Below, piece by piece: positions 1 to 64,000 of a stretch of DNA of 64,000 nt. This DNA comes from Pachyseris speciosa (Eukaryota; Cnidaria; Anthozoa; Scleractinia; Pachyseridae). The notes under the pieces are model-generated. The model ran no database searches. It saw nothing but the letters and a program-made list of their open reading frames with translations, and was not told the origin of the DNA. The stretch lies in the NCBI GenBank assembly GCA_016490735.1, contig JAEMWC010000252.1:517501-581500 (forward strand), in the 5' to 3' direction. The number at the start of each line of letters is the position of its first letter. The stretch's first letter is position 1. The translations under genes and the position numbers were made by a program.

Positions 1-75
1 GCCAACCAGGGAGATATGTGGGGGAATACAAAGAGATGGATGAGATTCTCTGCCCTAGGGTAGGGGAAAAAACGA
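1..75 (+). repeat. Repeat fragment shared with the element at 27956-28259
   Basis: The first 70 bases closely match 27994-28070, including the stretch around GGGAGATATGTGGGGGAAT and the CCCTAGGGTAGGGG motif. At the second site the match lies inside an inverted-repeat-bounded element, so this is a truncated copy cut by the window edge. Confidence 0.6.
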
Positions 76-79
76 CAGT

Positions 80-137
80 ACTTCAACGGGGTTTGAACCC
101 GTGAGCTCGCGATACCGGTGCGATGCTCTACCAACCC
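80..137 (-). mobile_element. tRNA-derived SINE head (partial, inverted copy)
   Basis: On the minus strand this reads as a tRNA-like head with an A-box-like GTTGGTAGAGC and a B-box-like GGGTTCAAACCCCG. It is the inverted partner of the SINE head at 163-237, so the two can fold into a stem. Only the head is clear. Confidence 0.5.
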
Positions 138-148
138 ATAATTGACAG

Positions 149-162
<14 letters not shown>

Positions 163-189
<27 letters not shown>

Positions 190-400
190 ATCGCACCTGT
201 ATCGCGAGGTCACGGGTTCAAAGCCCCGTTGAAATCCTGAATGTTTTTCAGGCTTCTTTACGCAATTGCATAAATTACGTTCACAACTACGGGGATCATT
301 TCTTCATTTCATTTCCGCATTTCACATGATTTACTTATCATTCACACTGAAAATGAAATTTAGCTCTTTTCAGTATTAATGTCTGTGTTATACCTGCAAA
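163..400 (+). mobile_element. tRNA-derived SINE
   Basis: The head has an A box (TAGCTCAGTTGGTTAGAGC, about 171-189) and a B box (GGTTCAAAGCC, about 215-225), the two internal RNA polymerase III promoter elements. The tail that follows is not part of a tRNA. It lacks a convincing acceptor stem and resembles repetitive anthozoan SINE tails, so I call a SINE rather than a tRNA gene. The 3' limit is approximate. Confidence 0.6.
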
Positions 401-479
401 ATAGCTAGTGAGATTGTCCTCACAAAAGCTAAGTGTATATACACAATGAACTTTACTTGAACTTGGATTGATGGCACAA

Positions 480-2222
480 TTTGAGATGGCCATAAGCTAG
501 GCAAAGTTCATATAGATAAAGAAGCTACAAGTCGAAGTAAGGTCACTGTCAAACTGGTATAGCAACACGAAAATAATATTCCAGGGTATCCAGCACAGTG
601 TAAACCCCAACACGATAGTAATGGCCATCATCAGCACGCTCAAGTGAATTAAAGCCTGGGTCTCTGCGGATTTTAGAGGGGGTGGTCGCTTCGATAACAA
701 TTTAGGCCAAACTGGAACCGTAAATTGTGCGAAATTTATCTATGAGAAAGTAAATTTTTTCATCACGTCACCAACCACGCCCAGTTTTGTAAGAAATCCG
801 TTGACTCAAAATTCCAACAAGTAAACAATTTTCTTGACAAAATTTACGTGCTTAATATGGCTTTTAGTATGGTGCTATTAACTGCAGGTAGAATGAGAGA
901 ATACCATTTAACGGTTTTCTTTTGAAGCGATTCCAAGTAGGAGTAGGACTGGCACTAGCAAAGAACAGGAAATAACACGTGGAGAGTGCAACGCTTCCAA
1001 CCATTCCGACCGCATTTTTTATTCGTTTCTATGTTGAATGTTTCTGTGAAGACAAAAATAACCTGGGAAAGTAGCTAGTGGTGGAAATCTTTATTTAAAA
1101 TTTTCGTAAATTAAGGGCGTGGTCAGTCACGTGACCAGGTACTTTCATTTTCTTTTTTCTAGATTCTATACTTAATAACATTATAACCATCATTTGTTCC
1201 TTCTTTGGCCTCAAAGAACGATTTTGGGAAAAAACCCTAAAATAATCAAACCATTTTAGACCCAGGCCTTATTGTGTTTCTTTTAGCCTGCGTAGCTGGC
1301 GGTTTTGTTAGGGAGCGCGCGAGCGAGCTGCGAAGCCGCGAAAACGAGCGCCAAAGCCGCGAGGAGAAACCGCCTGCCCGGATTCGCAGCATTTTCAACT
1401 GCCACCTCCTAATATATTTGACAATCTGTTCACTGTTTTTGGTTTCTCGTTGCCCTCCGCTCCATTCTCCTCGCTGGCTTCGTCCCTGGCTCGCGCGCCC
1501 CCTAACAAAACCGAAACTACCAGCTACGTAGGCTAGTTTCTTTTCGCTTGCTGTTGCTCAGCGTTGGCTGATTGTTCGCCTGGAATCTTCGGTGACGCTG
1601 AGTTTGATAAGGATGGTGGAGTAAAGTACGGCCAACATGGCGAGAGGGATATAAGACATTACAACACTGGCTGCTAAGAAGTTATTTGATTCAGAGGAGT
1701 ACTCTCCGAACACTTCATTCCAAAGCCTGGGACAAAATAGTTGTCCTTTGAATTCAACAAGTTTGTAGGCGAAGAGATATGGAGAGCAGAATGCCATAGC
1801 GACGATCCAGGTGGCGAGAATGAAGTAGGGACACAGTTTTGAACTGATGAGCTGGGAGCGTAGGGGGAATATCACAGCTCCAAATCGATCCACTGAATAG
1901 ATACATAGATGCGAAGAAGGGGACCAATCTGGAAAAGGCCTCACCAAGAGGAACACTGGTAAGCTAGGAGTTAGAGTACAACTGACGTAGCTCATGCGTA
2001 GCTCATGCTCATAGGATACAGCAGGCCGGACATGGCCATGTTGACAATGAAAAAGTTGATCGGTGTCCTCAAAGTTTCCGTTTTGTAAACAACTATTACT
2101 ATAAAGAAATTCTCGACAAGCGAAGCAACAAAGACGAGACAGTAAGCAAGGGTTTGCCCAATTTTTGCTGCAGCAGGGTTAAGCGAGATGGAGCAGCTCG
2201 ATGCGTTTACCGTTGTATTCAT
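480..2222 (-). pseudogene. Rhodopsin-class GPCR pseudogene (paralogue of the 36077 and 38836 genes)
   Basis: Three pieces of one receptor lie on the minus strand. The start (ATG at 2222) encodes an MNTTVNASS-type N-terminus, TM1 with VYKTETLRTPINFF, and part of TM2. A second frame (about 1558-1940) holds VDRFGAVIFPL, TM4 and TM5. A third piece (497-655) holds TM6 and the start of TM7 (ITIVLGF, FTLCWIPW). Compared with the intact paralogues, most of TM3 is missing, the frame changes near 1993, and intracellular loop 3 is interrupted by about 900 bp that includes the MITE at 1285-1535. The receptor cannot be translated, so this is a dead member of the local cluster. Confidence 0.85.
1285..1535. 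mobile_element. MITE with terminal inverted repeats, inserted in the GPCR pseudogene
   Basis: The left end AGCCTGCGTAGCTGGCGGTT is matched in inverted form at the right end (CCAGCTACGTAGGCT). A 9-bp direct repeat GTTTCTTTT lies at 1276-1284 and again at 1536-1544, consistent with a target duplication. The interior is GC-rich and has no transposase. It sits in the loop-3 region of the receptor pseudogene and contributes to its disruption. Superfamily is not assignable from the ends alone. Confidence 0.75.
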
Positions 2223-2248
2223 TTTCACTTTCTGATAGTCCTGCTGTG

Positions 2249-3947
2249 GCGTTTCCACTTTAAGAGCAAGCGTTTCTCTATTTATCCTGAAGGTTAGGTT
2301 GGTTTCTTTCTTACCATACACTGCTCACCAGACATTGATGCCACAGTTGATTTCATTTTTTCGCTCAGAAAACATATTGTCGCCAATCGTAACTTTCAGT
2401 TGATCAAACTAAAGGAAATTCAGTATTCACCGAAGAGGTGCCACTTTTTGCATCGATAATCGTTGAAACTATGGCCCCATGAAGACTCTTCTGATAACGT
2501 TGCGTGTGTTTTGTGTCCAAGCTGTGTTGATAAGAAAGGGAATCGCACGATAATTATGAGTTTTCATAGGAATTATCACCAGTACGTGCCCCAGTTCTGC
2601 ACAGATATCGATGTATTTCTATTTCCCTCAGTGCGTTAGTCCTTGTCAAGCTTGAAGCGGCTGTTCAGTTGAATAGGCTTGTCGAAGCATACAGAAAAAT
2701 TGTTTTCGCGACGACGCAATCAAACAATACAGTTTTGGTTTTATTCAGTAAGTTGTTTAACCTTAGTAAATGTGGCAATCTCTCAGATTCACTGGATATT
2801 AAACTTGGGTTGCCTCAAGGCTCTGTCTTAGGGCCGTTATTATTCATAATATTTATTAATGATCTACCGAGTGTTGTCCGTCATTGCAAAGTTGTCTTGT
2901 ATGCAGACGATACCGCTTTATTTTTTGCTGAAAAGAATGTTCAGACCATTCAATCTATCCTTCAGGACGATCTCAATGTTGCTGGTGAACGGTTTTCTGG
3001 GAACAGATTGCTTGTGAATTGTGTAAAAACCAAAGTCATGCTCTTCGGTTCAAATCAGCGTCTGGCAAGATCACAAGGACTTTCTTTATCATTATTGGGA
3101 AAGATGCTGGAACTATCTGATACTGTGAAATACTTAGGCCTAACTCTTGATGTTTCTTTGAATTGGCATGAACACATCAACGATATTTCTTGTAAAGTAA
3201 CTCGTAGATTAAACTTGCTAGGGAGGATCCGGAAATATTTAAGTATAGACACTTGCAAACATTTACATATGACTCTAATTCAACCATTATCAGAATATTG
3301 TGACGTTATTTGGTCCAATGCTGACAGTTCCAGCCTCAACAGATTTTTAAGGCTACAGAAGAGGGGAGCACGCATTATACTTCATAAGAAGACCAGAGAA
3401 GAGCGTACAGTGAATTTATTTCGTGAGTTAGGTTGGGTCTCTCTATTTGAACGTTGGACTTTTCATAAGTGCCTTACTGTTTATAAATGCCTTAATGGTT
3501 TTTGTCCGTCCTATCTTTGTGACTTATTTTCCCGTAACTCTGACATTCATAATTACAATACTAGAAATAAATCCAATCTTCATATGGCAAAAATAACTTC
3601 AAAGTCTGGCTACAGGTCTTTTACCTACTCAGCTGCTAAACTTTACAACAGCCTGAACACTGCCACAAAAAATGCAAGCTCAATTAATTCATTTTCGAAC
3701 AATTACTGGTCCGACACTTGTAGATTTCTGTAACACGTTATGTCCTAAATTAGTATTTGTAATTAGTATTTAGAATTTGTAGTTTAGTACTACTATTTTT
3801 AAGTTTACAATTTTATTTTATAGATTACCTTAGATTCCTTTTTATTAGTATTACTAATTTATCTTATTTCTGATTGTATAGATTAACTTTACAGCACAGC
3901 TTCATTGGAAATAAGTGTAAACTTTATGAATCCTGTGCAAAATAAAG

Positions 3948-3981
<34 letters not shown>

Positions 3982-4355
3982 CCTACCTACCTAGTAAACA
4001 AAGAATTCGTGAATTGGTCGTGAATGATGCTTTCAATATCTCCGGCAAGGGTGCTACCCAATCAGTATTCTATTTCTAAAAGGTAACATGCAGCCGGCGT
4101 AATTCATACATGCAATTTTCTTCCTTCATTGTTGGTATTACTATTTATATTTTTCATTTTTTATTCATCTATGGCTGTAGACTGACAGCCAAAAGCTAAA
4201 TAGTTATACCCTCTTTAGCCAGAGAAAGCTTTTTTTTCCATATATTATGTTTTACAGCTCTTCAATTTTTATTGGTATATTATCATAAGTCAAAGAAAAA
4301 GTTGAACCAAATCAGTAAAAATCCTATTGCTTATTTAGAGACTTGCTCATAATGT
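2249..4355. repeat. Duplicated segment (paralogous to 31683-32575)
   Basis: The flank upstream of the GPCR pseudogene matches 31683-32575 over its whole length, apart from the LINE at 2771-3991, which the other copy lacks. Shared landmarks include GGTTAGGTTGGTTTCTTTCT, GCCCCATGAAGACTCT and GTTTTATTCAGTAAGTTGTT. This is a segmental duplication linked to growth of the receptor cluster. Confidence 0.8.
2771..3991 (+). mobile_element. 5'-truncated LINE, reverse transcriptase C-terminal part
   Basis: The element encodes the second half of a non-LTR reverse transcriptase: LPQGSVLGPLLFIIFIND, the catalytic YADD box (VVLYADDTALF), a thumb region, and the C-terminal LINE region ending at the stop at 3731-3733. 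A 3' UTR follows, ending in AATAAAG and an (ATCT)n then (ACCT)n tail at about 3950-3991. TAGTAAA at 2764-2770 and 3992-3998 is the target duplication. The open frame extends upstream into host sequence, but the duplicated segment at 31683-32575 shows that the element begins at 2771. It lacks an endonuclease and the first part of RT, so it is dead on arrival. Probably of the CR1/L2/Jockey broad group. Confidence 0.88.
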
Positions 4356-4614
4356 TAAATGAGTGAATTTTCAAACAACCAGGCCGGTTTCCGAGTATAA
4401 AATAAATGAGGATTTGTACGCTAAAACTTAGGCTCATGATTTTGAAGAGCTTGTGACTTAAATTTGAATAATGTGTAGCACCCGATACCTTTAAAACAAC
4501 GGTAGACGATGTGCTAACGGATAGGAAGTGTGTGTGGTTGAAGTAGAAATTTTTTGATGTCTAAGCTCAGTGTACTGTACTGTGTCAGCTCAGTACTGTG
4601 CTAAGCAGTCAGTG

Positions 4615-4620
4615 TACTGT
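4615..4620. repeat. Target site duplication, left (TACTGT)
   Basis: TACTGT immediately precedes the first base of the Polinton and is repeated exactly at 23750-23755. Six-base duplications are the hallmark of Polinton/Maverick integrases. Confidence 0.88.
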
Positions 4621-4697
4621 AGTAGTATAGTACATGGGTGATCTAGCACATCTTCCATAAAAGTATGCAATTTTTCAAAACAGCACACTTTTTGCCA

Positions 4698-4745
4698 AGG
4701 TCAAGGTCACGTGATCCAGCACACTTTTTGCCAAGGTCAAGGTCA
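4698..4745 (+). promoter_or_regulatory. Two AGGTCA direct repeats (DR0) in the left TIR
   Basis: AGGTCAAGGTCA occurs at 4698-4709 and 4734-4745. Each is a zero-spaced direct repeat of the nuclear-receptor half-site, and the second half-site carries the TCA extension (TCAAGGTCA). The same 12-mers occur in the right TIR in inverted orientation. The sequence match is plain; a regulatory role is inference. Confidence 0.45.
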
Positions 4746-4765
4746 TCTATTTAAGTACTTTATGA

Positions 4766-4774
4766 TATAAAAAA
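4766..4774 (+). promoter_or_regulatory. TATA-like box for the VLTF3-like gene
   Basis: TATAAAAAA lies about 35 bp before the ATG at 4804 in the TIR. The identical box precedes the polymerase start at the other end. It differs in type and position from the TCTAA box used by the virion genes. Confidence 0.5.
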
Positions 4775-4803
4775 CACTTAAAGAAATGTCGCTTTAGGTT
4801 ATT

Positions 4804-5487
4804 ATGGAGAATGAAGAAAGAAATCTCCGGGCCTTGGAAAAGCCCTCTCAAATCAGGTCAGGTAGCCAGATGGTAAATGGCCTGTGTCAGAAAAATATTG
4901 GATCAGGTAGCCAGATGGTAAATGATTTTTGTAATCCAGATATTCACGAATATTTTGTTGAAGTAGAAAAATATCTAATATGTCCTTTATGTGATCAGAA
5001 GATAGCAGAACATAGTGTCAAAAATGAACCATGTTGTGATAATCAGAAAATGATTAATGACAATGGTGAAAATGTTTGTACAAATTGTGGTTCAGTCCAT
5101 GGTTATGATTATTGTAAGGAGTACGTTGACTTTCATAATAATATGTATAAAATAAAGCGGAAATCTATATATCATCGGAAGTACCATATTGAAAATGTGA
5201 TAAATGGTATATGTTGCAAGAATAGATTTCAAATTTCAGTAAAAGATAAGGGTAAAATATTAAGAATATTCAAGGAGATAGACACTATCATCCCTTCGGT
5301 GAATAAGAATCGTAAAAGAATGATAAACACCAAATTCATTCTGAAACAATTGTTTATGATGATGGATCTGCCTTATGAGTATATCATATTAACCAACTCA
5401 AAGAAAACACTGAAATTTTATAATCAATATTGGGTTGAGATTCTATTGTTAATATTTGATAAGATTATTCGTATTATCAAACAGTGA
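4804..5487 (+). CDS. VLTF3-like zinc-ribbon transcription factor (putative late factor)
   Basis: The first 41 residues are encoded by the TIR and are the same as the start of the polymerase. Then come CPLC (60-63), CC (77-78) and CTNC (92-95). The CC..CTNCG pair matches a TFIIB-type zinc ribbon. A YHRKYH motif (about 123-128) and a C-terminal ILKQL...YYxxxxEI-like region follow, the architecture of the poxvirus/NCLDV VLTF3 (A2L-like) late transcription factor family. In that family the protein directs late gene transcription. Here I infer that it activates the virion genes, which share a TCTAA box. The stop overlaps the end of the convergent gene at 5477-5962 by 11 bp. The family call rests on motif reading; a profile search against VLTF3 would settle it. 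Confidence 0.6.
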   Translation: MENEERNLRALEKPSQIRSGSQMVNGLCQKNIGSGSQMVNDFCNPDIHEYFVEVEKYLICPLCDQKIAEHSVKNEPCCDNQKMINDNGENVCTNCGSVHGYDYCKEYVDFHNNMYKIKRKSIYHRKYHIENVINGICCKNRFQISVKDKGKILRIFKEIDTIIPSVNKNRKRMINTKFILKQLFMMMDLPYEYIILTNSKKTLKFYNQYWVEILLLIFDKIIRIIKQ

Positions 5488-5962
5488 ATTTTTCATCATA
5501 TTTCAGTAGGTACTTATCAATAATTGGACTATTATCAACAACATAATCGTCTATGTTCTTCATTGTATTGTGTATGCTGGAATTATCAAAATTACCGCTT
5601 CTCATGGTTTCTTTTATTGTATTGAGAAGATGCTGGTAGCTTTGATAAGCATATGTACAATTCTGTATTTTCATGTCAAGGTTCTTGTGTTTCATCCAAC
5701 CTTGTATTAAAAGTGATACTGTACTGATGGCAACTAAACTAACACCACCAGTCGAAATACTTGCGGCGAGACCACCAGTTGCAAAGATGATGGACAAGGA
5801 ATTCCCCAGTAATTTCCATTTTTTGAACCGTTTAACAGCCTGTTTATAAGCCCAACACTTTCTGTGATATGTGAGGTAATAGGCTTTTAATTCATTTACC
5901 TGATCTTCTGTTAATTCACCTGAAATATGGTTCCAGCTGAATATGCTTTTTCGCTCTTTCAT
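5477..5962 (-). CDS. Small two-TM helical membrane protein (SLATT-like)
   Basis: This 161-residue protein has an N-terminal charged helix, then FKKWKLLG, two hydrophobic segments separated by a short Gly-rich turn (about residues 50-87: IIFATGGLAASI and VSLVAISTVSLLI), and a long amphipathic C-terminal half. Helices flanking a TM hairpin are the layout of SLATT-domain proteins, which form membrane pores, but the sequence match is not strong enough to be sure. It is the last gene of the leftward block and overlaps the VLTF3-like gene tail-to-tail. ATATAAG lies about 15 bp before the start. Function unknown. Confidence 0.55.
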   Translation of the reverse strand: MKERKSIFSWNHISGELTEDQVNELKAYYLTYHRKCWAYKQAVKRFKKWKLLGNSLSIIFATGGLAASISTGGVSLVAISTVSLLIQGWMKHKNLDMKIQNCTYAYQSYQHLLNTIKETMRSGNFDNSSIHNTMKNIDDYVVDNSPIIDKYLLKYDEKFTV

Positions 5963-5971
5963 ACAATATGC

Positions 5972-6391
5972 TTATATAACGATTCTGTTCAACACACAGT
6001 ACCACAAACCAGACAATTGTCCACTTAGAGGCGACAATTTGTTAAATTTCGTTGTCATGAAACGGGGGAAAGCATAAGAATATCCTCTGTCAAGTGAATG
6101 TTTGACATAAAACCTACCGAAGGCATCGTGTAATATACCATGTGTCTGTAATGTATCAATCCAACCAAGAGTATGCTCCAAAAAATGTGTTAAGCAGCCT
6201 TCACCGGGACCGATTAATCCAATGCCTATATGCTCCTGGATAATATCTCTCACTTCAATATATTTGTTGAAATGTTTGTGATATAGAAACTGGTAAACCA
6301 AAGCTGATTTCAAAATCCTCTTATCAACACCAAGGTTTTTCCGTTCAGCATCCCGAATGAACCATCGTACAAATCTTATAATCTGCTTCAT
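5972..6391 (-). CDS. Polinton hypothetical protein (139 aa)
   Basis: I do not recognise this protein. It is basic at its N-terminus (KQIIRFVRWFIRDAERK), has no predicted membrane segment, and contains HFLEHTLGWIDTLQTHGI and DAFGRFYVKHSLDRG-like segments that look like a folded globular domain. It sits between the LamG fibre gene and the membrane protein gene in one leftward cluster with gaps of 9 and 18 bp, so cotranscription is plausible. No TCTAA box is evident before its start. Confidence 0.6.
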   Translation of the reverse strand: MKQIIRFVRWFIRDAERKNLGVDKRILKSALVYQFLYHKHFNKYIEVRDIIQEHIGIGLIGPGEGCLTHFLEHTLGWIDTLQTHGILHDAFGRFYVKHSLDRGYSYAFPRFMTTKFNKLSPLSGQLSGLWYCVLNRIVI

Positions 6392-6409
6392 AATAATTGA
6401 TTACATAAT

Positions 6410-7345
6410 TCAAAGATCGAAATAATCTTCAAGGAAACGGAACATATTTTTTAATTCATCATTAGACAGAGATTTCTGCCAAACAGAAAAAGCGTACAGA
6501 TCCATTTCAGAAAAATTGACTGCAGTACCATCATCATTATCAACTTGACATCCAAAGAACATTTTTTGTGGATTTCCTGACAGTGTTGCTGAGATTGTTT
6601 CTGTTCCAACAGGAGTCATTGATGAAATACCTCTAAATAGTTCCATATTTTGTCCATTCACTCTTATTGTCCAAACCTCAATATTACCAGTCAGATCAGA
6701 CAAAGAAAGAGCAGCAAGTCTTCCATTTGATGTAGAACCGAAATCAATATAACATACTCCATCAATCCAAGGAAAATGAACACCAAATCGAATATTAGCC
6801 TGCCCCCATTGAAATTGAGATTGATTCTTCACTTGTTTTGTATTAACAACCATAATTACTGTGCATGTATTCCCATTTGGTCCAGCAACTTTGGATACAT
6901 CAAATGAATTTATTCTCAAGTAGTCATCAGTCCCATCGAATCGCAGAAAGAATCTCTTTTTATTTGAATCTCTCAACAGCAGAGGTTTTTTGGAATTATC
7001 AGTTTGTGTGAAAGATATATTATTGACAGGATCAACCCATCTTGAGACTCTATCGTTTGTATCAGATGTTAAAACAGAGAGAGCTGGGATGAGAGCAATA
7101 GAAATTCCATCAAGGACTGGTACACCAGGAAGAGAGTTGGAAATAACAAAAGTAGCTCTATCTAACTTCAGATCAAGTTGTTTTTTTGTGACACAATCAT
7201 TATCATCAGTTCCTTCATCAACATTTATCAATTTCTTATTGCTTCCAAGATCATAGTGGCCATCTTGTGTTAATGTAAATCCATCACCTTTATCACCTTT
7301 ATCACCTTTATTGTCTTGATTTAGTGAATGATTAAATACACCCAT
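6410..7345 (-). CDS. Collagen-headed fibre protein with C-terminal LamG/lectin-like domain
   Basis: The protein opens with MGVFNHSLNQD, a short collagen-like GDKGDKGDG stretch (about 14-22) and an LxxDGHYDLGSNK trimerisation-type segment. It ends with a beta-rich domain that finishes WQKSLSNDELKNMFRFLEDY, typical of concanavalin A/LamG-like jelly rolls. The MGVFN..NQD head is shared with the larger fibre gene upstream (7385-11016), so the two are paralogous at the N-terminus, probably the virion-anchoring part. A role as surface attachment spike is inferred from architecture. A TCTAAA box precedes the ATG. Confidence 0.65.
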   Translation of the reverse strand: MGVFNHSLNQDNKGDKGDKGDGFTLTQDGHYDLGSNKKLINVDEGTDDNDCVTKKQLDLKLDRATFVISNSLPGVPVLDGISIALIPALSVLTSDTNDRVSRWVDPVNNISFTQTDNSKKPLLLRDSNKKRFFLRFDGTDDYLRINSFDVSKVAGPNGNTCTVIMVVNTKQVKNQSQFQWGQANIRFGVHFPWIDGVCYIDFGSTSNGRLAALSLSDLTGNIEVWTIRVNGQNMELFRGISSMTPVGTETISATLSGNPQKMFFGCQVDNDDGTAVNFSEMDLYAFSVWQKSLSNDELKNMFRFLEDYFDL

Positions 7346-7362
7346 TATAATATTATTTTAGA
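7343..7362 (-). promoter_or_regulatory. TCTAA box before the LamG fibre gene
   Basis: On the minus strand TCTAAA is followed 11 bp later by the ATG of the 311-aa fibre gene in the context TATAATG. It is one of a set of matching sites before Polinton genes. Confidence 0.5.
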
Positions 7363-7384
7363 TTAATTCATGAAGACTATTGTA

Positions 7385-10300
7385 CTAGTTAATAATAAAT
7401 TCAAGCAAAAAGGACAAATCAAAAGCATTTGAATTGGGGTGTGAATAGTCAATGTAAAAGAAGCCATTATATAATTGTAGATTAATATCGACAGTTGTGA
7501 TATTAGGAGTATTACTAATTGTATAGCGCTTTGTTATTGACCTACTTACTTGTCCATCTCTTTTATTTACGAACACAAGTATTCCAGTTCCAGCGTTTTG
7601 AATAATGTGTAAACGTTTGAAATAATAATTGTTTAAAACAACCATCTGTTTTCCCCCATCAATTAAGACAGTTTTCAACACATTCGAGTCATGGTTTTGT
7701 TTGACTTCAACGAAGGCATTTATATAAATTGTTTGACCAATTATTCTATTCCCATTCAAATCTAGATCACCTCCTAATTTCGGCCTGTAAAGAGCAAATC
7801 CACCCAAATCGAAAGCCGTTTCCATAATTACACCTGTAACGCTTGAACGAAATAGATTCAAACTATTATTATGAATTCTATAGCCATTCATATTTAAATC
7901 ACCACCAAGTTTAGCCTCTTTTATTAGAAACGTGTTCATATTAATATCATTTAGCATTGTCAATTCACCATTTTGACCGTCGAATAAGTTTGATGAATTA
8001 TTAATCAAGGCATGTCCATTCAAATCTAAATCAGTTTGTAATTGTATTTTTTCATTCACGATTTTATAAGCTTCTGCGAAGTCGTAAACACTTGATGGAA
8101 CGTCTACAGCTTCAAAATCAATACCATATGCAACACAATGAACTTTGTACTTATTTGGATAAGTTGGGTTAGCATTAATATGAATCGTACAATATAAATA
8201 TTCAGGTGGTGAACTTGCTGATGGTTTTTCAATCCATAATAAATATCTCGAATGATCTTCATTTCTGTTATCAAATTTTCTCCCTACAGTTTTATGAATT
8301 GTAATTCCACCAGTTGCACTGAATGTTACACTACTAAGATTCATTCCTTCATAATCAGGAAATAGCCATTCAAGAATGAAAGTGTATTTTCCATCTTTTA
8401 TTGTGTACATATTAAATCCAATTCTAGCTCTGTAAATATGATTAGCTTCTTTATTCAAGTCTATATCAATGACCTTTTTTGAAATCAAATGTGGTGAACG
8501 AGGTAAATTGACATATCCATTGACTTTCAAGCCATATTCAGTACTGACTTCATCAATATCATTCATCAAATATTTGAAAGCATTCTTTGGATGAGAAGCA
8601 GATGAAATATGACTTTTTTCTAATTGATCTAAATTTACAGCATCGGTTTTATTTGTTCCTTCTTTTAAGTTAATGATTTTATGCCCTCCAAGTTTCATAT
8701 CTGCTGCCATCGCATTTGTTCCATTCAATAATAAAGTGTTTGCTCTGATAGTTTGTGAAGCTCGATTTAAAACTCTAAAGTTTACAGCATCAGTTTCATT
8801 CACCACATCCGCTAAATTCGTCAATTTATTTCCACCCATCGACAAATCGCCATACATTGCAGTCGAACCGTCTCGTCGGAGAAAATATTCGTCAGTATAA
8901 CGTTTTGTCGCCGCATCGTCTGCGTTGACGGGTGGAGCAAGATCAGTAATGGAATTATTGTTCATATTCAGATTTTGTTGTGCAATCGCATCGAGTTTGG
9001 TTTGCAACCTCTGGTCCACATAACTTTTGTTTACAGCGTCTTGTGGGTTTGAGGGGTTATCCTGCAGGTTGAGGATTTTGTTCAATTTCATGTCAATATT
9101 ACTACCAAACGCAACATGGCCGTTTTCAATTTCATAAGCTGGGTCATGGAGAAAGTAAGACAAATTGGTATGATAGCCATAAGCCCCATAAACAATGATA
9201 TGTGTTTTGGTGTTAGACGCAGGAGCTGTGCTGGAAAGTTCCACCTCAATCGCCGCTTGACCACCACTTCTTTTTTCTATCTGGAAAAGAATTTTAATAT
9301 AACCATCAACGTGTGGAGTTCTAGTAAAAGCTTTTTGAAATGACAGTCCAGCGTCACGCATATTAATTGTTGGAAGGGTTAAACTGATTGCAGCACTTCT
9401 TGGATTAGATGGTGAGTAAAACTCAACAACAAAAGTGTACTGACTGTTTCTCAAAGATGCCACATTAAAACGAATTTTGGATGTGAAGTTGCCTCTTCGT
9501 TTGATGAAAAAAGACAATGATGACTTGTTTATGTGATAAGGTGATCTGTTAAAATTCTCAATTTGAAGGTTTTCCACACCACTGACTGCAGAAGACTTGG
9601 ATATGTCTTTTAACAGAAAAGCGAATGGGTTGCGTTGAGTACCAGATGCTGATAAAATAAGGTCATCAACATACTTTTTATTGGCAGAATCTTTATCAGA
9701 GTTTGGAGATCCAACATTTGTTATTTTATTGTCACCCATGACAAGATCACCGGTCATTGCAACACTTCCATCTTTTTTAAGAAATGGTGAAACATCAATG
9801 CCAGTAATTCCAGCAATTTCAGTATCAACATACCCCTTTGTAGCTGAATCATTGTTTGCTGTTGGTGCTGCTACATTAGTCAATTTGTTACCTCCAAGAT
9901 TCAAATCAGAAGTCATCGCAACACTTCCATTTAGTTTCAAAAAATTATTGTTCACATAGTTTCTATTTACAGCTGAATAACCAAATCTTGGGTTATCTGG
10001 TATGCCAAACAGATCATTTCTATTCATGCTAACAGGTGCATAAATCACACCGCCTGTGTTTATATTAAGGAAATCAGCCAGTTCATCATCAACATATTTT
10101 TTGTTTACAGCATCTTGTGGGTTTGAGGGGTTATCCTGCAGGTTGATGATTTTGTTTAATTTCATGTTAATATCACCACCGAATACAACATTGCCGTTTT
10201 CAATTTCATACACTGGGTCGTGAATATGTGATAAAATGATATTAGAAAATCCATAAACACCATAAACTATGACATGATGTTTTTTATTATTTTGTAAATA

Positions 10301-11016
10301 TGGTGAAATCAACAATAACTCCATTGATGTCTGACCAACTCTCGTTTTTTCAATGAAGAATATTCTCTTGAGATAACCATCAACAAGATGAGTCTTTGGA
10401 AATGCTCTTTTTATTGAATTCTTTCTTTCAATTAAATTAGATGACAGATTGTCGTCATCAACTGTTGCATTGTTTGGGCTACCATCAGTATAAAACTCAA
10501 CAACTAAAGTGTACTTTGAAACTTCCAATTGTGACAAATCAAAACGAAGAACAGTTGTAAGACCAGCAGAAGGAATAACAAAAGACAAGGCTTTTTTATT
10601 TATTGAGTAAGGGCTTTTATTATAGACTTCTAATTGTAGATTATTCGCATTTCTAAGAATAGTTGTTTTTGATACATCTTCAAGAAGAAATTTAAATGGA
10701 TTAACACGTGTTCCTTCAATTGATAAAACAGCATCATTAACATATCCCAAGTTAGTAGAATCATAATGATTTACTGGATCATCAATATTTGTCAAACGTT
10801 TATTTTCAATGTCATAATTACCATCTTGTGTTAATTTGAATCCATCACCTTTGGGACCAACAGCTCCAGTAGCTCCTTGTGGACCAATTGCACCTGTATT
10901 ACCTTTTGGGCCTCTATCACCTTTTTCACCTTTGGGACCAATTGGACCTGCAGGGCCTCTTTCACCAGTTCCAGTTTTTTTTTATCTTGATTTATTTGAG
11001 CATTAAAAACTCCCAT
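7385..11016 (-). CDS. Large fibre protein with phage-tail-fibre-like repeats (one frameshift)
   Basis: About 1,200 codons. The start at 11016 (MGVFNAQINQD) leads into a nine-T run (10975-10983). Beyond it the collagen-like Gly-X-Y stretch and the rest of the gene lie in another frame, so the head is off frame in this copy. The body has at least six repeats of the form LxLGGNKLTNVxxPxxxxDA(A/V)xKxYVD, the pattern of phage tail fibre shafts. Repeated beta-rich blocks lie between them, around (F)KFLLEDxSK and HDPxYEIENG. This suggests a long trimeric fibre; attachment is the likely role. The gene is second in the leftward block, next to the ATPase. The T9 break may be a mutation, an assembly error or a slippage site. 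Confidence 0.7.
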
Positions 11017-11033
11017 TATATCATCTTGTTAGA
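11014..11033 (-). promoter_or_regulatory. TCTAAC box before the large fibre gene
   Basis: On the minus strand TCTAAC (11028-11033) is followed 11 bp later by the ATG at 11016 in the context TATAATGGG, the same arrangement as before the LamG fibre gene. Confidence 0.5.
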
Positions 11034-11075
11034 TTAATCTTCCAATTGTTGATTGCCATATAATATTAGATTAGA

Positions 11076-11714
11076 TTAAACAGCACCATAAAAATTTCTC
11101 TTGATTGTCTTCATCGGCTTGTCAACATAACAGAAGGAATAAGGTTTCTTGGTGGCTTCAATGTATTTCTTCTTGTCTATTCCAAGTTCTTGTGCAATCA
11201 AGTTCCTTTCTCTTGAGGATGGGAAATCATAAAGGCAGAAGTGACTGCAATTGAGTCTGATTGATTTTGGGCATCCATAGAATGACTGTGTGAGATATAT
11301 GACTGAACAGTTCTTGTGTCTCCCCTGAATGAAATAGCTGATTATTTGATCTTGTTTCTTGTCAGTCACGAAATCATCAAAAACAACCAATCGCTGCAAA
11401 TTTGTGTCTTTTATTTGTTCAACTGGCAATATCTCTTCTTGACTGCAAACCAAGGCAGGATATCCAATGTGACTGCTTATTTCATCCATTACTTTCCGAA
11501 GATATTTATACTTGTCTTGATCCAAATTTTTTGCATAAAGATGTATCTGATCATAATAAACCAACGGTTCCATAATCAGATGCATGAACAATGTTGTCTT
11601 TCCAGATCCAGAATTACCAGCCAGCAGCATCCTGAATGTATCTTTTGGCATATACGGATACAACTGTCTGAATGAATTCTTTAAACCCTGAATATCATAA
11701 TTAGGGATTTCCAT
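11076..11714 (-). CDS. FtsK/HerA-type genome-packaging ATPase (A32-like)
   Basis: The 212-residue protein has Walker A GNSGSGKT (33-40) and Walker B LVVFDD (109-114), then a TQSFYG-type sensor segment. This is the compact P-loop ATPase of Polintons, virophages and NCLDVs that pumps DNA into the capsid. Length is typical for the family. The reading frame is intact. It is divergent from the gene starting at 11751, with 36 bp between the two start codons, and that gap holds TCTAA boxes in both directions. It heads the leftward block that continues with the fibres. Confidence 0.9.
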   Translation of the reverse strand: MEIPNYDIQGLKNSFRQLYPYMPKDTFRMLLAGNSGSGKTTLFMHLIMEPLVYYDQIHLYAKNLDQDKYKYLRKVMDEISSHIGYPALVCSQEEILPVEQIKDTNLQRLVVFDDFVTDKKQDQIISYFIQGRHKNCSVIYLTQSFYGCPKSIRLNCSHFCLYDFPSSRERNLIAQELGIDKKKYIEATKKPYSFCYVDKPMKTIKRNFYGAV

Positions 11715-11753
11715 ATGTAAATAGTTTAGATTAGTCTAACACAATTGTATATG
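11712..11753. promoter_or_regulatory. Divergent late-type promoter with two TCTAA boxes
   Basis: TCTAAA on the minus strand (11725-11730) is 10 bp from the ATPase ATG, and TCTAAC on the plus strand (11735-11740) is 10 bp from the ATG at 11751. Both starts end in TATATG or CATATG. Only 36 bp separate the two start codons, so this stretch must hold both promoters. Confidence 0.55.
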
Positions 11754-12556
11754 GATATAGAACGAATGAAAAGGCTTCTAAAAGTGGAATTGAAGCTGGA
11801 AATAAAACTAGAGAAGTTCGTGATGTTATCAAGACTTATGAATACAGAAAACAGGATGCTTATGATACAACATCAGAATTACTGAAACCCTCTATTGATG
11901 TCCAGAAGAGTGTGAAAGAAAGTGTCGACAAAAAACAGGATGAAGTCATTAAACAGTTGAAAAAGAATCAACAGGCTTTAACACAAGGACTTGATGATGT
12001 TATTGAAGCTAATAGAAGAGCTATTACAATGGGAACGGAACTTCCTAGAGCCATTGAAGCATCTGAAAAAGAGGATCGGACACCCAACATATTATCGATC
12101 GATAACTATTTCGATAAAGATGACAGAATTATATTAAAAAATAACAAGCTTTTAAAGCCTAGCGAGTTAACTCAAGTCACCCCACAAAAACTTATTGAAG
12201 AAAGGGAGAAAGCTGCAGAAAAAGCCAGGGATATGGCAAGAAGAAAAAAAAAATCATTCACTCCAGAAGAAAATGAATCTCATAAAAGAGAAATACAAAC
12301 TTTGAGGAAATACAGAGAAACGATTTCAGATGTATTAGCTTCTTACAAATACAAAACAGGGAAAGGAATGGGTTCAAGGGATGCATTTTTGGGTGACATG
12401 CTTTCACGTTTACAGTTACTTGGTGGATCTATTTCAGCCGGCAACAACAGCAAAAATGTTCAAAATGAATTCACAAAAATATTGCATACATTGAACAGAC
12501 TGGGAATCCTGAAAACCGGTGAGCTAAATAAAATAATGATGAAATATCTAATGTAA
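11751..12556 (+). CDS. Coiled-coil Polinton protein of unknown function (frame break near start)
   Basis: The main open frame is uninterrupted from 11735 to 12556 but has no ATG at its 5' end. The well-placed ATG at 11751, next to the TCTAAC box, is in another frame, so a single-base break probably lies within about 11752-11762. The product is highly charged and helical (KSVKESVDKKQDEVIKQLKK and similar), with EREKAAEKARDMARRKKK in the middle and a conserved-looking C-terminal segment with LLGGSISAGNNSK. It heads the rightward block and precedes the minor capsid gene by 6 bp, which suggests a structural or assembly role. Not recognised as a named family. Confidence 0.6.
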
Positions 12557-12565
12557 AAGTATATG
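12547..12565 (+). promoter_or_regulatory. TCTAA box before the penton-like gene
   Basis: TCTAAT at 12547 overlaps the end of the upstream coding region and lies 10 bp before the ATG at 12563, which is in the context GTATATG. Confidence 0.4.
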
Positions 12566-13347
12566 ACAGAAATTTCATTACGATTCAACAGTAAAAACAG
12601 AGACAAAATTGGTGTCAGCAAGAGTCATGATTTTGAAAAAAGATTCAATACACCTCTTAAATTAACGAATGATTTGAAATATGAAATGGCTGTGAATGTC
12701 ATCAATATGACATACAGTTGGTACAATATCAGAGATATTTTTGGGAATAATCAAATTAAATACAGCTATGACAAAGGTGTAAACTGGGAAACAATAACAT
12801 TCGTTAACGGGATGTATTCATACGACGATATCAATAGTTACATTCATGAGTATATGAGAAAAATAACCATGTACTGAATCCATCTGAAACAGACAAATCA
12901 AAATTCAAGTATGGTATTAACATGTATTTCGTTTTGTCAACATATCGCATTTTGATTGAACTTGATGAAAACTATCATGTGGATCTGAGGAATCTTGATT
13001 TCAGAAAACTTATCGGTTTCGATTCAAAATTAGTTCCAGCCACAGAATATGGAACAAATCTACCTGATATTACAAGAGGAGTAGATGAAATTTATATCAA
13101 TTGTGATTTGGTGACAGATAGCATTGTTGATGGAAATAGCACAAATACAATCGCTGTTATTCCTGTCACAGATCTCGTTAGAAGTTTACCTTTCACTTAC
13201 AAACCTCGTTTTCTTTCATGGAATCCTGTCTCAACACATACAATCAGCTCAATACGTTTTTATGTCACTGATTCTTCTAGAGCTCCAGTCGATTTAAATG
13301 GGATAGATTGGTATATTGAGTTGTTCTTGAGAAGTGTGGAATTATAA
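12563..13347 (+). CDS. Minor capsid (penton-like) protein, one frameshift
   Basis: Two frames together cover about 260 codons. The first (12563-12877) starts MTEISLRFNSKNRDK and carries the N-terminal strands. The second continues from about 12865 to 13347 and ends with RFYVTDSSRAPVDLNG and IDWYIELFL, as in Polinton penton-like single jelly-roll proteins, which occupy capsid vertices. The break is at an A5 run (12859-12863). The gene lies in the conserved order minor capsid, basic protein, major capsid, which supports the call. The overlap of the two frames and absence of other stops point to a single indel. Confidence 0.72.
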
Positions 13348-13360
13348 AACCTAATAGTAT

Positions 13361-13597
13361 ATGAAACGGTTTGAGTTTAAAAAATATGAACAACATGGTG
13401 AAGGTATTGTGACTGATATGATCAAAACAGCTGGAAAAAAAGCAGCAACAACAATTGGTGAACATGCTGGCAAAAAAGCTGGCGACAAAATCATAGAACT
13501 TTTGAAAAAGAGAAAGAGTGGAACTGAGAGTGTGAGCCAGACTGGTGGTTTAATCAAAAGAAAGAGAGGTCGACCTCGTAAAATAACTTTTATCTAA
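13361..13597 (+). CDS. Small basic virion protein with AT-hook-like tail
   Basis: This 78-residue protein is strongly basic, with an amphipathic centre (GEGIVTDMIKTAGKKAATTI) and a C-terminal KRKRGRPRK that matches an AT-hook or nuclear localisation signal. Its position between the two capsid genes and its charge suggest DNA condensation or a membrane-active core protein like adenovirus pVI/pX; this is inference. The start follows CCTAATAGTATATG, a variant of the TCTAA box. The stop TAA is part of the TCTAAC box of the next gene. Confidence 0.6.
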   Translation: MKRFEFKKYEQHGEGIVTDMIKTAGKKAATTIGEHAGKKAGDKIIELLKKRKSGTESVSQTGGLIKRKRGRPRKITFI

Positions 13598-13611
13598 CAC
13601 AATAATATATG
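13593..13611 (+). promoter_or_regulatory. TCTAAC box before the major capsid gene
   Basis: TCTAAC (13593-13598) lies 10 bp before the ATG at 13609, with ATATATG at the start. The TAA of the box doubles as the stop codon of the preceding gene. Confidence 0.5.
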
Positions 13612-14897
13612 TCAAACTATCGTGACTCAAAATATATCGAAAGATATGAAGATGTAGTGTTCGAACTAGAGACAGCACTTAATACTGTAGTAGCAAACAA
13701 TGCTCATCAGAGTAAAACAGGTTACCGTTTCATTGTTGATAACAGTGGAGAGACTACACCATTTGACTGGTATAATGCCCGTTTTAATGTCGATTTCATT
13801 GTAAAGAAGCTTGCAGATGGAGCTGACATTGCTGCAGGAGATCGAAATGGTATTGTTAATTCAGTTCACGCTCTTATTAACACCATTAATGTGAAAATGA
13901 ATGGTCTTGATGTTTATGAGTGCAGAGATGCCAACCAAGCCACAAATATTAAGTCATTGCTTGAGTATTCACAGGGTTATGCTGTAAGTCAGGGAACCAA
14001 TGAGTTCTTCTATCTTGACGACAAAAGACAAGCTGATGATAGAGTTGCCCAGGTGGCTACTTATAACAAAGGTTTCGCAGCTCGTAAAGCACTGTTGAAT
14101 GGTGCAGCCGGTAAAGTAAATGCAGAGCTTGCATTGAACAGATACGGTTTTTTCAAGAGCTTTTGGGATGAACTTATGCCTAACTCAAAAGTAGAGATAA
14201 AATTGACACTTGAGAGTGATGCCAATTTGATTTGGCAAGCTGCCGATGATTGCCGTGTGGTACTAACTAAATTCCAGCTAATAGTTCCTCGCATTGTTTT
14301 TAATTCTGCGGGAAAGTCCTTATACATGAGCAAGTATCTTGACAACAGAAAGTGGACTTACATGAGAGAAATGGTTGAGAGAGGCAATTCAACAAGACAA
14401 CAGACTGCCAATTTCCGTATTTCCACAGGAATAAACAAACCCAGGCATGTCTTTGTATTCATCATCAATGATGCAAGTGATGCATCTCAGACAGCCAATA
14501 AATTTCTCTATAACACCTTTTCAGTTGCAAATAACCAAACTTTGACTGATTGTTATCTTGAGGTTGGCAACGGAATGATTATCCGGAGGTCCATTATAAA
14601 CCATCAACAGAACCAACAAGAGTATTTAGAGATGTTTTGAAATATGTTCAAGCTGTAAATGATTTCAGTGAAAGTACCCTTCTTAACAGGGGCAATTTCG
14701 GTACAATATTCCCTTTCATTTACTTTGATCTGACAAAACAGAAACAGGATATCAAAGATGGAATGACAAAACTGACTTTCAAATACACTTTGAGTGATGG
14801 AACAAATGCTGATTACAGTGTGTATGCATTGGTCCTCTATGAGCAGGATATTGAGATGAGAAAGACTGATGGAAAATTAATTCTGAGATCTACGTAA
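13609..14897 (+). CDS. Major capsid protein (double jelly-roll, hexon-like), one frameshift near 14578
   Basis: The first frame (343 codons) starts MSNYRDSKYIERYEDVVFEL and contains the long N-terminal jelly roll, the loop region LLEYSQGYAVSQGTNEFFY, and the second-roll strands LIVPRIVF and RHVFVFIIND. The C-terminal part (LLNRGNFGTIFPFIYFDL, then YALVLYEQ) is in another frame that ends at 14897. Reading both frames back, they swap at about 14575-14583, so one base is missing or extra there. Combined length about 430 codons fits Polinton double jelly-roll major capsid proteins. Position directly after the basic protein and before the protease region supports the call. Confidence 0.8.
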
Positions 14898-14983
14898 ATT
14901 AAATTAATTAAATAAAAAAAAATTGAATAATTAAATTAAATGATTGTTTGTATTAAATACAATTTAGTATAAACATATATTAT

Positions 14984-16285
14984 ATGACTACTTATCATCC
15001 TCATGGAGTAAGACTTTCAAACAGTCAGAAGCAAAGGCTTGCAAAAGCTATACAAACAAATTCACCGGTAACATTGAGACTCGCACATGGAGATCTCACT
15101 GGAGGTGATCAAATGATGTTGACAAAAACACAGATAAAAAAATTAGCCAAATCACAGAGAAATGGAACAGGTGCTGATGTAAAGATATCCAAAGCACAGA
15201 TCAGAAAATCAGTCCAAGAAGGAGGTTCTCTTTGGTCCAGTCTTTTTTCACTTGGAACAAGACTATTGCCTTATGCAGGTAAAGCAGTAGCTAAAGCGGC
15301 TCCAGCATTGGCTACAGGTGCTCTTTCTTCATTAGCAAGTCTCGGCATTGATAAACTATTTGGAAAGAAACAAAAAGGAGGATTTCTTATTCCTAATGCC
15401 AATTTATCCCAATTATTGAATGTAGGAAATTTATTGAATACGAGACAGATGGCTGATGTTATCCAAAAAATGCAGTATGGTGGAGACGTTGTTATAAAAC
15501 CAACAAAAGCGCAGACTGGAAAGGGTATTGGAACAATACTCGCCAGCATTGGAATTCCTTTGGCTATAGAAGCAATCAGAAAATTAACTGGAAAAGGTTT
15601 GCATGTTGAAAGCAGCCGTCCAAGACGGTCAATACCTGTTCATGTTCCAGATGACATTGTACCCAGAAAGAAAGGTGGGAAACATGCTATGATTCCATGG
15701 CAATCTCCTCCTGTTTTTGGTACATGGAATAACCCAATCGGTTATGGAATGAAAAAAAAAAACCAAAGGAAAAGGACTTCTACTGGGCAAAAACAGTCCA
15801 TTCAATTCAATCCCCATACTAGGAACCATTTTGTAAACAAACCCTTATCCAACTTTGATTTAATCAATTGGGTTAAACAACTTGGAATAAAACATTTTAG
15901 AGGAGTATTTTCAAGAGACAATCTTCCTAGACAAATAAAAAAGAATGAATGTGGGATAGTCAATCTCGACAGTAAGATTGGACCTGGTACTCACTGGGTA
16001 TGTTATCGAATTGGTGATAGATACTGTGAATACTTTGACTCATTTGGTTTGATGATGCCAACAGAAGTACAGAAATACATGGCTACAAGTGGAAAACAAC
16101 TTGAATACTCTGGAGATGAGATTCAAGAGAGAGATTCAGTCTTGTGTGGATATTGGTGTTTATACTATTTATTGGAAAGACAGAAAGGGACCCCCATATT
16201 GAAAGTCATTCATAATGCAAAATTCAATCCCACAGACACAAGAGTCAATCATAGATTCATAATCAATTATTTCAAAAATATGTAA
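14984..16285 (+). CDS. Membrane-active pX/pVI-like protein joined in frame to adenain-like cysteine protease
   Basis: Residues 1-255 are basic and hydrophobic (LPYAGKAVAKAAPALATGAL; KISKAQIRKS) like minor virion proteins. Residues 285-433 are an adenain-type protease with His337 (GTHWVCY), Asp352 (YFDSFG) and Cys388 (SVLCGYWC); it would mature virion proteins. The two meet at an A11 run (15752-15762). Past that run the alternate frame reads GLLLGKNSPF and soon stops at about 15836. That looks like a proper C-terminus of the first protein, so the in-frame fusion is probably produced by a one-base change in the A-run. Two overlapping genes are the likelier ancestral state. Catalytic residues are intact. 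Confidence 0.8.
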   Translation: MTTYHPHGVRLSNSQKQRLAKAIQTNSPVTLRLAHGDLTGGDQMMLTKTQIKKLAKSQRNGTGADVKISKAQIRKSVQEGGSLWSSLFSLGTRLLPYAGKAVAKAAPALATGALSSLASLGIDKLFGKKQKGGFLIPNANLSQLLNVGNLLNTRQMADVIQKMQYGGDVVIKPTKAQTGKGIGTILASIGIPLAIEAIRKLTGKGLHVESSRPRRSIPVHVPDDIVPRKKGGKHAMIPWQSPPVFGTWNNPIGYGMKKKNQRKRTSTGQKQSIQFNPHTRNHFVNKPLSNFDLINWVKQLGIKHFRGVFSRDNLPRQIKKNECGIVNLDSKIGPGTHWVCYRIGDRYCEYFDSFGLMMPTEVQKYMATSGKQLEYSGDEIQERDSVLCGYWCLYYLLERQKGTPILKVIHNAKFNPTDTRVNHRFIINYFKNM

Positions 16286-16294
16286 TGTATATGT

Positions 16295-16573
16295 ATGTCT
16301 GTTAAGTTAAACAAAAACAGTGGGATAATAAAAGTCAGCAAATATTACGCGTGCTATAATGAGAAAGAATACTTTGATCCATCAGGACAGGAGATACCTG
16401 CTCAAATGGAGAAAAAGAATTGTTTCAATGAATCAATGAGTATTAGAGATCCGTTATTGAGTAAACAATGGTGTTTGTACTACCTTTTAGAACGTCAGAA
16501 AGGTACTATGATATTAACAATATTATTTGATGATAAAAGATTTAATAAATTTCTATCTAACATAAAAGTATGA
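16295..16573 (+). CDS. Degenerate second copy of the protease C-terminal region
   Basis: The 92-residue product contains YFDPSGQEIP and QWCLYYLLERQKGT, closely resembling the YFDSFG and YWCLYYLLERQKGT segments of the protease just upstream. The catalytic His segment is absent and the active-site CGYWC has become KQWC, so it cannot be an active peptidase. It is probably a tandem partial duplication that has diverged. It may be translated (ATG follows TATATGT) or be a remnant. Its stop overlaps the next small frame by a few bases. Confidence 0.5.
   Translation: MSVKLNKNSGIIKVSKYYACYNEKEYFDPSGQEIPAQMEKKNCFNESMSIRDPLLSKQWCLYYLLERQKGTMILTILFDDKRFNKFLSNIKV
16556..16572 (+). promoter_or_regulatory. 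TCTAAC box before a small gene
   Basis: TCTAAC (16556-16561) lies 8 bp before the ATG at 16570, the same arrangement as before the capsid genes. It supports the small frame as real. Confidence 0.4.
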
Positions 16574-16725
16574 TAGAATTCGAAATAATTGATGATGTTA
16601 ATATATTTGTTATAATAGTTGTCAACAGATTGATTGGTTTACGAGTTGTAATCAAATGCACTTTGGATAATATAACAGTATTCTATGACAAACTTAGTGG
16701 AAATGTATGTCGATTTAACTACTAG
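16570..16725 (+). CDS. Small Polinton protein (51 aa), hydrophobic centre
   Basis: The frame opens at an ATG 8 bp after a TCTAAC box and encodes MIEFEIIDDVNIFVIIVV, a possible membrane segment, then a basic segment, and stops at 16723-16725. It is too short for homology calls. The upstream box and close packing (4-bp overlap with the preceding frame) are the only support. Function unknown. Confidence 0.35.
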   Translation: MIEFEIIDDVNIFVIIVVNRLIGLRVVIKCTLDNITVFYDKLSGNVCRFNY

Positions 16726-16831
16726 ACAAAGAAAGAAGATCAAGAAAGCTAATGAAATTGATAAAATAATTAATATCAGATTGAAAACAGAGCAGGTGAT
16801 AAATTGTGGAAAGCTATTTTATCCAACTTAA
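16703..16831 (+). CDS. Small basic Polinton protein (42 aa), doubtful
   Basis: The frame starts MYVDLTTRQRKKIKKA and ends at 16831, overlapping the previous small frame by 23 bp and ending 5 bp before the next ATG. It is Lys-rich, as small virion DNA-binding peptides are. There is no clear promoter box and no recognised family. Included only because of the tight packing. Confidence 0.25.
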   Translation: MYVDLTTRQRKKIKKANEIDKIINIRLKTEQVINCGKLFYPT

Positions 16832-16836
16832 TATAT

Positions 16837-16992
16837 ATGAGATCATATTGTGTGAAACAGAAGAAAGTCACTGAATGTGTACCAGGAAGTGAAAGATATC
16901 AAAAGACAAAAAATGGTCGAACTGTGATGAAATGTACTTGTGCTGAATGTGGAATCACAAAAACTAAATTTGTCAGAAATCGGGGAAACTGA
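16837..16992 (+). CDS. Small zinc-ribbon-like protein (DUF5679-like)
   Basis: Starting at the ATG in ATATATATG, the 51-residue product reads RSYCVKQKK, then KTKNGRTVMKC and CAECGITK. YCVKCKK...NGR...C..CG is the pattern of the small DUF5679-type zinc ribbon found in viral and mobile elements. Here the second Cys of the first knuckle is Gln, so metal binding may be partial. I chose this start over the upstream GTG at 16804 because of the ATATATG context. Function unknown. Confidence 0.5.
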   Translation: MRSYCVKQKKVTECVPGSERYQKTKNGRTVMKCTCAECGITKTKFVRNRGN

Positions 16993-16995
16993 ATA

Positions 16996-17014
16996 GCCCG
17001 TCTGAAGGGCGGGC
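16996..17014. other. Short GC hairpin between small genes
   Basis: GCCCG and CGGGC form a 5-bp stem around a 9-base loop just after the stop of the zinc-ribbon gene, in otherwise AT-rich DNA. It might be a 3'-end or regulatory structure. Confidence 0.25.
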
Positions 17015-17035
17015 ATACTAGATTCAGCCGCAGAT

Positions 17036-17674
17036 ATGGCGCTAACAGGATTCTTAGAACATGGAGTCCCTTATTTAGCAAAGAAAGGTGTAGAAATGGG
17101 AAGATATTATGCTTCAGAAGCAATGAGAAATCCAAAGCTGCAAAAGAAATTAATTGACAAAGGACTTTCCCTCGCAAAGCCTGCAATCACAAAGGTTGGG
17201 TCAGAAGCTTTGAAACAACTCTCAACAAAAGTGAGACCAAATATTCGTTACAAAACAGATATCAAAGGATTAGATTATGGCGGTGCTATTGACATCCATA
17301 AGGTAATTGGCAAGCTTCCTAAACCAAAAGCAGGTTGGACACCAAGTAAATATAAATATATGGGACCATACAATCCATTGCATGAGCAGTTGGAATATGA
17401 TCCAAATACTGGCGAGGTCTTGAAATGGAATGTACAACCTTACAATAAGGTGGATGAAATAGCAGCTTACCACGATATTTGTTATGATATGGGAAAAAAT
17501 AAAGGTGAATGTGATAGAACAATGGTCGAGTCACTAGATCAAATACCATATGGTGAGATGCCAAAATGGGGTCAAACAGCTAGATTCTTAATCGACAAAA
17601 AACAGAAACTTGGTCTCGGTGTTTCAAAAAACGGAAAAAGCCGTCGAGTGAAGAAAACTGGCAAGAAAAACTAG
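17036..17674 (+). CDS. PLA2-like virion protein (parvovirus-type phospholipase A2 motif)
   Basis: The 212-residue protein carries a calcium-loop motif YMGPYNPL (108-115) and a catalytic helix DEIAAYHDICYD (140-151) with the His-Asp pair, the signature of secreted and parvovirus VP1-type phospholipase A2. In parvoviruses this activity breaches endosomal membranes; the same role here is inferred. The C-terminus is Lys/Arg-rich and overlaps the 5' end of the integrase frame. The N-terminal 70 residues are amphipathic. The frame is intact. Confidence 0.75.
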   Translation: MALTGFLEHGVPYLAKKGVEMGRYYASEAMRNPKLQKKLIDKGLSLAKPAITKVGSEALKQLSTKVRPNIRYKTDIKGLDYGGAIDIHKVIGKLPKPKAGWTPSKYKYMGPYNPLHEQLEYDPNTGEVLKWNVQPYNKVDEIAAYHDICYDMGKNKGECDRTMVESLDQIPYGEMPKWGQTARFLIDKKQKLGLGVSKNGKSRRVKKTGKKN

Positions 17675-18593
17675 CTGATGAATTACATGCACCCATAAAA
17701 CGAAATTTCACTCGGCGGCGTGTGATTGTAAATAAAATTGATGAAATATGGGCAAGTGATCTAGTTGAAATGCAACAGTTTAGTAAATGGAATAAAGGTT
17801 ATCGATATCTTCTTATGGTTATTGATGTCTTCAGCAAATATGGTTGGATTGTCCCATTGAAGGATAAGAAAGGTGAATCTGTCACTGAAGCATTCAAAAC
17901 AATATTCAAGGAAGGCAGAAAACCACAGTATTTATGGGTCGACAAGGGAAAAGAGTTTTACAACAAACACTTGAAGGACCTTTAGAGAAACATAGTGTAC
18001 AGATGTACTCAACTGAGAATGAAGAGAAGTCATCAGTAGTTGAAAGATGGAATAGGACAATTAAGTCCAAAATGTGGAAGCAGTTCACTGTTCAAGGTAA
18101 TACACAGTATTTAGACATGTTACCAAAATTAGTGAAACAGTATAACAACACAAAACATTCAAGCACAAAGATGACACCCGTTGAAGCATCTGATAAGAGG
18201 AATGAAGGAACTGTTTACTTCAATTTGTATGGTGATATGGAGCCATTAAAACAGAAACTAAAATTTAAAATAGGTGATAAGGTCCGAATATCCAAGTATA
18301 AACGGATTGTGTTCGACAAGGGCTATACACCAAATTGGACAGAAGAAGTGTTTATAGTTGATAAAATCCAATACACTAATCCAATAACATACAAACTAAA
18401 AGATCACAACGATGAAGAAATTGAAGGGAGTTTTTATGAACCTGAGTTATTAAAAGCCAGACAGGATGTATTCCGCATTGATAAAGTCATTCGCAGAGAT
18501 TACAAGAAGAAACAAGCTTTGGTGAAGTGGAAGGGTTATAGTGACGACTTTAACAGTTGGATACCGATCAAGGATTTAAAGAAAATTATCTAA
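17641..18593 (+). CDS. Retroviral-type integrase with C-terminal chromodomain, one frameshift
   Basis: DDE residues are visible: Asp in IWASDLVEM, Asp in YLWVDKGKEFYN, and Glu in EEKSSVVERWNRT. An integrase C-terminal barrel (FKIGDKVRISK) follows. The last 45 residues (FRIDKVIRRDY...ALVKWKGYSDDFNSWIP) form a chromodomain. The first frame stops at 17985; the second covers the rest. The swap is at the T3 run 17981-17983. Coding similarity continues upstream of the first usable start through LADELHAPIKRNF, inside the end of the PLA2 gene, but no ATG is found, so the true start is uncertain. It catalyses insertion of the element with 6-bp duplication. Confidence 0.85.
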
Positions 18594-18605
18594 CATACAT
18601 GTATG
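18589..18605 (+). promoter_or_regulatory. TCTAAC box before the BRO-N gene
   Basis: TCTAAC (18589-18594) overlaps the integrase stop codon and is 8 bp before the ATG at 18603 (context TGTATG). Confidence 0.45.
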
Positions 18606-19391
18606 CAAAAATATTCCTACGATAATAAAGAATTAGATGTTTCAATAGATTGTTATCTTGATGATAAAAACGATATATGGTTCAGAGGAAGAGACATTGC
18701 TATTATTCTCGACTATAAAAATCCACAAAAAGCAATCAAGGATCATGTTTTATCTGATGATAGAATCTTAAGAGACCACAAAATAAGCATAAATTCACGA
18801 TGTAACAAAACGTTACCTCGTGCTGAGACCATTGAAAAAACTTTCAAATGTTTTTTTATAAATGAATCAGGATTTTATTCACTAATACTGTCCTCTAAAA
18901 AACAGGAAGCCATTAAATTCAAACATTGGGTTACATCAAAAGTATTACCATCAATCAGAAAACAGGGATATTACAAACAGTTCAATGACAGAAGTAATAA
19001 CATGCTGATGATTGGAAGTGAAAATGATCTGCACTGCAAGATTGTTTCATTCATCAGAAAGAAATATGAAGACGCATTAATGATAGCCGGTTTAGGTGAA
19101 AATCAAATAAGCTCAAATATGAGAATCAGAAGTTATAACAAAGGATATATGTCTGGACAATGTGATTTGATGTTAATGAATCCCACCAGAAAATACAATG
19201 CTCTTTGTCTTGAATTCAAAAGTCCCACTGGTGTATACCAAGTGTCGGAAAAACAAACAAATATGAAGCAAATGTATGAGAAAAACAAGTGCAAATACAT
19301 TATGAGCAATTGTTTTGAAGATTTAATTTTTGAAATAACCAAACACATGGAAGAAAGCAAATTGTATTTATCACGTATAAGAAAAGACTAA
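18603..19391 (+). CDS. BRO-N domain protein with C-terminal VRR-NUC-like nuclease
   Basis: The N-terminal half has the BRO-N hallmarks: DIWFRGRDIAIILDY, then INESGFYSLILSSKK and FKHWVTSKVLPSIRKQGYY. BRO-N domains bind DNA and are common in large DNA viruses. The C-terminal half reads GENQISSNMRIRSYNKGYM, GQCDLMLM and LCLEFKSPTGV, with D...E-x-K spacing like VRR-NUC/PD-(D/E)XK nucleases. The combination suggests a replication or recombination accessory enzyme. It is the last gene of the rightward block, reads intact, and follows the integrase by 9 bp. Confidence 0.7.
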   Translation: MQKYSYDNKELDVSIDCYLDDKNDIWFRGRDIAIILDYKNPQKAIKDHVLSDDRILRDHKISINSRCNKTLPRAETIEKTFKCFFINESGFYSLILSSKKQEAIKFKHWVTSKVLPSIRKQGYYKQFNDRSNNMLMIGSENDLHCKIVSFIRKKYEDALMIAGLGENQISSNMRIRSYNKGYMSGQCDLMLMNPTRKYNALCLEFKSPTGVYQVSEKQTNMKQMYEKNKCKYIMSNCFEDLIFEITKHMEESKLYLSRIRKD

Positions 19392-19397
19392 CTTTTA

Positions 19398-19415
19398 TCT
19401 AACCTATATATGTGA
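19398..19415 (+). promoter_or_regulatory. Orphan TCTAAC-TATATG box
   Basis: TCTAAC at 19398-19403 is followed by TATATATG, but the next codon is TGA. No gene follows on this strand before the convergent polymerase gene. It looks like a promoter that has lost its gene, or a start for a transcript without a protein. Confidence 0.35.
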
Positions 19416-19465
19416 GAGAGGTCAGTATTATACTGTATTTGCTATTTTGGTAGCCAAGAATATTT

Positions 19466-22400
19466 TTATTCCTGGCTATTTATTTTGTGATGGCCATAAG
19501 CATAACTGTTGATTCCGTCTTTTGATAAATATCTTTTGTCATCGAAGCAGCTGAGTGATACTTTGTTGATTTCATAGCTTCCTAATTGATGGTTTTCACT
19601 TCTGATTGTTTTCATTTTATGATACATTTGTTTGTCATTGAATAGAGTGTCTTTATAATTTTCATGCTTGATTTCATTTTTGATTGTGTTCTTTTTGATT
19701 CCTTTTGCTGTTTTTCCTCCTTTCTGATCATCTTTAATATAGCTATACATCTTTGATCTCAGCCCTACGAATTCACATATTGGGACTCCAGCAGCCTCAT
19801 CTTTCATCTTACCAATCACTTTCTTATTGGTCTTATCGGAGAATGGCGAGCTTTCAGGATAGTCACTGTTATCGAATTTATCTTTATCATTCCAGAAATC
19901 CCTGTAGACATCTTCAGCTTCAATTTCATATGTCAAACTGTCCGTGTCAGTGAAGAGCAGCTTAGCCTTATTACCGTACTTTTGTTTAATGTAGTTGTAA
20001 TGGAAATCGTACATAAGTGTCTTACTGAGATCAAGAATACACATTCCTACATATGCCGGCCTGTTTAGAGTTAGTGTTTCTTTTATCTTATGCACTGCTA
20101 CCAGATTTTCATTGAATATCTTACTGCTAACATAAGTGGGTTTACTGGCTAATTTCAATAGCTTCTTCTCATCAGTCACCAATCTGACATCTACTCTCTT
20201 TCTGAGATTTTCCATAGTTTTGCCGAATACTGAGTTATTCATCAACTTGAAGAAATCTTTCTCAAAAGCATTCTTGGCATTAGTTCTTTTCTGTGTATTG
20301 AAATCAATGTACTGTCTCAGCCAAGGTGATTGTTTGAACTCTAGCACTCTGTGGATTTTTGTTACCTTTAAACCTAAGTCTGTGTATAATTGGAGGTTCC
20401 TGTAATGCAGAACATACTTCTCTTTGTTGCTTAATGTTGGCATCAGTTTATGTACCAAACCAGTCGATATATTGTATTTCTCTGCTATGTCTTTACAGTA
20501 ATCTGAAAGCATGTCTCCAGTTACTTTCACCTTCTCTGGTCCAAGCGGGTAATCATTATGCAGATCATGCAACTCCTGGGGGTATTCCAGATCAACTTCC
20601 AGAATCAAACCCTTATTGCTGTCTTCTTTGTATTTAGCCAGGTTGAGATTATTTATTTTATTCTCAGTCATCCATCTGAATCCGCCTGTTGGAAGGTATT
20701 GACTCATTGCCCAACCGTATAGATTATTAGCATCAAGATACATAATGTACTTTGAGGGCGCCTTCTCATCATACTTCTTCATGTATTTATTATTAGCTTT
20801 ACCGTAACGATTTGCAATATAGCTGATTCCTCCACGCATACCCTTTCAATGAACTGGAACATATCAATGTCAGTCATCAATTCCAGTTTGATATCAGTCA
20901 TCTTCAGCATAGCATCCCATGATAAACCAGGAGATGTGAAATAGTGACACGGATCCAGTTTGTAGTACTCGAGACATGTTCTTCTGAAGTTCTCAAATAC
21001 ATCAGCCAACAGGAGTACATCTGTTTTAAGGTACAGATCATGATACTCACCCATGTTTTTCAAAGAGAATATATTCCAAACAGTCTGAGCATGTGTGTAG
21101 TCTTCATCTGATATATGCGTATCACTCAGTATGCTATAGAATTCTTCTTTTGAGGGCAGCTTGTGATTGAATTTGTCGAAACTGTCCATGTAGTCGTAAG
21201 GATAAACACCTTTCTGTGCCATCAGATCAAGATCCTTTCCCTTGAACTCTTGTGAGGTGAATTTTAAGGCTTCTTTTGGTAGATTGCCTACAAGTTTTTC
21301 CAAACTGGAGCTCATGAACTGGAAACTATCAATGAATGTCAAGTGATTGCCAAGCATGAAAGCCATATACTTCTCCATGTTATTTGGGATAGCATTGATG
21401 TTCATTTGGCAGACTTCACCTTTTTTATTTGTGAATGTGTGTTTCTTGACAATAGCTCCAATCTCCTGCATAATAAAATGACTGTCATAACCTCTTAGAT
21501 TGTGAAATATAACAGGTATCTTCACTTCTTCTGGATTGACTCTAAGTTTCAGGTTACATTCTTGATGAGCTGATCCTCTATACTGGCCAGTAATGTGACA
21601 GTGATCTCGTACTCTAATATCCTTTTCAGTGTATTTTTTATCACAAATGTGACATTCTTTGGCTTTTTGGAATTTCTCTTCATCATCCTCAGTCATTTTC
21701 AATGGTTTATTGAATTCTTTAACAATCTTCTTGCAATATTTAACTTCCTCTAACATAGCTTCCATGAATTTGTATACAGCCTTTTCACCCCTGTATATTT
21801 GTATTGGCTTGCTGTATTTATCATCATAACAACAAACAACCTTGTAACCATATCCACAATCAGTATGCTTCTGATAGGCTTCAGTGTATGATTTATCATT
21901 GTTGGGTTGGCAACCGTGTATTTTCTCAGTTAAAGCCTCAAAATCAGCATAGATTACAAATGGTACTTGCTGTTGTTTATGGAAGTTGATGAATTTTAGA
22001 ATATTATTGTCTTTGTTTGGCATCTTTATTGCTTGTGTGCCATTAACCAGTATGCAGTTGTCCACATGATCATTCAAGACTCTTTCTGAGCTGAAACATT
22101 GTAGACAGTGCATGCAAAAGTGTTTTCTTTCATTGTGCTTTGTTTTGTTGCGCATGAATCTGTTGAAATCTTTGATTAAAACGTAGTGTTTGTTTTCATT
22201 TTCTGTAATCAATAGAAGATTCAAACAGTCTTCATACTTTTCTTTTGAAACGTAAATTGGATATGGTTGTTTGTTTTCATAACCAAATACATTGATGTTG
22301 ATCTCATTTTGTTTTTCTATCTTGTTATACTGTTTAGTTGTGACTGGAAATTCAACCCCCGAATAATCTAACGTATTAATATGTTGTCTATCAGATTTTT

Positions 22401-23355
22401 TTATTCTCTGAGGGTTCTTCTCTTGTGGATTCAAGTGCCTGATATGACACCATCTGAAACATTCATTGTCATCATTCTTTATGTTAATCAATCCCTTCAT
22501 TACATTCATTAATTCTGGGGGTAGTTTAATATATGATGAGCCTTTCATTGGCTGATATATTACAACATTTAGAAAATGCTTGTCGACTGATTCCACAACC
22601 CAGCCAGATCCTTCTGAAATCCAAACTGCAATCTTATTTAATATATTTTGTTTTGACGCTTGAAGTGATTCACTGATCTGGAGATTATTTATAATTGTTT
22701 GAGGTGGACTGTTGAAAAAGGCTGTTTTATATATTATTTCACCATCAGACATTTTTCTGAATGTTACCTTTAGTGTTTCAACGAATTTCAGTCCTTTCAT
22801 TGATTTTAGTAAACTTACAAGACGGTACGCTACAGCCTTTCTTGTGTTTTGCAGTTGTAATAGCGGGTCTTTGTAATTTTTGATATCTATTTGAAATGAT
22901 TTGGTGTATCCTTTGAGAGCTTTATCTGTTTGCTCTATCTTAGTCCTTGGTTCTGGTATTGGGGCTAGTTTTTTAGTTCTTGGTGCTGGTACTGGTCTAT
23001 CTCTAAATTGTGGTGGTGGAAGAATTATGTTGTCTTCATAATCTTTAACCATCTGCTTCACATTCTTGCGAGGTGCTGGAATTGGCTTCTGCTTTTTGAT
23101 GTTATCAGCGAGACTAACTAATTGCCTCATCTCACCAACATCCATACGGCCTAATCTTTTCAATAATTCTTTGAAAATACTATTTCTATTTTCCATGTCT
23201 ATACTATTAGGATATATAATTTTTTGACTCGGATCATTTACCATCTGGCTACCTGATCCAATATTTTTCTGACACAGGCCATTTACCATCTGGCTACCTG
23301 ACCTGATTTGAGAGGGCTTTTCCAAGGCCCGGAGATTTCTTTCTTCATTCTCCAT
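19466..23355 (-). CDS. Protein-primed DNA polymerase B (pPolB), one frameshift
   Basis: The N-terminal part (858 codons) has the TIR-encoded leader, Pro-rich PxPAPR repeats (about 91-140), a C2H2-like finger (412-434), exonuclease motif I (YADFEAL, 469-475), an HNH/endonuclease VII-like insert (CHICDKKY...DHCHITGQYRG, 568-594) and exonuclease II (FHNLRGYDSHF). The C-terminal part has motif A DANNLYGWAM, motif B KLMNNSVFGKT and motif C DTDS. The frames swap at the C3 run 20841-20843. All catalytic motifs are present. Polintons use it to replicate by protein priming. The start at 23355 lies in the right TIR, 31 bp from a TATA-like box. Confidence 0.93.
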
Positions 23356-23385
23356 AATAACCTAAAGCGACATTTCTTTAAGTGT

Positions 23386-23395
23386 TTTTTATATC
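23386..23395 (-). promoter_or_regulatory. TATA-like box for pPolB
   Basis: GATATAAAAA on the minus strand, about 31-40 bp before the polymerase ATG, is the inverted copy of the box at 4766-4774. Confidence 0.5.
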
Positions 23396-23413
23396 ATAAA
23401 GTACTTAAATAGA

Positions 23414-23673
23414 TGACCTTGACCTTGGAAAATGGGAAAATGCCGTTCTACCTGAATACTGCTCATATATACTAATTATCGCTTAGAATGTTGAAATTAG
23501 CTGTTTCTCGACGAATACTACTCAAATATGCTCATTCCGCTTAGAATATTGAAATCAGCCGTTTCTCGACGAATACTACTCAATTCTTTCATTCATCATC
23601 CTGATGCCTAAAATATTGAAGTATTCTGGGAGAAAACGCTAATTTTAGATTTTGGAAAATTTGACCTTGACCT
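23414..23673 (-). promoter_or_regulatory. Two AGGTCA direct repeats (DR0) in the right TIR
   Basis: TGACCTTGACCT on the plus strand occurs at 23414-23425 and 23662-23673, the inverted equivalents of the left-end sites. They flank the extra 230 bp in this TIR and lie upstream of the polymerase. Confidence 0.45.
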
Positions 23674-23749
23674 TGGGAAAAGTGTGCTGTTTTGAAAAAT
23701 TGCACAATTTTATGGAAAATGTGCTAGATCACCCATGTACTATACTACT

Positions 23750-23755
23750 TACTGT
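23750..23755. repeat. Target site duplication, right (TACTGT)
   Basis: This is an exact copy of 4615-4620, directly after the last base of the right TIR. Confidence 0.88.
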
Positions 23756-24816
23756 ACTGCGTCACGTACTGTGTACGTGACGCGAGAAAGAAGACAATCG
23801 TAAGAGTTCTTTGTTGGAATAGTTTACTCATTTTTGTGGTTACTGGCTTACAGCCAGTAGCCTCTATTTCACGGTCTCTGTTAGTAAGTAAGTACGTCCG
23901 ACTTTCGGAAGCCCGAAGTAAGACCGAAAGCGTACCGAAACGGCTCGAGGTTTTCTCGAGTTCGTAACGTCGCTTTCTACGATCAAAATACGAATTTTTA
24001 GAAAGCTGCAAGTCTTCTATAATAATGAATTGTTGGGATTTCGTTAAATGCGAGCATTCCGATTGGAAAATAACCACTTTCACCATCAATTAATGGTGTC
24101 TACGAAAAGTCCACGAATCAACGGGTAAGTACTTCATGTATCTCTTATTATATAGGAGATACATGAAGATTATAATAGGAGATACATGAGGTACCTCGAC
24201 CGAAGCCGCTGATAGTTTGTACGTTTGTCACTGCAGACTCGTTTTACCATTTGCTTCGATCCTTCACGTACGTATCTTGTTGTTGCTTGATTAGCGATAG
24301 GTGGATGATGCTTATCTATCATTTTCTTCTTTGAAAAGGGACATCTTTCTCCAAATGTGCCAGACGTTTAAGTAACTTTTGGGTTTTGGGGCGATTTATC
24401 AAAGGTTTTAAATGGAAAGATGAGGATTGGATCAAGGCGTTTGTTTGTCAACCGACAAGCTGAAAGACCCTCACGTCGTCTGGTGATTGAAAACCATTGA
24501 AAACCTTCTACTTAAATCAGACAATCAAAACATGATTGTTGACAAAGCAAGCAAGATCATTTGTCAGTTCTTACCAGCTGACCAGTATTTAAAAAAACAT
24601 TGATCATGTTATAGTCATTACACTTCATATTTCAATAATTTGATATACTAAATATGCGAGACACGTTGAGTTAAAGGTTTCTTTCAGAGAAATTTGAGTT
24701 AAAAGTTTCTTATAAATGTCGTTTTTGAGAACAGCTTTATATTCCACGTTATTGTTTAAGTTAGAGTGACTTTATTCTTCAATAGGTTATTGTTCAAATT
24801 ATAATAGAAAATGACC
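23756..24816. other. Intergenic, no gene seen
   Basis: No supported coding region. A short perfect hairpin (CTTCATGTATCTC with GAGATACATGAAG) lies at 24132-24169, and part of it is repeated once more downstream. Confidence 0.5.
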
Positions 24817-24924
24817 GCAGACCGGTTAGCTCAGTGGTAGAGCACCGGACCCGGCCGGACCAACACTCAGGGTCTTTAAATAATTGAGGAGAAAGTGCTA
24901 CCTTTGTAATGACATCTACAAAAC

Positions 24925-24956
<32 letters not shown>

Positions 24957-25165
24957 GATAAACCGTAGTCCCTGTCTCACAACTCTTCATAATTCTCTGA
25001 TTCTGTGGGACGTAAAAGAACCACTAGGGACGTAACAAAACTCTGGCAGTGACCACCCCTAGTGACTGTCTTAATTTGATATTACGGGGGCACTCATAAC
25101 TCAACTTCATTAATTGTAAACTGCGTTATAAGCAGTCTGGTAAAGTCCCCCGGCCAGTGTTGTAA
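24817..25165 (+). mobile_element. tRNA-derived SINE (family of 58712-59113), internally deleted
   Basis: The head CAGACCGGTTAGCTCAGTGG with GTAGAGCACCGGAC is identical to that of the copy at 59113 on the other strand, but the anticodon-arm to B-box region is deleted here. The body includes CGGACCAACACTCAGGGTCT and GGGACGTAAAAGAACCAC, shared with the second copy. Confidence 0.75.
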
Positions 25166-25206
25166 ACCGCCATGAGACTATGTGATAATGTGTATATAAA
25201 TACACA

Positions 25207-25209
25207 TTA

Positions 25210-25303
<94 letters not shown>
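25207..25303. repeat. (ATT)n/(CATTAT)n microsatellite
   Basis: TTA repeats pass into ATTATC repeats and back to TTA over about 95 bp. The poly-Asp/Asn frame on the minus strand here is a translation of the repeat. Confidence 0.9.
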
Positions 25304-25305
<2 letters not shown>

Positions 25306-25840
25306 ATGAAACATGGGTACACTTATAACTTAATACTGTTATTGTTCACATTATTATGAAAATCAATGACAGGTTTATTGTTTTTTGTTGTTAATTTGTT
25401 TTCAAATTTCGTTTTCAAATTAAAAAAATAAATAAATAAATAAATGATTTACGTGATTCGTTTTTCACGATTTTCTTTTTACGTAAGTCAACAAAATCTA
25501 CCAGAAGTATCAAATAGTGGATACAACTCGTGTTCTTTGGCGTTAAAATGTTTTTGGCCAGAGACGAACAAAAAAATGCATTTACAAACGCGAACATCAA
25601 TTCATATGAAGAACCGTGACCAACCAGAAATATGCATGGAATGTTTATCGTGTTTTTGTGAATCTAATATCTTGTAAAACAATACAAAAAATCAAGTTTG
25701 AAGTTAAACAAATTTGGAACAATAATTTTTAGGAGCTTTCATGAGAGACCGTCTGGTCCAACACTTCAACTCAGAGCATAAACAAATTACAATCAATTCG
25801 GAACTTTGTAAGCAAAATTGTAACGATTTCTAGAAAATTT
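25304..25840. other. AT-rich intergenic DNA, no gene seen
   Basis: Nothing recognisable apart from a short (AAAT)n run near 25425-25445. Confidence 0.4.
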
Positions 25841-27030
25841 GACAACGTGACCCCTTTACTTCGCCAGCTTAACTGGCTTCCTGTCAAACAATTATTGTAT
25901 TATAGGGACTCTGTTTTAACTTGCAAATGTTTCAATGGCCTCGCACCTAAATATCTCGTAGATAAATTTACTAAACGCTCCAGCATCCATGCCCGCCACA
26001 CCCGCAAGCGCGACTTATTACATATACCATTGTATATAACTGCTACATCTACATCTACATCTACATCTATATACTTTATTTGCAAAATCCTATAAGGACA
26101 TCTATCAAATTCCAGTGCAAAGTGCTAAAAGAAAAATAAATAAATATGTGCAAATAACTATAAGGTAATATTTAATTGTGGTATAATGATGGAATAGATG
26201 ACAATCAGTTAATAATTAAATTGATAAAACTAGAACGTAAGCAGAGATATAATTATTTACAGCTGTTTTTAAATCACTCAATGAGGTCTTGTTTATAATA
26301 CTTGATGGTAAACTGTTCCAGTCATTAATTGTCTAGGCCAGAAACTGTATTTATACTCATCACACGATGCCTGTACAGGGATAAACTTCATTGGGTCAGA
26401 GTTTCTAGTTTTCATTACAGTTTTGTGTTTCACATAAGGCGGTATATTGATTGCTGCTTGGCTGTGTAGGGTCTTGTACATTAAAGTTAGTCTGTTCACT
26501 TTCCTTCTATGCTCCAATGTTGGCCAATTAAGATGGTTTCGTGCTTGAGTAACACATCCTTCCTGCCTTGAGTATGTTTTAGTAACAAAACGCATATACA
26601 GCACGTCGCTGTACTTGTTCAAGCCACTTTTTTTGATACATCCTGTATGGATCCCATGCAGTACTTCCATATTCTAGGATGGGTCTCAATAACGAGGTGC
26701 ATGCTTGTGCTTTAACTCTTTCTGGGCACGAGTGGAGATTCCTTTTAATACAGCCTAAGGTCTACTGACCAATGCACATTCGCATATAGAGGAACTAGTA
26801 TTTGGAACAATTTAGATAATGACATAATGCGTTTCCTTGAAGTCTTTTAAGCAAGCTATAAAAGAGCAACTTTCAGAGCAAGTCTTTTCATAAGTTTTTT
26901 ACGAATTCTTATATTCTTAGATCTATTTTTTATAACTGAAGTAGTAATGTATTCATGTCATTGTAAATAGTGTCTGAAAACCCTTTTGAGAATGATTCTA
27001 TTAAAGTTTAAAGTTAAAGTTAAATAAAGC
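25841..27030 (+). mobile_element. LINE 3' end (plus strand), interrupted by another LINE
   Basis: The frame from 25847 reads TPLLRQLNWLPVKQLLYYRD and FNGLAPKYLVDKF, the conserved C-terminus of CR1/RTE-like LINE proteins. The matching continuation (AYRGTSIWNNLDND) appears after about 26757 and ends in a TAAAGTT repeat tail near 27000-27025. The intervening 26041-26756 is a second element. Confidence 0.7.
26041..26756 (-). mobile_element. LINE 3' end (minus strand), nested in the previous LINE
   Basis: The minus-strand frame at 26293-26670 reads LNWPTLEHRRKVNRLTLMYK and NSDPMKFIPVQASCDEYKYS, the C-terminal region of another LINE family. Its 3' tail is an (ACATCT)n microsatellite at about 26041-26075 on the plus strand. 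It interrupts the plus-strand LINE between two adjacent coding blocks, so it is the younger insertion. Confidence 0.7.
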
Positions 27031-27145
27031 TATGAACGTTCCAGACATACTTAAACTGTCAACGTCATTCTATTGAAATAACAGTAACCACATGTCCTCT
27101 GAGAGGGCTTTTATTTAGTGCAAGTCCTAGTTAAACATTAATTAA

Positions 27146-27331
27146 GCAATAGACCACAAGTTTCTAAGGTTTATAGGCTGATAAACCACGCGGGATGTTG
27201 GAAGAACATTCGAAGAATTCGTAAACCACGAGCCGCAGACGAGTGTTTTACGGACTCTTCGAGTGTTCTTCCAAGTGTTCCATCCCAAGTGGTTATCAGC
27301 CTATAAACCATAGAAACTTGCGGTCTATTGC
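27146..27331. mobile_element. Fold-back/MITE element
   Basis: GCAATAGACC at the left and GGTCTATTGC at the right are exact inverted ends. The rest of the arms pair almost fully (TTTATAGGCTGATAAACCAC with its complement), meeting near 27238. No coding capacity. Confidence 0.75.
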
Positions 27332-27955
27332 TTTTATATAATAATTCAGAAGACGCGCAAAATTTCCATGAATTTACTGGAACAATAGCTGATTGACCAA
27401 TCAGAGTGCGCGCATTGATTTGGTTATTATATAATCCTAACTAACTAAACGTCTTACCAACACCGACATTATTTCAAAGGCAAATCCGTTGACCGGTGAA
27501 AGAACGGTTTTGAAATTCATTCAACATCCTTTACACACATTGTTTGCGTCCAGAGTTACAAAGAACGGTTACTGAATAATCGTTCAGCAAAATGTTTCAA
27601 ATTTATGTCAGCAAGTCCCGTTACAGGTCATAACAGGTTTATTTACAATTCTTTTCGAGAATATTCTTTGCTTATTTACAAGTTAGCGTTTTATAGAGTG
27701 GCCTTTCCTCCCCCGCCCCCTACCCGTCGGGAGAGCTTGCTCGCAGGCTATTGTTTTTTTAATTTTAATTTTGTTTGTTGTTTTTTTAATGCCAGCTCAA
27801 TACTTCAGCAAGCTAAGGGGATCTCTGAAACCTTGTTCGTCTTCTGTGGACCTAACTTAAATTGTGTTTTTTAGAACAAAATAATTATTACTGTCTTTGT
27901 TTTAGGACAGTCAATGTACAGGACTAAATTATGTTTGATGCTTTAGCAGGTAATA
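27332..27955. other. Intergenic, no gene seen
   Basis: No supported gene. A C-rich stretch at 27708-27730 and T-rich runs follow. Confidence 0.4.
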
Positions 27956-28259
27956 ATGCACATGTCATCGGCTTCCCCGTGGGTCTACCCCCGGGCCTAC
28001 CAGGGAGATATGTGGGGGAATGCAAGGAGATGGATGGGATTCTTTGCCCTAGGGTAGGGGAAAATCTTGACATTGCTTTATGATCAAAGATTAGGGGGTG
28101 GGGAAATTCTTAAGTTTGAAAAGGATGTTACAGGGATTTTCAACTGAAAGACAGCTCACCCAGGGGACTTTGTCTTCAGAGATTCCCCCGACCCCCCCCC
28201 CCCCCCCCCCCTGGTTAGCCCGGGGGTCAACCCCACAGGGAAACCAATGACATGTGCAT
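27956..28259. mobile_element. MITE with 12-bp perfect inverted ends and a C-run
   Basis: ATGCACATGTCA at 27956-27967 is exactly inverted at 28248-28259, and the next bases (TCCCCGTGGG...CCCGGGC) pair imperfectly. It holds a poly-C run at about 28191-28211. Its interior matches bases 1-70 of the window. Confidence 0.7.
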
Positions 28260-28774
28260 AAATCTACCATCCTGCACCTTAAAAAATACATACTCTTAAT
28301 TAACTGTCAAGCATTTAATTCTTAATACTGGTAACACCAAGTAAAATGGTTCCCAGTTTCTGGTACCTGCTACTATTTACAACTGACATCAACTTCACAA
28401 TTAAAGCCTGAATATTTGAAAGCTGTGCCCATTTTTTGGTTAATTTCACTTGAAATAAATAACTCTGTTTTCCTCTACTTTACATTTAAGGGCTAAATAA
28501 TTCCTGTCACTAAGATTACCCTTTGGGTTTTCATAATAAAGAATGATCGATACCAAACTTTTGTTAGGTGCATTTCATTTATCTTACACCAAACATTCTT
28601 CGAAAACAGCACCTAAAGACAATATCCCTGGTTTAATTAGGATAATTTATCCTCAAATATTCACTTAAACTATCAAGGGCTCATGCTACTAAGAGTAAAC
28701 ATAGGCTGTGTGTGATTTGCTGTATTTCAATGAAAGAAAAGTGAGTCCTTTGATGACTTGATGACAACATTTTC
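28260..28774. other. Intergenic, no gene seen
   Basis: AT-rich with no supported gene. It may be 3' UTR of the candidate gene that ends at 28775. Confidence 0.3.
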
Positions 28775-29169
28775 TCACACATCTTGATATTCAGGTTTTC
28801 TTGTAGCATGAGTCATGTGGTTTCTGCCTACTGAAACTGGGACCATGGGTTCATATTTGCTGTTTGCAAACCTTTTACACAGAATTAATTTGTCTGCCTC
28901 CCCTAAAAGAACATTCCAGTCTGACAAAGTAGTTGGGGAAACAATCAGATTTGTAGGGGGACTACAAGGGAATAACTGTTTAAAACTTCTCTTTTTTTGA
29001 GTTGGTCTTTCAGTTTTGTTGCAACAGATTTTGTCCCCATTAGTTTTTTGATGATGTTGTTTTTCTTCAAGGATGTGGTCTTCAAAATGTTTGTCTTGTT
29101 TTGTAACTTGTTTTTGTAGGGTCAGAGTCTCTTTCTTCAAATCACTGTACCTTCTCTGTACAAATACTG
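28775..29169 (-). CDS. Possible terminal exon of a host gene (coiled-coil then basic tail)
   Basis: The minus-strand frame reads RRYSDLKKETLTLQKQVTKQ, then a hydrophilic segment and FPCSPPTNLIVSPTTLSDWN, ending at 28775. A good 3' splice site (CCTTATTTTCAG) lies on the minus strand just before the open region. The composition looks coding, but I recognise no family. The exon at 31345-31703 might belong to the same gene, because it also ends in a coiled coil on the same strand. The true upstream structure is unknown. Confidence 0.35.
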
Positions 29170-29179
29170 AAAATAAGGG

Positions 29180-30286
29180 AAAAAGTCACAAAAAAATTAT
29201 TGACATGTGGCTTTGAAAACAAATTATTTCATTTAATTCATATTTTGAAAAGTCTGAACCTTAAACTCTCAGTTCTACATTTAGATGTTGGTACTTTATT
29301 TATTGATTGCGTTTTCATTTACACCTGTGAATGTTACTTTTTTTACTATTACTGTCAAGAACATTGGTGTTTTTTGTCAAGTAGAAAGGTATATACACAG
29401 TTTTCTCAGCAAGAGTTTTGTCCACTCAAAATGTTACATGTACCTAAGCTTAAATTTAAGTAGAGAAAGGTATGAAAAGTCGAAGAATTAAAACTAGATT
29501 GAACTCGACATAAGAAGGACGACAAAGACTTGAATATTCTCGGTACCTCGCGGTAATTTTGATCAAATAGGCTGACCCCTCAGCGGTCCGCACAAGGTCG
29601 GATACTGTGCCATTTAAAGTGTTTTTCACGTGTGTTTTTTACCTTCGGGTAATGTTTCTTTGAGATAACTGAATTTTTGTGTTGGCATATATCTAAAATG
29701 GTTTGTTTCTTTCAGCTCTGCTACATTATTTAGTGTCCAAAATAAAAGCAAAGTCTGGATGCACAATTCACCTGACCGAATTAACACGGGATTAACAGCT
29801 GCGAAATTATAACAAGACGGTTTTACAGCAGTCAATTAAACATACTTTGTAGTAAGTTTTAAGGTGTCTCTTTCAGTATCTCTAAAGTAAAAGTTTCTTC
29901 TTTTACCCCCTTTTAAGGAGAATGCACTAACGGTTTTCACCCCGCTAGCTACTCGCAAAAATGTACAAAGGATTTTCACAAGTTCCGTGGCTTTTCTTCG
30001 TGACATTAAATATTTAACGTTGTTTTACTCAAATGTCAATGAATGTTCATTGTGTGGCCCAGTTTAACTTAACCTTTAACCTTAAGCTTATAAAGTCTTA
30101 AAAGGCATTATATCTGCACTGAAAATGAATAAAAAGGCCGGATGCGGGTTAGTTGTTTCACGTCAAAAACAGATCCGTTGCATTTGCGTGTGTTTACATT
30201 TTCCGTGTTTGGAGGCCCACTCAAAGCAGCCGTGATAATAAGTATGCCAATTAAAAAACTGACTTGAGTTAGGCCTGTTTTAAACG
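29180..30286. other. Intergenic or intronic, no gene seen
   Basis: No supported coding region or recognised repeat. It would be intron if 28775-29169 and 31345-31703 form one gene. Confidence 0.3.
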
Positions 30287-31342
30287 TCGTGCTACTGCCG
30301 TGTCGAACTCAATTACTCGAATTAAATTCGACTTAAGCACGACGTTTGAAACCAAGTCGTGCTACTGCCGTGTAGCACGGCAAGGCTTGCCGTGCTACAC
30401 GGTAGTAGCACGACTTGGTTTCAAACGTCGTGCTACTGCCGTGTCGAACTCAATTCATAAATTAACATTTTGGATTTGCTTTGTGCAACGGCTGGTAAGT
30501 GTTTTAATTACGGCACCCGACGATTCTGGGTACGAGTTTGGGCAACAACTTTTTATTCAATGGAATTAAATTCGACGTCTGAAACCAAGGCAAGCACGGC
30601 AGTAGTACGACGTTTGAAACGGGTCTAAGACCCGTTTCAAACGTCGTACTACTGCCGTGCTTAGCTGGCTCGACTGTCGCACGAGTCCAGCACGCCTTGG
30701 TTTCAGACGTCGAATTTAATTCCATTGAATAAAAAGTTGTTGCCCAAACTCGTACCCAGAATCGTCGGGTGCCGTAATTAAAACACTTACCAGCCGTTGC
30801 ACAAAGCAAATCCAAAATGTTAATTTATCAGGGGCACCCAACGACAAGTTTCGGTAGATATCTGTTCGGTGGAGGGTAATTCGGCTTGCGCTTTCGGCGT
30901 CAATGAAAGAGTGCACTCGGATTTTCGTAACTAAAACGTGACCTAAAAGATTCGCAATTGGGAAATCATAGCCCCTGAGGTTTTCGAAAAGGTCGTAATT
31001 GCTGTTTTTGGCAGTCAAAAACGTCAACTAGCATTTTCGGAAAGAAAATATTTCCCCAGAAAGTTCGTGGAAAGTTCATTTCAGCTTGCATTTTCTTAAA
31101 GGAACATTTTATTCCCTAACATTTTCCGGCAAAGAAAATTTCAGCTAGGGAATCCGAACAGATGAACTTCTTCTAGCTTATGAAAACATCACTTTAAACG
31201 GACTTCAAACACCATAAGGTACTCAAAAAATGCCTTTCTACAGCTTTTGGTTGATTTGGCTCGTTGGGTGCCCCTGATTTATGAATTGAGTTCGACACGG
31301 CAGTAGCACGACGTTTGAAACCAAGTCGTGCTACTACCGTGT
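30287..31342. mobile_element. Large fold-back palindrome, interrupted by a nested element
   Basis: The sequence is organised around the centre ACGGGTCTAAGACCCGT (about 30617-30633). Arms at about 30458-30600 and 30690-30826 are near-exact inverted copies (for example ATTTTGGATTTGCTTTGTGC and its complement). Outer units AGCACGACGTTTGAAACC recur several times in both orientations, and a smaller palindrome is centred near 30391. The right arm is split by the element at 30829-31276. No transposase is seen. Confidence 0.7.
30829..31276. mobile_element. Non-autonomous DNA element with CAGGGGCACCCAACGA ends (copy 1)
   Basis: The ends CAGGGGCACCCAACGA and TCGTTGGGTGCCCCTG are perfect inverted repeats. 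ATTTAT at 30823-30828 and 31277-31282 is a 6-bp target duplication, confirmed by the uninterrupted arm of the surrounding palindrome. Length 448 bp. A second copy lies at 41844-42295. Confidence 0.85.
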
Positions 31343-31344
31343 CA

Positions 31345-31703
31345 CCCATTTTTTCCTTAACCAACGCTTATCTATACTTTTTCGAAGCGTTTGGATTGTC
31401 CTTTTCAGTCCTGTGTTTTCTGCTGTTAGTCGTTTACATTCACGAGAGAGTTTGTCGATCCTCTCAATCTCGCTTGCAAACTTGAGAAAAACACTTTGTG
31501 GAGTTGCTGTTGCTGAAACCTGACCACCAACACTTTGAACTGTTTTCGTTTGTTTTCTCTTCTGTTTTTATTTTCTTCGCCGGCTGATATTTACTAGAAA
31601 ACTGCCTTCCAATAAATTTTCTTCGCCCCATTGGCTGACATTTTTTTCGCAACTTTCGTTGTAAACAAGTAACGAAAGAAGCCCGTTTCCGTTTTAAGGG
31701 CAA
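31345..31703 (-). pseudogene. Possible first exon of a host gene or gene remnant
   Basis: From an ATG at 31703 the minus strand encodes PLKRKRASFVTCLQRKLRKK, a basic segment that runs to about 31550 and then out of frame. The next frame carries a coiled coil (KFASEIERIDKLSRECKR, then ENTGLKRTIQTLRKSI) down to 31345, where GTGACA could be a 5' splice site at the edge of the palindrome. One base change near 31550 separates the two frames. It is either a pseudogene or an assembly error, and the protein family is not recognised. Confidence 0.3.
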
Positions 31704-32575
31704 GCGTTGTTCTATTTATGCTGAAGGTTAGGTTGGTTTCTTTCTTACCATTCAGTGCTCGCCAGGTATTGATGCCACAGTTGATTTAATTTTTTCGCTC
31801 AGAAAATATATTGTCGCCAATCGTAACTTTCAGTTGAGGTGCCACTTTATGGATCGATAATCGTCGAAGCTATGGCCCCATGAAGACTCTCCAAATAACG
31901 TTGCATGTGTTTTCTGTCCAAGCTAAGCTGATACTAAGAAAGAAATTTGCACGGTAATTATGAATTTTCATGGAAATTATTACCACTCTACGTGCTCCAG
32001 TTCTGCACAGATGTATTTCTATTGCCCTCAGTACGTCAGTCCTTGTCAAGCTTGAAGCGGGTGTTCAATTGAATAGGCTTGTCGAAGCATAAGGATAAAT
32101 TGTTTTCGCGACGACGCAACTGGCAAAAAATACAGATTTGGTTTTATTCAGTAAGTTGTTTACCTTAGTAAACAAAGAATTCGTAAATAGTGACGTTTAT
32201 AAATTAAGAAGTAGATTTGGTTTTTGCCATGCTCCGTGAATAGTGCTTTCAATATCTCAAGGGTGCTACCCACCGGGTTACCAAATCAGTACTCTATTCT
32301 TAAAGAAAAATGCATGTAGCTGGCTTAATTCACACATCCAATTTTCTCCCTTGATTGTTCATTTTACTATTTATATTTTTTTAATTCATCGAAGGCTGTA
32401 GACTAACAGCCGAAAGCTAATTAGTTATACACCTTTTAGCCAGAGAAAGCATTTACTGATTGTTATTATGTTTTACAGCTCTTCAAGTTTTACTCGTATA
32501 CTATGTTAAGCCGAGGAAAAAGTTGAGGCAAAGCTCTCAAAATCCTATTGTTTGTTTAGGGTCTTGCTGGTAATT
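31683..32575. repeat. Duplicated segment (paralogous to 2249-4355, without the LINE)
   Basis: Matches the upstream flank of the GPCR pseudogene. At 32150-32175 it reads straight through the site where the LINE sits in the other copy (TTGTTTACCTTAGTAAACAA), giving the pre-insertion sequence. Confidence 0.8.
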
Positions 32576-32639
32576 AGATGACCTGTTTTATCTGTATTGT
32601 TGTTACAGCTAATTTAAGACAGGGGTTTCAACGAGAAAT

Positions 32640-33290
32640 AATGAACTTAAGACGGCTCAAAATGGTTTCGGTATTTTTAAGCAAAAATTCTTGGATGGAT
32701 CGATTCGATACTCCCATATTTTTTCGTTTGTTTCCTTGAACGTGGTAAAAAACAATTCTCAATTATTTCTCAACAAGTTGCGATCATTTTTTGACATATA
32801 AGTTTACCCAAGCAACAGTACAGCCCCTTAGAAACACCCTTAATTTTGGCCTTATGTGCCTGTAACTTAATAACAATTCAATCAGCATATCAAAATTCAT
32901 CTTTCTGCAAAGTTTTCAATTCTGTTCATTGGATTAGGAGTCACCTCAATTTTTCGATAATTAAAAGTGGCTCTGAACCCAATGTACAGATCACTTTAAA
33001 ACTGAATAATACAAAATGGGGGTCACCCGACTCGTTTTTGAGCTACAACAATAAGAACAGCTTTATTTATCCTTTTTTTTTCACAGGCACATAAAGTCAA
33101 AATAAAGGATTTTCTAAGAGCCTGTAATATTGCTATAGTAATATTATAAAGAACACAACTTGTTGAGAAATAATTGAGAAAGTTTTGATAACCTGTTCAA
33201 GGAAACAAACGAAAAATTATGGAAGTATCGATCCATTAAAGAGTTGGCGTTTAAAAAAGAGAAAACCATTTTGAACCACCTTAAGGTTTA
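32640..33290. mobile_element. Element with imperfect long inverted repeats
   Basis: The left part (AAGACGGCTCAAAATGGTTT, GGATGGATCGATTCGATACT, TTTCGTTTGTTTCCTTGAAC) is matched inverted at 33180-33290 (GTTCAAGGAAACAAACGAAA, TATCGATCCATT, AAAACCATTTTGAACC). TTGTGCCTGTAAC-like motifs recur inside. No transposase is seen. Confidence 0.55.
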
Positions 33291-33299
33291 AGGCGGGAC

Positions 33300-34599
33300 T
33301 TAACCTAAACACCTTTTTTGCGTCGCTTAACATGGATTTGACGTTAATATCTCATTTGCGTTTCAAGCAATCCAAAATCCCTATGCTCATCCCACGAAGC
33401 TGTATTGTGGGATATTTTTTGGTGATTTTTGGGCATATTTGGGAAGAGATAATTTTTCTCAAAGGATTTGTTAAATTTAGAGAAATAGGGGATATTGAAG
33501 ATTTAATGAATGTTTCAAATTGGAATTTGAAGTGAACAATTAGTAGATGAACACCAAAACAGTTCCTCAGCAACCTTCAGTGCCCTTGTGGGGTGCCAAC
33601 TGTCTGGTGGTGTTTCAAAACATTTTTGTACATTTTAATCCCTTCTTTAAACTCCTTGAAATTTCACTCCAATTTACCTTAAGTCCTACCTCAAGAGAAT
33701 TTGGAGTAATCCTGTCTCTCATGACCTGTACCTTCTTTTATTATCAGGGCAATGGGGGTATTGTTTGTGCTTAATCATCTATTGTGTCATACTCTAATCA
33801 CAGACCGCGTCTAGGAAGCTCTCTCAGGATTTGTTTTGTGAATTCGCACACATCAGTCGATGTATAGACCTCCACTATTTGCATTTTCTTTAGCATCTGC
33901 TATTTCTTAAAATAACATAGAAGCGATTAATCTAAAAATTTACGTATCGAAAGGATTCTGCAGCTTTGTGATAGGTTCCATCTAAGGGATCTCTATAATC
34001 CAATGCGTTGGTTAAGGCACAGATTCCTGTTAATGCATTAAAATGTGTGAAGGAACGATTTGCGTGACCTCTCTCCTACGTACAGAGGAACGTTCCTTTG
34101 CCAGTATTTTTTTTATTCAATTACAATTTGCAAGATATTTTTCGAACAACTTCGCTTGCATGATAGCATTTTGCATTTTTCCCATCCCTGCCGGCCATTA
34201 CTTGTTAAGGTCCGTACCTAAGCCTAGTAAGTTTACTGCGTCTTAACACTGTAACTTCCGTTCCTTACTCTTCTTGCTGGTTCACTCGATCTGTTCAAAC
34301 ACCTTATTATGACAGTCACTAACTAATTTGGATGAAAAGTGCATCTAAGATCGGGAGGTTGTGCGGGGGGTGGGGGACAGGGGCTCCCGCTTCCCGTACC
34401 CTGTTTACCCGCCCACTGTGTTCCCGCCCCCGATAAATTATTTTTCTCCTGTTTCCCGCCGTTCTTCCGACCCCCGCTTCCCGCCCTTATCTCTCCCGCT
34501 TGCCGTATCCCTCTTACTCCCTATTTTTCCAGGCTCGCACTCCCATATCCCCCTGTCTTTCTAGCCGAGCACAGATGCTCTACTAATTGGGGAGACTAT
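33300..34599. other. Intergenic, no gene seen
   Basis: No supported gene. 34370-34560 is C-rich low-complexity DNA with repeated CCCGCTTCCCG words, which accounts for the Pro-rich frames there. Confidence 0.4.
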
Positions 34600-34840
34600 T
34601 AAAAATCAAATCAACTCTAAATAAAGAAGAATCAACTCAAATCAAATCAAATGTTGGTATTTGGGGAGAGGGTAAAATCGGAGTACCGGGAGAAAAACCT
34701 CTCGGAGCAGAGTTAGAACCAACAACAAAATCAACCCACTTGTGACGCCGAGTCCGGGAATCGAACCCGGGACTCGAACTCGGGACACATTGTTGGAAGG
34801 TGAGCGCTCTCACCACCGCACCAACCCTACTCCCCAAACG
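34600..34840 (-). mobile_element. tRNA-derived SINE
   Basis: On the minus strand a head with GGTTGGTGCGGTGGTGAGAG (A-box-like) and GGTTCGATTCCCGG (B box) is followed by a body ending in an AAATC-type repeat tail near 34605-34650. The A box is diverged, so activity is doubtful. Confidence 0.55.
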
Positions 34841-34845
34841 CCCGC

Positions 34846-35689
34846 CGTGGTGTTCTTTTGTCTTTAACCATAAATACTCAGCCAAAATTACGGCGGCTCG
34901 TGGGAGTAAGAGATCTAGCGTCAAAGTGACTACTGAATTTCTTAGCATTTCCGGGTGGTCGACTGCAACTTGTTTTTTCTCGTAGGGGAAACATTAAATC
35001 AATTACGTTATTTTGCCCGTTTCTCGGGCGTGGAAACTGCCAGCATCCTTTTGAATCTGTAGCATAAATAAAGCAACACAAGCCGTCGAACACCTGATGA
35101 CTTTGCGAGCGTGACAACAGAGCTATCACAACTGTTAGCAAACATGAATCCAATGGTGGATGGATCGAACTATACCGATTTGTTACTTTTTTGTTAAGAA
35201 TGTCTTAAATCTTTGGTGAAAACGCTGTGAAAATTAATGGGAAGTCTTCAAGCCCCATTATTTATTTATCCTAGATGTTCTAAGATGTTAGCTTATGCAA
35301 TAAATTTTATCCTGCACGTTTCTCAGTGTTTACTGTGTCAATTGTTTATAGCTCACGGGCTTAAATTTTTATGCTGCTCAACTTGTCTTGCCTGCAGTTG
35401 GAACGCGGAGCGTGAAGGGGAATTCAGCACTAAAGAACTTTTTGGCACGGCGTGTTAACTTAACATCATCATAATAAAAAGGTTATAACTCTCATTCGAT
35501 TCTTATGCGCAGGTCCACAGCCCATGCATAAAAGTCTTCAGCTAACCAGTATAAAAATATGAAAGTAAAGTTCTTATTTGCCACCTTGTGTAAGGACACT
35601 AAGGTTTTCATAATTTCATTTTATAACTTTATCAAGTTGGCGGGCATTTTCTAATGAAGTCGTTAAGTTTAACCTCGAGGTAGAACGGT

Positions 35690-35723
<34 letters not shown>
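34846..35723. other. Intergenic, no gene seen
   Basis: No supported coding region. A (TTA)n microsatellite lies at about 35694-35722. Confidence 0.4.
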
Positions 35724-35726
<3 letters not shown>

Positions 35727-36023
35727 TTTAAGGAAAACGACAACACTCTTAAATTTGCAAAACATGTTTCGACAGAAACTTCTGTCATCTTCAGTTGATA
35801 GATTTACAAAGCGTTAGAAGTTGAATTTATAAGTAGGAAAAATGCTAATTACATAGTAACAACGGAATATACATAAAACGTGGCAATGTACTATGTAATT
35901 AGCATTTTTCCTACTTATAAATTCAACTTCTAACGCTTTGTAAATCTATCAACTGAAGATGACAGAAGTTTCTGTCGAAACATGTTTTGCAAATTTAAGA
36001 GTGTTGTCGTTTTCCTTAAAATT
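35724..36023. repeat. Long hairpin with 135-bp arms beside the GPCR 3' end
   Basis: Arms 35724-35858 and 35889-36023 are inverted copies with a 30-base loop. They contain AACTGAAGATGACAGAAGTT and TGTCGAAACATGTTTTGC in both orientations, words typical of retroelement tails. The hairpin ends 54 bp beyond the stop codon of the receptor gene, so it would lie in its 3' UTR. Confidence 0.8.
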
Positions 36024-36076
36024 TTGACTTGCCTGCTGACTTCAAGACCCTTTGGAAATATTATTATTAAAGATTA

Positions 36077-37054
36077 TTAATGCGATGTAGCAAAACACTT
36101 CAATAGTATCTTGAGACGTCGACGAAAATTAGTACAAAAAATGAAACAGATGCATGGATTGATGGCGCAATTTGAGATGGCCAGAAACATGGTAATAAAC
36201 CAGAAGAACAAGATATAGCGTTGCTGTCCACTGTTCCGTTCAACGAGAAGTACTAATCTGAAAGCACTAAACGGAAACCAAGAGATCACAAATCCAAGTA
36301 CGATAGCGATCATGGCCATCTCCAGCACGTTTTTGTTTCTTTTCTTGCGTCGTTGCTCAGCCTTGAACGATTGTTCCCCTGGAAATACTTGTGTCCTGAG
36401 CTTGAAAAGGATGATGGAGTAAAGTGTGGCCAGTAAAATGACTGGGACGTAAAGAAATACAACATAGAGAGCTAAGCCGTAGTTTGCAACAGAGGAATGC
36501 TCTCCAAAATTGTCCTTCCATTGTGTCACACAAAAACGTTTTCCTTGGTGTTCAACAACTTCGTTGGCCATTAAAAATGGCGAACAAACTGTCATCGCGA
36601 CGATCCAGGTTACGAGAATGAAGTAGGGGCACAGCTTTGAACTAATGAGTGGGGGGCGGAGAGGAAACACCACAGCTCCAAATCGATCGACTGCTATCAG
36701 AACCAGGCTTTGAATGGACACAACAGCGGAGATGCTTGGTAAGAAGTCGAACAGCTTACACAAAGTGTCGCCTAAATGACCACTAAGAAGCCAAGAGTCC
36801 ATGTAAAACACTAATAAGTCGAGTGGGAATGGCAATAGTGGATATAGAAGGTCAGACATGGCCATATTGAGGACGAAAAAGTTGATTGTTTTCTTCGAAG
36901 CCTTTGTTTTATAAACGATGGCTGCAAGGAAAGAATTCCCTACCAGCGAAACAATAAAGATCAGGCCATATGCGATGGTGGTCCCGATTTGTATTGCTCT
37001 CGGATTGAGACGAATATCGCAACTTACTGAGCTGTCCACAGTTGTATTGTTCAT
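36077..37054 (-). CDS. Rhodopsin-class GPCR (intronless, cluster member)
   Basis: A complete seven-TM receptor. It has an N-glycosylation-rich N-terminus (NNTT), TM1 with GNSFLAAIVYKT, TM2 NMAMSDLLYP, a Cys before TM3, the DRF version of the DRY motif (AVDRFGAVVFPL), TM6 FVISWFPFSAF, and TM7 NPCICF in place of NPxxY. The C-tail is short with a Cys. I chose the ATG at 37054 over the one at 37096 because the paralogues start MNT/MNN at this point. Cnidarian genomes have many such orphan peptide-receptor-like genes in tandem. The ligand is unknown. The closest relatives in the window are 38836-39825 and the pseudogene at 480-2222. Confidence 0.9.
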   Translation of the reverse strand: MNNTTVDSSVSCDIRLNPRAIQIGTTIAYGLIFIVSLVGNSFLAAIVYKTKASKKTINFFVLNMAMSDLLYPLLPFPLDLLVFYMDSWLLSGHLGDTLCKLFDFLPSISAVVSIQSLVLIAVDRFGAVVFPLRPPLISSKLCPYFILVTWIVAMTVCSPFLMANEVVEHQGKRFCVTQWKDNFGEHSSVANYGLALYVVFLYVPVILLATLYSIILFKLRTQVFPGEQSFKAEQRRKKRNKNVLEMAMIAIVLGFVISWFPFSAFRLVLLVERNSGQQRYILFFWFITMFLAISNCAINPCICFIFCTNFRRRLKILLKCFATSH

Positions 37055-37096
37055 GTCTGCGTAGGGTTTTGTGCTTCTGTTGCTACCTATAATCAA

Positions 37097-38344
37097 ATTT
37101 ATTCAAAAACAACGATATGGCACTTTATTTATGGTGTCTTGTCGAGGAGGCTTTTGGCTTGAGATTCATCACATGATGACTAAGCACTGTTTGACGTGCA
37201 TCTGGCATATTTGGTAACACAGTTGACTGATTAGCAAGCAGCTAAAAAGATATGTTTTTTTCCCTCGGGTTAGCGATAAATCATTGCTAATTTTAGCAAC
37301 CGTCAACTTAAATATTGGTTCAACGTTTTTCTCAATAAATTATTTCAACAAATAGGGAATTGTACATAATTACAACCAAGGCGTTAGAAAACTATGGCGG
37401 AAGTCATTTCAGTTCGCAATCCCCGTCGTATCTGAATCAATAAGTTTCACTTTCAAAATAGTTTAAAACAACATTCTATATATTTTCTTAGTTTTGTACT
37501 GTATGTAGTAATGTATCTTTACACAGCACTGGTGATAAAATTTATCTCTTTGTTTTTTTCGTTTTTCCTAAATCTAAACTTGGCTAAACTGAGGTCAGTA
37601 TATTCAACTGAAATAGAAATTTTGACTAAATACATTGCGCTATACTTTGAGAGGGGAGCATCGAGTAAAATTCTGACTTCATAATTATACCAAATCAGCA
37701 TACGTTCAATTTGTCAACGGATTCACGGGAGCAAGCTAACGGTGGTGTAGTGGTGATATTTTATTCCTGTCATTTCTTGTATTCCAGGAGTGTATCTTTA
37801 ATTGCGTTGCACTTAAAGGACCCTCCAAATTGACCATAAATTTAAGATGAAAATATGACAGAATGTATCACTTATGTCGATGTACGTACTAAACTGATAT
37901 CAATTATATTCACCGAAAGTATTGGCATAAAACCACCTGCTATGTAGGGATATTGAATAGATTATTGCCAAGATGCCTTTCTCTATGTTGCGTCAGATTT
38001 TTCCGTCGGCTACGATCGAGCATTTGCCTTTGCTAAAACTTTTCACTCTTTTAAGTACGCTTCATCAAATCTTTTCACGACATTTGGCATGCTATAGATC
38101 AGATCGCCTATCGATGTCATTTATCCAAATGTTCATTCGTTAAGTTTATTAATTTAGAGACGCCTTAATTCAGGGAGTGGAATCTTGCTATTTCACGTCA
38201 GTGCTCACCACATTTGAAACCTGCAAATTGAAAACCCCCTTAACTTTCTTCCTTGTCTCGACAATTAGAAGCTGCTATCCTTTTTGTGCCCACATAAAAC
38301 AGATTACGCCATCTACAACTGAGACCAAAATTCGCTCCGAACTC
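37097..38344. other. Intergenic, no gene seen
   Basis: AT-rich upstream region of the receptor gene, with no supported feature. Confidence 0.4.
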
Positions 38345-38451
38345 TGAATGAGGAGGAAGTGCTGCCTTTGTGATGGCATCTGCAAACGGTTAGTCTTTCT
38401 AGTCTTCTCGGATGAGGACGAAAAACCGTAGGCCCCATCTTACAATACTTT
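38345..38451 (+). mobile_element. SINE body fragment (family of 24817 and 58712)
   Basis: GAGGAAGTGCTGCCTTTGTG through AGTCTTCTCGGATGAGGACG and CCGTAGGCCCC matches the middle of the two larger SINE copies. Head and tail are missing. Confidence 0.6.
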
Positions 38452-38835
38452 TCTTTAATCTGTGCATGCACTGTTCGAAAAAAGGAGCGGCGTAGTCTCC
38501 GGTGTGGTGGTCCACCTAGAATATGGTTATGGGGGAGGGATTTGCAGTTACGGGCCTACAGTAATTGGTACAAGAAAGCGCGGTTTTGAGAAACAAGACT
38601 GTGTCCGTGAAACAGTAACTGAGTTTTCTACACTGAAGACGAGATACCCATCAAACAATTAGTGTATCTAATCGGGTGAGGATGTGTAGAAAGGAGGATT
38701 AATTTTCGTGATATCTTATAGTTTCATAAATTTCCCGAGTTGCTCAGCCAATTTCGTTCAAGTGAAAATTCGAAAGGCCACAAACTGCACACTAAACTCG
38801 CGTATTTTTGAAATGCATTTGTCTAGCGTGGGGTT

Positions 38836-39825
38836 TCAAAATTGACTCCTGCTCACTTTGCTAAAGCGGCTAAGGTACCTTTTAAGAGCTCGACGATAGT
38901 TCTCACTGAAAGCAAAACAGATACAAGGGTTGACTGCGCAATTAGCAAAGGCCATTAACCAGGCCACCACATTCATAACATTGTAGACCAACGTGCCACA
39001 AGGCCATCTGTTGTTCAGAGAAAAGAATCTAACAGTGTTGATAATACTGAAGGGTACCCAGCACAGCCCAAAGCCCAACACGATAGCAATGGACATCCTT
39101 AACACTTTTTTGTTCCTTTTAGCTCGTAGCTCCTTAGCGTTGGCTGATTTTTCGCCTGGAATCACCTGTGACTTGAGCTTGACAAGGATAATGGAGTAAA
39201 GTGCGGTCAACAAAGCGATTGGGATATAAAGAAATATCACATACAATGCCAGAAAGTAACTTTCCTCGGACGAGGACTCTCCAAATGTTTCCCTCCATCG
39301 CCTCTTACATACCACTTGTTCAGGGTATTTCATGAGTTTGTGAGCAAAGAGATACGGCGATATAACTGCCATCGCAATGATCCACGTAGCTAGAATGAAG
39401 AGGAAACACCGCCTCGAACTGAAGAGTGGAGAACGGAGGGGAGTTACCACAGCTCCAAATCGATCCACTGCTATCAGAACCATGCTCTGAATTGACACAA
39501 CAACAGGAATATCTCCTACGAAAGAGACTAGCTTACACAAGACATTACCAAGAGGACCACGTGTCAACCAAGAGCCCAAGTAAACCTGTGTTAAAGTCAG
39601 AGGGATATAAAATATAGGATACGAAAGATCGGAGACGGCCATGTTGACGATAAACAAATTGATCGGTTTTCTTAATGTTCTCGTCTTGTATACAGTAATT
39701 ACGATCATGGTATTCCCAACCAACGAAAAAACAAGGACCAGGCAGTACGCAAAGGTTCCTCCAACTTTTCCTTTGGTAGGATTTAGTGGACTGGGACAGC
39801 TTGACTCATTCACCGATGTGTTCAT
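38836..39825 (-). CDS. Rhodopsin-class GPCR (intronless, cluster member)
   Basis: A 329-residue receptor with an intact frame. It has an MNTSVNESS N-terminus with two N-glycosylation sites, TM1 GNTMIVITVYKT, TM2 NMAVSDLSYP, DRF motif (AVDRFGAVVTPL), TM6 FGLCWVPFSII and TM7 NPCICFAF. Loop 3 is basic (ELRAKRNKKVL). It is closely related to 36077-37054 and even closer to the pseudogene at 480-2222 in loop 3 and TM1. No intron is needed. Likely a peptide or small-ligand orphan receptor coupled to G proteins at the plasma membrane. Confidence 0.9.
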   Translation of the reverse strand: MNTSVNESSCPSPLNPTKGKVGGTFAYCLVLVFSLVGNTMIVITVYKTRTLRKPINLFIVNMAVSDLSYPIFYIPLTLTQVYLGSWLTRGPLGNVLCKLVSFVGDIPVVVSIQSMVLIAVDRFGAVVTPLRSPLFSSRRCFLFILATWIIAMAVISPYLFAHKLMKYPEQVVCKRRWRETFGESSSEESYFLALYVIFLYIPIALLTALYSIILVKLKSQVIPGEKSANAKELRAKRNKKVLRMSIAIVLGFGLCWVPFSIINTVRFFSLNNRWPCGTLVYNVMNVVAWLMAFANCAVNPCICFAFSENYRRALKRYLSRFSKVSRSQF

Positions 39826-39986
39826 GTTTGCAAACCGTATTGCCTTTACAGTTTTACTGGTTATTCAAAAGCACCGAGGCGCGGGTTATTTATTTAAGTC
39901 AAAGTCGATTTCCAGAACTTTCTTCTCATAACAGTCGATTTATTTGACGCAAGACAAAATAAAGGAGGTTAGAGAGTTCATCTGCG

Positions 39987-40173
39987 ATACACGCCTTATT
40001 TCAGGGGTAATTCGTCTCAGGTTATTTTTAGATTACTTACCAGCCTAGGAAATCCCACGTGGTAGGTAACAGCCAATCACACACAGAGATGAAAATACAT
40101 GCGCGTGGGAATCCTTTGTCGCGGAAGTTAAAAAATAACCTGAGCCGAATTACCCCTGAAATAAGGCATGTAT
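39987..40173. mobile_element. MITE with inverted ends
   Basis: ATACACGCCTTATTTCAGGG at the left and its near-exact complement ending GGCATGTAT at the right flank 187 bp without coding capacity. The arms include TAATTCGTCTCAGGTTATTT and the matching inverted sequence. Confidence 0.75.
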
Positions 40174-41009
40174 GGCGGATGTACTATCTAACCGCCTTTA
40201 TTTTCTCTTGCTTGACGGTATTGTTTGACACAGCTTACTATCGCAATTTATTGGATTGTTGCAAAAGAGCTATTGTTCTCTGCATGTGGTGGCTGAGTTT
40301 ACTAAACGGGGGGTCCTGATATGCGACTTATTGACTAAAATCGATGTCAAGAAGATGGAATAGTGGCTAAGTTCTATTAAAGACATTTCTAGAATGTATG
40401 TTTCATAACGAAGAAAAAAGGTGCAATCAATGTCAAGGACCATATTTCTACCGCTCTCAATTAAAAGAGCTTACTGCTCAATATCATACTGCCTTTAATT
40501 TTCTGGTTTGTTCGGACAATCTTAGTCCATTACCTTATATCCTTCACCCGCAGAGTTTGGCGTGGTTTTGTTCATACACGGCCTCTCTCACGGTGTTAGT
40601 ATAAGATCATTAAGATTTTTTCTTTTGTAAGTGTAGGAAAGCGTCACAATAAACTGGATTGTTTCATCTTCAAATACCGGCAGTTTGGCTTCATTGAAGG
40701 CCATCGAACAGTTAGACTCGCCAAATAACTCATGGGTTTGTTGTATTACTTTAATAATTGCTATTCTTCCGGAACGTTTTGAATTCATCAGGATAAAACA
40801 ATTCCTTGCTAAATTAAGGAACGACTGAGAAAAAAAGCCCTCAATGACGAGAACTTTGACGGTAGGAAGGAAAAGATAATGCCTACGCACGTTAATGACA
40901 ATTCTTGTCCGCCGGTCAGAAGGGGCGAGAAGGTTTTTCCTCCCAGCCTCGACCCCAGCAGTAGCTCCTAAATACATTTGCCAACAGAAGCATCAGAAAT
41001 TTTACAAAC
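40174..41009. other. Intergenic, no convincing gene
   Basis: A minus-strand frame of 129 codons (40588-40977) exists but has no recognisable domain, splice signal or paralogue in the window. Confidence 0.3.
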
Positions 41010-41230
41010 ATAAATGAGACAGTGAATGGATCGAGCTGCCTTAGTGCGGACCCTACTGCAGCAGGAAAGTTTGAAAAAAAACCTTTGGTTACTCCCTAAT
41101 GATTGTTATTTCACTTGTGGAAAAATTCTTCATTATTGGCCCTATTTACTTGTATACAAAACGAATACCTTGCGAAAGCCCATCAACTATTTAATTGCAA
41201 ACTTGACCATTTTCAGACGCGCGCATAGAA
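41010..41230 (+). pseudogene. GPCR fragment (N-terminus to TM2 of the cluster family)
   Basis: On the plus strand one frame reads NGSSCLSADPTAAGKF, like the N-terminus of the 39825 gene, and another reads VYKTNTLRKPINYLIANL, like its TM1-TM2 junction. The frames differ and nothing follows TM2, so this is a truncated remnant in the opposite orientation to the other cluster members. Confidence 0.7.
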
Positions 41231-41837
41231 AGCGACACGTGCTGAAGACGGCCGATTGAAACTTTTTTAGTGTTTGCATTTAGTTGGTTTCCCTGGAGTA
41301 TTATCAGCTTACTAATCGTCTCCGTTTGCTTGGAACGGCAGATTGCCCTGTGGCATTTTATTCCATTAGATCATTTTTTAGTTTATGAATCAGGCAAATA
41401 GTGCTATTGAAACCCTTGTATCTGTTTTATTTTCTGTAAAAACTTTCGTGAAGGTCCCAAGACCTTATTTTAAGTGTTTCAGAGTAGAGCAATGGCAGTC
41501 CTTGAATTTAAACTTCATTGGGAAGCTGAGTTCCCCATCATAAAAAAGGTCCAATATTCAAGGCATCGACTGCAGTGCAGTGACTAAAATGGTTTGTGTT
41601 TTTCTTAGTGTAGTTTAGTTTAGTTTATTGTTTTTTTGCACTATTTACAAACATTTCTACATTAAAGTACATTACATGGGTGGAGAAGTAAGTCAGCAAA
41701 CTAAATTACACAAGTGATAAATACGTGTAACTAAACTAATTTAAAACAAAAGGTTACCATGAAAGATCGTTTATAAGGCACCAAACTAGTTTTGTTTCGA
41801 GTTCTTTAGCAAACAAAATGAAACTGAAATATTGAAC
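41231..41837. other. Intergenic, no gene seen
   Basis: No supported gene. A TAGTTTAG repeat lies near 41608-41628. Confidence 0.4.
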
Positions 41838-41843
41838 GTATAA

Positions 41844-42295
41844 CAGGGGCACCCAATGAGCCATATCAACCAAAAGCTGTAGAAAGGCATTTTTAAGTAG
41901 TACCTTATGGTGTTTGAAGTCTGTTTGAAGTGATGTTTTCATTAGCTAGAAGAAGTTCATCTGTTCGGATTCCCTAGCTGAAATTTTTATTTCCCGAAAA
42001 TGTTAGGGAACAAAATCTTACTTTGAGAAAATGCAAGCTGAAATGAACTTTCCACGAACTTTCTAGGGAACTATTTTCTTTCCGAAAATGGTAGCTGACG
42101 TTTTTGACTGCCAAAAAAAACAGCAATTATGACCTTTCCGAAAACCGTAGGGGCTATGATTTCCCAATTGCGAATCTTTTAGGCCATGTTTTAGTTACGA
42201 AAATCCGAGTGCACTCTTTAATCTACGCCGAAAACCCAAGGCGAATTACCCTCCACCGAACAGATATCTACCGAAACTTGTCGTTGGGTGCCCTG
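41844..42295. mobile_element. Non-autonomous DNA element with CAGGGGCACCCA ends (copy 2)
   Basis: Same family as 30829-31276 in the opposite orientation. The left end is CAGGGGCACCCAATGA and the right end TCGTTGGGTGCCCTG. GTATAA at 41838-41843 and 42296-42301 is the 6-bp target duplication. The interior matches copy 1 (TTCATCTGTTCGGATTCCCT and its complement). Confidence 0.85.
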
Positions 42296-42301
42296 GTATA
42301 A

Positions 42302-45300
42302 GCATGGCAAAACCAAACAGTGCATTAAAAATGTCCCACTATTTATTTTTCGTTAAACAACGGATGGTTCCTTTCCGGAAGACTGCCTCGTCATCTAATT
42401 ATTCAGTTTATAACAATTTGCATATAACTTTCAGTCACAGTGATATAGTAGAGCAAATGGACTGATATTGGTTACCTGTATGTATATTACAGCTGATGAG
42501 CTACTAAAAAGTACACCAGTCGAATATGGGTCCGGCATGCATGCTACCTCAGTAATATCCCAAATAACGGTCGACAATTTGTAGGTGTTGAGAGAAAAAT
42601 GTAAGCAATGTGGCTGAGAATATATAAACACCTTCTATAAGTCAGATAAGTAACCAGTACTGAACTTTGTGCGTTTTTCAAGACGTTAATGAAAACGGCT
42701 CCAGTCCTAATGTGATCTTCGTATTCAGCACAAGAATAAGAATCACGTTATTTAATTCTTTGCGAGAAATTTGGAAAATAACTAAATCCTGAGTAGGTGG
42801 CTTAAAGAGCTAACATATGCCTTCCAGTACCGTTAAAATGCTGATTCAAGGATCTCCATTTGAGCTTTTTAGGATTTGAAAGCATCATTATATTTTCATC
42901 ACAATTGCTTTTTAGTGAGTGGGCTGAGGGAATTCACTGAAAAGTTTCTTAGATACAGCCATCCTTCAAAGACAAGCCAATTAAGTATTATCAATTATTC
43001 AACGGACGGTGTATACGTCTCATTTTGATTGGTCTTTATGAGTGCGATTAAAATACAGACGCACGAATGACGTCATGAGCCGACGAAAGTAAAAGAAAAA
43101 CTATGTATAAATTAAAATAGATTCAATTTGTCAGTGCTTGCATTGTGTACTCTAATAACGGACAGAGGACGTCAAAATGTGGTAACTAAAGAAAATGAGT
43201 CACACTACTCGCCTGCGGCGCGAAGCGTATTTCTTCGTGCTCATCAGAGTACACACGCTCTGACAAATAAACAATTGGTTCATGCGTCAGCGTGCGTTCA
43301 TCGAGATATGAAGCACGCGGGAAGTTTGGAGAGCACGAAAGATGCGCAAGAGTTGTTCTCGGCTACGCCTCGAGCAACTGTAGCTTCTTGGCTACACGAA
43401 TTCACCCGCGATGTTATAATGGAATCTATGTGTTTAGTATTGTACTTCCTCGTCGAAACACCCACTCTCGTTATAGAGCCCCATTGAATACGCTCCCTTG
43501 GTGTATGTCATGAAAAATAAATAAACACTAATCCCGCATCTATGAAAAGATTTGGAAATTTTTAAGAGTAAGAAAAAGTTGAGTTCACGCAGCGTTCACT
43601 GGCAAGAAAAATCTTTAAAAAATCTTAACCAGTTTTTTGTTTTTCGATAACTACGATAATTATTTCAGAGAATTAGGCTGGGCGATTTTCGCGAGGGATG
43701 TCTCTGTCTACCGCTCACGGAATTGGAGAAAACAATCAAATATTAAGTTACTGACAGGCGTTGCATGTAAACGACTGGTAATAGATGCACAGACAGTTGT
43801 TATTTTGCGCGGCCTTCGCTATTACTGATTATTAGTGTCACACTGTTATACTAATTCGTTTGGCTTGCACGGTTTATAACTAACCGTTTTAACTTTGTTC
43901 AACAAGTAATAAGCCAAACTATAAAAGGAACTTGCATGTTATTACTTTCCACACGTCCTATCTGATTTGCGTGTAAACTCTGCAGTTGGAAGTAAGAATC
44001 TGGATGCAAGATGAAGTGTGTCATGCTTCAAACATTTTACCTACTACAGAAGACAGATATACAGCTACGTAGAATAAGAAAACGTGAATTAAAATAATCA
44101 GAAAAGCAGTAATAGCAACCTAAATTCGATTCAGAGGATGATCAGCTTGAGTTTACTTTTAGCGTTAACTCAAAAATATATTGTTAACGAATTCCTGACA
44201 TTTCTGTTTTGTTTCACTCCGACAGTTTTAGCTTGCAAACTAAAATATTTTGCGGAAAATTATTTATTGTCTTCATACGTTTCCAAAATAGGCGGCACAT
44301 TTTATTTAATTTCCGAGGTAATCTTATTTTTCCGAAGAAGCCAGACCTCCTTATTTCGTACATTTAACGACATTTACCCCTTGGAAATTGAACGGAGTTA
44401 CCCTTGAAAAAGTTTCGGCGGGAAGTCGTGCCGGGCTCAAAAAGCCCTTCACGTAGCACCAGGTGCCATGCTTAGATGCTGGGCCCAGACCATTTTGAGT
44501 GATTTTTTCACCTCGCTAAGAGTATGCCGGTTTTGTTTTCGAAAACCATATTCTGCATATTCGCTGATTAAACGGGAATAACAAAAAATCAGAATAATCC
44601 TAAAGAACGCTCCCAAAATTATGTGGATGCGTCGAAACTTCATTGCTTTTCCTCTTGTCAAGTCCGCTGTTGGCTTCATTCTAGAAAATGCTTTGTTTAA
44701 ATAATACAAAACCCTCTTATTTTGTTACTTAAATGCCGTACCAAAGTACCCGCCGAGGAAACTCAGTCTATTGATGATTATTTGAAATTCGTGTCATCGT
44801 ACTGATTACAGAAGTACAGAGTGGCACATCGCAGTTAATCTGATCTACGAGCTTCTATGGCACTTCAGTTAGTAGTCTACAAGGCCTTTTATTTTCTGGT
44901 TTCCTTAACATAGAACATTAGCAAACGCAAATATAATACTCCGCATGTTTGTGCTAAGCAGGAAACCTTTTTCATATTCAAATGTGCGTCAAAGGACCAT
45001 AATTAATGTACTATTGACGAAAAGATGATAAGCCGTTTTACCCCTTACAGGTGGCAGGGACAACAGCAACTGCGTTGTAATAGTTGGGTAGCCCGGCCTC
45101 AAAGAAACTTGAATCTTCTTCTGAAAACACATTTAATCATTTGTCGAACACAATTCTTCAACGTTGCACCCAGACTTGGAATCAACTCAATTTCAAAGGC
45201 CTCTGGGGTTTCGGACATCTGCTTTTATGAACCCCAAATTGTCTTCAAATTGTAAGCCGCACTGGTGCGAAAAGCCGGGGAAGAAAAAGAGAAGCTATTC

Positions 45301-45345
45301 AAACCATCGTCAGTCTGGACAAATTCGACGAATTTGGTTAAATTG
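42302..45345. other. Intergenic, no convincing gene
   Basis: Several open frames of 60-120 codons occur (for example 43128-43487), but none has a recognisable domain. GC and codon character look like non-coding or repeat DNA. Confidence 0.35.
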
Positions 45346-45500
45346 AGAGAATGAATGGGAAAGATTGAGGGAAACGCTCGAGAAACTCATGATCAGAGGA
45401 TGGCCGTCACTGCCTGAAGAAGAACCTGTTCACTTATGTACCCGTGCGATGATACTGGATCGAGAAGAAGGGTTGTTTAATCACAGACGAATTTTATAAG
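45346..45500 (+). pseudogene. Short coding-like remnant of unknown family
   Basis: One frame reads ENEWERLRETLEKLMIRGW and EEEPVHLCTRAMILDREEGL before a stop near 45499. The composition is protein-like, but there is no start, no domain and no continuation. It could be an exon or an old gene fragment. Confidence 0.2.
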
Positions 45501-45603
45501 CAACTTTTTGCGTTCTTTCAACACCTTCGCCTGGCAAAATTAAACGACGCTGAAATTTTATAAGACAGAAAATTCGCTCCGATAACACTGTAAATTAAGT
45601 GTC

Positions 45604-46646
45604 ATGGAGATGACATTTAATAACTCGCAATTCGTTTACAATGATAAGCATCGCATCAACAACGTTATGACAGGCATTTGTTTGATCGCGATATCATTCA
45701 TCGCCTTTGGTGGAAACTTGCTTGTGTTGGTTGCCATCTGCGTCAATCGAAACCTTCGCTCTGTCTCAGACCTCTTCGTGGCAAATTTGGCCGTGGCGGA
45801 CTTGTGCCAAGCAGTGGTGGCAATGCCTCTTCGGACGGCAATCTTTCTCGCAACAAGAGAGACGACCCCGGTACCTTGCCACATTGTTATTTTGTTTACA
45901 ATTCTCTTTGGCGGTGCCTCGAATGTAAATGTTTTACTCGTGAGCTTTGACCTTTTTATAGCTATAAAATGGCCGTTTAAGTACAGCATCTCGGTCACAA
46001 CGAACCTGTTTATTACGACTGTTGCAGTGAGCTGGTTTTCTATGCTTCTTTTCGCAATCCTTCCCTCTCTTGGGTGGGGTAGAGTCGAAAATGCCGTGTT
46101 TTCGCCAACTTGTCGCTTTAGCATGACTCTGGAGCGAGACTACATGATCATGTGTTACATTTTTATTCACGGAATACCATTAAAAATTGTCATTGTCCTC
46201 TACCTCTTCATTCTCCGAGCGACGTGTCGACATTCGCGCGCCATCGCGGCGCAGGAATTTAATTTAAGGACAAACAGTGCGCCAACTAATGATCACTCTA
46301 TCACTAATGAAGAGATGAGTACAAACGGCGAACAAAATGTCGAGCTACGAGCACGCGGTTACCCAGGCCTATGCATGCGTGTGCGCAACTCAAACACACA
46401 TCGTAAAGGTGTCCGGATGATTGCTGTGCTGGTTGGCGTTTTTATCATCCTCGTGCTTCCAATCGTCGTGATTGACGTGGTGGACACTCCGCTCACCCGG
46501 TCGTAGTCAGTATTGCAATCTGCTCGATTTACGCCAATTCGGGCGTAAACGTCTTCATATATGCTGGCTGGAATTTCGAATACAAGAGGACATTCCGTCT
46601 TGTTTTAGTCTTCCTCTGGAAGTTAGTAAAAACACCGTGTTCCTAG
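45604..46646 (+). pseudogene. Rhodopsin-class GPCR with frameshift before TM7 (adenosine/amine-type relative)
   Basis: The first frame gives TM1 FGGNLLVLVAICVNRNLR, TM2 NLAVADLCQAVVAMPLR, TM3 with FDLFIAIKWPFKY, TM4, TM5 and TM6. It runs off frame at about 46483-46493 and stops at 46506. TM7 (NSGVNVFIYAGWNF) and a short tail are in another frame ending at 46646. Two motifs are altered: DRY is DLF (CTT where CGT would give Arg), and NPxxY has Val for Pro. It is unrelated to the cluster at 36-41 kb beyond the superfamily. Either a recent pseudogene or an atypical receptor with one sequence error. A full receptor would be about 347 codons. Confidence 0.8.
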
Positions 46647-46647
46647 A

Positions 46648-47603
46648 TTAACCCATTGGCGCCCGTGTCGGCCAAAACCGGTCGCACAAGACGCCCATGC
46701 TTCAAAACATTGCAACTTTCTCAATCGCACGAATATTGCCTTAATTGTCAGTTGTGAGCACGAAATGGAATGTCCTTTAAATTTGGATATCCAACAAACA
46801 CAAGAAACGTAGCGACCTTTACCAAATATATGGCCTTTTGAGTTTGGACAAAAACGAAACTGACCGTTTTTAACGTCAAAGAGAAGCGACGAAAATGCCC
46901 CTTTTTGCCTTTATGTTTTTTAAAGAAACCATCGCCGAAAAACCAAACTTCAACCATCATAACAAAATTCAGTCCTTGTTCTAGCTTAGAAATGACTTTT
47001 TTGTTCATATTCTTCTCCCGAGCGTAGATACAGCCTTTTGTTCCAGTGCATTCGGAACTTCCCGCCATTTTCATCATCTCGACCGCATTGCATGCTGGGA
47101 AATAACAAACATTTTTGAAACAATTCCTGCTTGTGGTCATCTTCAGCGCTCACAAATTCCAAAATTTGCGGCGGTAGGTCGAGAAATTCATCAATAGTCC
47201 AGTCCCAAAGGTACTAAGTGTCCGACCGGCCAAATTCCCAGTTCGTCGAGTAACAAGCCAAAGTCGACAACAAAGTACATCACCTTGCTCGATTCTTTGA
47301 GAAAGTGGACTCTTAGCTACCGTCACGCTTAATGATACTCATCAGGTAGCCACTAAAGATGAAAAATGGCTGTAAATTTAGCAAAAATCGCAAACAAACC
47401 GAACTTGGGCCGTTCTTGTAGCTACACGGATGAAAAATAGCTACGTCAGAATGACGTTTTCAGAAACCTTGAACCTCCAGTGCCTTAGGAGAGCATCACT
47501 TTTCCATGGTAGTTTCAAATAAAGAGTCACGAAATGCTTATGATCGTTTATAGGTGGAAAATCACTCCGAAAACGTAAAAACGGCTGGGCGTCAATGGGT
47601 TAA
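46648..47603. mobile_element. TTAA-flanked DNA element just after the GPCR stop
   Basis: TTAA at 46648-46651 and 47600-47603 bounds inverted ends CCCATTGGCGCCC and GGGCGTCAATGGG. TTAA targets point to the piggyBac or Kolobok groups. No transposase is encoded; the minus-strand frame inside (46748-47140) has no transposase motif. The left TTAA begins one base after the stop codon of the receptor gene. Confidence 0.75.
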
Positions 47604-49188
47604 GGGTTACGGCTAAAAAGGACTGCTGTATTTTTCGTCCTGATATGAAACAGTTTGGAAGCGGCGGTACCCCTGAACAGTGTGTAAATGTTTGTCCTTT
47701 TAGCCCATAAACGTTTAGATATTTCGAAAGATTACGACAAGTAGTGCATCCTTAATTGACTGCTTTTCAGCAAATGATTCGGGCTTGCTGAATGCTAATA
47801 TAAGCCACTGAACATGCTGAACGAACGTACTACGGCCAGGTTTCTTTGAAGCCGGCGGGCCTGACCCTTCATTTGTCAGCTCGCATTGGAATGATACCAC
47901 TCAGTCTGTCGTAAACTGCGCTCAAGGCCAAAATGTGATAGACGCGGTCAAATAATCACACTGTGCTCTAAGCTGGCCGATAAATTTTGACAACAAATCT
48001 GGGTCAACAACAAGTTCGCTTGCAGATATTTTTTAAGCTTTTAGAATATCATGCGAGCGCAAACAAGGAAGGCTGCTTGTCGTTTCCGGGTTGTTTTCGC
48101 CCAATTTTGCTGGTCCCGGGGACTGCCACTACACCTCAATATTCAAACTTTAGACGGTCAGCAATTACATATGTTCGAAAACGTTACAAATTTTGAACGC
48201 TGGAAGCAGTTTTAAGCCGTCTGAGTCTCCCTCCAAGTTAGCACAGAATATAGTATACATTCTTCCTTGTTGATCTTGTTTTAGTATGGTATAAATTTAG
48301 AAACGCAAGCCCCGTATAAAGGAAGATCCCTTTACAACTGCTCCTTAATAAATAAAAAAGGCAGAAACAATTTACGGTAAAGTGTTCTAGTCTTGATATC
48401 GTTTCACTGAATTGATCCGGCATAAATACAGCACACGATTTTGCCAGGCGAAAGGGTATTTAATCAAGTCCAGAAACTTGTTTTTTGAATGAAATTCAAC
48501 TTAATTCCATCAGAAATTAAATTATTTTAAAGATGTTTACACGAGATGTGATGTTGTTTATCACCGTTTTTCATTTAACTAACCACACCCCAATCTCGTA
48601 ACCAAATAATAACACCAAATTGAAATGACCGTATAATTCTCACTGCCTAAGGCGTGTTACAAACTTCTTACACAAGTAGTGGGAATCAGGAGTGGGTGCG
48701 TTTCTTGTGTACTTCTGGATTTGAGTCTGCTGAGATCAAAAGCGATTGGGTACTTCTCCACCTTGTTGTGACTTAATATGTTGAATGTTGCGCTCGCGAT
48801 ATTTATTACTTTTTACCTTTCTGGGATTTGCACTGCCGCGCGAGGGATTGATGGATTTTTCAATCCGCTTCTCCCAATCCCACAATCACTTGCGCGGCAA
48901 CTCGGTCCCTGTCTTTTCCAAGGTGAGCTATTGGGACTGGGTTTTATACCAGCGTAATTTATGGGGACCTTCAGGGAGCCAGTTGAAAGGTTATTCTGTT
49001 GACATTATTGTCGGAGTAGCGGGAAAATGTTCTAAACGCCGCGGTAAAAATAACCTTGAATTCAGTGCTTCTTTGTGTAAGTCAATATGGTTTGCCCACA
49101 GGTACAAAAGTGTTGTGTACTTAGTGCGAACATAACTTACATCTAAGACAAATATGAATAGAATCAGTTAAATTTCTCTCCTTCTCTC
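47604..49188. other. Intergenic, no convincing gene
   Basis: A plus-strand frame of 116 codons (48785-49135) starts with a signal-like hydrophobic segment (LLLFTFLGFALP), but it has no domain or splice support. Confidence 0.3.
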
Positions 49189-49744
49189 TAAGGGCTTGTT
49201 TACATGGAGGGAGGGTGCCCCGGCTAACCGAGCTACTCTGGGAGGGCCAACTTTTTATACGTTTCTTTAGAAAACGCATTGAAGCGTTTACATGTTAGAT
49301 AGGGTAGCCCGCCTTCCCGGGGCATCCTGTCTACTTGCCCGGGGCACCCTTCCAGGCGGGCTAGCTTTTTGCCATGTAAACGGTTCGCGCCGAGTTATCC
49401 CGGCTAGCCGAGGTGAGAAGACCTTGAAAGCAGCGATACATTTTAGGTCAACTTTTAAAGTTAACTGCCCCTGGTGACAACGATCATTTATCAGAGTGCA
49501 AAAATAACGACCCTACACACTAAAAATCGGCCGCTAACGGAATGAGCGATCAACAAATTGAACTTACCGTTAAAAAAGATTCCTTTGTCCGCCGTCTTGT
49601 TTGCTGTTCTCACGGCCGAACTAAAATAGCCCACTGACTATCCCGCCTAGGCGAGTTGCATGTAAAGGCGGGCTATGTTTTAACCCTCCTAGCCGGGTAA
49701 CTCGGTGAGCCGGGGCACCCTTCCTCCATGTAAACAGGCTCTTA
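49189..49744. mobile_element. Inverted-repeat element (TAAGGGCTTGTTTACATGGA family), complete copy
   Basis: The left end TAAGGGCTTGTTTACATGGA is matched inverted at the right (TCCATGTAAACAGGCTCTTA). Inside, GGTGCCCCGGCT and its complement and several GGCGGGCTA words repeat. The right part is duplicated in inverted orientation at 52764-53083. Confidence 0.75.
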
Positions 49745-49997
49745 CGCGCTGTCATCAGTCCTCCTCGCGTGTTCAATCATTTGTTTCGCTATCTCGTTAC
49801 ATTATAAATTCACAGACTTGGAAATATAATAAATTCAGTGACAGTGCAGATACGGACATGAGCAGTGATTTTTATCTTGATTGTGCAAGTCGAAACTGCC
49901 CAAATACGAACGACGAACGAGGTTCAAGCAAGATAATTAAATTACGAGACAATTCTATTGATAATAAAGTATTTACATTGTAAATACCGGGCTTGAT
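49425..49997 (+). repeat. 573-bp inverted duplication, left arm
   Basis: This segment is repeated inverted at 52511-53083 with the same length and few differences. It covers the second half of the element at 49189-49744 plus 253 bp of other sequence ending TAAATACCGGGCTTGAT. It lies downstream of the cotransporter stop codon. Confidence 0.88.
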
Positions 49998-50100
49998 CAA
50001 AGCGAAGGCTGCGAGCAATCGCTAACTTTCGCGCCCAATTTTCTCGCGTAAGGGAAAGGGAAGGGAGGGGAGGGGGAGGTTCATAAACTAATAGCAATAC

Positions 50101-51059
50101 CTATGAATAAAATGTCAACACATTCGTCTGATTGCCACGCACGAGCAGCACTGGAGGCAGGTCAGCGGACAGCACCTCAAGCCAGCTCATGTACATCAAA
50201 GGGGTGGTGACGTCAGTGACGGGAACTGGAATTGAGATCACCACCAGTCTGGTTTCCGGTGAGCAGTTCTGTCTCACTAGTTCTCCTATGCGGATCGTTC
50301 TCAGGACCTTCTGGTCTTCAATGGGACCGTCTCCAAGCTCTTCACTGACCGGAAGACGCCGGAAAGCATCAATGCTTTCTTTCGACGGCTTCTTGTTGAT
50401 TCCTTCGGTCTGCTTTACGCAGCTAGCATCGATGCGGAATTTCTTCAGCAGGTTGGCCATCCGCAATCTGTGCGGGTTTAGTTCGTGCTTTGAGTGGATA
50501 TCAGCGGAGAAGAATCTAAGCTTGCAGTTCTTCCAGGCACGATGAAGGGTCAATAGGTACGGGATAAGGACAGTCAGCCCGCCGTCATCGTACAGCCACC
50601 ACACGTCTATCGTTCCTGTTTGCTTCTCCTTCAACGCTATTTTTATGTGCTGCGTTTTCGCCCCATCATCGGAAGGCTTCGCTGACACCTGATCAGGACT
50701 GGTGAGACTGGCCTTCTCTTCCTTCGTCGCTCCTTTCGACGGAGAGGAACCGGGCTTCGGCTTAGAATATTCATATTCGTCCATGATGGAGTCGGAAGGT
50801 GAATCCGTGTCGTCGCCACTTTCCTGGTCAACTTTGTCCAAGATTAATTCTTTCTTCTGCTCCTCGTTCATGCGAAAGATTACCAAGCCATAGTTGAGTT
50901 CGAAGATGTCGTTGACAACTCCAAGGTAGTCAACTACCTCGTCTGAGTTTGTCTTATCTGTCCAGTTATTCTTGAAGCCCATAACAACTGTGTTTGGGCG
51001 CATTTTGCCCAGGCCGGCGAGATGCATCATGGACTGCACACCCGCTCGAAGACTGGGAG
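50101..51059 (-). CDS. SLC12A2-like: Cotransporter exon 6 (C-terminal regulatory domain, stop)
   Basis: It begins after a polypyrimidine tract and TGTAG, completes an Ala codon started in exon 5, and encodes [20 protein letters not shown], an acidic/Ser-rich linker ([20 protein letters not shown]) and the conserved [20 protein letters not shown] and [19 protein letters not shown] end. The 3' UTR is not defined. Confidence 0.9.
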
Positions 51060-54000
51060 CTACAGAAAAAAAAAAAAGAGAAAGTTAATTGACTTCATCC
51101 AAAAGCTACCGACTGATGATACCGTCTATTGAGTAACTCAGTGGATAAAAACCTGAAGTGTGACCAATTTAACGAAAGTTGAGGAGTCGTAATTTGCCAG
51201 GTGGTTCTACCGCGTTGAGTTTATGGGAGAAATCCTATAGTGTGACCATTCAAATGAAAGCTATTGAGCAGTGCTTTCTAGTGGTGATGTTTATAGGGCG
51301 TTAAGGGTTCTTTAAGTTTTGATTCCTTGGATGAAATCCTAAGCTGCTGAGTAGCAATTTTCCGTGGTGTATTTACTATGCTTCATGCAATGAACATTCC
51401 GCCTAAATCTCGAGTTTTAGCTGACGTAGAGTAGTTGCTTTATGATTAAAGTACAGACGAACGAAAAACGTCTCGAGACAGAAAGTGATATATATTCAAT
51501 TGTGGAGTCGGACTAGTTCAAACACATTTATTTGCTACTCCGAGTTTCATGCTTCTCACGAAGCAATCATCAGGCAACTGACAACAATAACGGTTACATT
51601 TATAGATATACAAAATTTGAAAATATGGAACAATGCTTACTAGCGTGACATGCCAAGATGTAATTGGTCGACGGAAGCGCTAGAGCGCTTTTCAACTGAG
51701 TGTCGTAAAACCAGAACCAAAGCAATTACTCTGACCAATCACAGCAGAAGTAAGCAGTGCAATAAGCCAATCAGAATACGAAACAATTACAAGAAGCCGA
51801 CGCAAAGCGTGGGAAAATACGCGCGTGCAGGTCACGATTGGTTTTGGTTTTGCTTCTCTTTGGGTGAGAAAGTGGCGCGAGTTGTTTTGGCCAATCACAG
51901 AGCGAAGCAATGCAAAACCAAAGCAAAACCAGAATTACCTTTGACACTCACTTGAAAACCGCTCTAAACGTTAAGAAATCACGGTATTTAACAGGGATTT
52001 CTTAGAATTTCTACAGATCGATGTCAGTTCATTTCTATGATTAAGTGTCGACATTTCTGGTTTACATATTATAAAATACTTTTACCACAGACACAGATTA
52101 CATTTTTTGTTGATATTTGAATACGATCTGGTTTGCCTTACTTTTCGCCACTTAATTTCGTAATTGATTTTTTGATCTTTCAGACTCCATATGTGCTTGC
52201 TGAGTTCGGTAACATTTTTGTATCGTTCGTTCCTGAAGGAGCATGTCTGGTTTCTGTAACGTTCTTTGAATGTTGTGTCACACAGTCCGATATAAGTCTT
52301 TTTGGATTGCGGGGTGACGACCTCTGCTTGGTAGATGATGTTCCGCACATTACAATTTCCGTTTAGGGGGCAAGATTTCTTGTTCCGGCAATTACACGCG
52401 CTATTGGTTTCTTCTGATGGATTTAAGAGTTTGCCAATTTGAGCTTTGTTGTGGCTGTAGATTATGGTCTTTACGGTACTCATACAGCTATAGCTCACAA
52501 CATTCATTTAATCAAGCCCGGTATTTACAATGTAAATACTTTATTATCAATAGAATTGTCTCGTAATTTAATTATCTTGCTTGAACCTCGTTCGTCGTTC
52601 GTATTTGGGCAGTTTCGACTTGCACAATCAAGATAAAAATCACTGCTCATGTCCGTATCTGCACTGTAACTGAATTTATTATATCTCCAAGTCTGTGAAT
52701 TTATAATGTAACAAGATAGCGAAACAAATGATTGAACACGCGAGGAGGACTGATGACAGCGCGTAAGAGCCTGTTTACATGGAGGAAGGGTGCCCCGGCT
52801 CACCGAGTTACCCGGCTAGGAGGGTTAAAACATAGCCCGCCTTTACATGCAACTCACCTAGGCGGGATAGTCAGTGGGCTATTTTTAGTTCGGCCGTGAG
52901 AACAGCAAACAAGATGGCGGACGAATGAATCTTTTTTAACGGTAAGTTCAATTTGTTGATCGCTCATTCCGTTAGCGGCCGATTTTTAGTGTGTAGGGTC
53001 GTTATTTTGCACTCTGGTAAATGATCGTTGTCACCAGGGGCAGTTAACGTTAAAAGTTGACCTAAAATGTATCGCTGCTTTCACAATTGAATATTATATT
53101 CACAGCTCTGGTTTTTTCATTGAGCACTTTTATAGCAGATGAAGTCTGGCACAGCACAGCTGCACAGCACAGCACAGCTGGAGTAGTAGGCATCAATTGC
53201 CAGTGGACCGTGCCTGCTTGAGAACTCCCAGTCAAGACCAAGTATGAAGTGAGGGGGCACATAAGTTCAAGTTTATTTGTGCACTATTTAGAGGATAATA
53301 CAAAGACTGTGGGCGACAAATTTGCCCGCTGCCGGCACATTTTGACAGGGCTGCACCCACGGGTTATCAGAGTACACATGGCGGCCAAATGGAATCGTAT
53401 AAGGTAGTTCTAGCATGCTGAGTCTGCAAACTAAGTACGATCCAACAGAGCGTTTTCATTCACGTGACTACCCGCCATATTGGTTTACTGAAACAAAAGA
53501 AAGTATTTGCATAAAAAATGAAGATTGATTCCCAGAGGTTTAGTTTGGGACAGCAACATGGCCGCCGTTTCTTTGTTTTGGAACACCAACATGGCCGCTG
53601 TGACGTCATGTGAAAACACTCTATTGAAAGCTACTATGTACTTCTGTCTTACGATGCTGTTTATTATGCTAAACAACGTGGTTTCAAGTTTGGGTTGGAA
53701 TCCTAACGTGTGACCGTTCAACTTAAAGTTTACATCTTGGTACTCTTGGAAGTGACCTACAAGTGGGTTTAAGAAGGCAGCAGACAGAAATCTTCTTACC
53801 TGTGGTCACAGCACGGAATGCCTTAATTTTGTGTTCTCTAATCCACTGAATGTCCTCTTTATCTGAAGGAAGCGCCTCGAACTGGAGCTTTTTGATCACA
53901 TTACCGTACACCATCAAGCTGACATTTTTCGTAATCTGTGACACGAGGTATGTCAAGTTCGGCCTGTCCTGGGGACGACCAGTTAGAACCAAACAGTGGG

Positions 54001-57000
54001 GCCGGAAGTTCTTCACGTGATCTTCTATCCCATCAAGCCATCGCGTGTAGCGGAGCGCTTGGATAAAAGAGAATGCCTGGGACGAGGAACCCCAGTTCAC
54101 CTGCAGTGACAAAATGTAGTTGATATAAACGACTCTTGTTACTTCCGGGTTGCCAGCTAAAACTTGTAACTCACGTGGACTGATAACCATGTTTGGTACT
54201 TCTGAATGGTTTTCAATTCGCGCACTTTTACGGATCGTGAAAATCAAACCCACCTAAATTAGCCTAAAGCCATAGGCCGGTAATTCGCAAATTCTAAACC
54301 TCGTTAAAACTGAACGCATACAGGTTTGCCATTCAACACGATAAAGAAATTTCCTTCACTTTTTATTGACCATAAGCCAATTTTTACCGATTATCCAACA
54401 CCCAAGGTAATCTTTTGACAATAGAATCCAATTCCTAATATAAATAAACAAACAAATAAATAAATAAATACAATTATAGTGTAGTGATGGTGATGGCGAT
54501 GGTGCTGGTAGTGGTGACTCTAGGGGTGGTGATGGTAGCGGTGTTGACAACAACGATTCTGATTATCCATTCATTTAGTATTGTTGTCTCTAACCTGGGG
54601 CTTGGTGAGGTCGACATACTTGTACAACATCATGACAATGAATATCGTCAACAGGGCGGCCCACCAGTTGATGAGGAACATCATTGCTATGCATAGCACA
54701 GCACCCAGTAATGACACCCACATATTGTAGTACTTAAATGAGGGCCGCCATCCTGGGGAACGCGCCAAAGAGGCTGCAAAAACTGCATAATTAATAAGAG
54801 CATAGACAATGAGAGAGAAATTGGAAATGATTGGCGCAATGACATTGAGATCTCCAATAGCGATAAATGCTGCAGCTATGAAGAAAGCCAGGAGGTAACC
54901 TCGACGGGGCTCATTGCCAGGACCATACCCAACACCAAAGAAAGAGATGTATGGGAAGAGGCGGTCTTTACAGACAGCTTGAAAGGCCTTAGGTGCCCCA
55001 ACGAGGCTTGTAAGTGCAGATGACAAGGTTGATGCAAAAATTCCTGCAGTCACAATTGGACCCCATCCAGATACTGCCTCCATTACCTAAATGCAAGCAA
55101 AAACATTGTCATGAGAAAAATAGATAAATAATACTTACTGGCACATATGTAAGAATTGAATGTGGTTTGAATAAGCAAATAAATAAGTAATAAATTATCA
55201 AATGAGTAAATAATTGAGTAAATATATACGAATGAATGAATGAATGCAAGAACAAAAATGGAATGAGATTATAAATGAAGACTCGGTGGAAGTGGATTTT
55301 TGGGAGTTTTGTTTTTTTTATTTTGCTCCAAAATTGCTGGTTTTTTGCATACAGGCTTGTTTTTATGTGGTTAACATTGCCCTGTATTCTTTTTTGCTGC
55401 TTTGTGCTTAGTCTTGGACAAAACACGGGCCAATAAACGCTTTCACCTAAAAATCCACTCAGCATAGTTTTCCACCAAGCCCTTCAAGTACAGTACATAT
55501 TTTTCATTCATTTCATTTTATTGTTTTCTCCATTCAGATTATGTTAAGGATTACTTTTATTAGTAATAAATACAAGGTAAAAAAAATAGAATGGAGAGGG
55601 GCACGATATAGTAAGAACTAATTAGTGCCCTAAATAATATTTAATTATTAATATCTATAGTTTATTACAAAAAACATATAAGCACACACCCAGACACAGA
55701 CACAGACACGCAAAGACAGATCATGGCACAAAACAAGGAGATTAGTACTGAGCAAAATAATGTTTGAAAATTGCTTTTTAAAAATTGCTTTTTGATGGAG
55801 TATTGCAAATGGAAAAATGAAGATCATTCCAAAAATATTTACCAATAACAGTAGGGCAAACTTTTCTTATATTTGTCCTAGAGTGAGGAAGGAATAATTG
55901 TTGAGAAGTTGCAATACATAAGAATGGAGCAGTCTTGGTTTAGTGTTTGTGTGAATTGATGTAATATAAGATCTGTGATTACGTTATCGGAATGATTTAG
56001 AAGCGTGTTATTTCAAAATACTAAATTTGGAGAAATACATAATTTAAATAAATGAATAACAAAATAAATGAACAAAGAACAAACAAATGAATATATGAAT
56101 GAATAATGAAAACGTATATCTACATGTATACCAAGGGGCTGTGTCTTGTTGTGTTTCAGGACTGGCTTAGAGCCATTGACAACTATAGGCCTGAACTACC
56201 AATTGTTTTTTGTTTTAATTTCCTTACTAAAGTAATTTTAAACAAGTAGTTTTCCTTTGAATCTGCATGAAATCCTCTGTGCTCTTTGGAACTGCACAAC
56301 AAAATCAGTGATCACATTATTAACAATGCTTTAAGAACAAATAAATTGTTTTCTTCCACTGATTCATACTGTGATGAAGTTGTCAAAACTAATGCATGCT
56401 CATAATCAATGGTGAGGACACATCAGCTACATGTAATTACTCTACTTGGTGACACACACATTGCAAATCAACACAGACAATCTAATGTACTGTATCTCCT
56501 TGACCTCTTACCTGGAAGTCATTCAGAAGCCCGTATTTACACTCTTGCACAGCACAGGAGGCTAGCGTTTGGTTTGTACCACTGGACAGTGCCTCTTGCA
56601 CTACACCAAGAGCTTCCCGTTCAACACAGGCACCTACAAACCAGGCAAGCAACACATACACCACTGTACTAATCAAAATTGCCAGGAGTGTTCCTTTTGG
56701 AACGGCCTTGTGCACACTTTTCAGGTCACTGGATATGTTCACACCTGCTAGTATTCCTGTTGCTGCAGGAAAGAACACTGCAAACACGGAGAAAAAGCTT
56801 TCGCCTTTGAAACCAGGACCAAGATTGGTCTCGAAAAGATCTTTCTGGTAGCCAACAAAACCCTTTGCCTTGCTCTCTTCTGACTGCGGTCCGATGAAAG
56901 TTCCTATCATGACGTTTAGAATAGAGATGACTAAAATAACGAGAAGGAACATCTGTGTTCGTGCAGCCCACTGCAACCCAACCATGGTTACTCCGAGGAG

Positions 57001-60000
57001 CAGGATAATGGTAACGAGGCCAATGATGCGAATGTCGTTAGATTCATCCACCATTAGGGCGTCATTGTCCCTGAGGATGTCACGCACTGTCTCTGCAAAA
57101 CCAACCACATACATTGCCGTCGCCACAGCACTAGCCACAGAGAAAATCACACCAATGAAGCCACCAAACTCTGGACCTAGACTGCGGGATATTAAATAGT
57201 AGGCACCACCTAATGCAAATGCAGATATAAATAGATTATCATTCATGAAGTTTACAACATTTCTAAACACTTTGTTGTGAACAAGTTTGCTTCTTGAATT
57301 GTAATGTCCAAGGGAACAAAAAAACTTCTTAGGTTCTGCAAAAATTAAATTCAGGTGAACAGTTTTTAACCTAGCTAGGTTGAAAATCGATTTTCTTTGT
57401 CTCCTAGGTCTAATTAGGTCCAGGAGACAAAGAGAATTGAGATTCAACATAGGGTAAAAATGTTTACCTGAATTTCATTTTTGCCTTCAACATGATATAT
57501 TGTCCTCACTGGCCCATGGACTGAAACAAAGTTGATGTCCACTGTGGCAAAACAGAATGAAATGAAAGAATGTGGAGATTGAGTGTTTCTATACCTCCAG
57601 TAACTATATACATAATCTTGGTCGATTATGTTATAATGATTTTAAAAAGTGAAAACAAGATTAACTTAAACAAGCTATAAACTAGCTTGATCAATTGGGT
57701 TGTGATCATTTTCAAAACAAAAACAAAAAATGTAACTTCAATCAGTAAGAAAGTTTATTAAATGTAGTGGAGTAAAAGCACAGGGTCTAATAAACCCAGT
57801 ATCCAAGCCCAAGCCCAACCCCATATTATTGTCTCTCTCCATTCCCCTCCCCCCAACCCCGCCTCAACTTTTGCATCTTATACACTCACCCCCTTTGACT
57901 TCTCCATTGGTGCAAACAGCAGACATGGACAATGTCGTTAAAGTAGTCACTACAGCAGACAACAGAACAATAACAGAAGCCAAGCCAATCCCTGCTTGAC
58001 CCACCACCCAGGAGAGACGCAAGTACAGCATTACACCCCATATGTTGAGAAGACAGCCAAACAGAACACCTTTGATCCAACCAAACTTAGGGGCACTTCC
58101 AGCACCCCTTGTTCTCACTTCCAGCGGATCACCTTCCTCTAATTTACTTTCATCCAAGGAAGGTTCCTCTGTGAGGTCAACCTAGAGAAAACAGCCAATC
58201 AAAGCCATATAATTTCAGTAATAAGAGCTGGCCACACACCTACATTTTTCCGAAAAAAGAAAAACTGATCTTGCTAATTTTTAGCTCGTGGAGAGCTATC
58301 GGGATGGTGGGGGAATCAGGATGTCAGACGTAAACAATGGAAAATTTGTAATCGATTTCCGATCGTCTCAAGTTTGGCAGGTGCTTTCATGCATTTGTTA
58401 AATGGTCCTTAAGAATGCTCTTATTCGTCAAGCACATTCAAGGGACAAAGAAACTTTATTCTGTCCTGTTTCCATTGATACTTCAAAGTAAAATAGTATG
58501 TACGCACTGGAATTCAATTGTACAGTACAGTTGCGTTTAATAAGAAATGTACCTTTACAGGGATCACTAATTTGTTCATTACAAAAAGCAATCAAAAATT
58601 GTTTCATCTGATAAGAATAGCGGAATAGCGGTGCAACAACAAGCAATGAGAACCTTTTCCAGGGTATATAGATTGCTATTCCCTTCCCCTGTACATACAT
58701 ACATACATACATGCTTATCCTCTCCCCGTCGGGGCTTTTCAGGGATAGTTTACATAACTGGCCGGGGGACTTGACCAGACTGCTTGTGCAGTTTACAATT
58801 AACGAAGTAACGAATGAGTGCCCCCGTAATGTAGATATCTAGGACAGGCACTAGGGGTGGTCACAGCCAGAGTTTTTTTATGTACCTAGTTGTTCTTTTA
58901 CGTCCCACAGTGAAAGTACTCTGAGACGGGGCCTACGGTTTATCGTCCTTATCCGAGAAGACTAGAAAGTCTAACCATTTGCAGATGTCATTACAAAGGC
59001 AGCACTTTTTCCTCAGTTATTTTTTAAGACCCTGAGTGTTGGTCCGGCCGGGGTTAGAACCCGCGACCTCCCGCATGGTAGTCCGGTGCTCTACCACTGA
59101 GCTAACCGGTCTGTTTTGACAGAACAAATTAAAAAAACACCAAAGTTAATTTGTAACTAGACTGCGAACAGTCTCTTATTTTTCTTTTGCGTCACAGTAA
59201 AATGTGATAACGCACAAGGAGCGAGCTCCGTTTTTGTGAATAATTTGCATAATTTTAACTTTTCATGCATCCCACAGAGCTCTGGGGAACAACGGACGAC
59301 CAGTCATGGTTTAACCCTTTGACTACCAAAGACGCATATACCAGTATGTGTAAAATATACCACTTTTGCTTTTATGATTTATTTCTTGTTTAAATTTTGT
59401 CACAAAGACATAATAATGTGTAAATAGCACTAAATGGTGCTTTTTGCAATTACCTAATCCAAAATAACTGACAACAATACCCGAATTCCGCTGCATAGCA
59501 CAGTTTGTTTGGCAACAAAGCCCAAAATGCCAGTCTTTTGACCAAAGAATAACACCAAAAATTACACATTGCCCAAAATCAAAATTCTACATTTACAGCA
59601 AACCTTAAGGCCAGACCTTGGCATCTGGATGGAAATTTTCCTCTCATTTTTTCCGCGGGCCACACTTTAGGCCTTTTCATTCGAGCCAATCTCGCGTATC
59701 TCAAGTTGTCTTGTTGATGCCCCAAAAGAATTCTGGGAAAGTCCACTATTCCAGGAACATAGAACCCTTCCATTTCCTATTTCCAAGTTTTTTTGTAAAT
59801 GTCGGGCCACCCAGTACTACCAGGAAAATATGACGTCGATTGAACTTTTTACCAGTCATTAAACTACCCCAAATTGCCTTGGTAGGTGCTGGAATCCTTC
59901 CACAAAGTTAGCAGAGAGACAGCTTCGGCTGCCCACCGCCATATTGGCTACAAAGCATATTTGGCGTCTCATTCAGCAAGAAACTGTCTCTCACCTCTCG

Positions 60001-62803
60001 CTTCTTTCAAAGGCTTGCCTTTATTTCCATCTCAACTCCTTAAATGGAGAAGATTAGTCCTTCAGACTTATTATCACCAAAAATTTACTAAAAAAGTTGC
60101 AATAAATTGGTAGTCAAAGGGTTAATTTGTAACAGGTGCAGAACAATTTTGTTGTTTTCTTTTCACTTAATCGCGACTTTGTAATGCCTTCGTTCCTTTT
60201 CTTCTAAGTAGTGTTGGGATTTTTTCTTTTTGTTTTTCACCTTGTAATTTTGTTTATTCAACTCATTAATAATTCATAAAGGAAAAACAAAAGAAAGGTA
60301 TTATTAATCAATGGTTGTCTATCTGATACAACATTCTCCTGATTTACATAAACTTTTTGTTCGATTTCCTGCATTTAAATGTCTTGTACTACAAAAATAA
60401 TCGATGAATATGAACACAGAATGGTGACGTTGAATAAGTAGTTTACAAAATTTTTACATTTTGGTGCATTTCTTTGCCGTCCTTTTGAAAATAACACTAA
60501 TTCAAATGGCCAAATTGAAGGTACTGTGGAGGACATCTTTCCATAACAGTACTTTTTTTCATTCTTTTTCTTTATTTCAATGCCGTCCACAACAATACAT
60601 GAAGGGCTCGGGGCAAGAACGTCCTCCCGGTTTTTGGTCGATTTTCGATGTGCTCAATAGAAACTGAGATTTGGCATGTGGACTTCATTCCAGTTAAAAA
60701 CATTGCTCTGTATTTGTTTTGGCTGATTTCCTCTTCGTTTTTGAGAAATAACGTATACAAAAAACGCAAATCAGCTCATCCCCTTGCGTATTAATATTCA
60801 TGCCCGAATTGAGCGTGAAATGATTGACGGGTGGAAAGTATTGTTTGATAGTGTGACGTAGACTATACATTTGGCGGTTAAAACATCGATTTAAGTGTCA
60901 TTGATAGGAAACTTACGTGACTGTGAGGTGTCGATTGCTAGCTAAATTTAATCGAAACTCGCCAGCCTGGTGGTCGAACGGACGTCATTCAAGTCCTGTC
61001 AATCCGCAAGTCAGACACTTCTCAAAGAAGCCAGTGGTGTTTCTCTGTGCTTGCCAAACGCTGGAACAAATCGGCGTTTCGCAGTACAGATTGCTGAGCC
61101 AGGCGGGACAGTCTGAAAGCAACTCTCGTCTTAAAAGCGGCCCGCAGTTGAGAGTCTTGGCCGATTTGCCAAAGGTTGCCGTGCTAGAAATTCGGAAAGG
61201 AGAGTTGTTTTTTGACTGCGGCGAAAAATATGGGATGTTTGAAGACGTGTTGCCCGCGCTCGAAAGGACGTTTTTATGCCCACAATTCAATGCGACCACA
61301 GAGGGCGCTGTCTCCTTGAAAAGTTCTCGCGAGGACTGGAAATGAATATTCGCTCGGCTGCGGCGGGAAAATGTTCACTTCGGAGCGGAAACATTACGGA
61401 GAATTCATCTAAGAGTGGGGAATCGGCAAGACGAGAAGCCAGTCCATTTTACTTTAATTATGAACTGATCGCAATGAGTCTAATTTAGAAGGATTTGATG
61501 GAGTCAGCAGAGCATAATGGTGCTAATATCTCAGAGCCAATTTGCCTTTAAATGCTGATTTTTGCCAAGTTAGCATTTTCATCTTGCTCTTTCTGAAAAT
61601 CTCAACAAATCCCTTAATTTCAAAACTTCTAATATTTGTGACATCACACTTTAGCACTCTATTTACAACAAATTCTGGCTCTGTCATACTTAAGTGGTCA
61701 TAACAAGGTAGAAATTGCCTTTGATCGTTTTAATCCTATACACACTTTTATGCAAGGAGATTCACACTGGTTTTCACCCCTACCCAGCCCCCCTCCCCAG
61801 GCCCTCACCCCATCCCCCTGATTTCAGATCTCAGACATTATTGTAACCTACTAGAGACTAGCTGTGACCTATGCATATAACATTAAAACCTATGGCTTTT
61901 CTTTGAACGCTAGTTCTAAGTTAAGCTTAACTCAACCATGACAATGTAATTTTAGACTTAAGCTTAATGTAAATATCTGCTGCAGAAATTCTGCGATCGA
62001 TTACTCAAATATACAAAGCTCTCAGAGGAAACAAACTAATCAAGTTTTGGCCCAGCCAAAAGGTTTCTCTGAAAAACTTAAAACAAGACTTGTCAGTTAT
62101 AACTACAACAATTAACAAGAGTTGAATTTTATATTAGCAAACCAAGTATTCATTTAAGACACTTGAAGATAAACTGTCACCTTTGTGATTTAATATAAGG
62201 TGCCCAAAGGGAAAAAAACTCTCAGGAAGCCATTCCCTTTTCGAGTAATTCCAATCTTCCGACAGTACTGTTAGCGATTTCGAACCTACAGTGCAGACGC
62301 GAGCATATCATCTCGAGAAGGAAATTGAATTATGCAAATGTCAACAGTTCTAACTCTCACCTTCGATAAAACATCAACTTATATTTTAAAAACAAAAGAT
62401 GTGGACTAACCTTATCATTTTCCCAGCCTCTACGCAACTCTTGAAGTGTAGGTCGCTGCTTTCCACCATGGCCTTGTGAATGCTGACTTCGATAAAAAAT
62501 TGTCATCGGGATGGCTTCGTTCGTAGCATACCCGAAAGTGAACTGTTCGGGACTAGTTGGGCTTTTCGGGGAAAATTTTCCTGGCAGTTCTGTGGGAGAA
62601 GATTCACCTGAACCATTAGCATTTTCGTCCGAAGGATCGTTCAATTCTGGTCCAAATTTGACCCTGTTAACAGAGAACTTCTTGGGCTCTTTTGTCGTTG
62701 ACGACGGATCGCCATTTTCAGCATCCACTTCATGACTTTGTTTTGCATCAGCGTCTTCGCCGTTGTTTTCTATAACGGCTTCTTTTTCTGCCACATCCGT
62801 CAT
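50101..62803 (-). CDS. SLC12A2-like: Na-(K)-Cl cotransporter, SLC12A1/2/3 type, complete six-exon gene
   Basis: The exons join in phase to about 1044 codons: 62411-62803, 57890-58181, 56512-57209, 54595-55086, 53800-54100 and 50101-51059. All introns are GT-AG. The N-terminal region ends [13 protein letters not shown] and [11 protein letters not shown], like the phosphoregulatory region of NKCC/NCC. Twelve-TM core landmarks are [20 protein letters not shown] (TM1), [21 protein letters not shown] and [10 protein letters not shown]. The C-terminal domain has [26 protein letters not shown] and [15 protein letters not shown]. It moves Na, Cl and probably K across the plasma membrane. NKCC versus NCC cannot be decided by eye. 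All exons are free of frame breaks. Confidence 0.92.
51532..51577 (-). ncRNA. Candidate hammerhead ribozyme in the Penelope-like tail
   Basis: On the minus strand the order is TTGC, CTGATGA, a 6-bp hairpin TGCTTC-GTGA-GAAGCA, GAAA, a short CT...AG stem and TA, then GCAA. CTGATGA and GAAA are the hammerhead core boxes, TTGC/GCAA would be stem I and TA the cleavage position. A T-T mismatch at the base of stem II weakens it. Penelope-like elements are known to carry such minimal ribozymes. Confidence 0.5.
51681..51966. mobile_element. MITE nested in the Penelope-like fragment
   Basis: TAGAGCGCTTTTCAACTGAG at the left is inverted at the right (CACTCACTTGAAAACCGCTCTA). CCAATCACAG words recur inside in both orientations. 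Ends with TA suggest a TA-targeting family. Confidence 0.7.
52511..53083 (-). repeat. 573-bp inverted duplication, right arm
   Basis: Inverted copy of 49425-49997. It includes the TAAG...-ended element only in part, being cut at the same base where the left arm begins. It lies in intron 5 of the cotransporter gene. Confidence 0.88.
53800..54100 (-). CDS. SLC12A2-like: Cotransporter exon 5
   Basis: Starts GTGAACTGG after TTTGTCACTGCAG, encodes [20 protein letters not shown] and [17 protein letters not shown], and ends with one base of a codon before GTAAGAAG. This is the start of the cytoplasmic C-terminal domain. Confidence 0.9.
54595..55086 (-). CDS. SLC12A2-like: Cotransporter exon 4
   Basis: It has 164 codons between a GCATTTAG acceptor and a CAG|GTTAGAG donor. 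It encodes [19 protein letters not shown], a re-entrant/TM region, [20 protein letters not shown] and [20 protein letters not shown], then the last TM segments. All match cotransporter core motifs. Confidence 0.92.
55087..56511 (-). other. Cotransporter intron 3
   Basis: A GT-AG intron, AT-rich, with AATG/AAAT microsatellite stretches near 55200-55260 and 56040-56110 and a (CACAGA)n run near 55690. No gene is seen inside. Confidence 0.8.
56512..57209 (-). CDS. SLC12A2-like: Cotransporter exon 3 (TM3 to TM8 region)
   Basis: A single 698-bp exon with acceptor GCATTAG and donor CAG|GTAAGAGG. It encodes [35 protein letters not shown], several TM segments and [20 protein letters not shown]. An extracellular loop with one N-glycosylation site (SGTNQTLAS) and Cys residues precedes the donor. 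Confidence 0.92.
57890..58181 (-). CDS. SLC12A2-like: Cotransporter exon 2 (TM1-TM2)
   Basis: Acceptor TTTTCTCTAG, donor G|GTGAGTG. It encodes [20 protein letters not shown], then [20 protein letters not shown] and a second TM ending CTNGEVKGG. The split Gly codon joins exon 3 in frame. Confidence 0.92.
58693..59113 (-). mobile_element. tRNA-derived SINE, full copy, with (TGTA)n tail
   Basis: On the minus strand it starts CAGACCGGTTAGCTCAGTGG (A box), has GCGGGTTCTAACCCCGGCC (B box), a body with CAACACTCAGGGTCTTAA, and ends in a TGTA tetranucleotide tail at 58693-58711. It is the most complete of three related copies (24817 and 38345). Confidence 0.85.
59311..60125. mobile_element. TTAA-flanked DNA element in intron 1
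   Basis: TTAACCCTTTGACTACCAA at the left is exactly inverted at the right (TTGGTAGTCAAAGGGTTAA). The design resembles the element at 46648-47603 but has a different end sequence. No transposase is encoded. Confidence 0.75.
62411..62803 (-). CDS. SLC12A2-like: Cotransporter exon 1 (N-terminal cytoplasmic region)
   Basis: It encodes 131 codons from an ATG in the context GTTAAGATGACG. It is acidic and Ser/Thr-rich, then has [34 protein letters not shown] and [15 protein letters not shown] before AG|GTTAGT. TFGY includes the Thr equivalent to a kinase-regulated site in vertebrate NKCC. No canonical RFxV docking motif is obvious. Confidence 0.88.
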
Positions 62804-62845
62804 CTTAACTGGTTTAATAGATCGAGGAAGCGAATGAAATTTTCA

Positions 62846-62852
62846 TATATAA
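62846..62852 (-). promoter_or_regulatory. TATA-like box upstream of the cotransporter
   Basis: TTATATATG on the minus strand lies about 45 bp before the ATG, which would give a very short 5' UTR. It could be chance in AT-rich DNA. Confidence 0.25.
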
Positions 62853-62992
62853 TCTCGTTGGATAGCCGCTGCTCTTTCACCACAGATTTGTATTCATGAT
62901 CAGGGTGAAGAGCAGTTCAAGCGCGACGGTAATCAACCCTGAAATCCTGGGAGGAAAGAATAGTGGAATAGTGGAATAGGAATCTTACAATG

Positions 62993-63211
62993 AATAGGGC
63001 CGTTTATACGAGAGAAAATAAGCCGCGGCTTACTCTGGCCACGGCTTAACACTCCGTATAAATGGTACAAAATGTACGTTCACGGCTTTCTCAAGCTGCG
63101 GCTTATCCTGGCCTAGGAGTTTTACTCGTATAAATGTTTCCTTTCGCGTCTTATGTAAGCCGCGGCCAGAGTAAATCGCGGCTTGTTTTCTTTCGTATAA
63201 ACAGCCCTATT
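62993..63211. mobile_element. MITE upstream of the cotransporter
   Basis: AATAGGGCCGTTTATACGAG at the left pairs with CTTTCGTATAAACAGCCCTATT at the right. GCCGCGGCTTA words repeat inside in both directions, forming a compound hairpin. Confidence 0.75.
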
Positions 63212-63254
63212 GTGGATTCCACAAAGTAAGTATAGCGACGGAACGACAGAAAAA

Positions 63255-63594
63255 GAGTACGAGAGAACGAACGAAGGAACGAATGAACGAACCAACCAAT
63301 AAATGAATGAACGAACGAACAAATGAATGAACGAACGAACGAACGAACGAACGAATGAATGAATGAATGAATGAATGAATGAATGAATGAATGAATGAAT
63401 GAATGAATGAATGAATAAATGATACTAGAGACGCATTATCTGTGCAGACGAATTATGCGTCTGTCATTTTATCCGACTAGTGTAAAGACGGGACGAACTA
63501 CATGAGAAGCATAATCCGAATTGAATGAATGAATGAATGAATGAATGAATGAATGAATGAATGAATGAATGAATGAATGAATGAATGAATGAAT
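63255..63594. repeat. Two (GAAT)n/(GAAC)n microsatellites flanking a short spacer
   Basis: GAAC/GAAT repeats run from about 63255 to 63415 and GAAT repeats again from 63523 to 63594. The spacer contains CTAGAGACGCATTATCTGTG and a partly inverted ACAGACGCATAATTCG-type sequence, so it may be a small hairpin element inserted in the microsatellite. Confidence 0.8.
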
Positions 63595-63890
63595 CCTCTG
63601 CAGAGAAATTAACGATCAACAAGACTGTTTGCAACTAGACTGTCTGTCCTTGCAAAGTCATAGGCCGTTTTTTATGCTAGAGACGTTAAAGTCCGCCAGA
63701 TGCATTTAACGTCTGAGACGTTATAGCCGTCTGGTATAAAAACGGGACGCATAAAAGTAGACGACCCAACAGAAAAAACAAGGTTTTTCTAAAAAAAAAG
63801 ACTTGGTTCTCCGAAGACAATAGGCACGAGTAAACTCGGCGCCAAATAAACTTAAAACGCGAATGTACGAACAGATAAACAGAGATAAAC

Positions 63891-64000
63891 ATGGCGGAAT
63901 TACACGGCTTCTCTCGACGTCGTCAAAAAAGACAAGAAATGGAGATGCAAATGTTTTTGACAAAGAAACTCAGCCGAGGAAGCGGCTTTTTTAGGCGATG
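63891..64000 (+). CDS. Possible first exon of a plus-strand gene, cut by the window edge
   Basis: From an ATG in the good context AAACATGGCGG the frame is open to the last base (36 codons). It is basic and begins AELHGFSRRRQKRQEMEMQM. It is not recognised. It would be divergent from the cotransporter with about 1.1 kb between starts. Short, so weakly supported. Confidence 0.3.
   Translation, partial: MAELHGFSRRRQKRQEMEMQMFLTKKLSRGSGFFRR

Follow-up and report, generated by a model that had tools for sequence, protein, structure and literature searches.

The window, by which we mean the whole 64,000-nucleotide stretch analysed, holds a Polinton bounded by terminal inverted repeats (TIRs), whose 72-nt outer arms are 96% identical and whose 200-nt inner arms are 100% identical. 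We take the major capsid protein (MCP), penton, protease and PolB frames to be such from gene order; a Pfam search gave none of these frames a match so named, and of 1980 MCP homologues none among the 120 matches listed had a Pfam domain. The MCP has 343 aa in the window; most copies listed have an open frame of about 430. The integrase is identified by Pfam rve (1.1e-8) and Chromo (chromodomain, 1.4e-8) matches in two frames. The main genes and the TIR features are:

4727..4926, + strand: left inner TIR arm, 100% complementary to 23233-23432, with the putative early promoter and the first codons of both genes inside
4766..4772, + strand: TATAAAA, putative left TIR promoter, at -38 from the VLTF3-like ATG 4804
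4804..5487, + strand: VLTF3-like late factor gene, apparently driven from the left TIR
11076..11714, - strand: packaging ATPase (Pfam Pox_A32, 6.5e-17)
13609..14640, + strand: presumed MCP gene (from gene order), frame broken near its end
14984..16285, + strand: presumed protease gene (from Polinton gene order), without Pfam match
23233..23432, - strand: inner TIR arm at the right end, partner of 4727..4926
23387..23393, - strand: TATAAAA of the right TIR, an identical putative promoter at -38 from the PolB ATG 23355

A preliminary description had placed TCTAA followed by C, A or T about 8-11 bp before eight starts in this element, and we found the box at all eight, with 9-12 nt between TCTAA and the ATG (8-11 if the hexamer is counted). 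The boxes and their variants are:

5972..5976, - strand: TATAA, 9 nt to the SLATT-like gene ATG 5962
7358..7362, - strand: TCTAA, 12 nt to the fibre gene ATG 7345
11029..11033, - strand: TCTAA, 12 nt to ATG 11016 (collagen-like fibre)
11066..11075, - strand: tandem TCTAATCTAA, past the ATPase stop and upstream of ATG 11059 (a short ORF) and ATG 11016
11726..11730, - strand: TCTAA, 11 nt to the packaging ATPase ATG 11714
11735..11739, + strand: TCTAA, 11 nt to ATG 11751
12547..12551, + strand: TCTAA, 11 nt to the penton-like gene ATG 12563
13343..13347, + strand: TATAA, 13 nt to the p79 ATG 13361
13593..13597, + strand: TCTAA, 11 nt to the MCP ATG 13609
14968..14972, + strand: TATAA, 11 nt to the protease ATG 14984, the usual box position
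16556..16560, + strand: TCTAA, 9 nt to ATG 16570
16822..16826, + strand: TCCAA variant, 10 nt to ATG 16837 of a Cys-rich 51-aa gene
18589..18593, + strand: TCTAA, 9 nt to the Bro-N gene ATG 18603
19398..19402, + strand: orphan TCTAA, 7 nt to an ATG with an immediate stop, no ORF

The start itself reads TATATG, TATAATG or CATATG at six of the eight, with GTATG at 16570 and 18603. The boxes of 11751 and the ATPase stand back to back in a divergent intergenic region of 36 nt, and in two of the eight boxes the TAA doubles as a stop codon, that of p79 at the MCP box and that of the integrase at the Bro-N box. The collagen-like fibre product of 11016 opens with MGVFN, as does that of 7345, while the 16570 ORF, with only 51 aa, is doubtful and may be no gene. 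The claim that most virion genes have the box held for about half, the eight starts; the protease, p79 and PLA2-like genes lack TCTAA and the Cys-rich gene at 16837 has TCCAA. No TCTAA, TATAA or TCCAA box was found at the starts of the PLA2-like (17036), p139 and p92 genes.

Enrichment over AT-matched ATGs had been set in advance as a test able to refute the promoter reading. TCTAA occurred at the box place of 8/17 gene starts versus 5/840 other ATGs of the element (Fisher 4e-12) and 2/298 other ATGs in AT-rich surroundings (at least 70% AT; 5e-10). With a second list of 14 starts, drawn up from ORFs and homology by a compiler who knew the box beforehand and omitting 11016, 11751 and 16570, the counts were 5/14 versus 8/843 other ATGs (6e-7) and 5/301 AT-rich ones (2e-5). 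When 5-mers present at three or more of these 14 starts were ranked over 27 positions, TCTAA at 9-12 nt had the lowest P (2.5e-7, or about 0.007 corrected for 27,648 tests). A looser k-mer scan of the 30 nt upstream of 19 ORF starts put ATCTAA first among 6-mers, at a borderline 9e-5 uncorrected.

Scans of IMG/VR with the MCP, the ATPase and alignments of the ATPase, VLTF3 and MCP gave no relative, nor did a scan of genome contigs; tblastn against phages gave no match for the ATPase and two for the MCP, both only at E 1. The window's own genome was thus the only source of copies on which to test conservation. Sequence searches of PDB with the VLTF3 family, the ATPase and the MCP gave no useful match. 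Among these copies, within one clade, the box was kept while its surroundings diverged. Lack of conservation in related elements was the second condition set in advance as refuting the promoter reading, and neither of the two tests refuted it. TCTAA stood before the MCP in 59/60 loci and TCTA in 60/60, L060 having TCTA only. Mean column identity over the 60 MCP loci (27 distinct 40-mers) was 97% at the box, 93% at -11..-1 and 63% at -40..-23, these loci being non-independent copies of one genome, 81-100% identical, of which most of L001-L030 (96-100%) add little. At the penton gene TCTAA lay within 30 nt upstream in 57/58 loci, the remaining locus having TCCAA, and the identity contrast was smaller (99% versus 85%) because the upstream sequence is coding. 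Box counts leave out two penton loci and one p79 locus without a usable start, and column identities exclude non-ATG starts, keeping 60 MCP, 56 penton, 59 protease and 56 p79 loci. Locus L088 fell within penton-gene sequence and was uninformative. The ATPase box was retained in 17/17 readable clade-1 loci out of 20 fetched, L071 (unreadable) and L076 and L079 (clade 2) being excluded. In the divergent family L031, TCTAA preceded each of the six starts that were read, those of the MCP, penton, p79, protease, ATPase and divergent gene, two of which carry TATAA-type boxes in most copies. Overall, TCTAA was found at the protease position in 3/60 loci (L031 and L035 at 11 nt, L060 at 13 nt) and at the p79 position in 1/59, and is therefore not obligatory for virion genes. 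Two N-terminal extensions of database proteins, too few to count, were also seen: P0354 (MCP) fits TATCTAAY at 11 nt, and P0004 (ATPase) does so only at 13 nt.

The same genome holds a second Polinton clade (L081-L086), with an MCP 32-35% identical to the first. One of its elements (C84) has homologous ATPase, penton, MCP, protease, PX and PLA2 genes in identical order, and another (C273) was read from ATPase to MCP, with PolB and integrase. Clade 2 differs in its GC content of 49-51%, in having TCTA at 0/11 starts examined and in carrying start-abutting TATA instead, as judged at nine starts with three distance ranges tried; the 11-start set also includes PRO, a frame without opening ATG, and the uncertain 'divergent gene' of L081. 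Moreover, no VLTF3 was detected in the parts read, 15.7 kb of C84 and 12.5 kb of C273, which do not reach both ends. A start-abutting box thus need not depend on VLTF3.

The two genes reading inwards from the TIRs, 4804(+) and 23355(-), lack the TCTAA box and have TATAAAA beginning at -38, bearing out the earlier statement that TIR-driven genes have a TATA box at about -35 instead. A second VLTF3-like start (L089) likewise had TATAAAA at -32 and no TCTAA. The claim that the element encodes a putative late factor stood for the family, of which 19/22 members match Pfam PF04947 (Pox_VLTF3) at E 0.01 or better (best 3e-10), but not for the window copy by itself, which has no Pox_VLTF3 match in Pfam, only Zn_Ribbon_TF at E 0.004, below the cut-off. 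Gene 4804 is a member of this VLTF3-like family. In the 22 family sequences C60, C63, C77, C78, C92 and C95 are invariant or nearly so, forming the Cys pairs of a zinc ribbon, and the C-terminus is predicted to be helical, with a block of pLDDT 80-95 from residue 131 on. The best four matches of a BFVD fold search came from giant viruses or poxviruses and included three named late factors, all four matches being weak (E 0.009 or higher; 0.015 or higher for named VLTF3 proteins); Foldseek against PDB gave nothing at E 0.001, and NCBIfam and PHROGs gave no VLTF3 name for the factor. The genome has 84 VLTF3 hits over the Pfam cut-off, of mixed families. Among 23 of these, chosen by eye for a contig shared with a listed MCP hit, 15 pairs had the VLTF3-like hit 8.5-8.9 kb upstream of the MCP hit, and two more pairs lay at 10.7 and 12.2 kb.

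Polintons are often suggested to connect virophages, adenoviruses and giant viruses with one another. A poxvirus late promoter has a TAAAT initiator overlapping the ATG. The Polinton resembles it in having a short A/T-rich element abutting the ATG and a self-encoded VLTF3-family factor, and differs in having no TAAATG at its eight starts and no recognised RNA polymerase. A literature search found no promoter reported for Polintons. In the excerpts available, the late promoter proposed for Cafeteria roenbergensis virus (CroV) and mavirus is TCTA set in AT-rich DNA (PMC8547959, PMC5294985), and the TCTA motif of mavirus and EMALE04 is explained by use of CroV transcription (PMC8547959, PMC5294985, PMC10945749). 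Compared on core and flanks, the boxes agree with these in the TCTA tetramer and its AT-rich surroundings upstream of genes; here, in contrast, the setting is an animal Polinton with its own VLTF3-like factor, and TCTAA stands 9-12 nt from the ATG. VLTF2 and VLTF3 were held undetectable outside the giant-virus phylum in 2024 (PMC11253617, in the portion available), and in the same year adintovirus-like regions of Amoebidium, Polinton-related elements, were listed with MCP, PolB and VLTF3 (PMC11244446, in part). Those regions belong to a protist host, and the text available only lists the factor and describes no promoter box (PMC11244446).

On these sequence comparisons, we lean towards the reading that TCTAA, 9-12 nt before the ATG in an AT-rich stretch, is a clade-specific late-promoter core, on which the VLTF3-like factor encoded by the element itself probably acts. 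The proposal of a late promoter is thus upheld in part: the box is enriched and conserved within its clade, but some virion genes carry TATAA or TCCAA and clade 2 lacks it. There are two classes of upstream element, the TATA of the TIRs and the start-abutting box of inner, virion-type genes, which is TCTAA, or TATAA at the protease, p79 and SLATT-like genes. From the TIRs, TATAAAA at -38 would drive PolB at one end and, at the opposite end, the VLTF3-like factor, both as early genes. Produced early, the factor would then be needed for the TCTAA promoters, which it probably recognises or to which it recruits the polymerase, and transcripts would start within the AT stretch just 5' of the ATG and so have a leader of a few nucleotides. 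The coupling of factor to box is inferred from one contrast between two clades, with clade-2 elements partly read. No RNA polymerase was recognised among the element ORFs scanned, so the enzyme would come from the host or a helper virus, host Pol II being the more likely. Box and late-factor-like gene together suggest an early-to-late gene programme as in large DNA viruses. Sharing its core with CroV and mavirus and accompanied by a self-encoded factor, the box allows the idea of autonomous late transcription in animal Polintons to be put to the test, and is relevant to the direction in which the mavirus promoter was borrowed. Tentatively, and with considerable doubt, we suggest that a TCTA late promoter with VLTF3 may be old equipment common to animal Polintons, mavirus-like virophages and giant viruses. 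On that view CroV need not be the source of the mavirus promoter; Polinton-type viruses would have an early/late cascade of their own, run by a late factor that they encode and a polymerase supplied from outside, and a clade gaining or losing the factor would change its late boxes between the TATA type and the TCTAA type.

Alternatively, TCTAA could copy the late promoter of a giant virus infecting the same animal, whose late machinery would express the Polinton as it would a virophage, the VLTF3-like gene being captured from it. The CroV and mavirus/EMALE04 motifs cited above are consistent with this, as are seven VLTF3 hits in the host genome that match Pfam at 8e-10 or better, versus 8e-6 or weaker for the MCP-paired hits; the one of the seven that was read (L083) reaches only 0.042 with the profile of the Polinton family. 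However, the VLTF3-like gene lies alongside the MCP in at least 15 copies, where a pure hijacker would find it superfluous, and TCTA is absent within 60 nt of the sole giant-virus-type VLTF3 start read. We regard such dependence as unlikely.

It is also improbable that the boxes are core promoters of host Pol II working without a viral factor, with TCTAA or TATAA as initiator- or TATA-like elements and VLTF3 acting elsewhere. The exchange of TATAA and TCTAA at one position in the protease and p79 genes would fit, as would the start-abutting TATA of clade 2 with no VLTF3 detected in the parts read. Transcription usually starts 25-30 nt downstream of a TATA-type element, a Pol II spacing of about 30 nt that would suit the two TIR genes, with TATAAAA at -38 from the ATG, but not the putative late boxes at -12..-16, from which a start at +25-30 would fall within coding sequence.

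A signal acting on RNA, either a translation-start context or a CTAAC branch point for trans-splicing to a leader, is very unlikely. TCTAAC fits a metazoan branch-point consensus and adjoins the ATG, and three of the eight starts (11016, 12563 and 16570) have an AG in the interval from box to ATG; the other five (7345, 11714, 11751, 13609 and 18603) have none, the 9-12 nt are short for a branch point, and the TATAA variants and clade-2 starts lack the motif. Chance or shared descent, by which AT-rich gaps and TAA stops would yield TCTAA and close copies would mimic conservation, gains from the 81-100% identity of the MCP loci within one genome, the two boxes holding stop codons and the borderline loose scan, but is already disfavoured and hardly credible against the AT-matched tests, the fall of MCP flanks to 63% beside a box at 97%, and the appearance of TCTAA at the box place in protease and p79 genes of divergent copies.

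A Polinton/Maverick element lies in the window, bounded by terminal inverted repeats (TIRs) at about 4621-4926 and 23233-23749, with the following genes:

4804, plus strand: VLTF3-like gene, first in the gene order
After it, minus strand: two small genes
Between these and the ATPase: fibre-type genes, with a YadA-type stalk in a 979-aa frame
5477-5962, minus strand: SLATT_1-like gene (Pfam E 0.0013, below cut-off)
11714, minus strand: packaging ATPase (Pox_A32)
Plus strand, in order: 11751 gene, penton-like, p79, major capsid protein (MCP), protease, small genes, PLA2-like, integrase, Bro-N
18603-19391, plus strand: Bro-N gene (Pfam 8e-24), its C-terminus weakly VRR_NUC-like
Minus strand, starting from the right TIR: PolB

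We take the penton, MCP, protease and PolB to be such from Polinton gene order; their frames gave no Pfam match of such name. This copy has several damaged genes: those for the 11751 protein, penton, MCP, integrase and PolB are split over frames. Other copies of the same genome carry MCP frames of about 430 aa.

The preliminary description had proposed TCTAA, a few nucleotides before the ATG, as a candidate late promoter at eight starts, and all eight boxes were found there: 7345 (-), 11016 (-), 11714 (-), 11751, 12563, 13609, 16570 and 18603. TCTAA lies 9-12 nt before the ATG at 8/17 gene starts versus 5/840 other ATGs of the element, and the enrichment held against AT-rich ATGs (2/298). When the starts were drawn from ORFs and homology, which excluded 11016, 11751 and 16570, the box stood at 5/14 starts versus 8/843 other ATGs and 5/301 AT-rich ones. 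Among the 5-mers seen at 3 or more starts, over 27 positions, TCTAA at this distance had the lowest P; an earlier, looser k-mer scan of upstream sequence gave a borderline result only. Since it is enriched at gene starts over other ATGs, including AT-rich ones, the TCTAA box is real, but not every gene has it: TATAA stands 9-13 nt upstream of the ATG in the protease, p79 and SLATT-like genes (3/17 starts versus 4/298 AT-rich ATGs, P 0.004), the Cys-rich gene at 16837 has TCCAA in its place, and the PLA2, p139 and p92 starts in the window have none of these three boxes.

The own genome (984 Mb) holds at least 118 MCP copies (118 of 4674 candidates scored). We compared 60 MCP loci, 30 from the list of 118 and 30 from a list of 98, with 81-100% identity to the window MCP. 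TCTAA precedes the MCP in 59/60 loci and TCTA in 60/60, while the sequence at -40..-23 has diverged; the box is kept in related elements of the same clade. Mean column identity at the MCP (27 distinct upstream 40-mers) is 63% at -40..-23, 91% at -22..-17, 97% at the box and 93% from box to ATG. Penton starts have TCTAA in 57/58 loci, the remaining one having TCCAA, and column identity rises from 85% at -40..-23 to 99% at the box. The ATPase box is TCTAA in 17/17 loci, these being the clade-1 loci with readable starts among 20 fetched out of 150 listed; at two loci (L062, L069) the ATPase's partner gene has TCCAA as its box.

For the TATAA-type boxes, mean column identity is 74% at -40..-23 and 95% at the box for the protease, and 82% and 98% for p79. 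TCTAA precedes p79 in 1/59 loci and the protease in 3/60, most copies being TATAA-type; exactly at -16..-12 it occurs in one distinct p79 sequence and two distinct protease sequences. The most telling locus is L031, of a divergent family, where TCTAA stands at the MCP and penton starts and also at those of p79 and the protease. A single slot is thus held by either TCTAA or TATAA, with turnover between them. On the same contig, L087 has TCTAA at the ATPase and divergent-gene starts. A frame shift breaks the 11751 gene in the window (11751-12556), and the L087 copy, whose ATG also follows a box, continues in frame beyond the break point.

The gene at 4804, with 116 homologues in the protein collection, is the putative late factor of the preliminary description. 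Its family lends this support, 19/22 aligned members matching Pfam Pox_VLTF3, but the window copy reaches only a TFIIB zinc ribbon (E 0.004, below cut-off), and its N-terminus is common to PolB via the TIR. For an AlphaFold model (mean pLDDT 72), the best viral fold matches include late factors of giant viruses and poxviruses, all of them weak matches. Of the 84 own-genome VLTF3 hits, 23 were compared with MCP hits; 15 of these have an MCP hit 8.5-8.9 kb downstream on the same strand, the arrangement seen in the window, so the gene belongs regularly to clade-1 elements. The two TIR genes have a common promoter, with TATAAAA at -38: the inner TIR arms (4727-4926 and 23233-23432) are identical and extend into the coding region, so that the VLTF3-like protein and PolB have the same first residues and promoter. 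At a second VLTF3-like start, that of L089, TATAAAA is found at -32 and TCTAA is absent. Most aligned VLTF3 relatives begin differently (e.g. MSC..), as does L089. One further VLTF3 gene (L083, C743:34500-41500) matches Pfam at 3e-20, unlike the Polinton family, and sits near apparent fibre pieces of Polintons in the host genome; it is possibly a giant-virus remnant.

A second Polinton clade of the same genome (contigs C273 and C84; ~50% GC) has 45-48% identity in the ATPase and 32-35% in the MCP over the best pieces, and C84 carries ATPase, penton, MCP, protease, PX and PLA2 homologues in the same order as clade 1. It is a natural control for both box and VLTF3, as a single phylogenetic contrast. 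TCTA within 40 nt was found at 0/11 clade-2 starts examined, two of them uncertain starts, and a VLTF3 search over the 15.7 kb of C84 and 12.5 kb of C273 that were read, which reach only some of the elements' ends, detected none (best profile E 0.073). TATA lies <=25 nt from the ATG at 7/9 clade-2 starts versus 38/798 other ATGs, three distance ranges having been tried, and the sequence upstream of the protease is TTTAGTATAA in both clades. In L081-L086 this start-abutting TATA (7/9 virion-gene starts) follows a run of T in several cases. By eye, a clade-2 frame near the integrase end is possibly similar to the SLATT_1-like gene; tblastn at 1e-3 gave no link between them.

According to passages of PMC8547959 and PMC5294985, CroV late genes and type-4 EMALEs including mavirus likewise have TCTA flanked by AT-rich DNA. 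Excerpts of further papers describe the motif as common to ChlorV and CroV in sequence and position (PMC13196603) and a response to CroV by EMALE type 4 only, the type carrying it (PMC10945749). VLTF3 is given there as the one protein cluster common to all giant viruses analysed (PMC8715426) and as undetectable outside the giant-virus phylum (PMC11253617); it is also listed in adintovirus-like regions of Amoebidium (PMC11244446) and, in the cnidarian Exaiptasia, isolated among metazoan genes (PMC5294986). These last two reports give a partial precedent for VLTF3 within a Polinton-type element. Searches of open-licence papers turned up no late-promoter box of Polintons. Neither 'promoter' nor 'VLTF' occurs in PMC4642659, PMC11071308 or PMC10120064, the last of which places cnidarian MCPs outside the main Maverick cluster, and PMC8097293 has 'promoter' in unrelated passages only.

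The element anatomy is compatible with an early/late cascade, in which the TIR-borne TATA promoter would drive PolB and the VLTF3-like factor as an early class, and the start-abutting TCTAA/TATAA boxes would drive the inner, virion-type genes as a late class. We infer that the factor probably serves the TCTAA box, on the strength of the family it belongs to, its early-type promoter and the difference between the two clades; host Pol II is our preferred polymerase, that of a giant virus the other candidate.

A GC-rich hairpin-like stretch (16996-17014, by eye) lies directly before the PLA2-like gene, gaps elsewhere being AT-rich. In the box before the Bro-N gene, TAA doubles as the integrase stop. 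Between Bro-N and PolB (19398-19412) stands an orphan TCTAAC box with TATATATG, which runs straight into a stop codon; a gene since lost may have used this box as its promoter.
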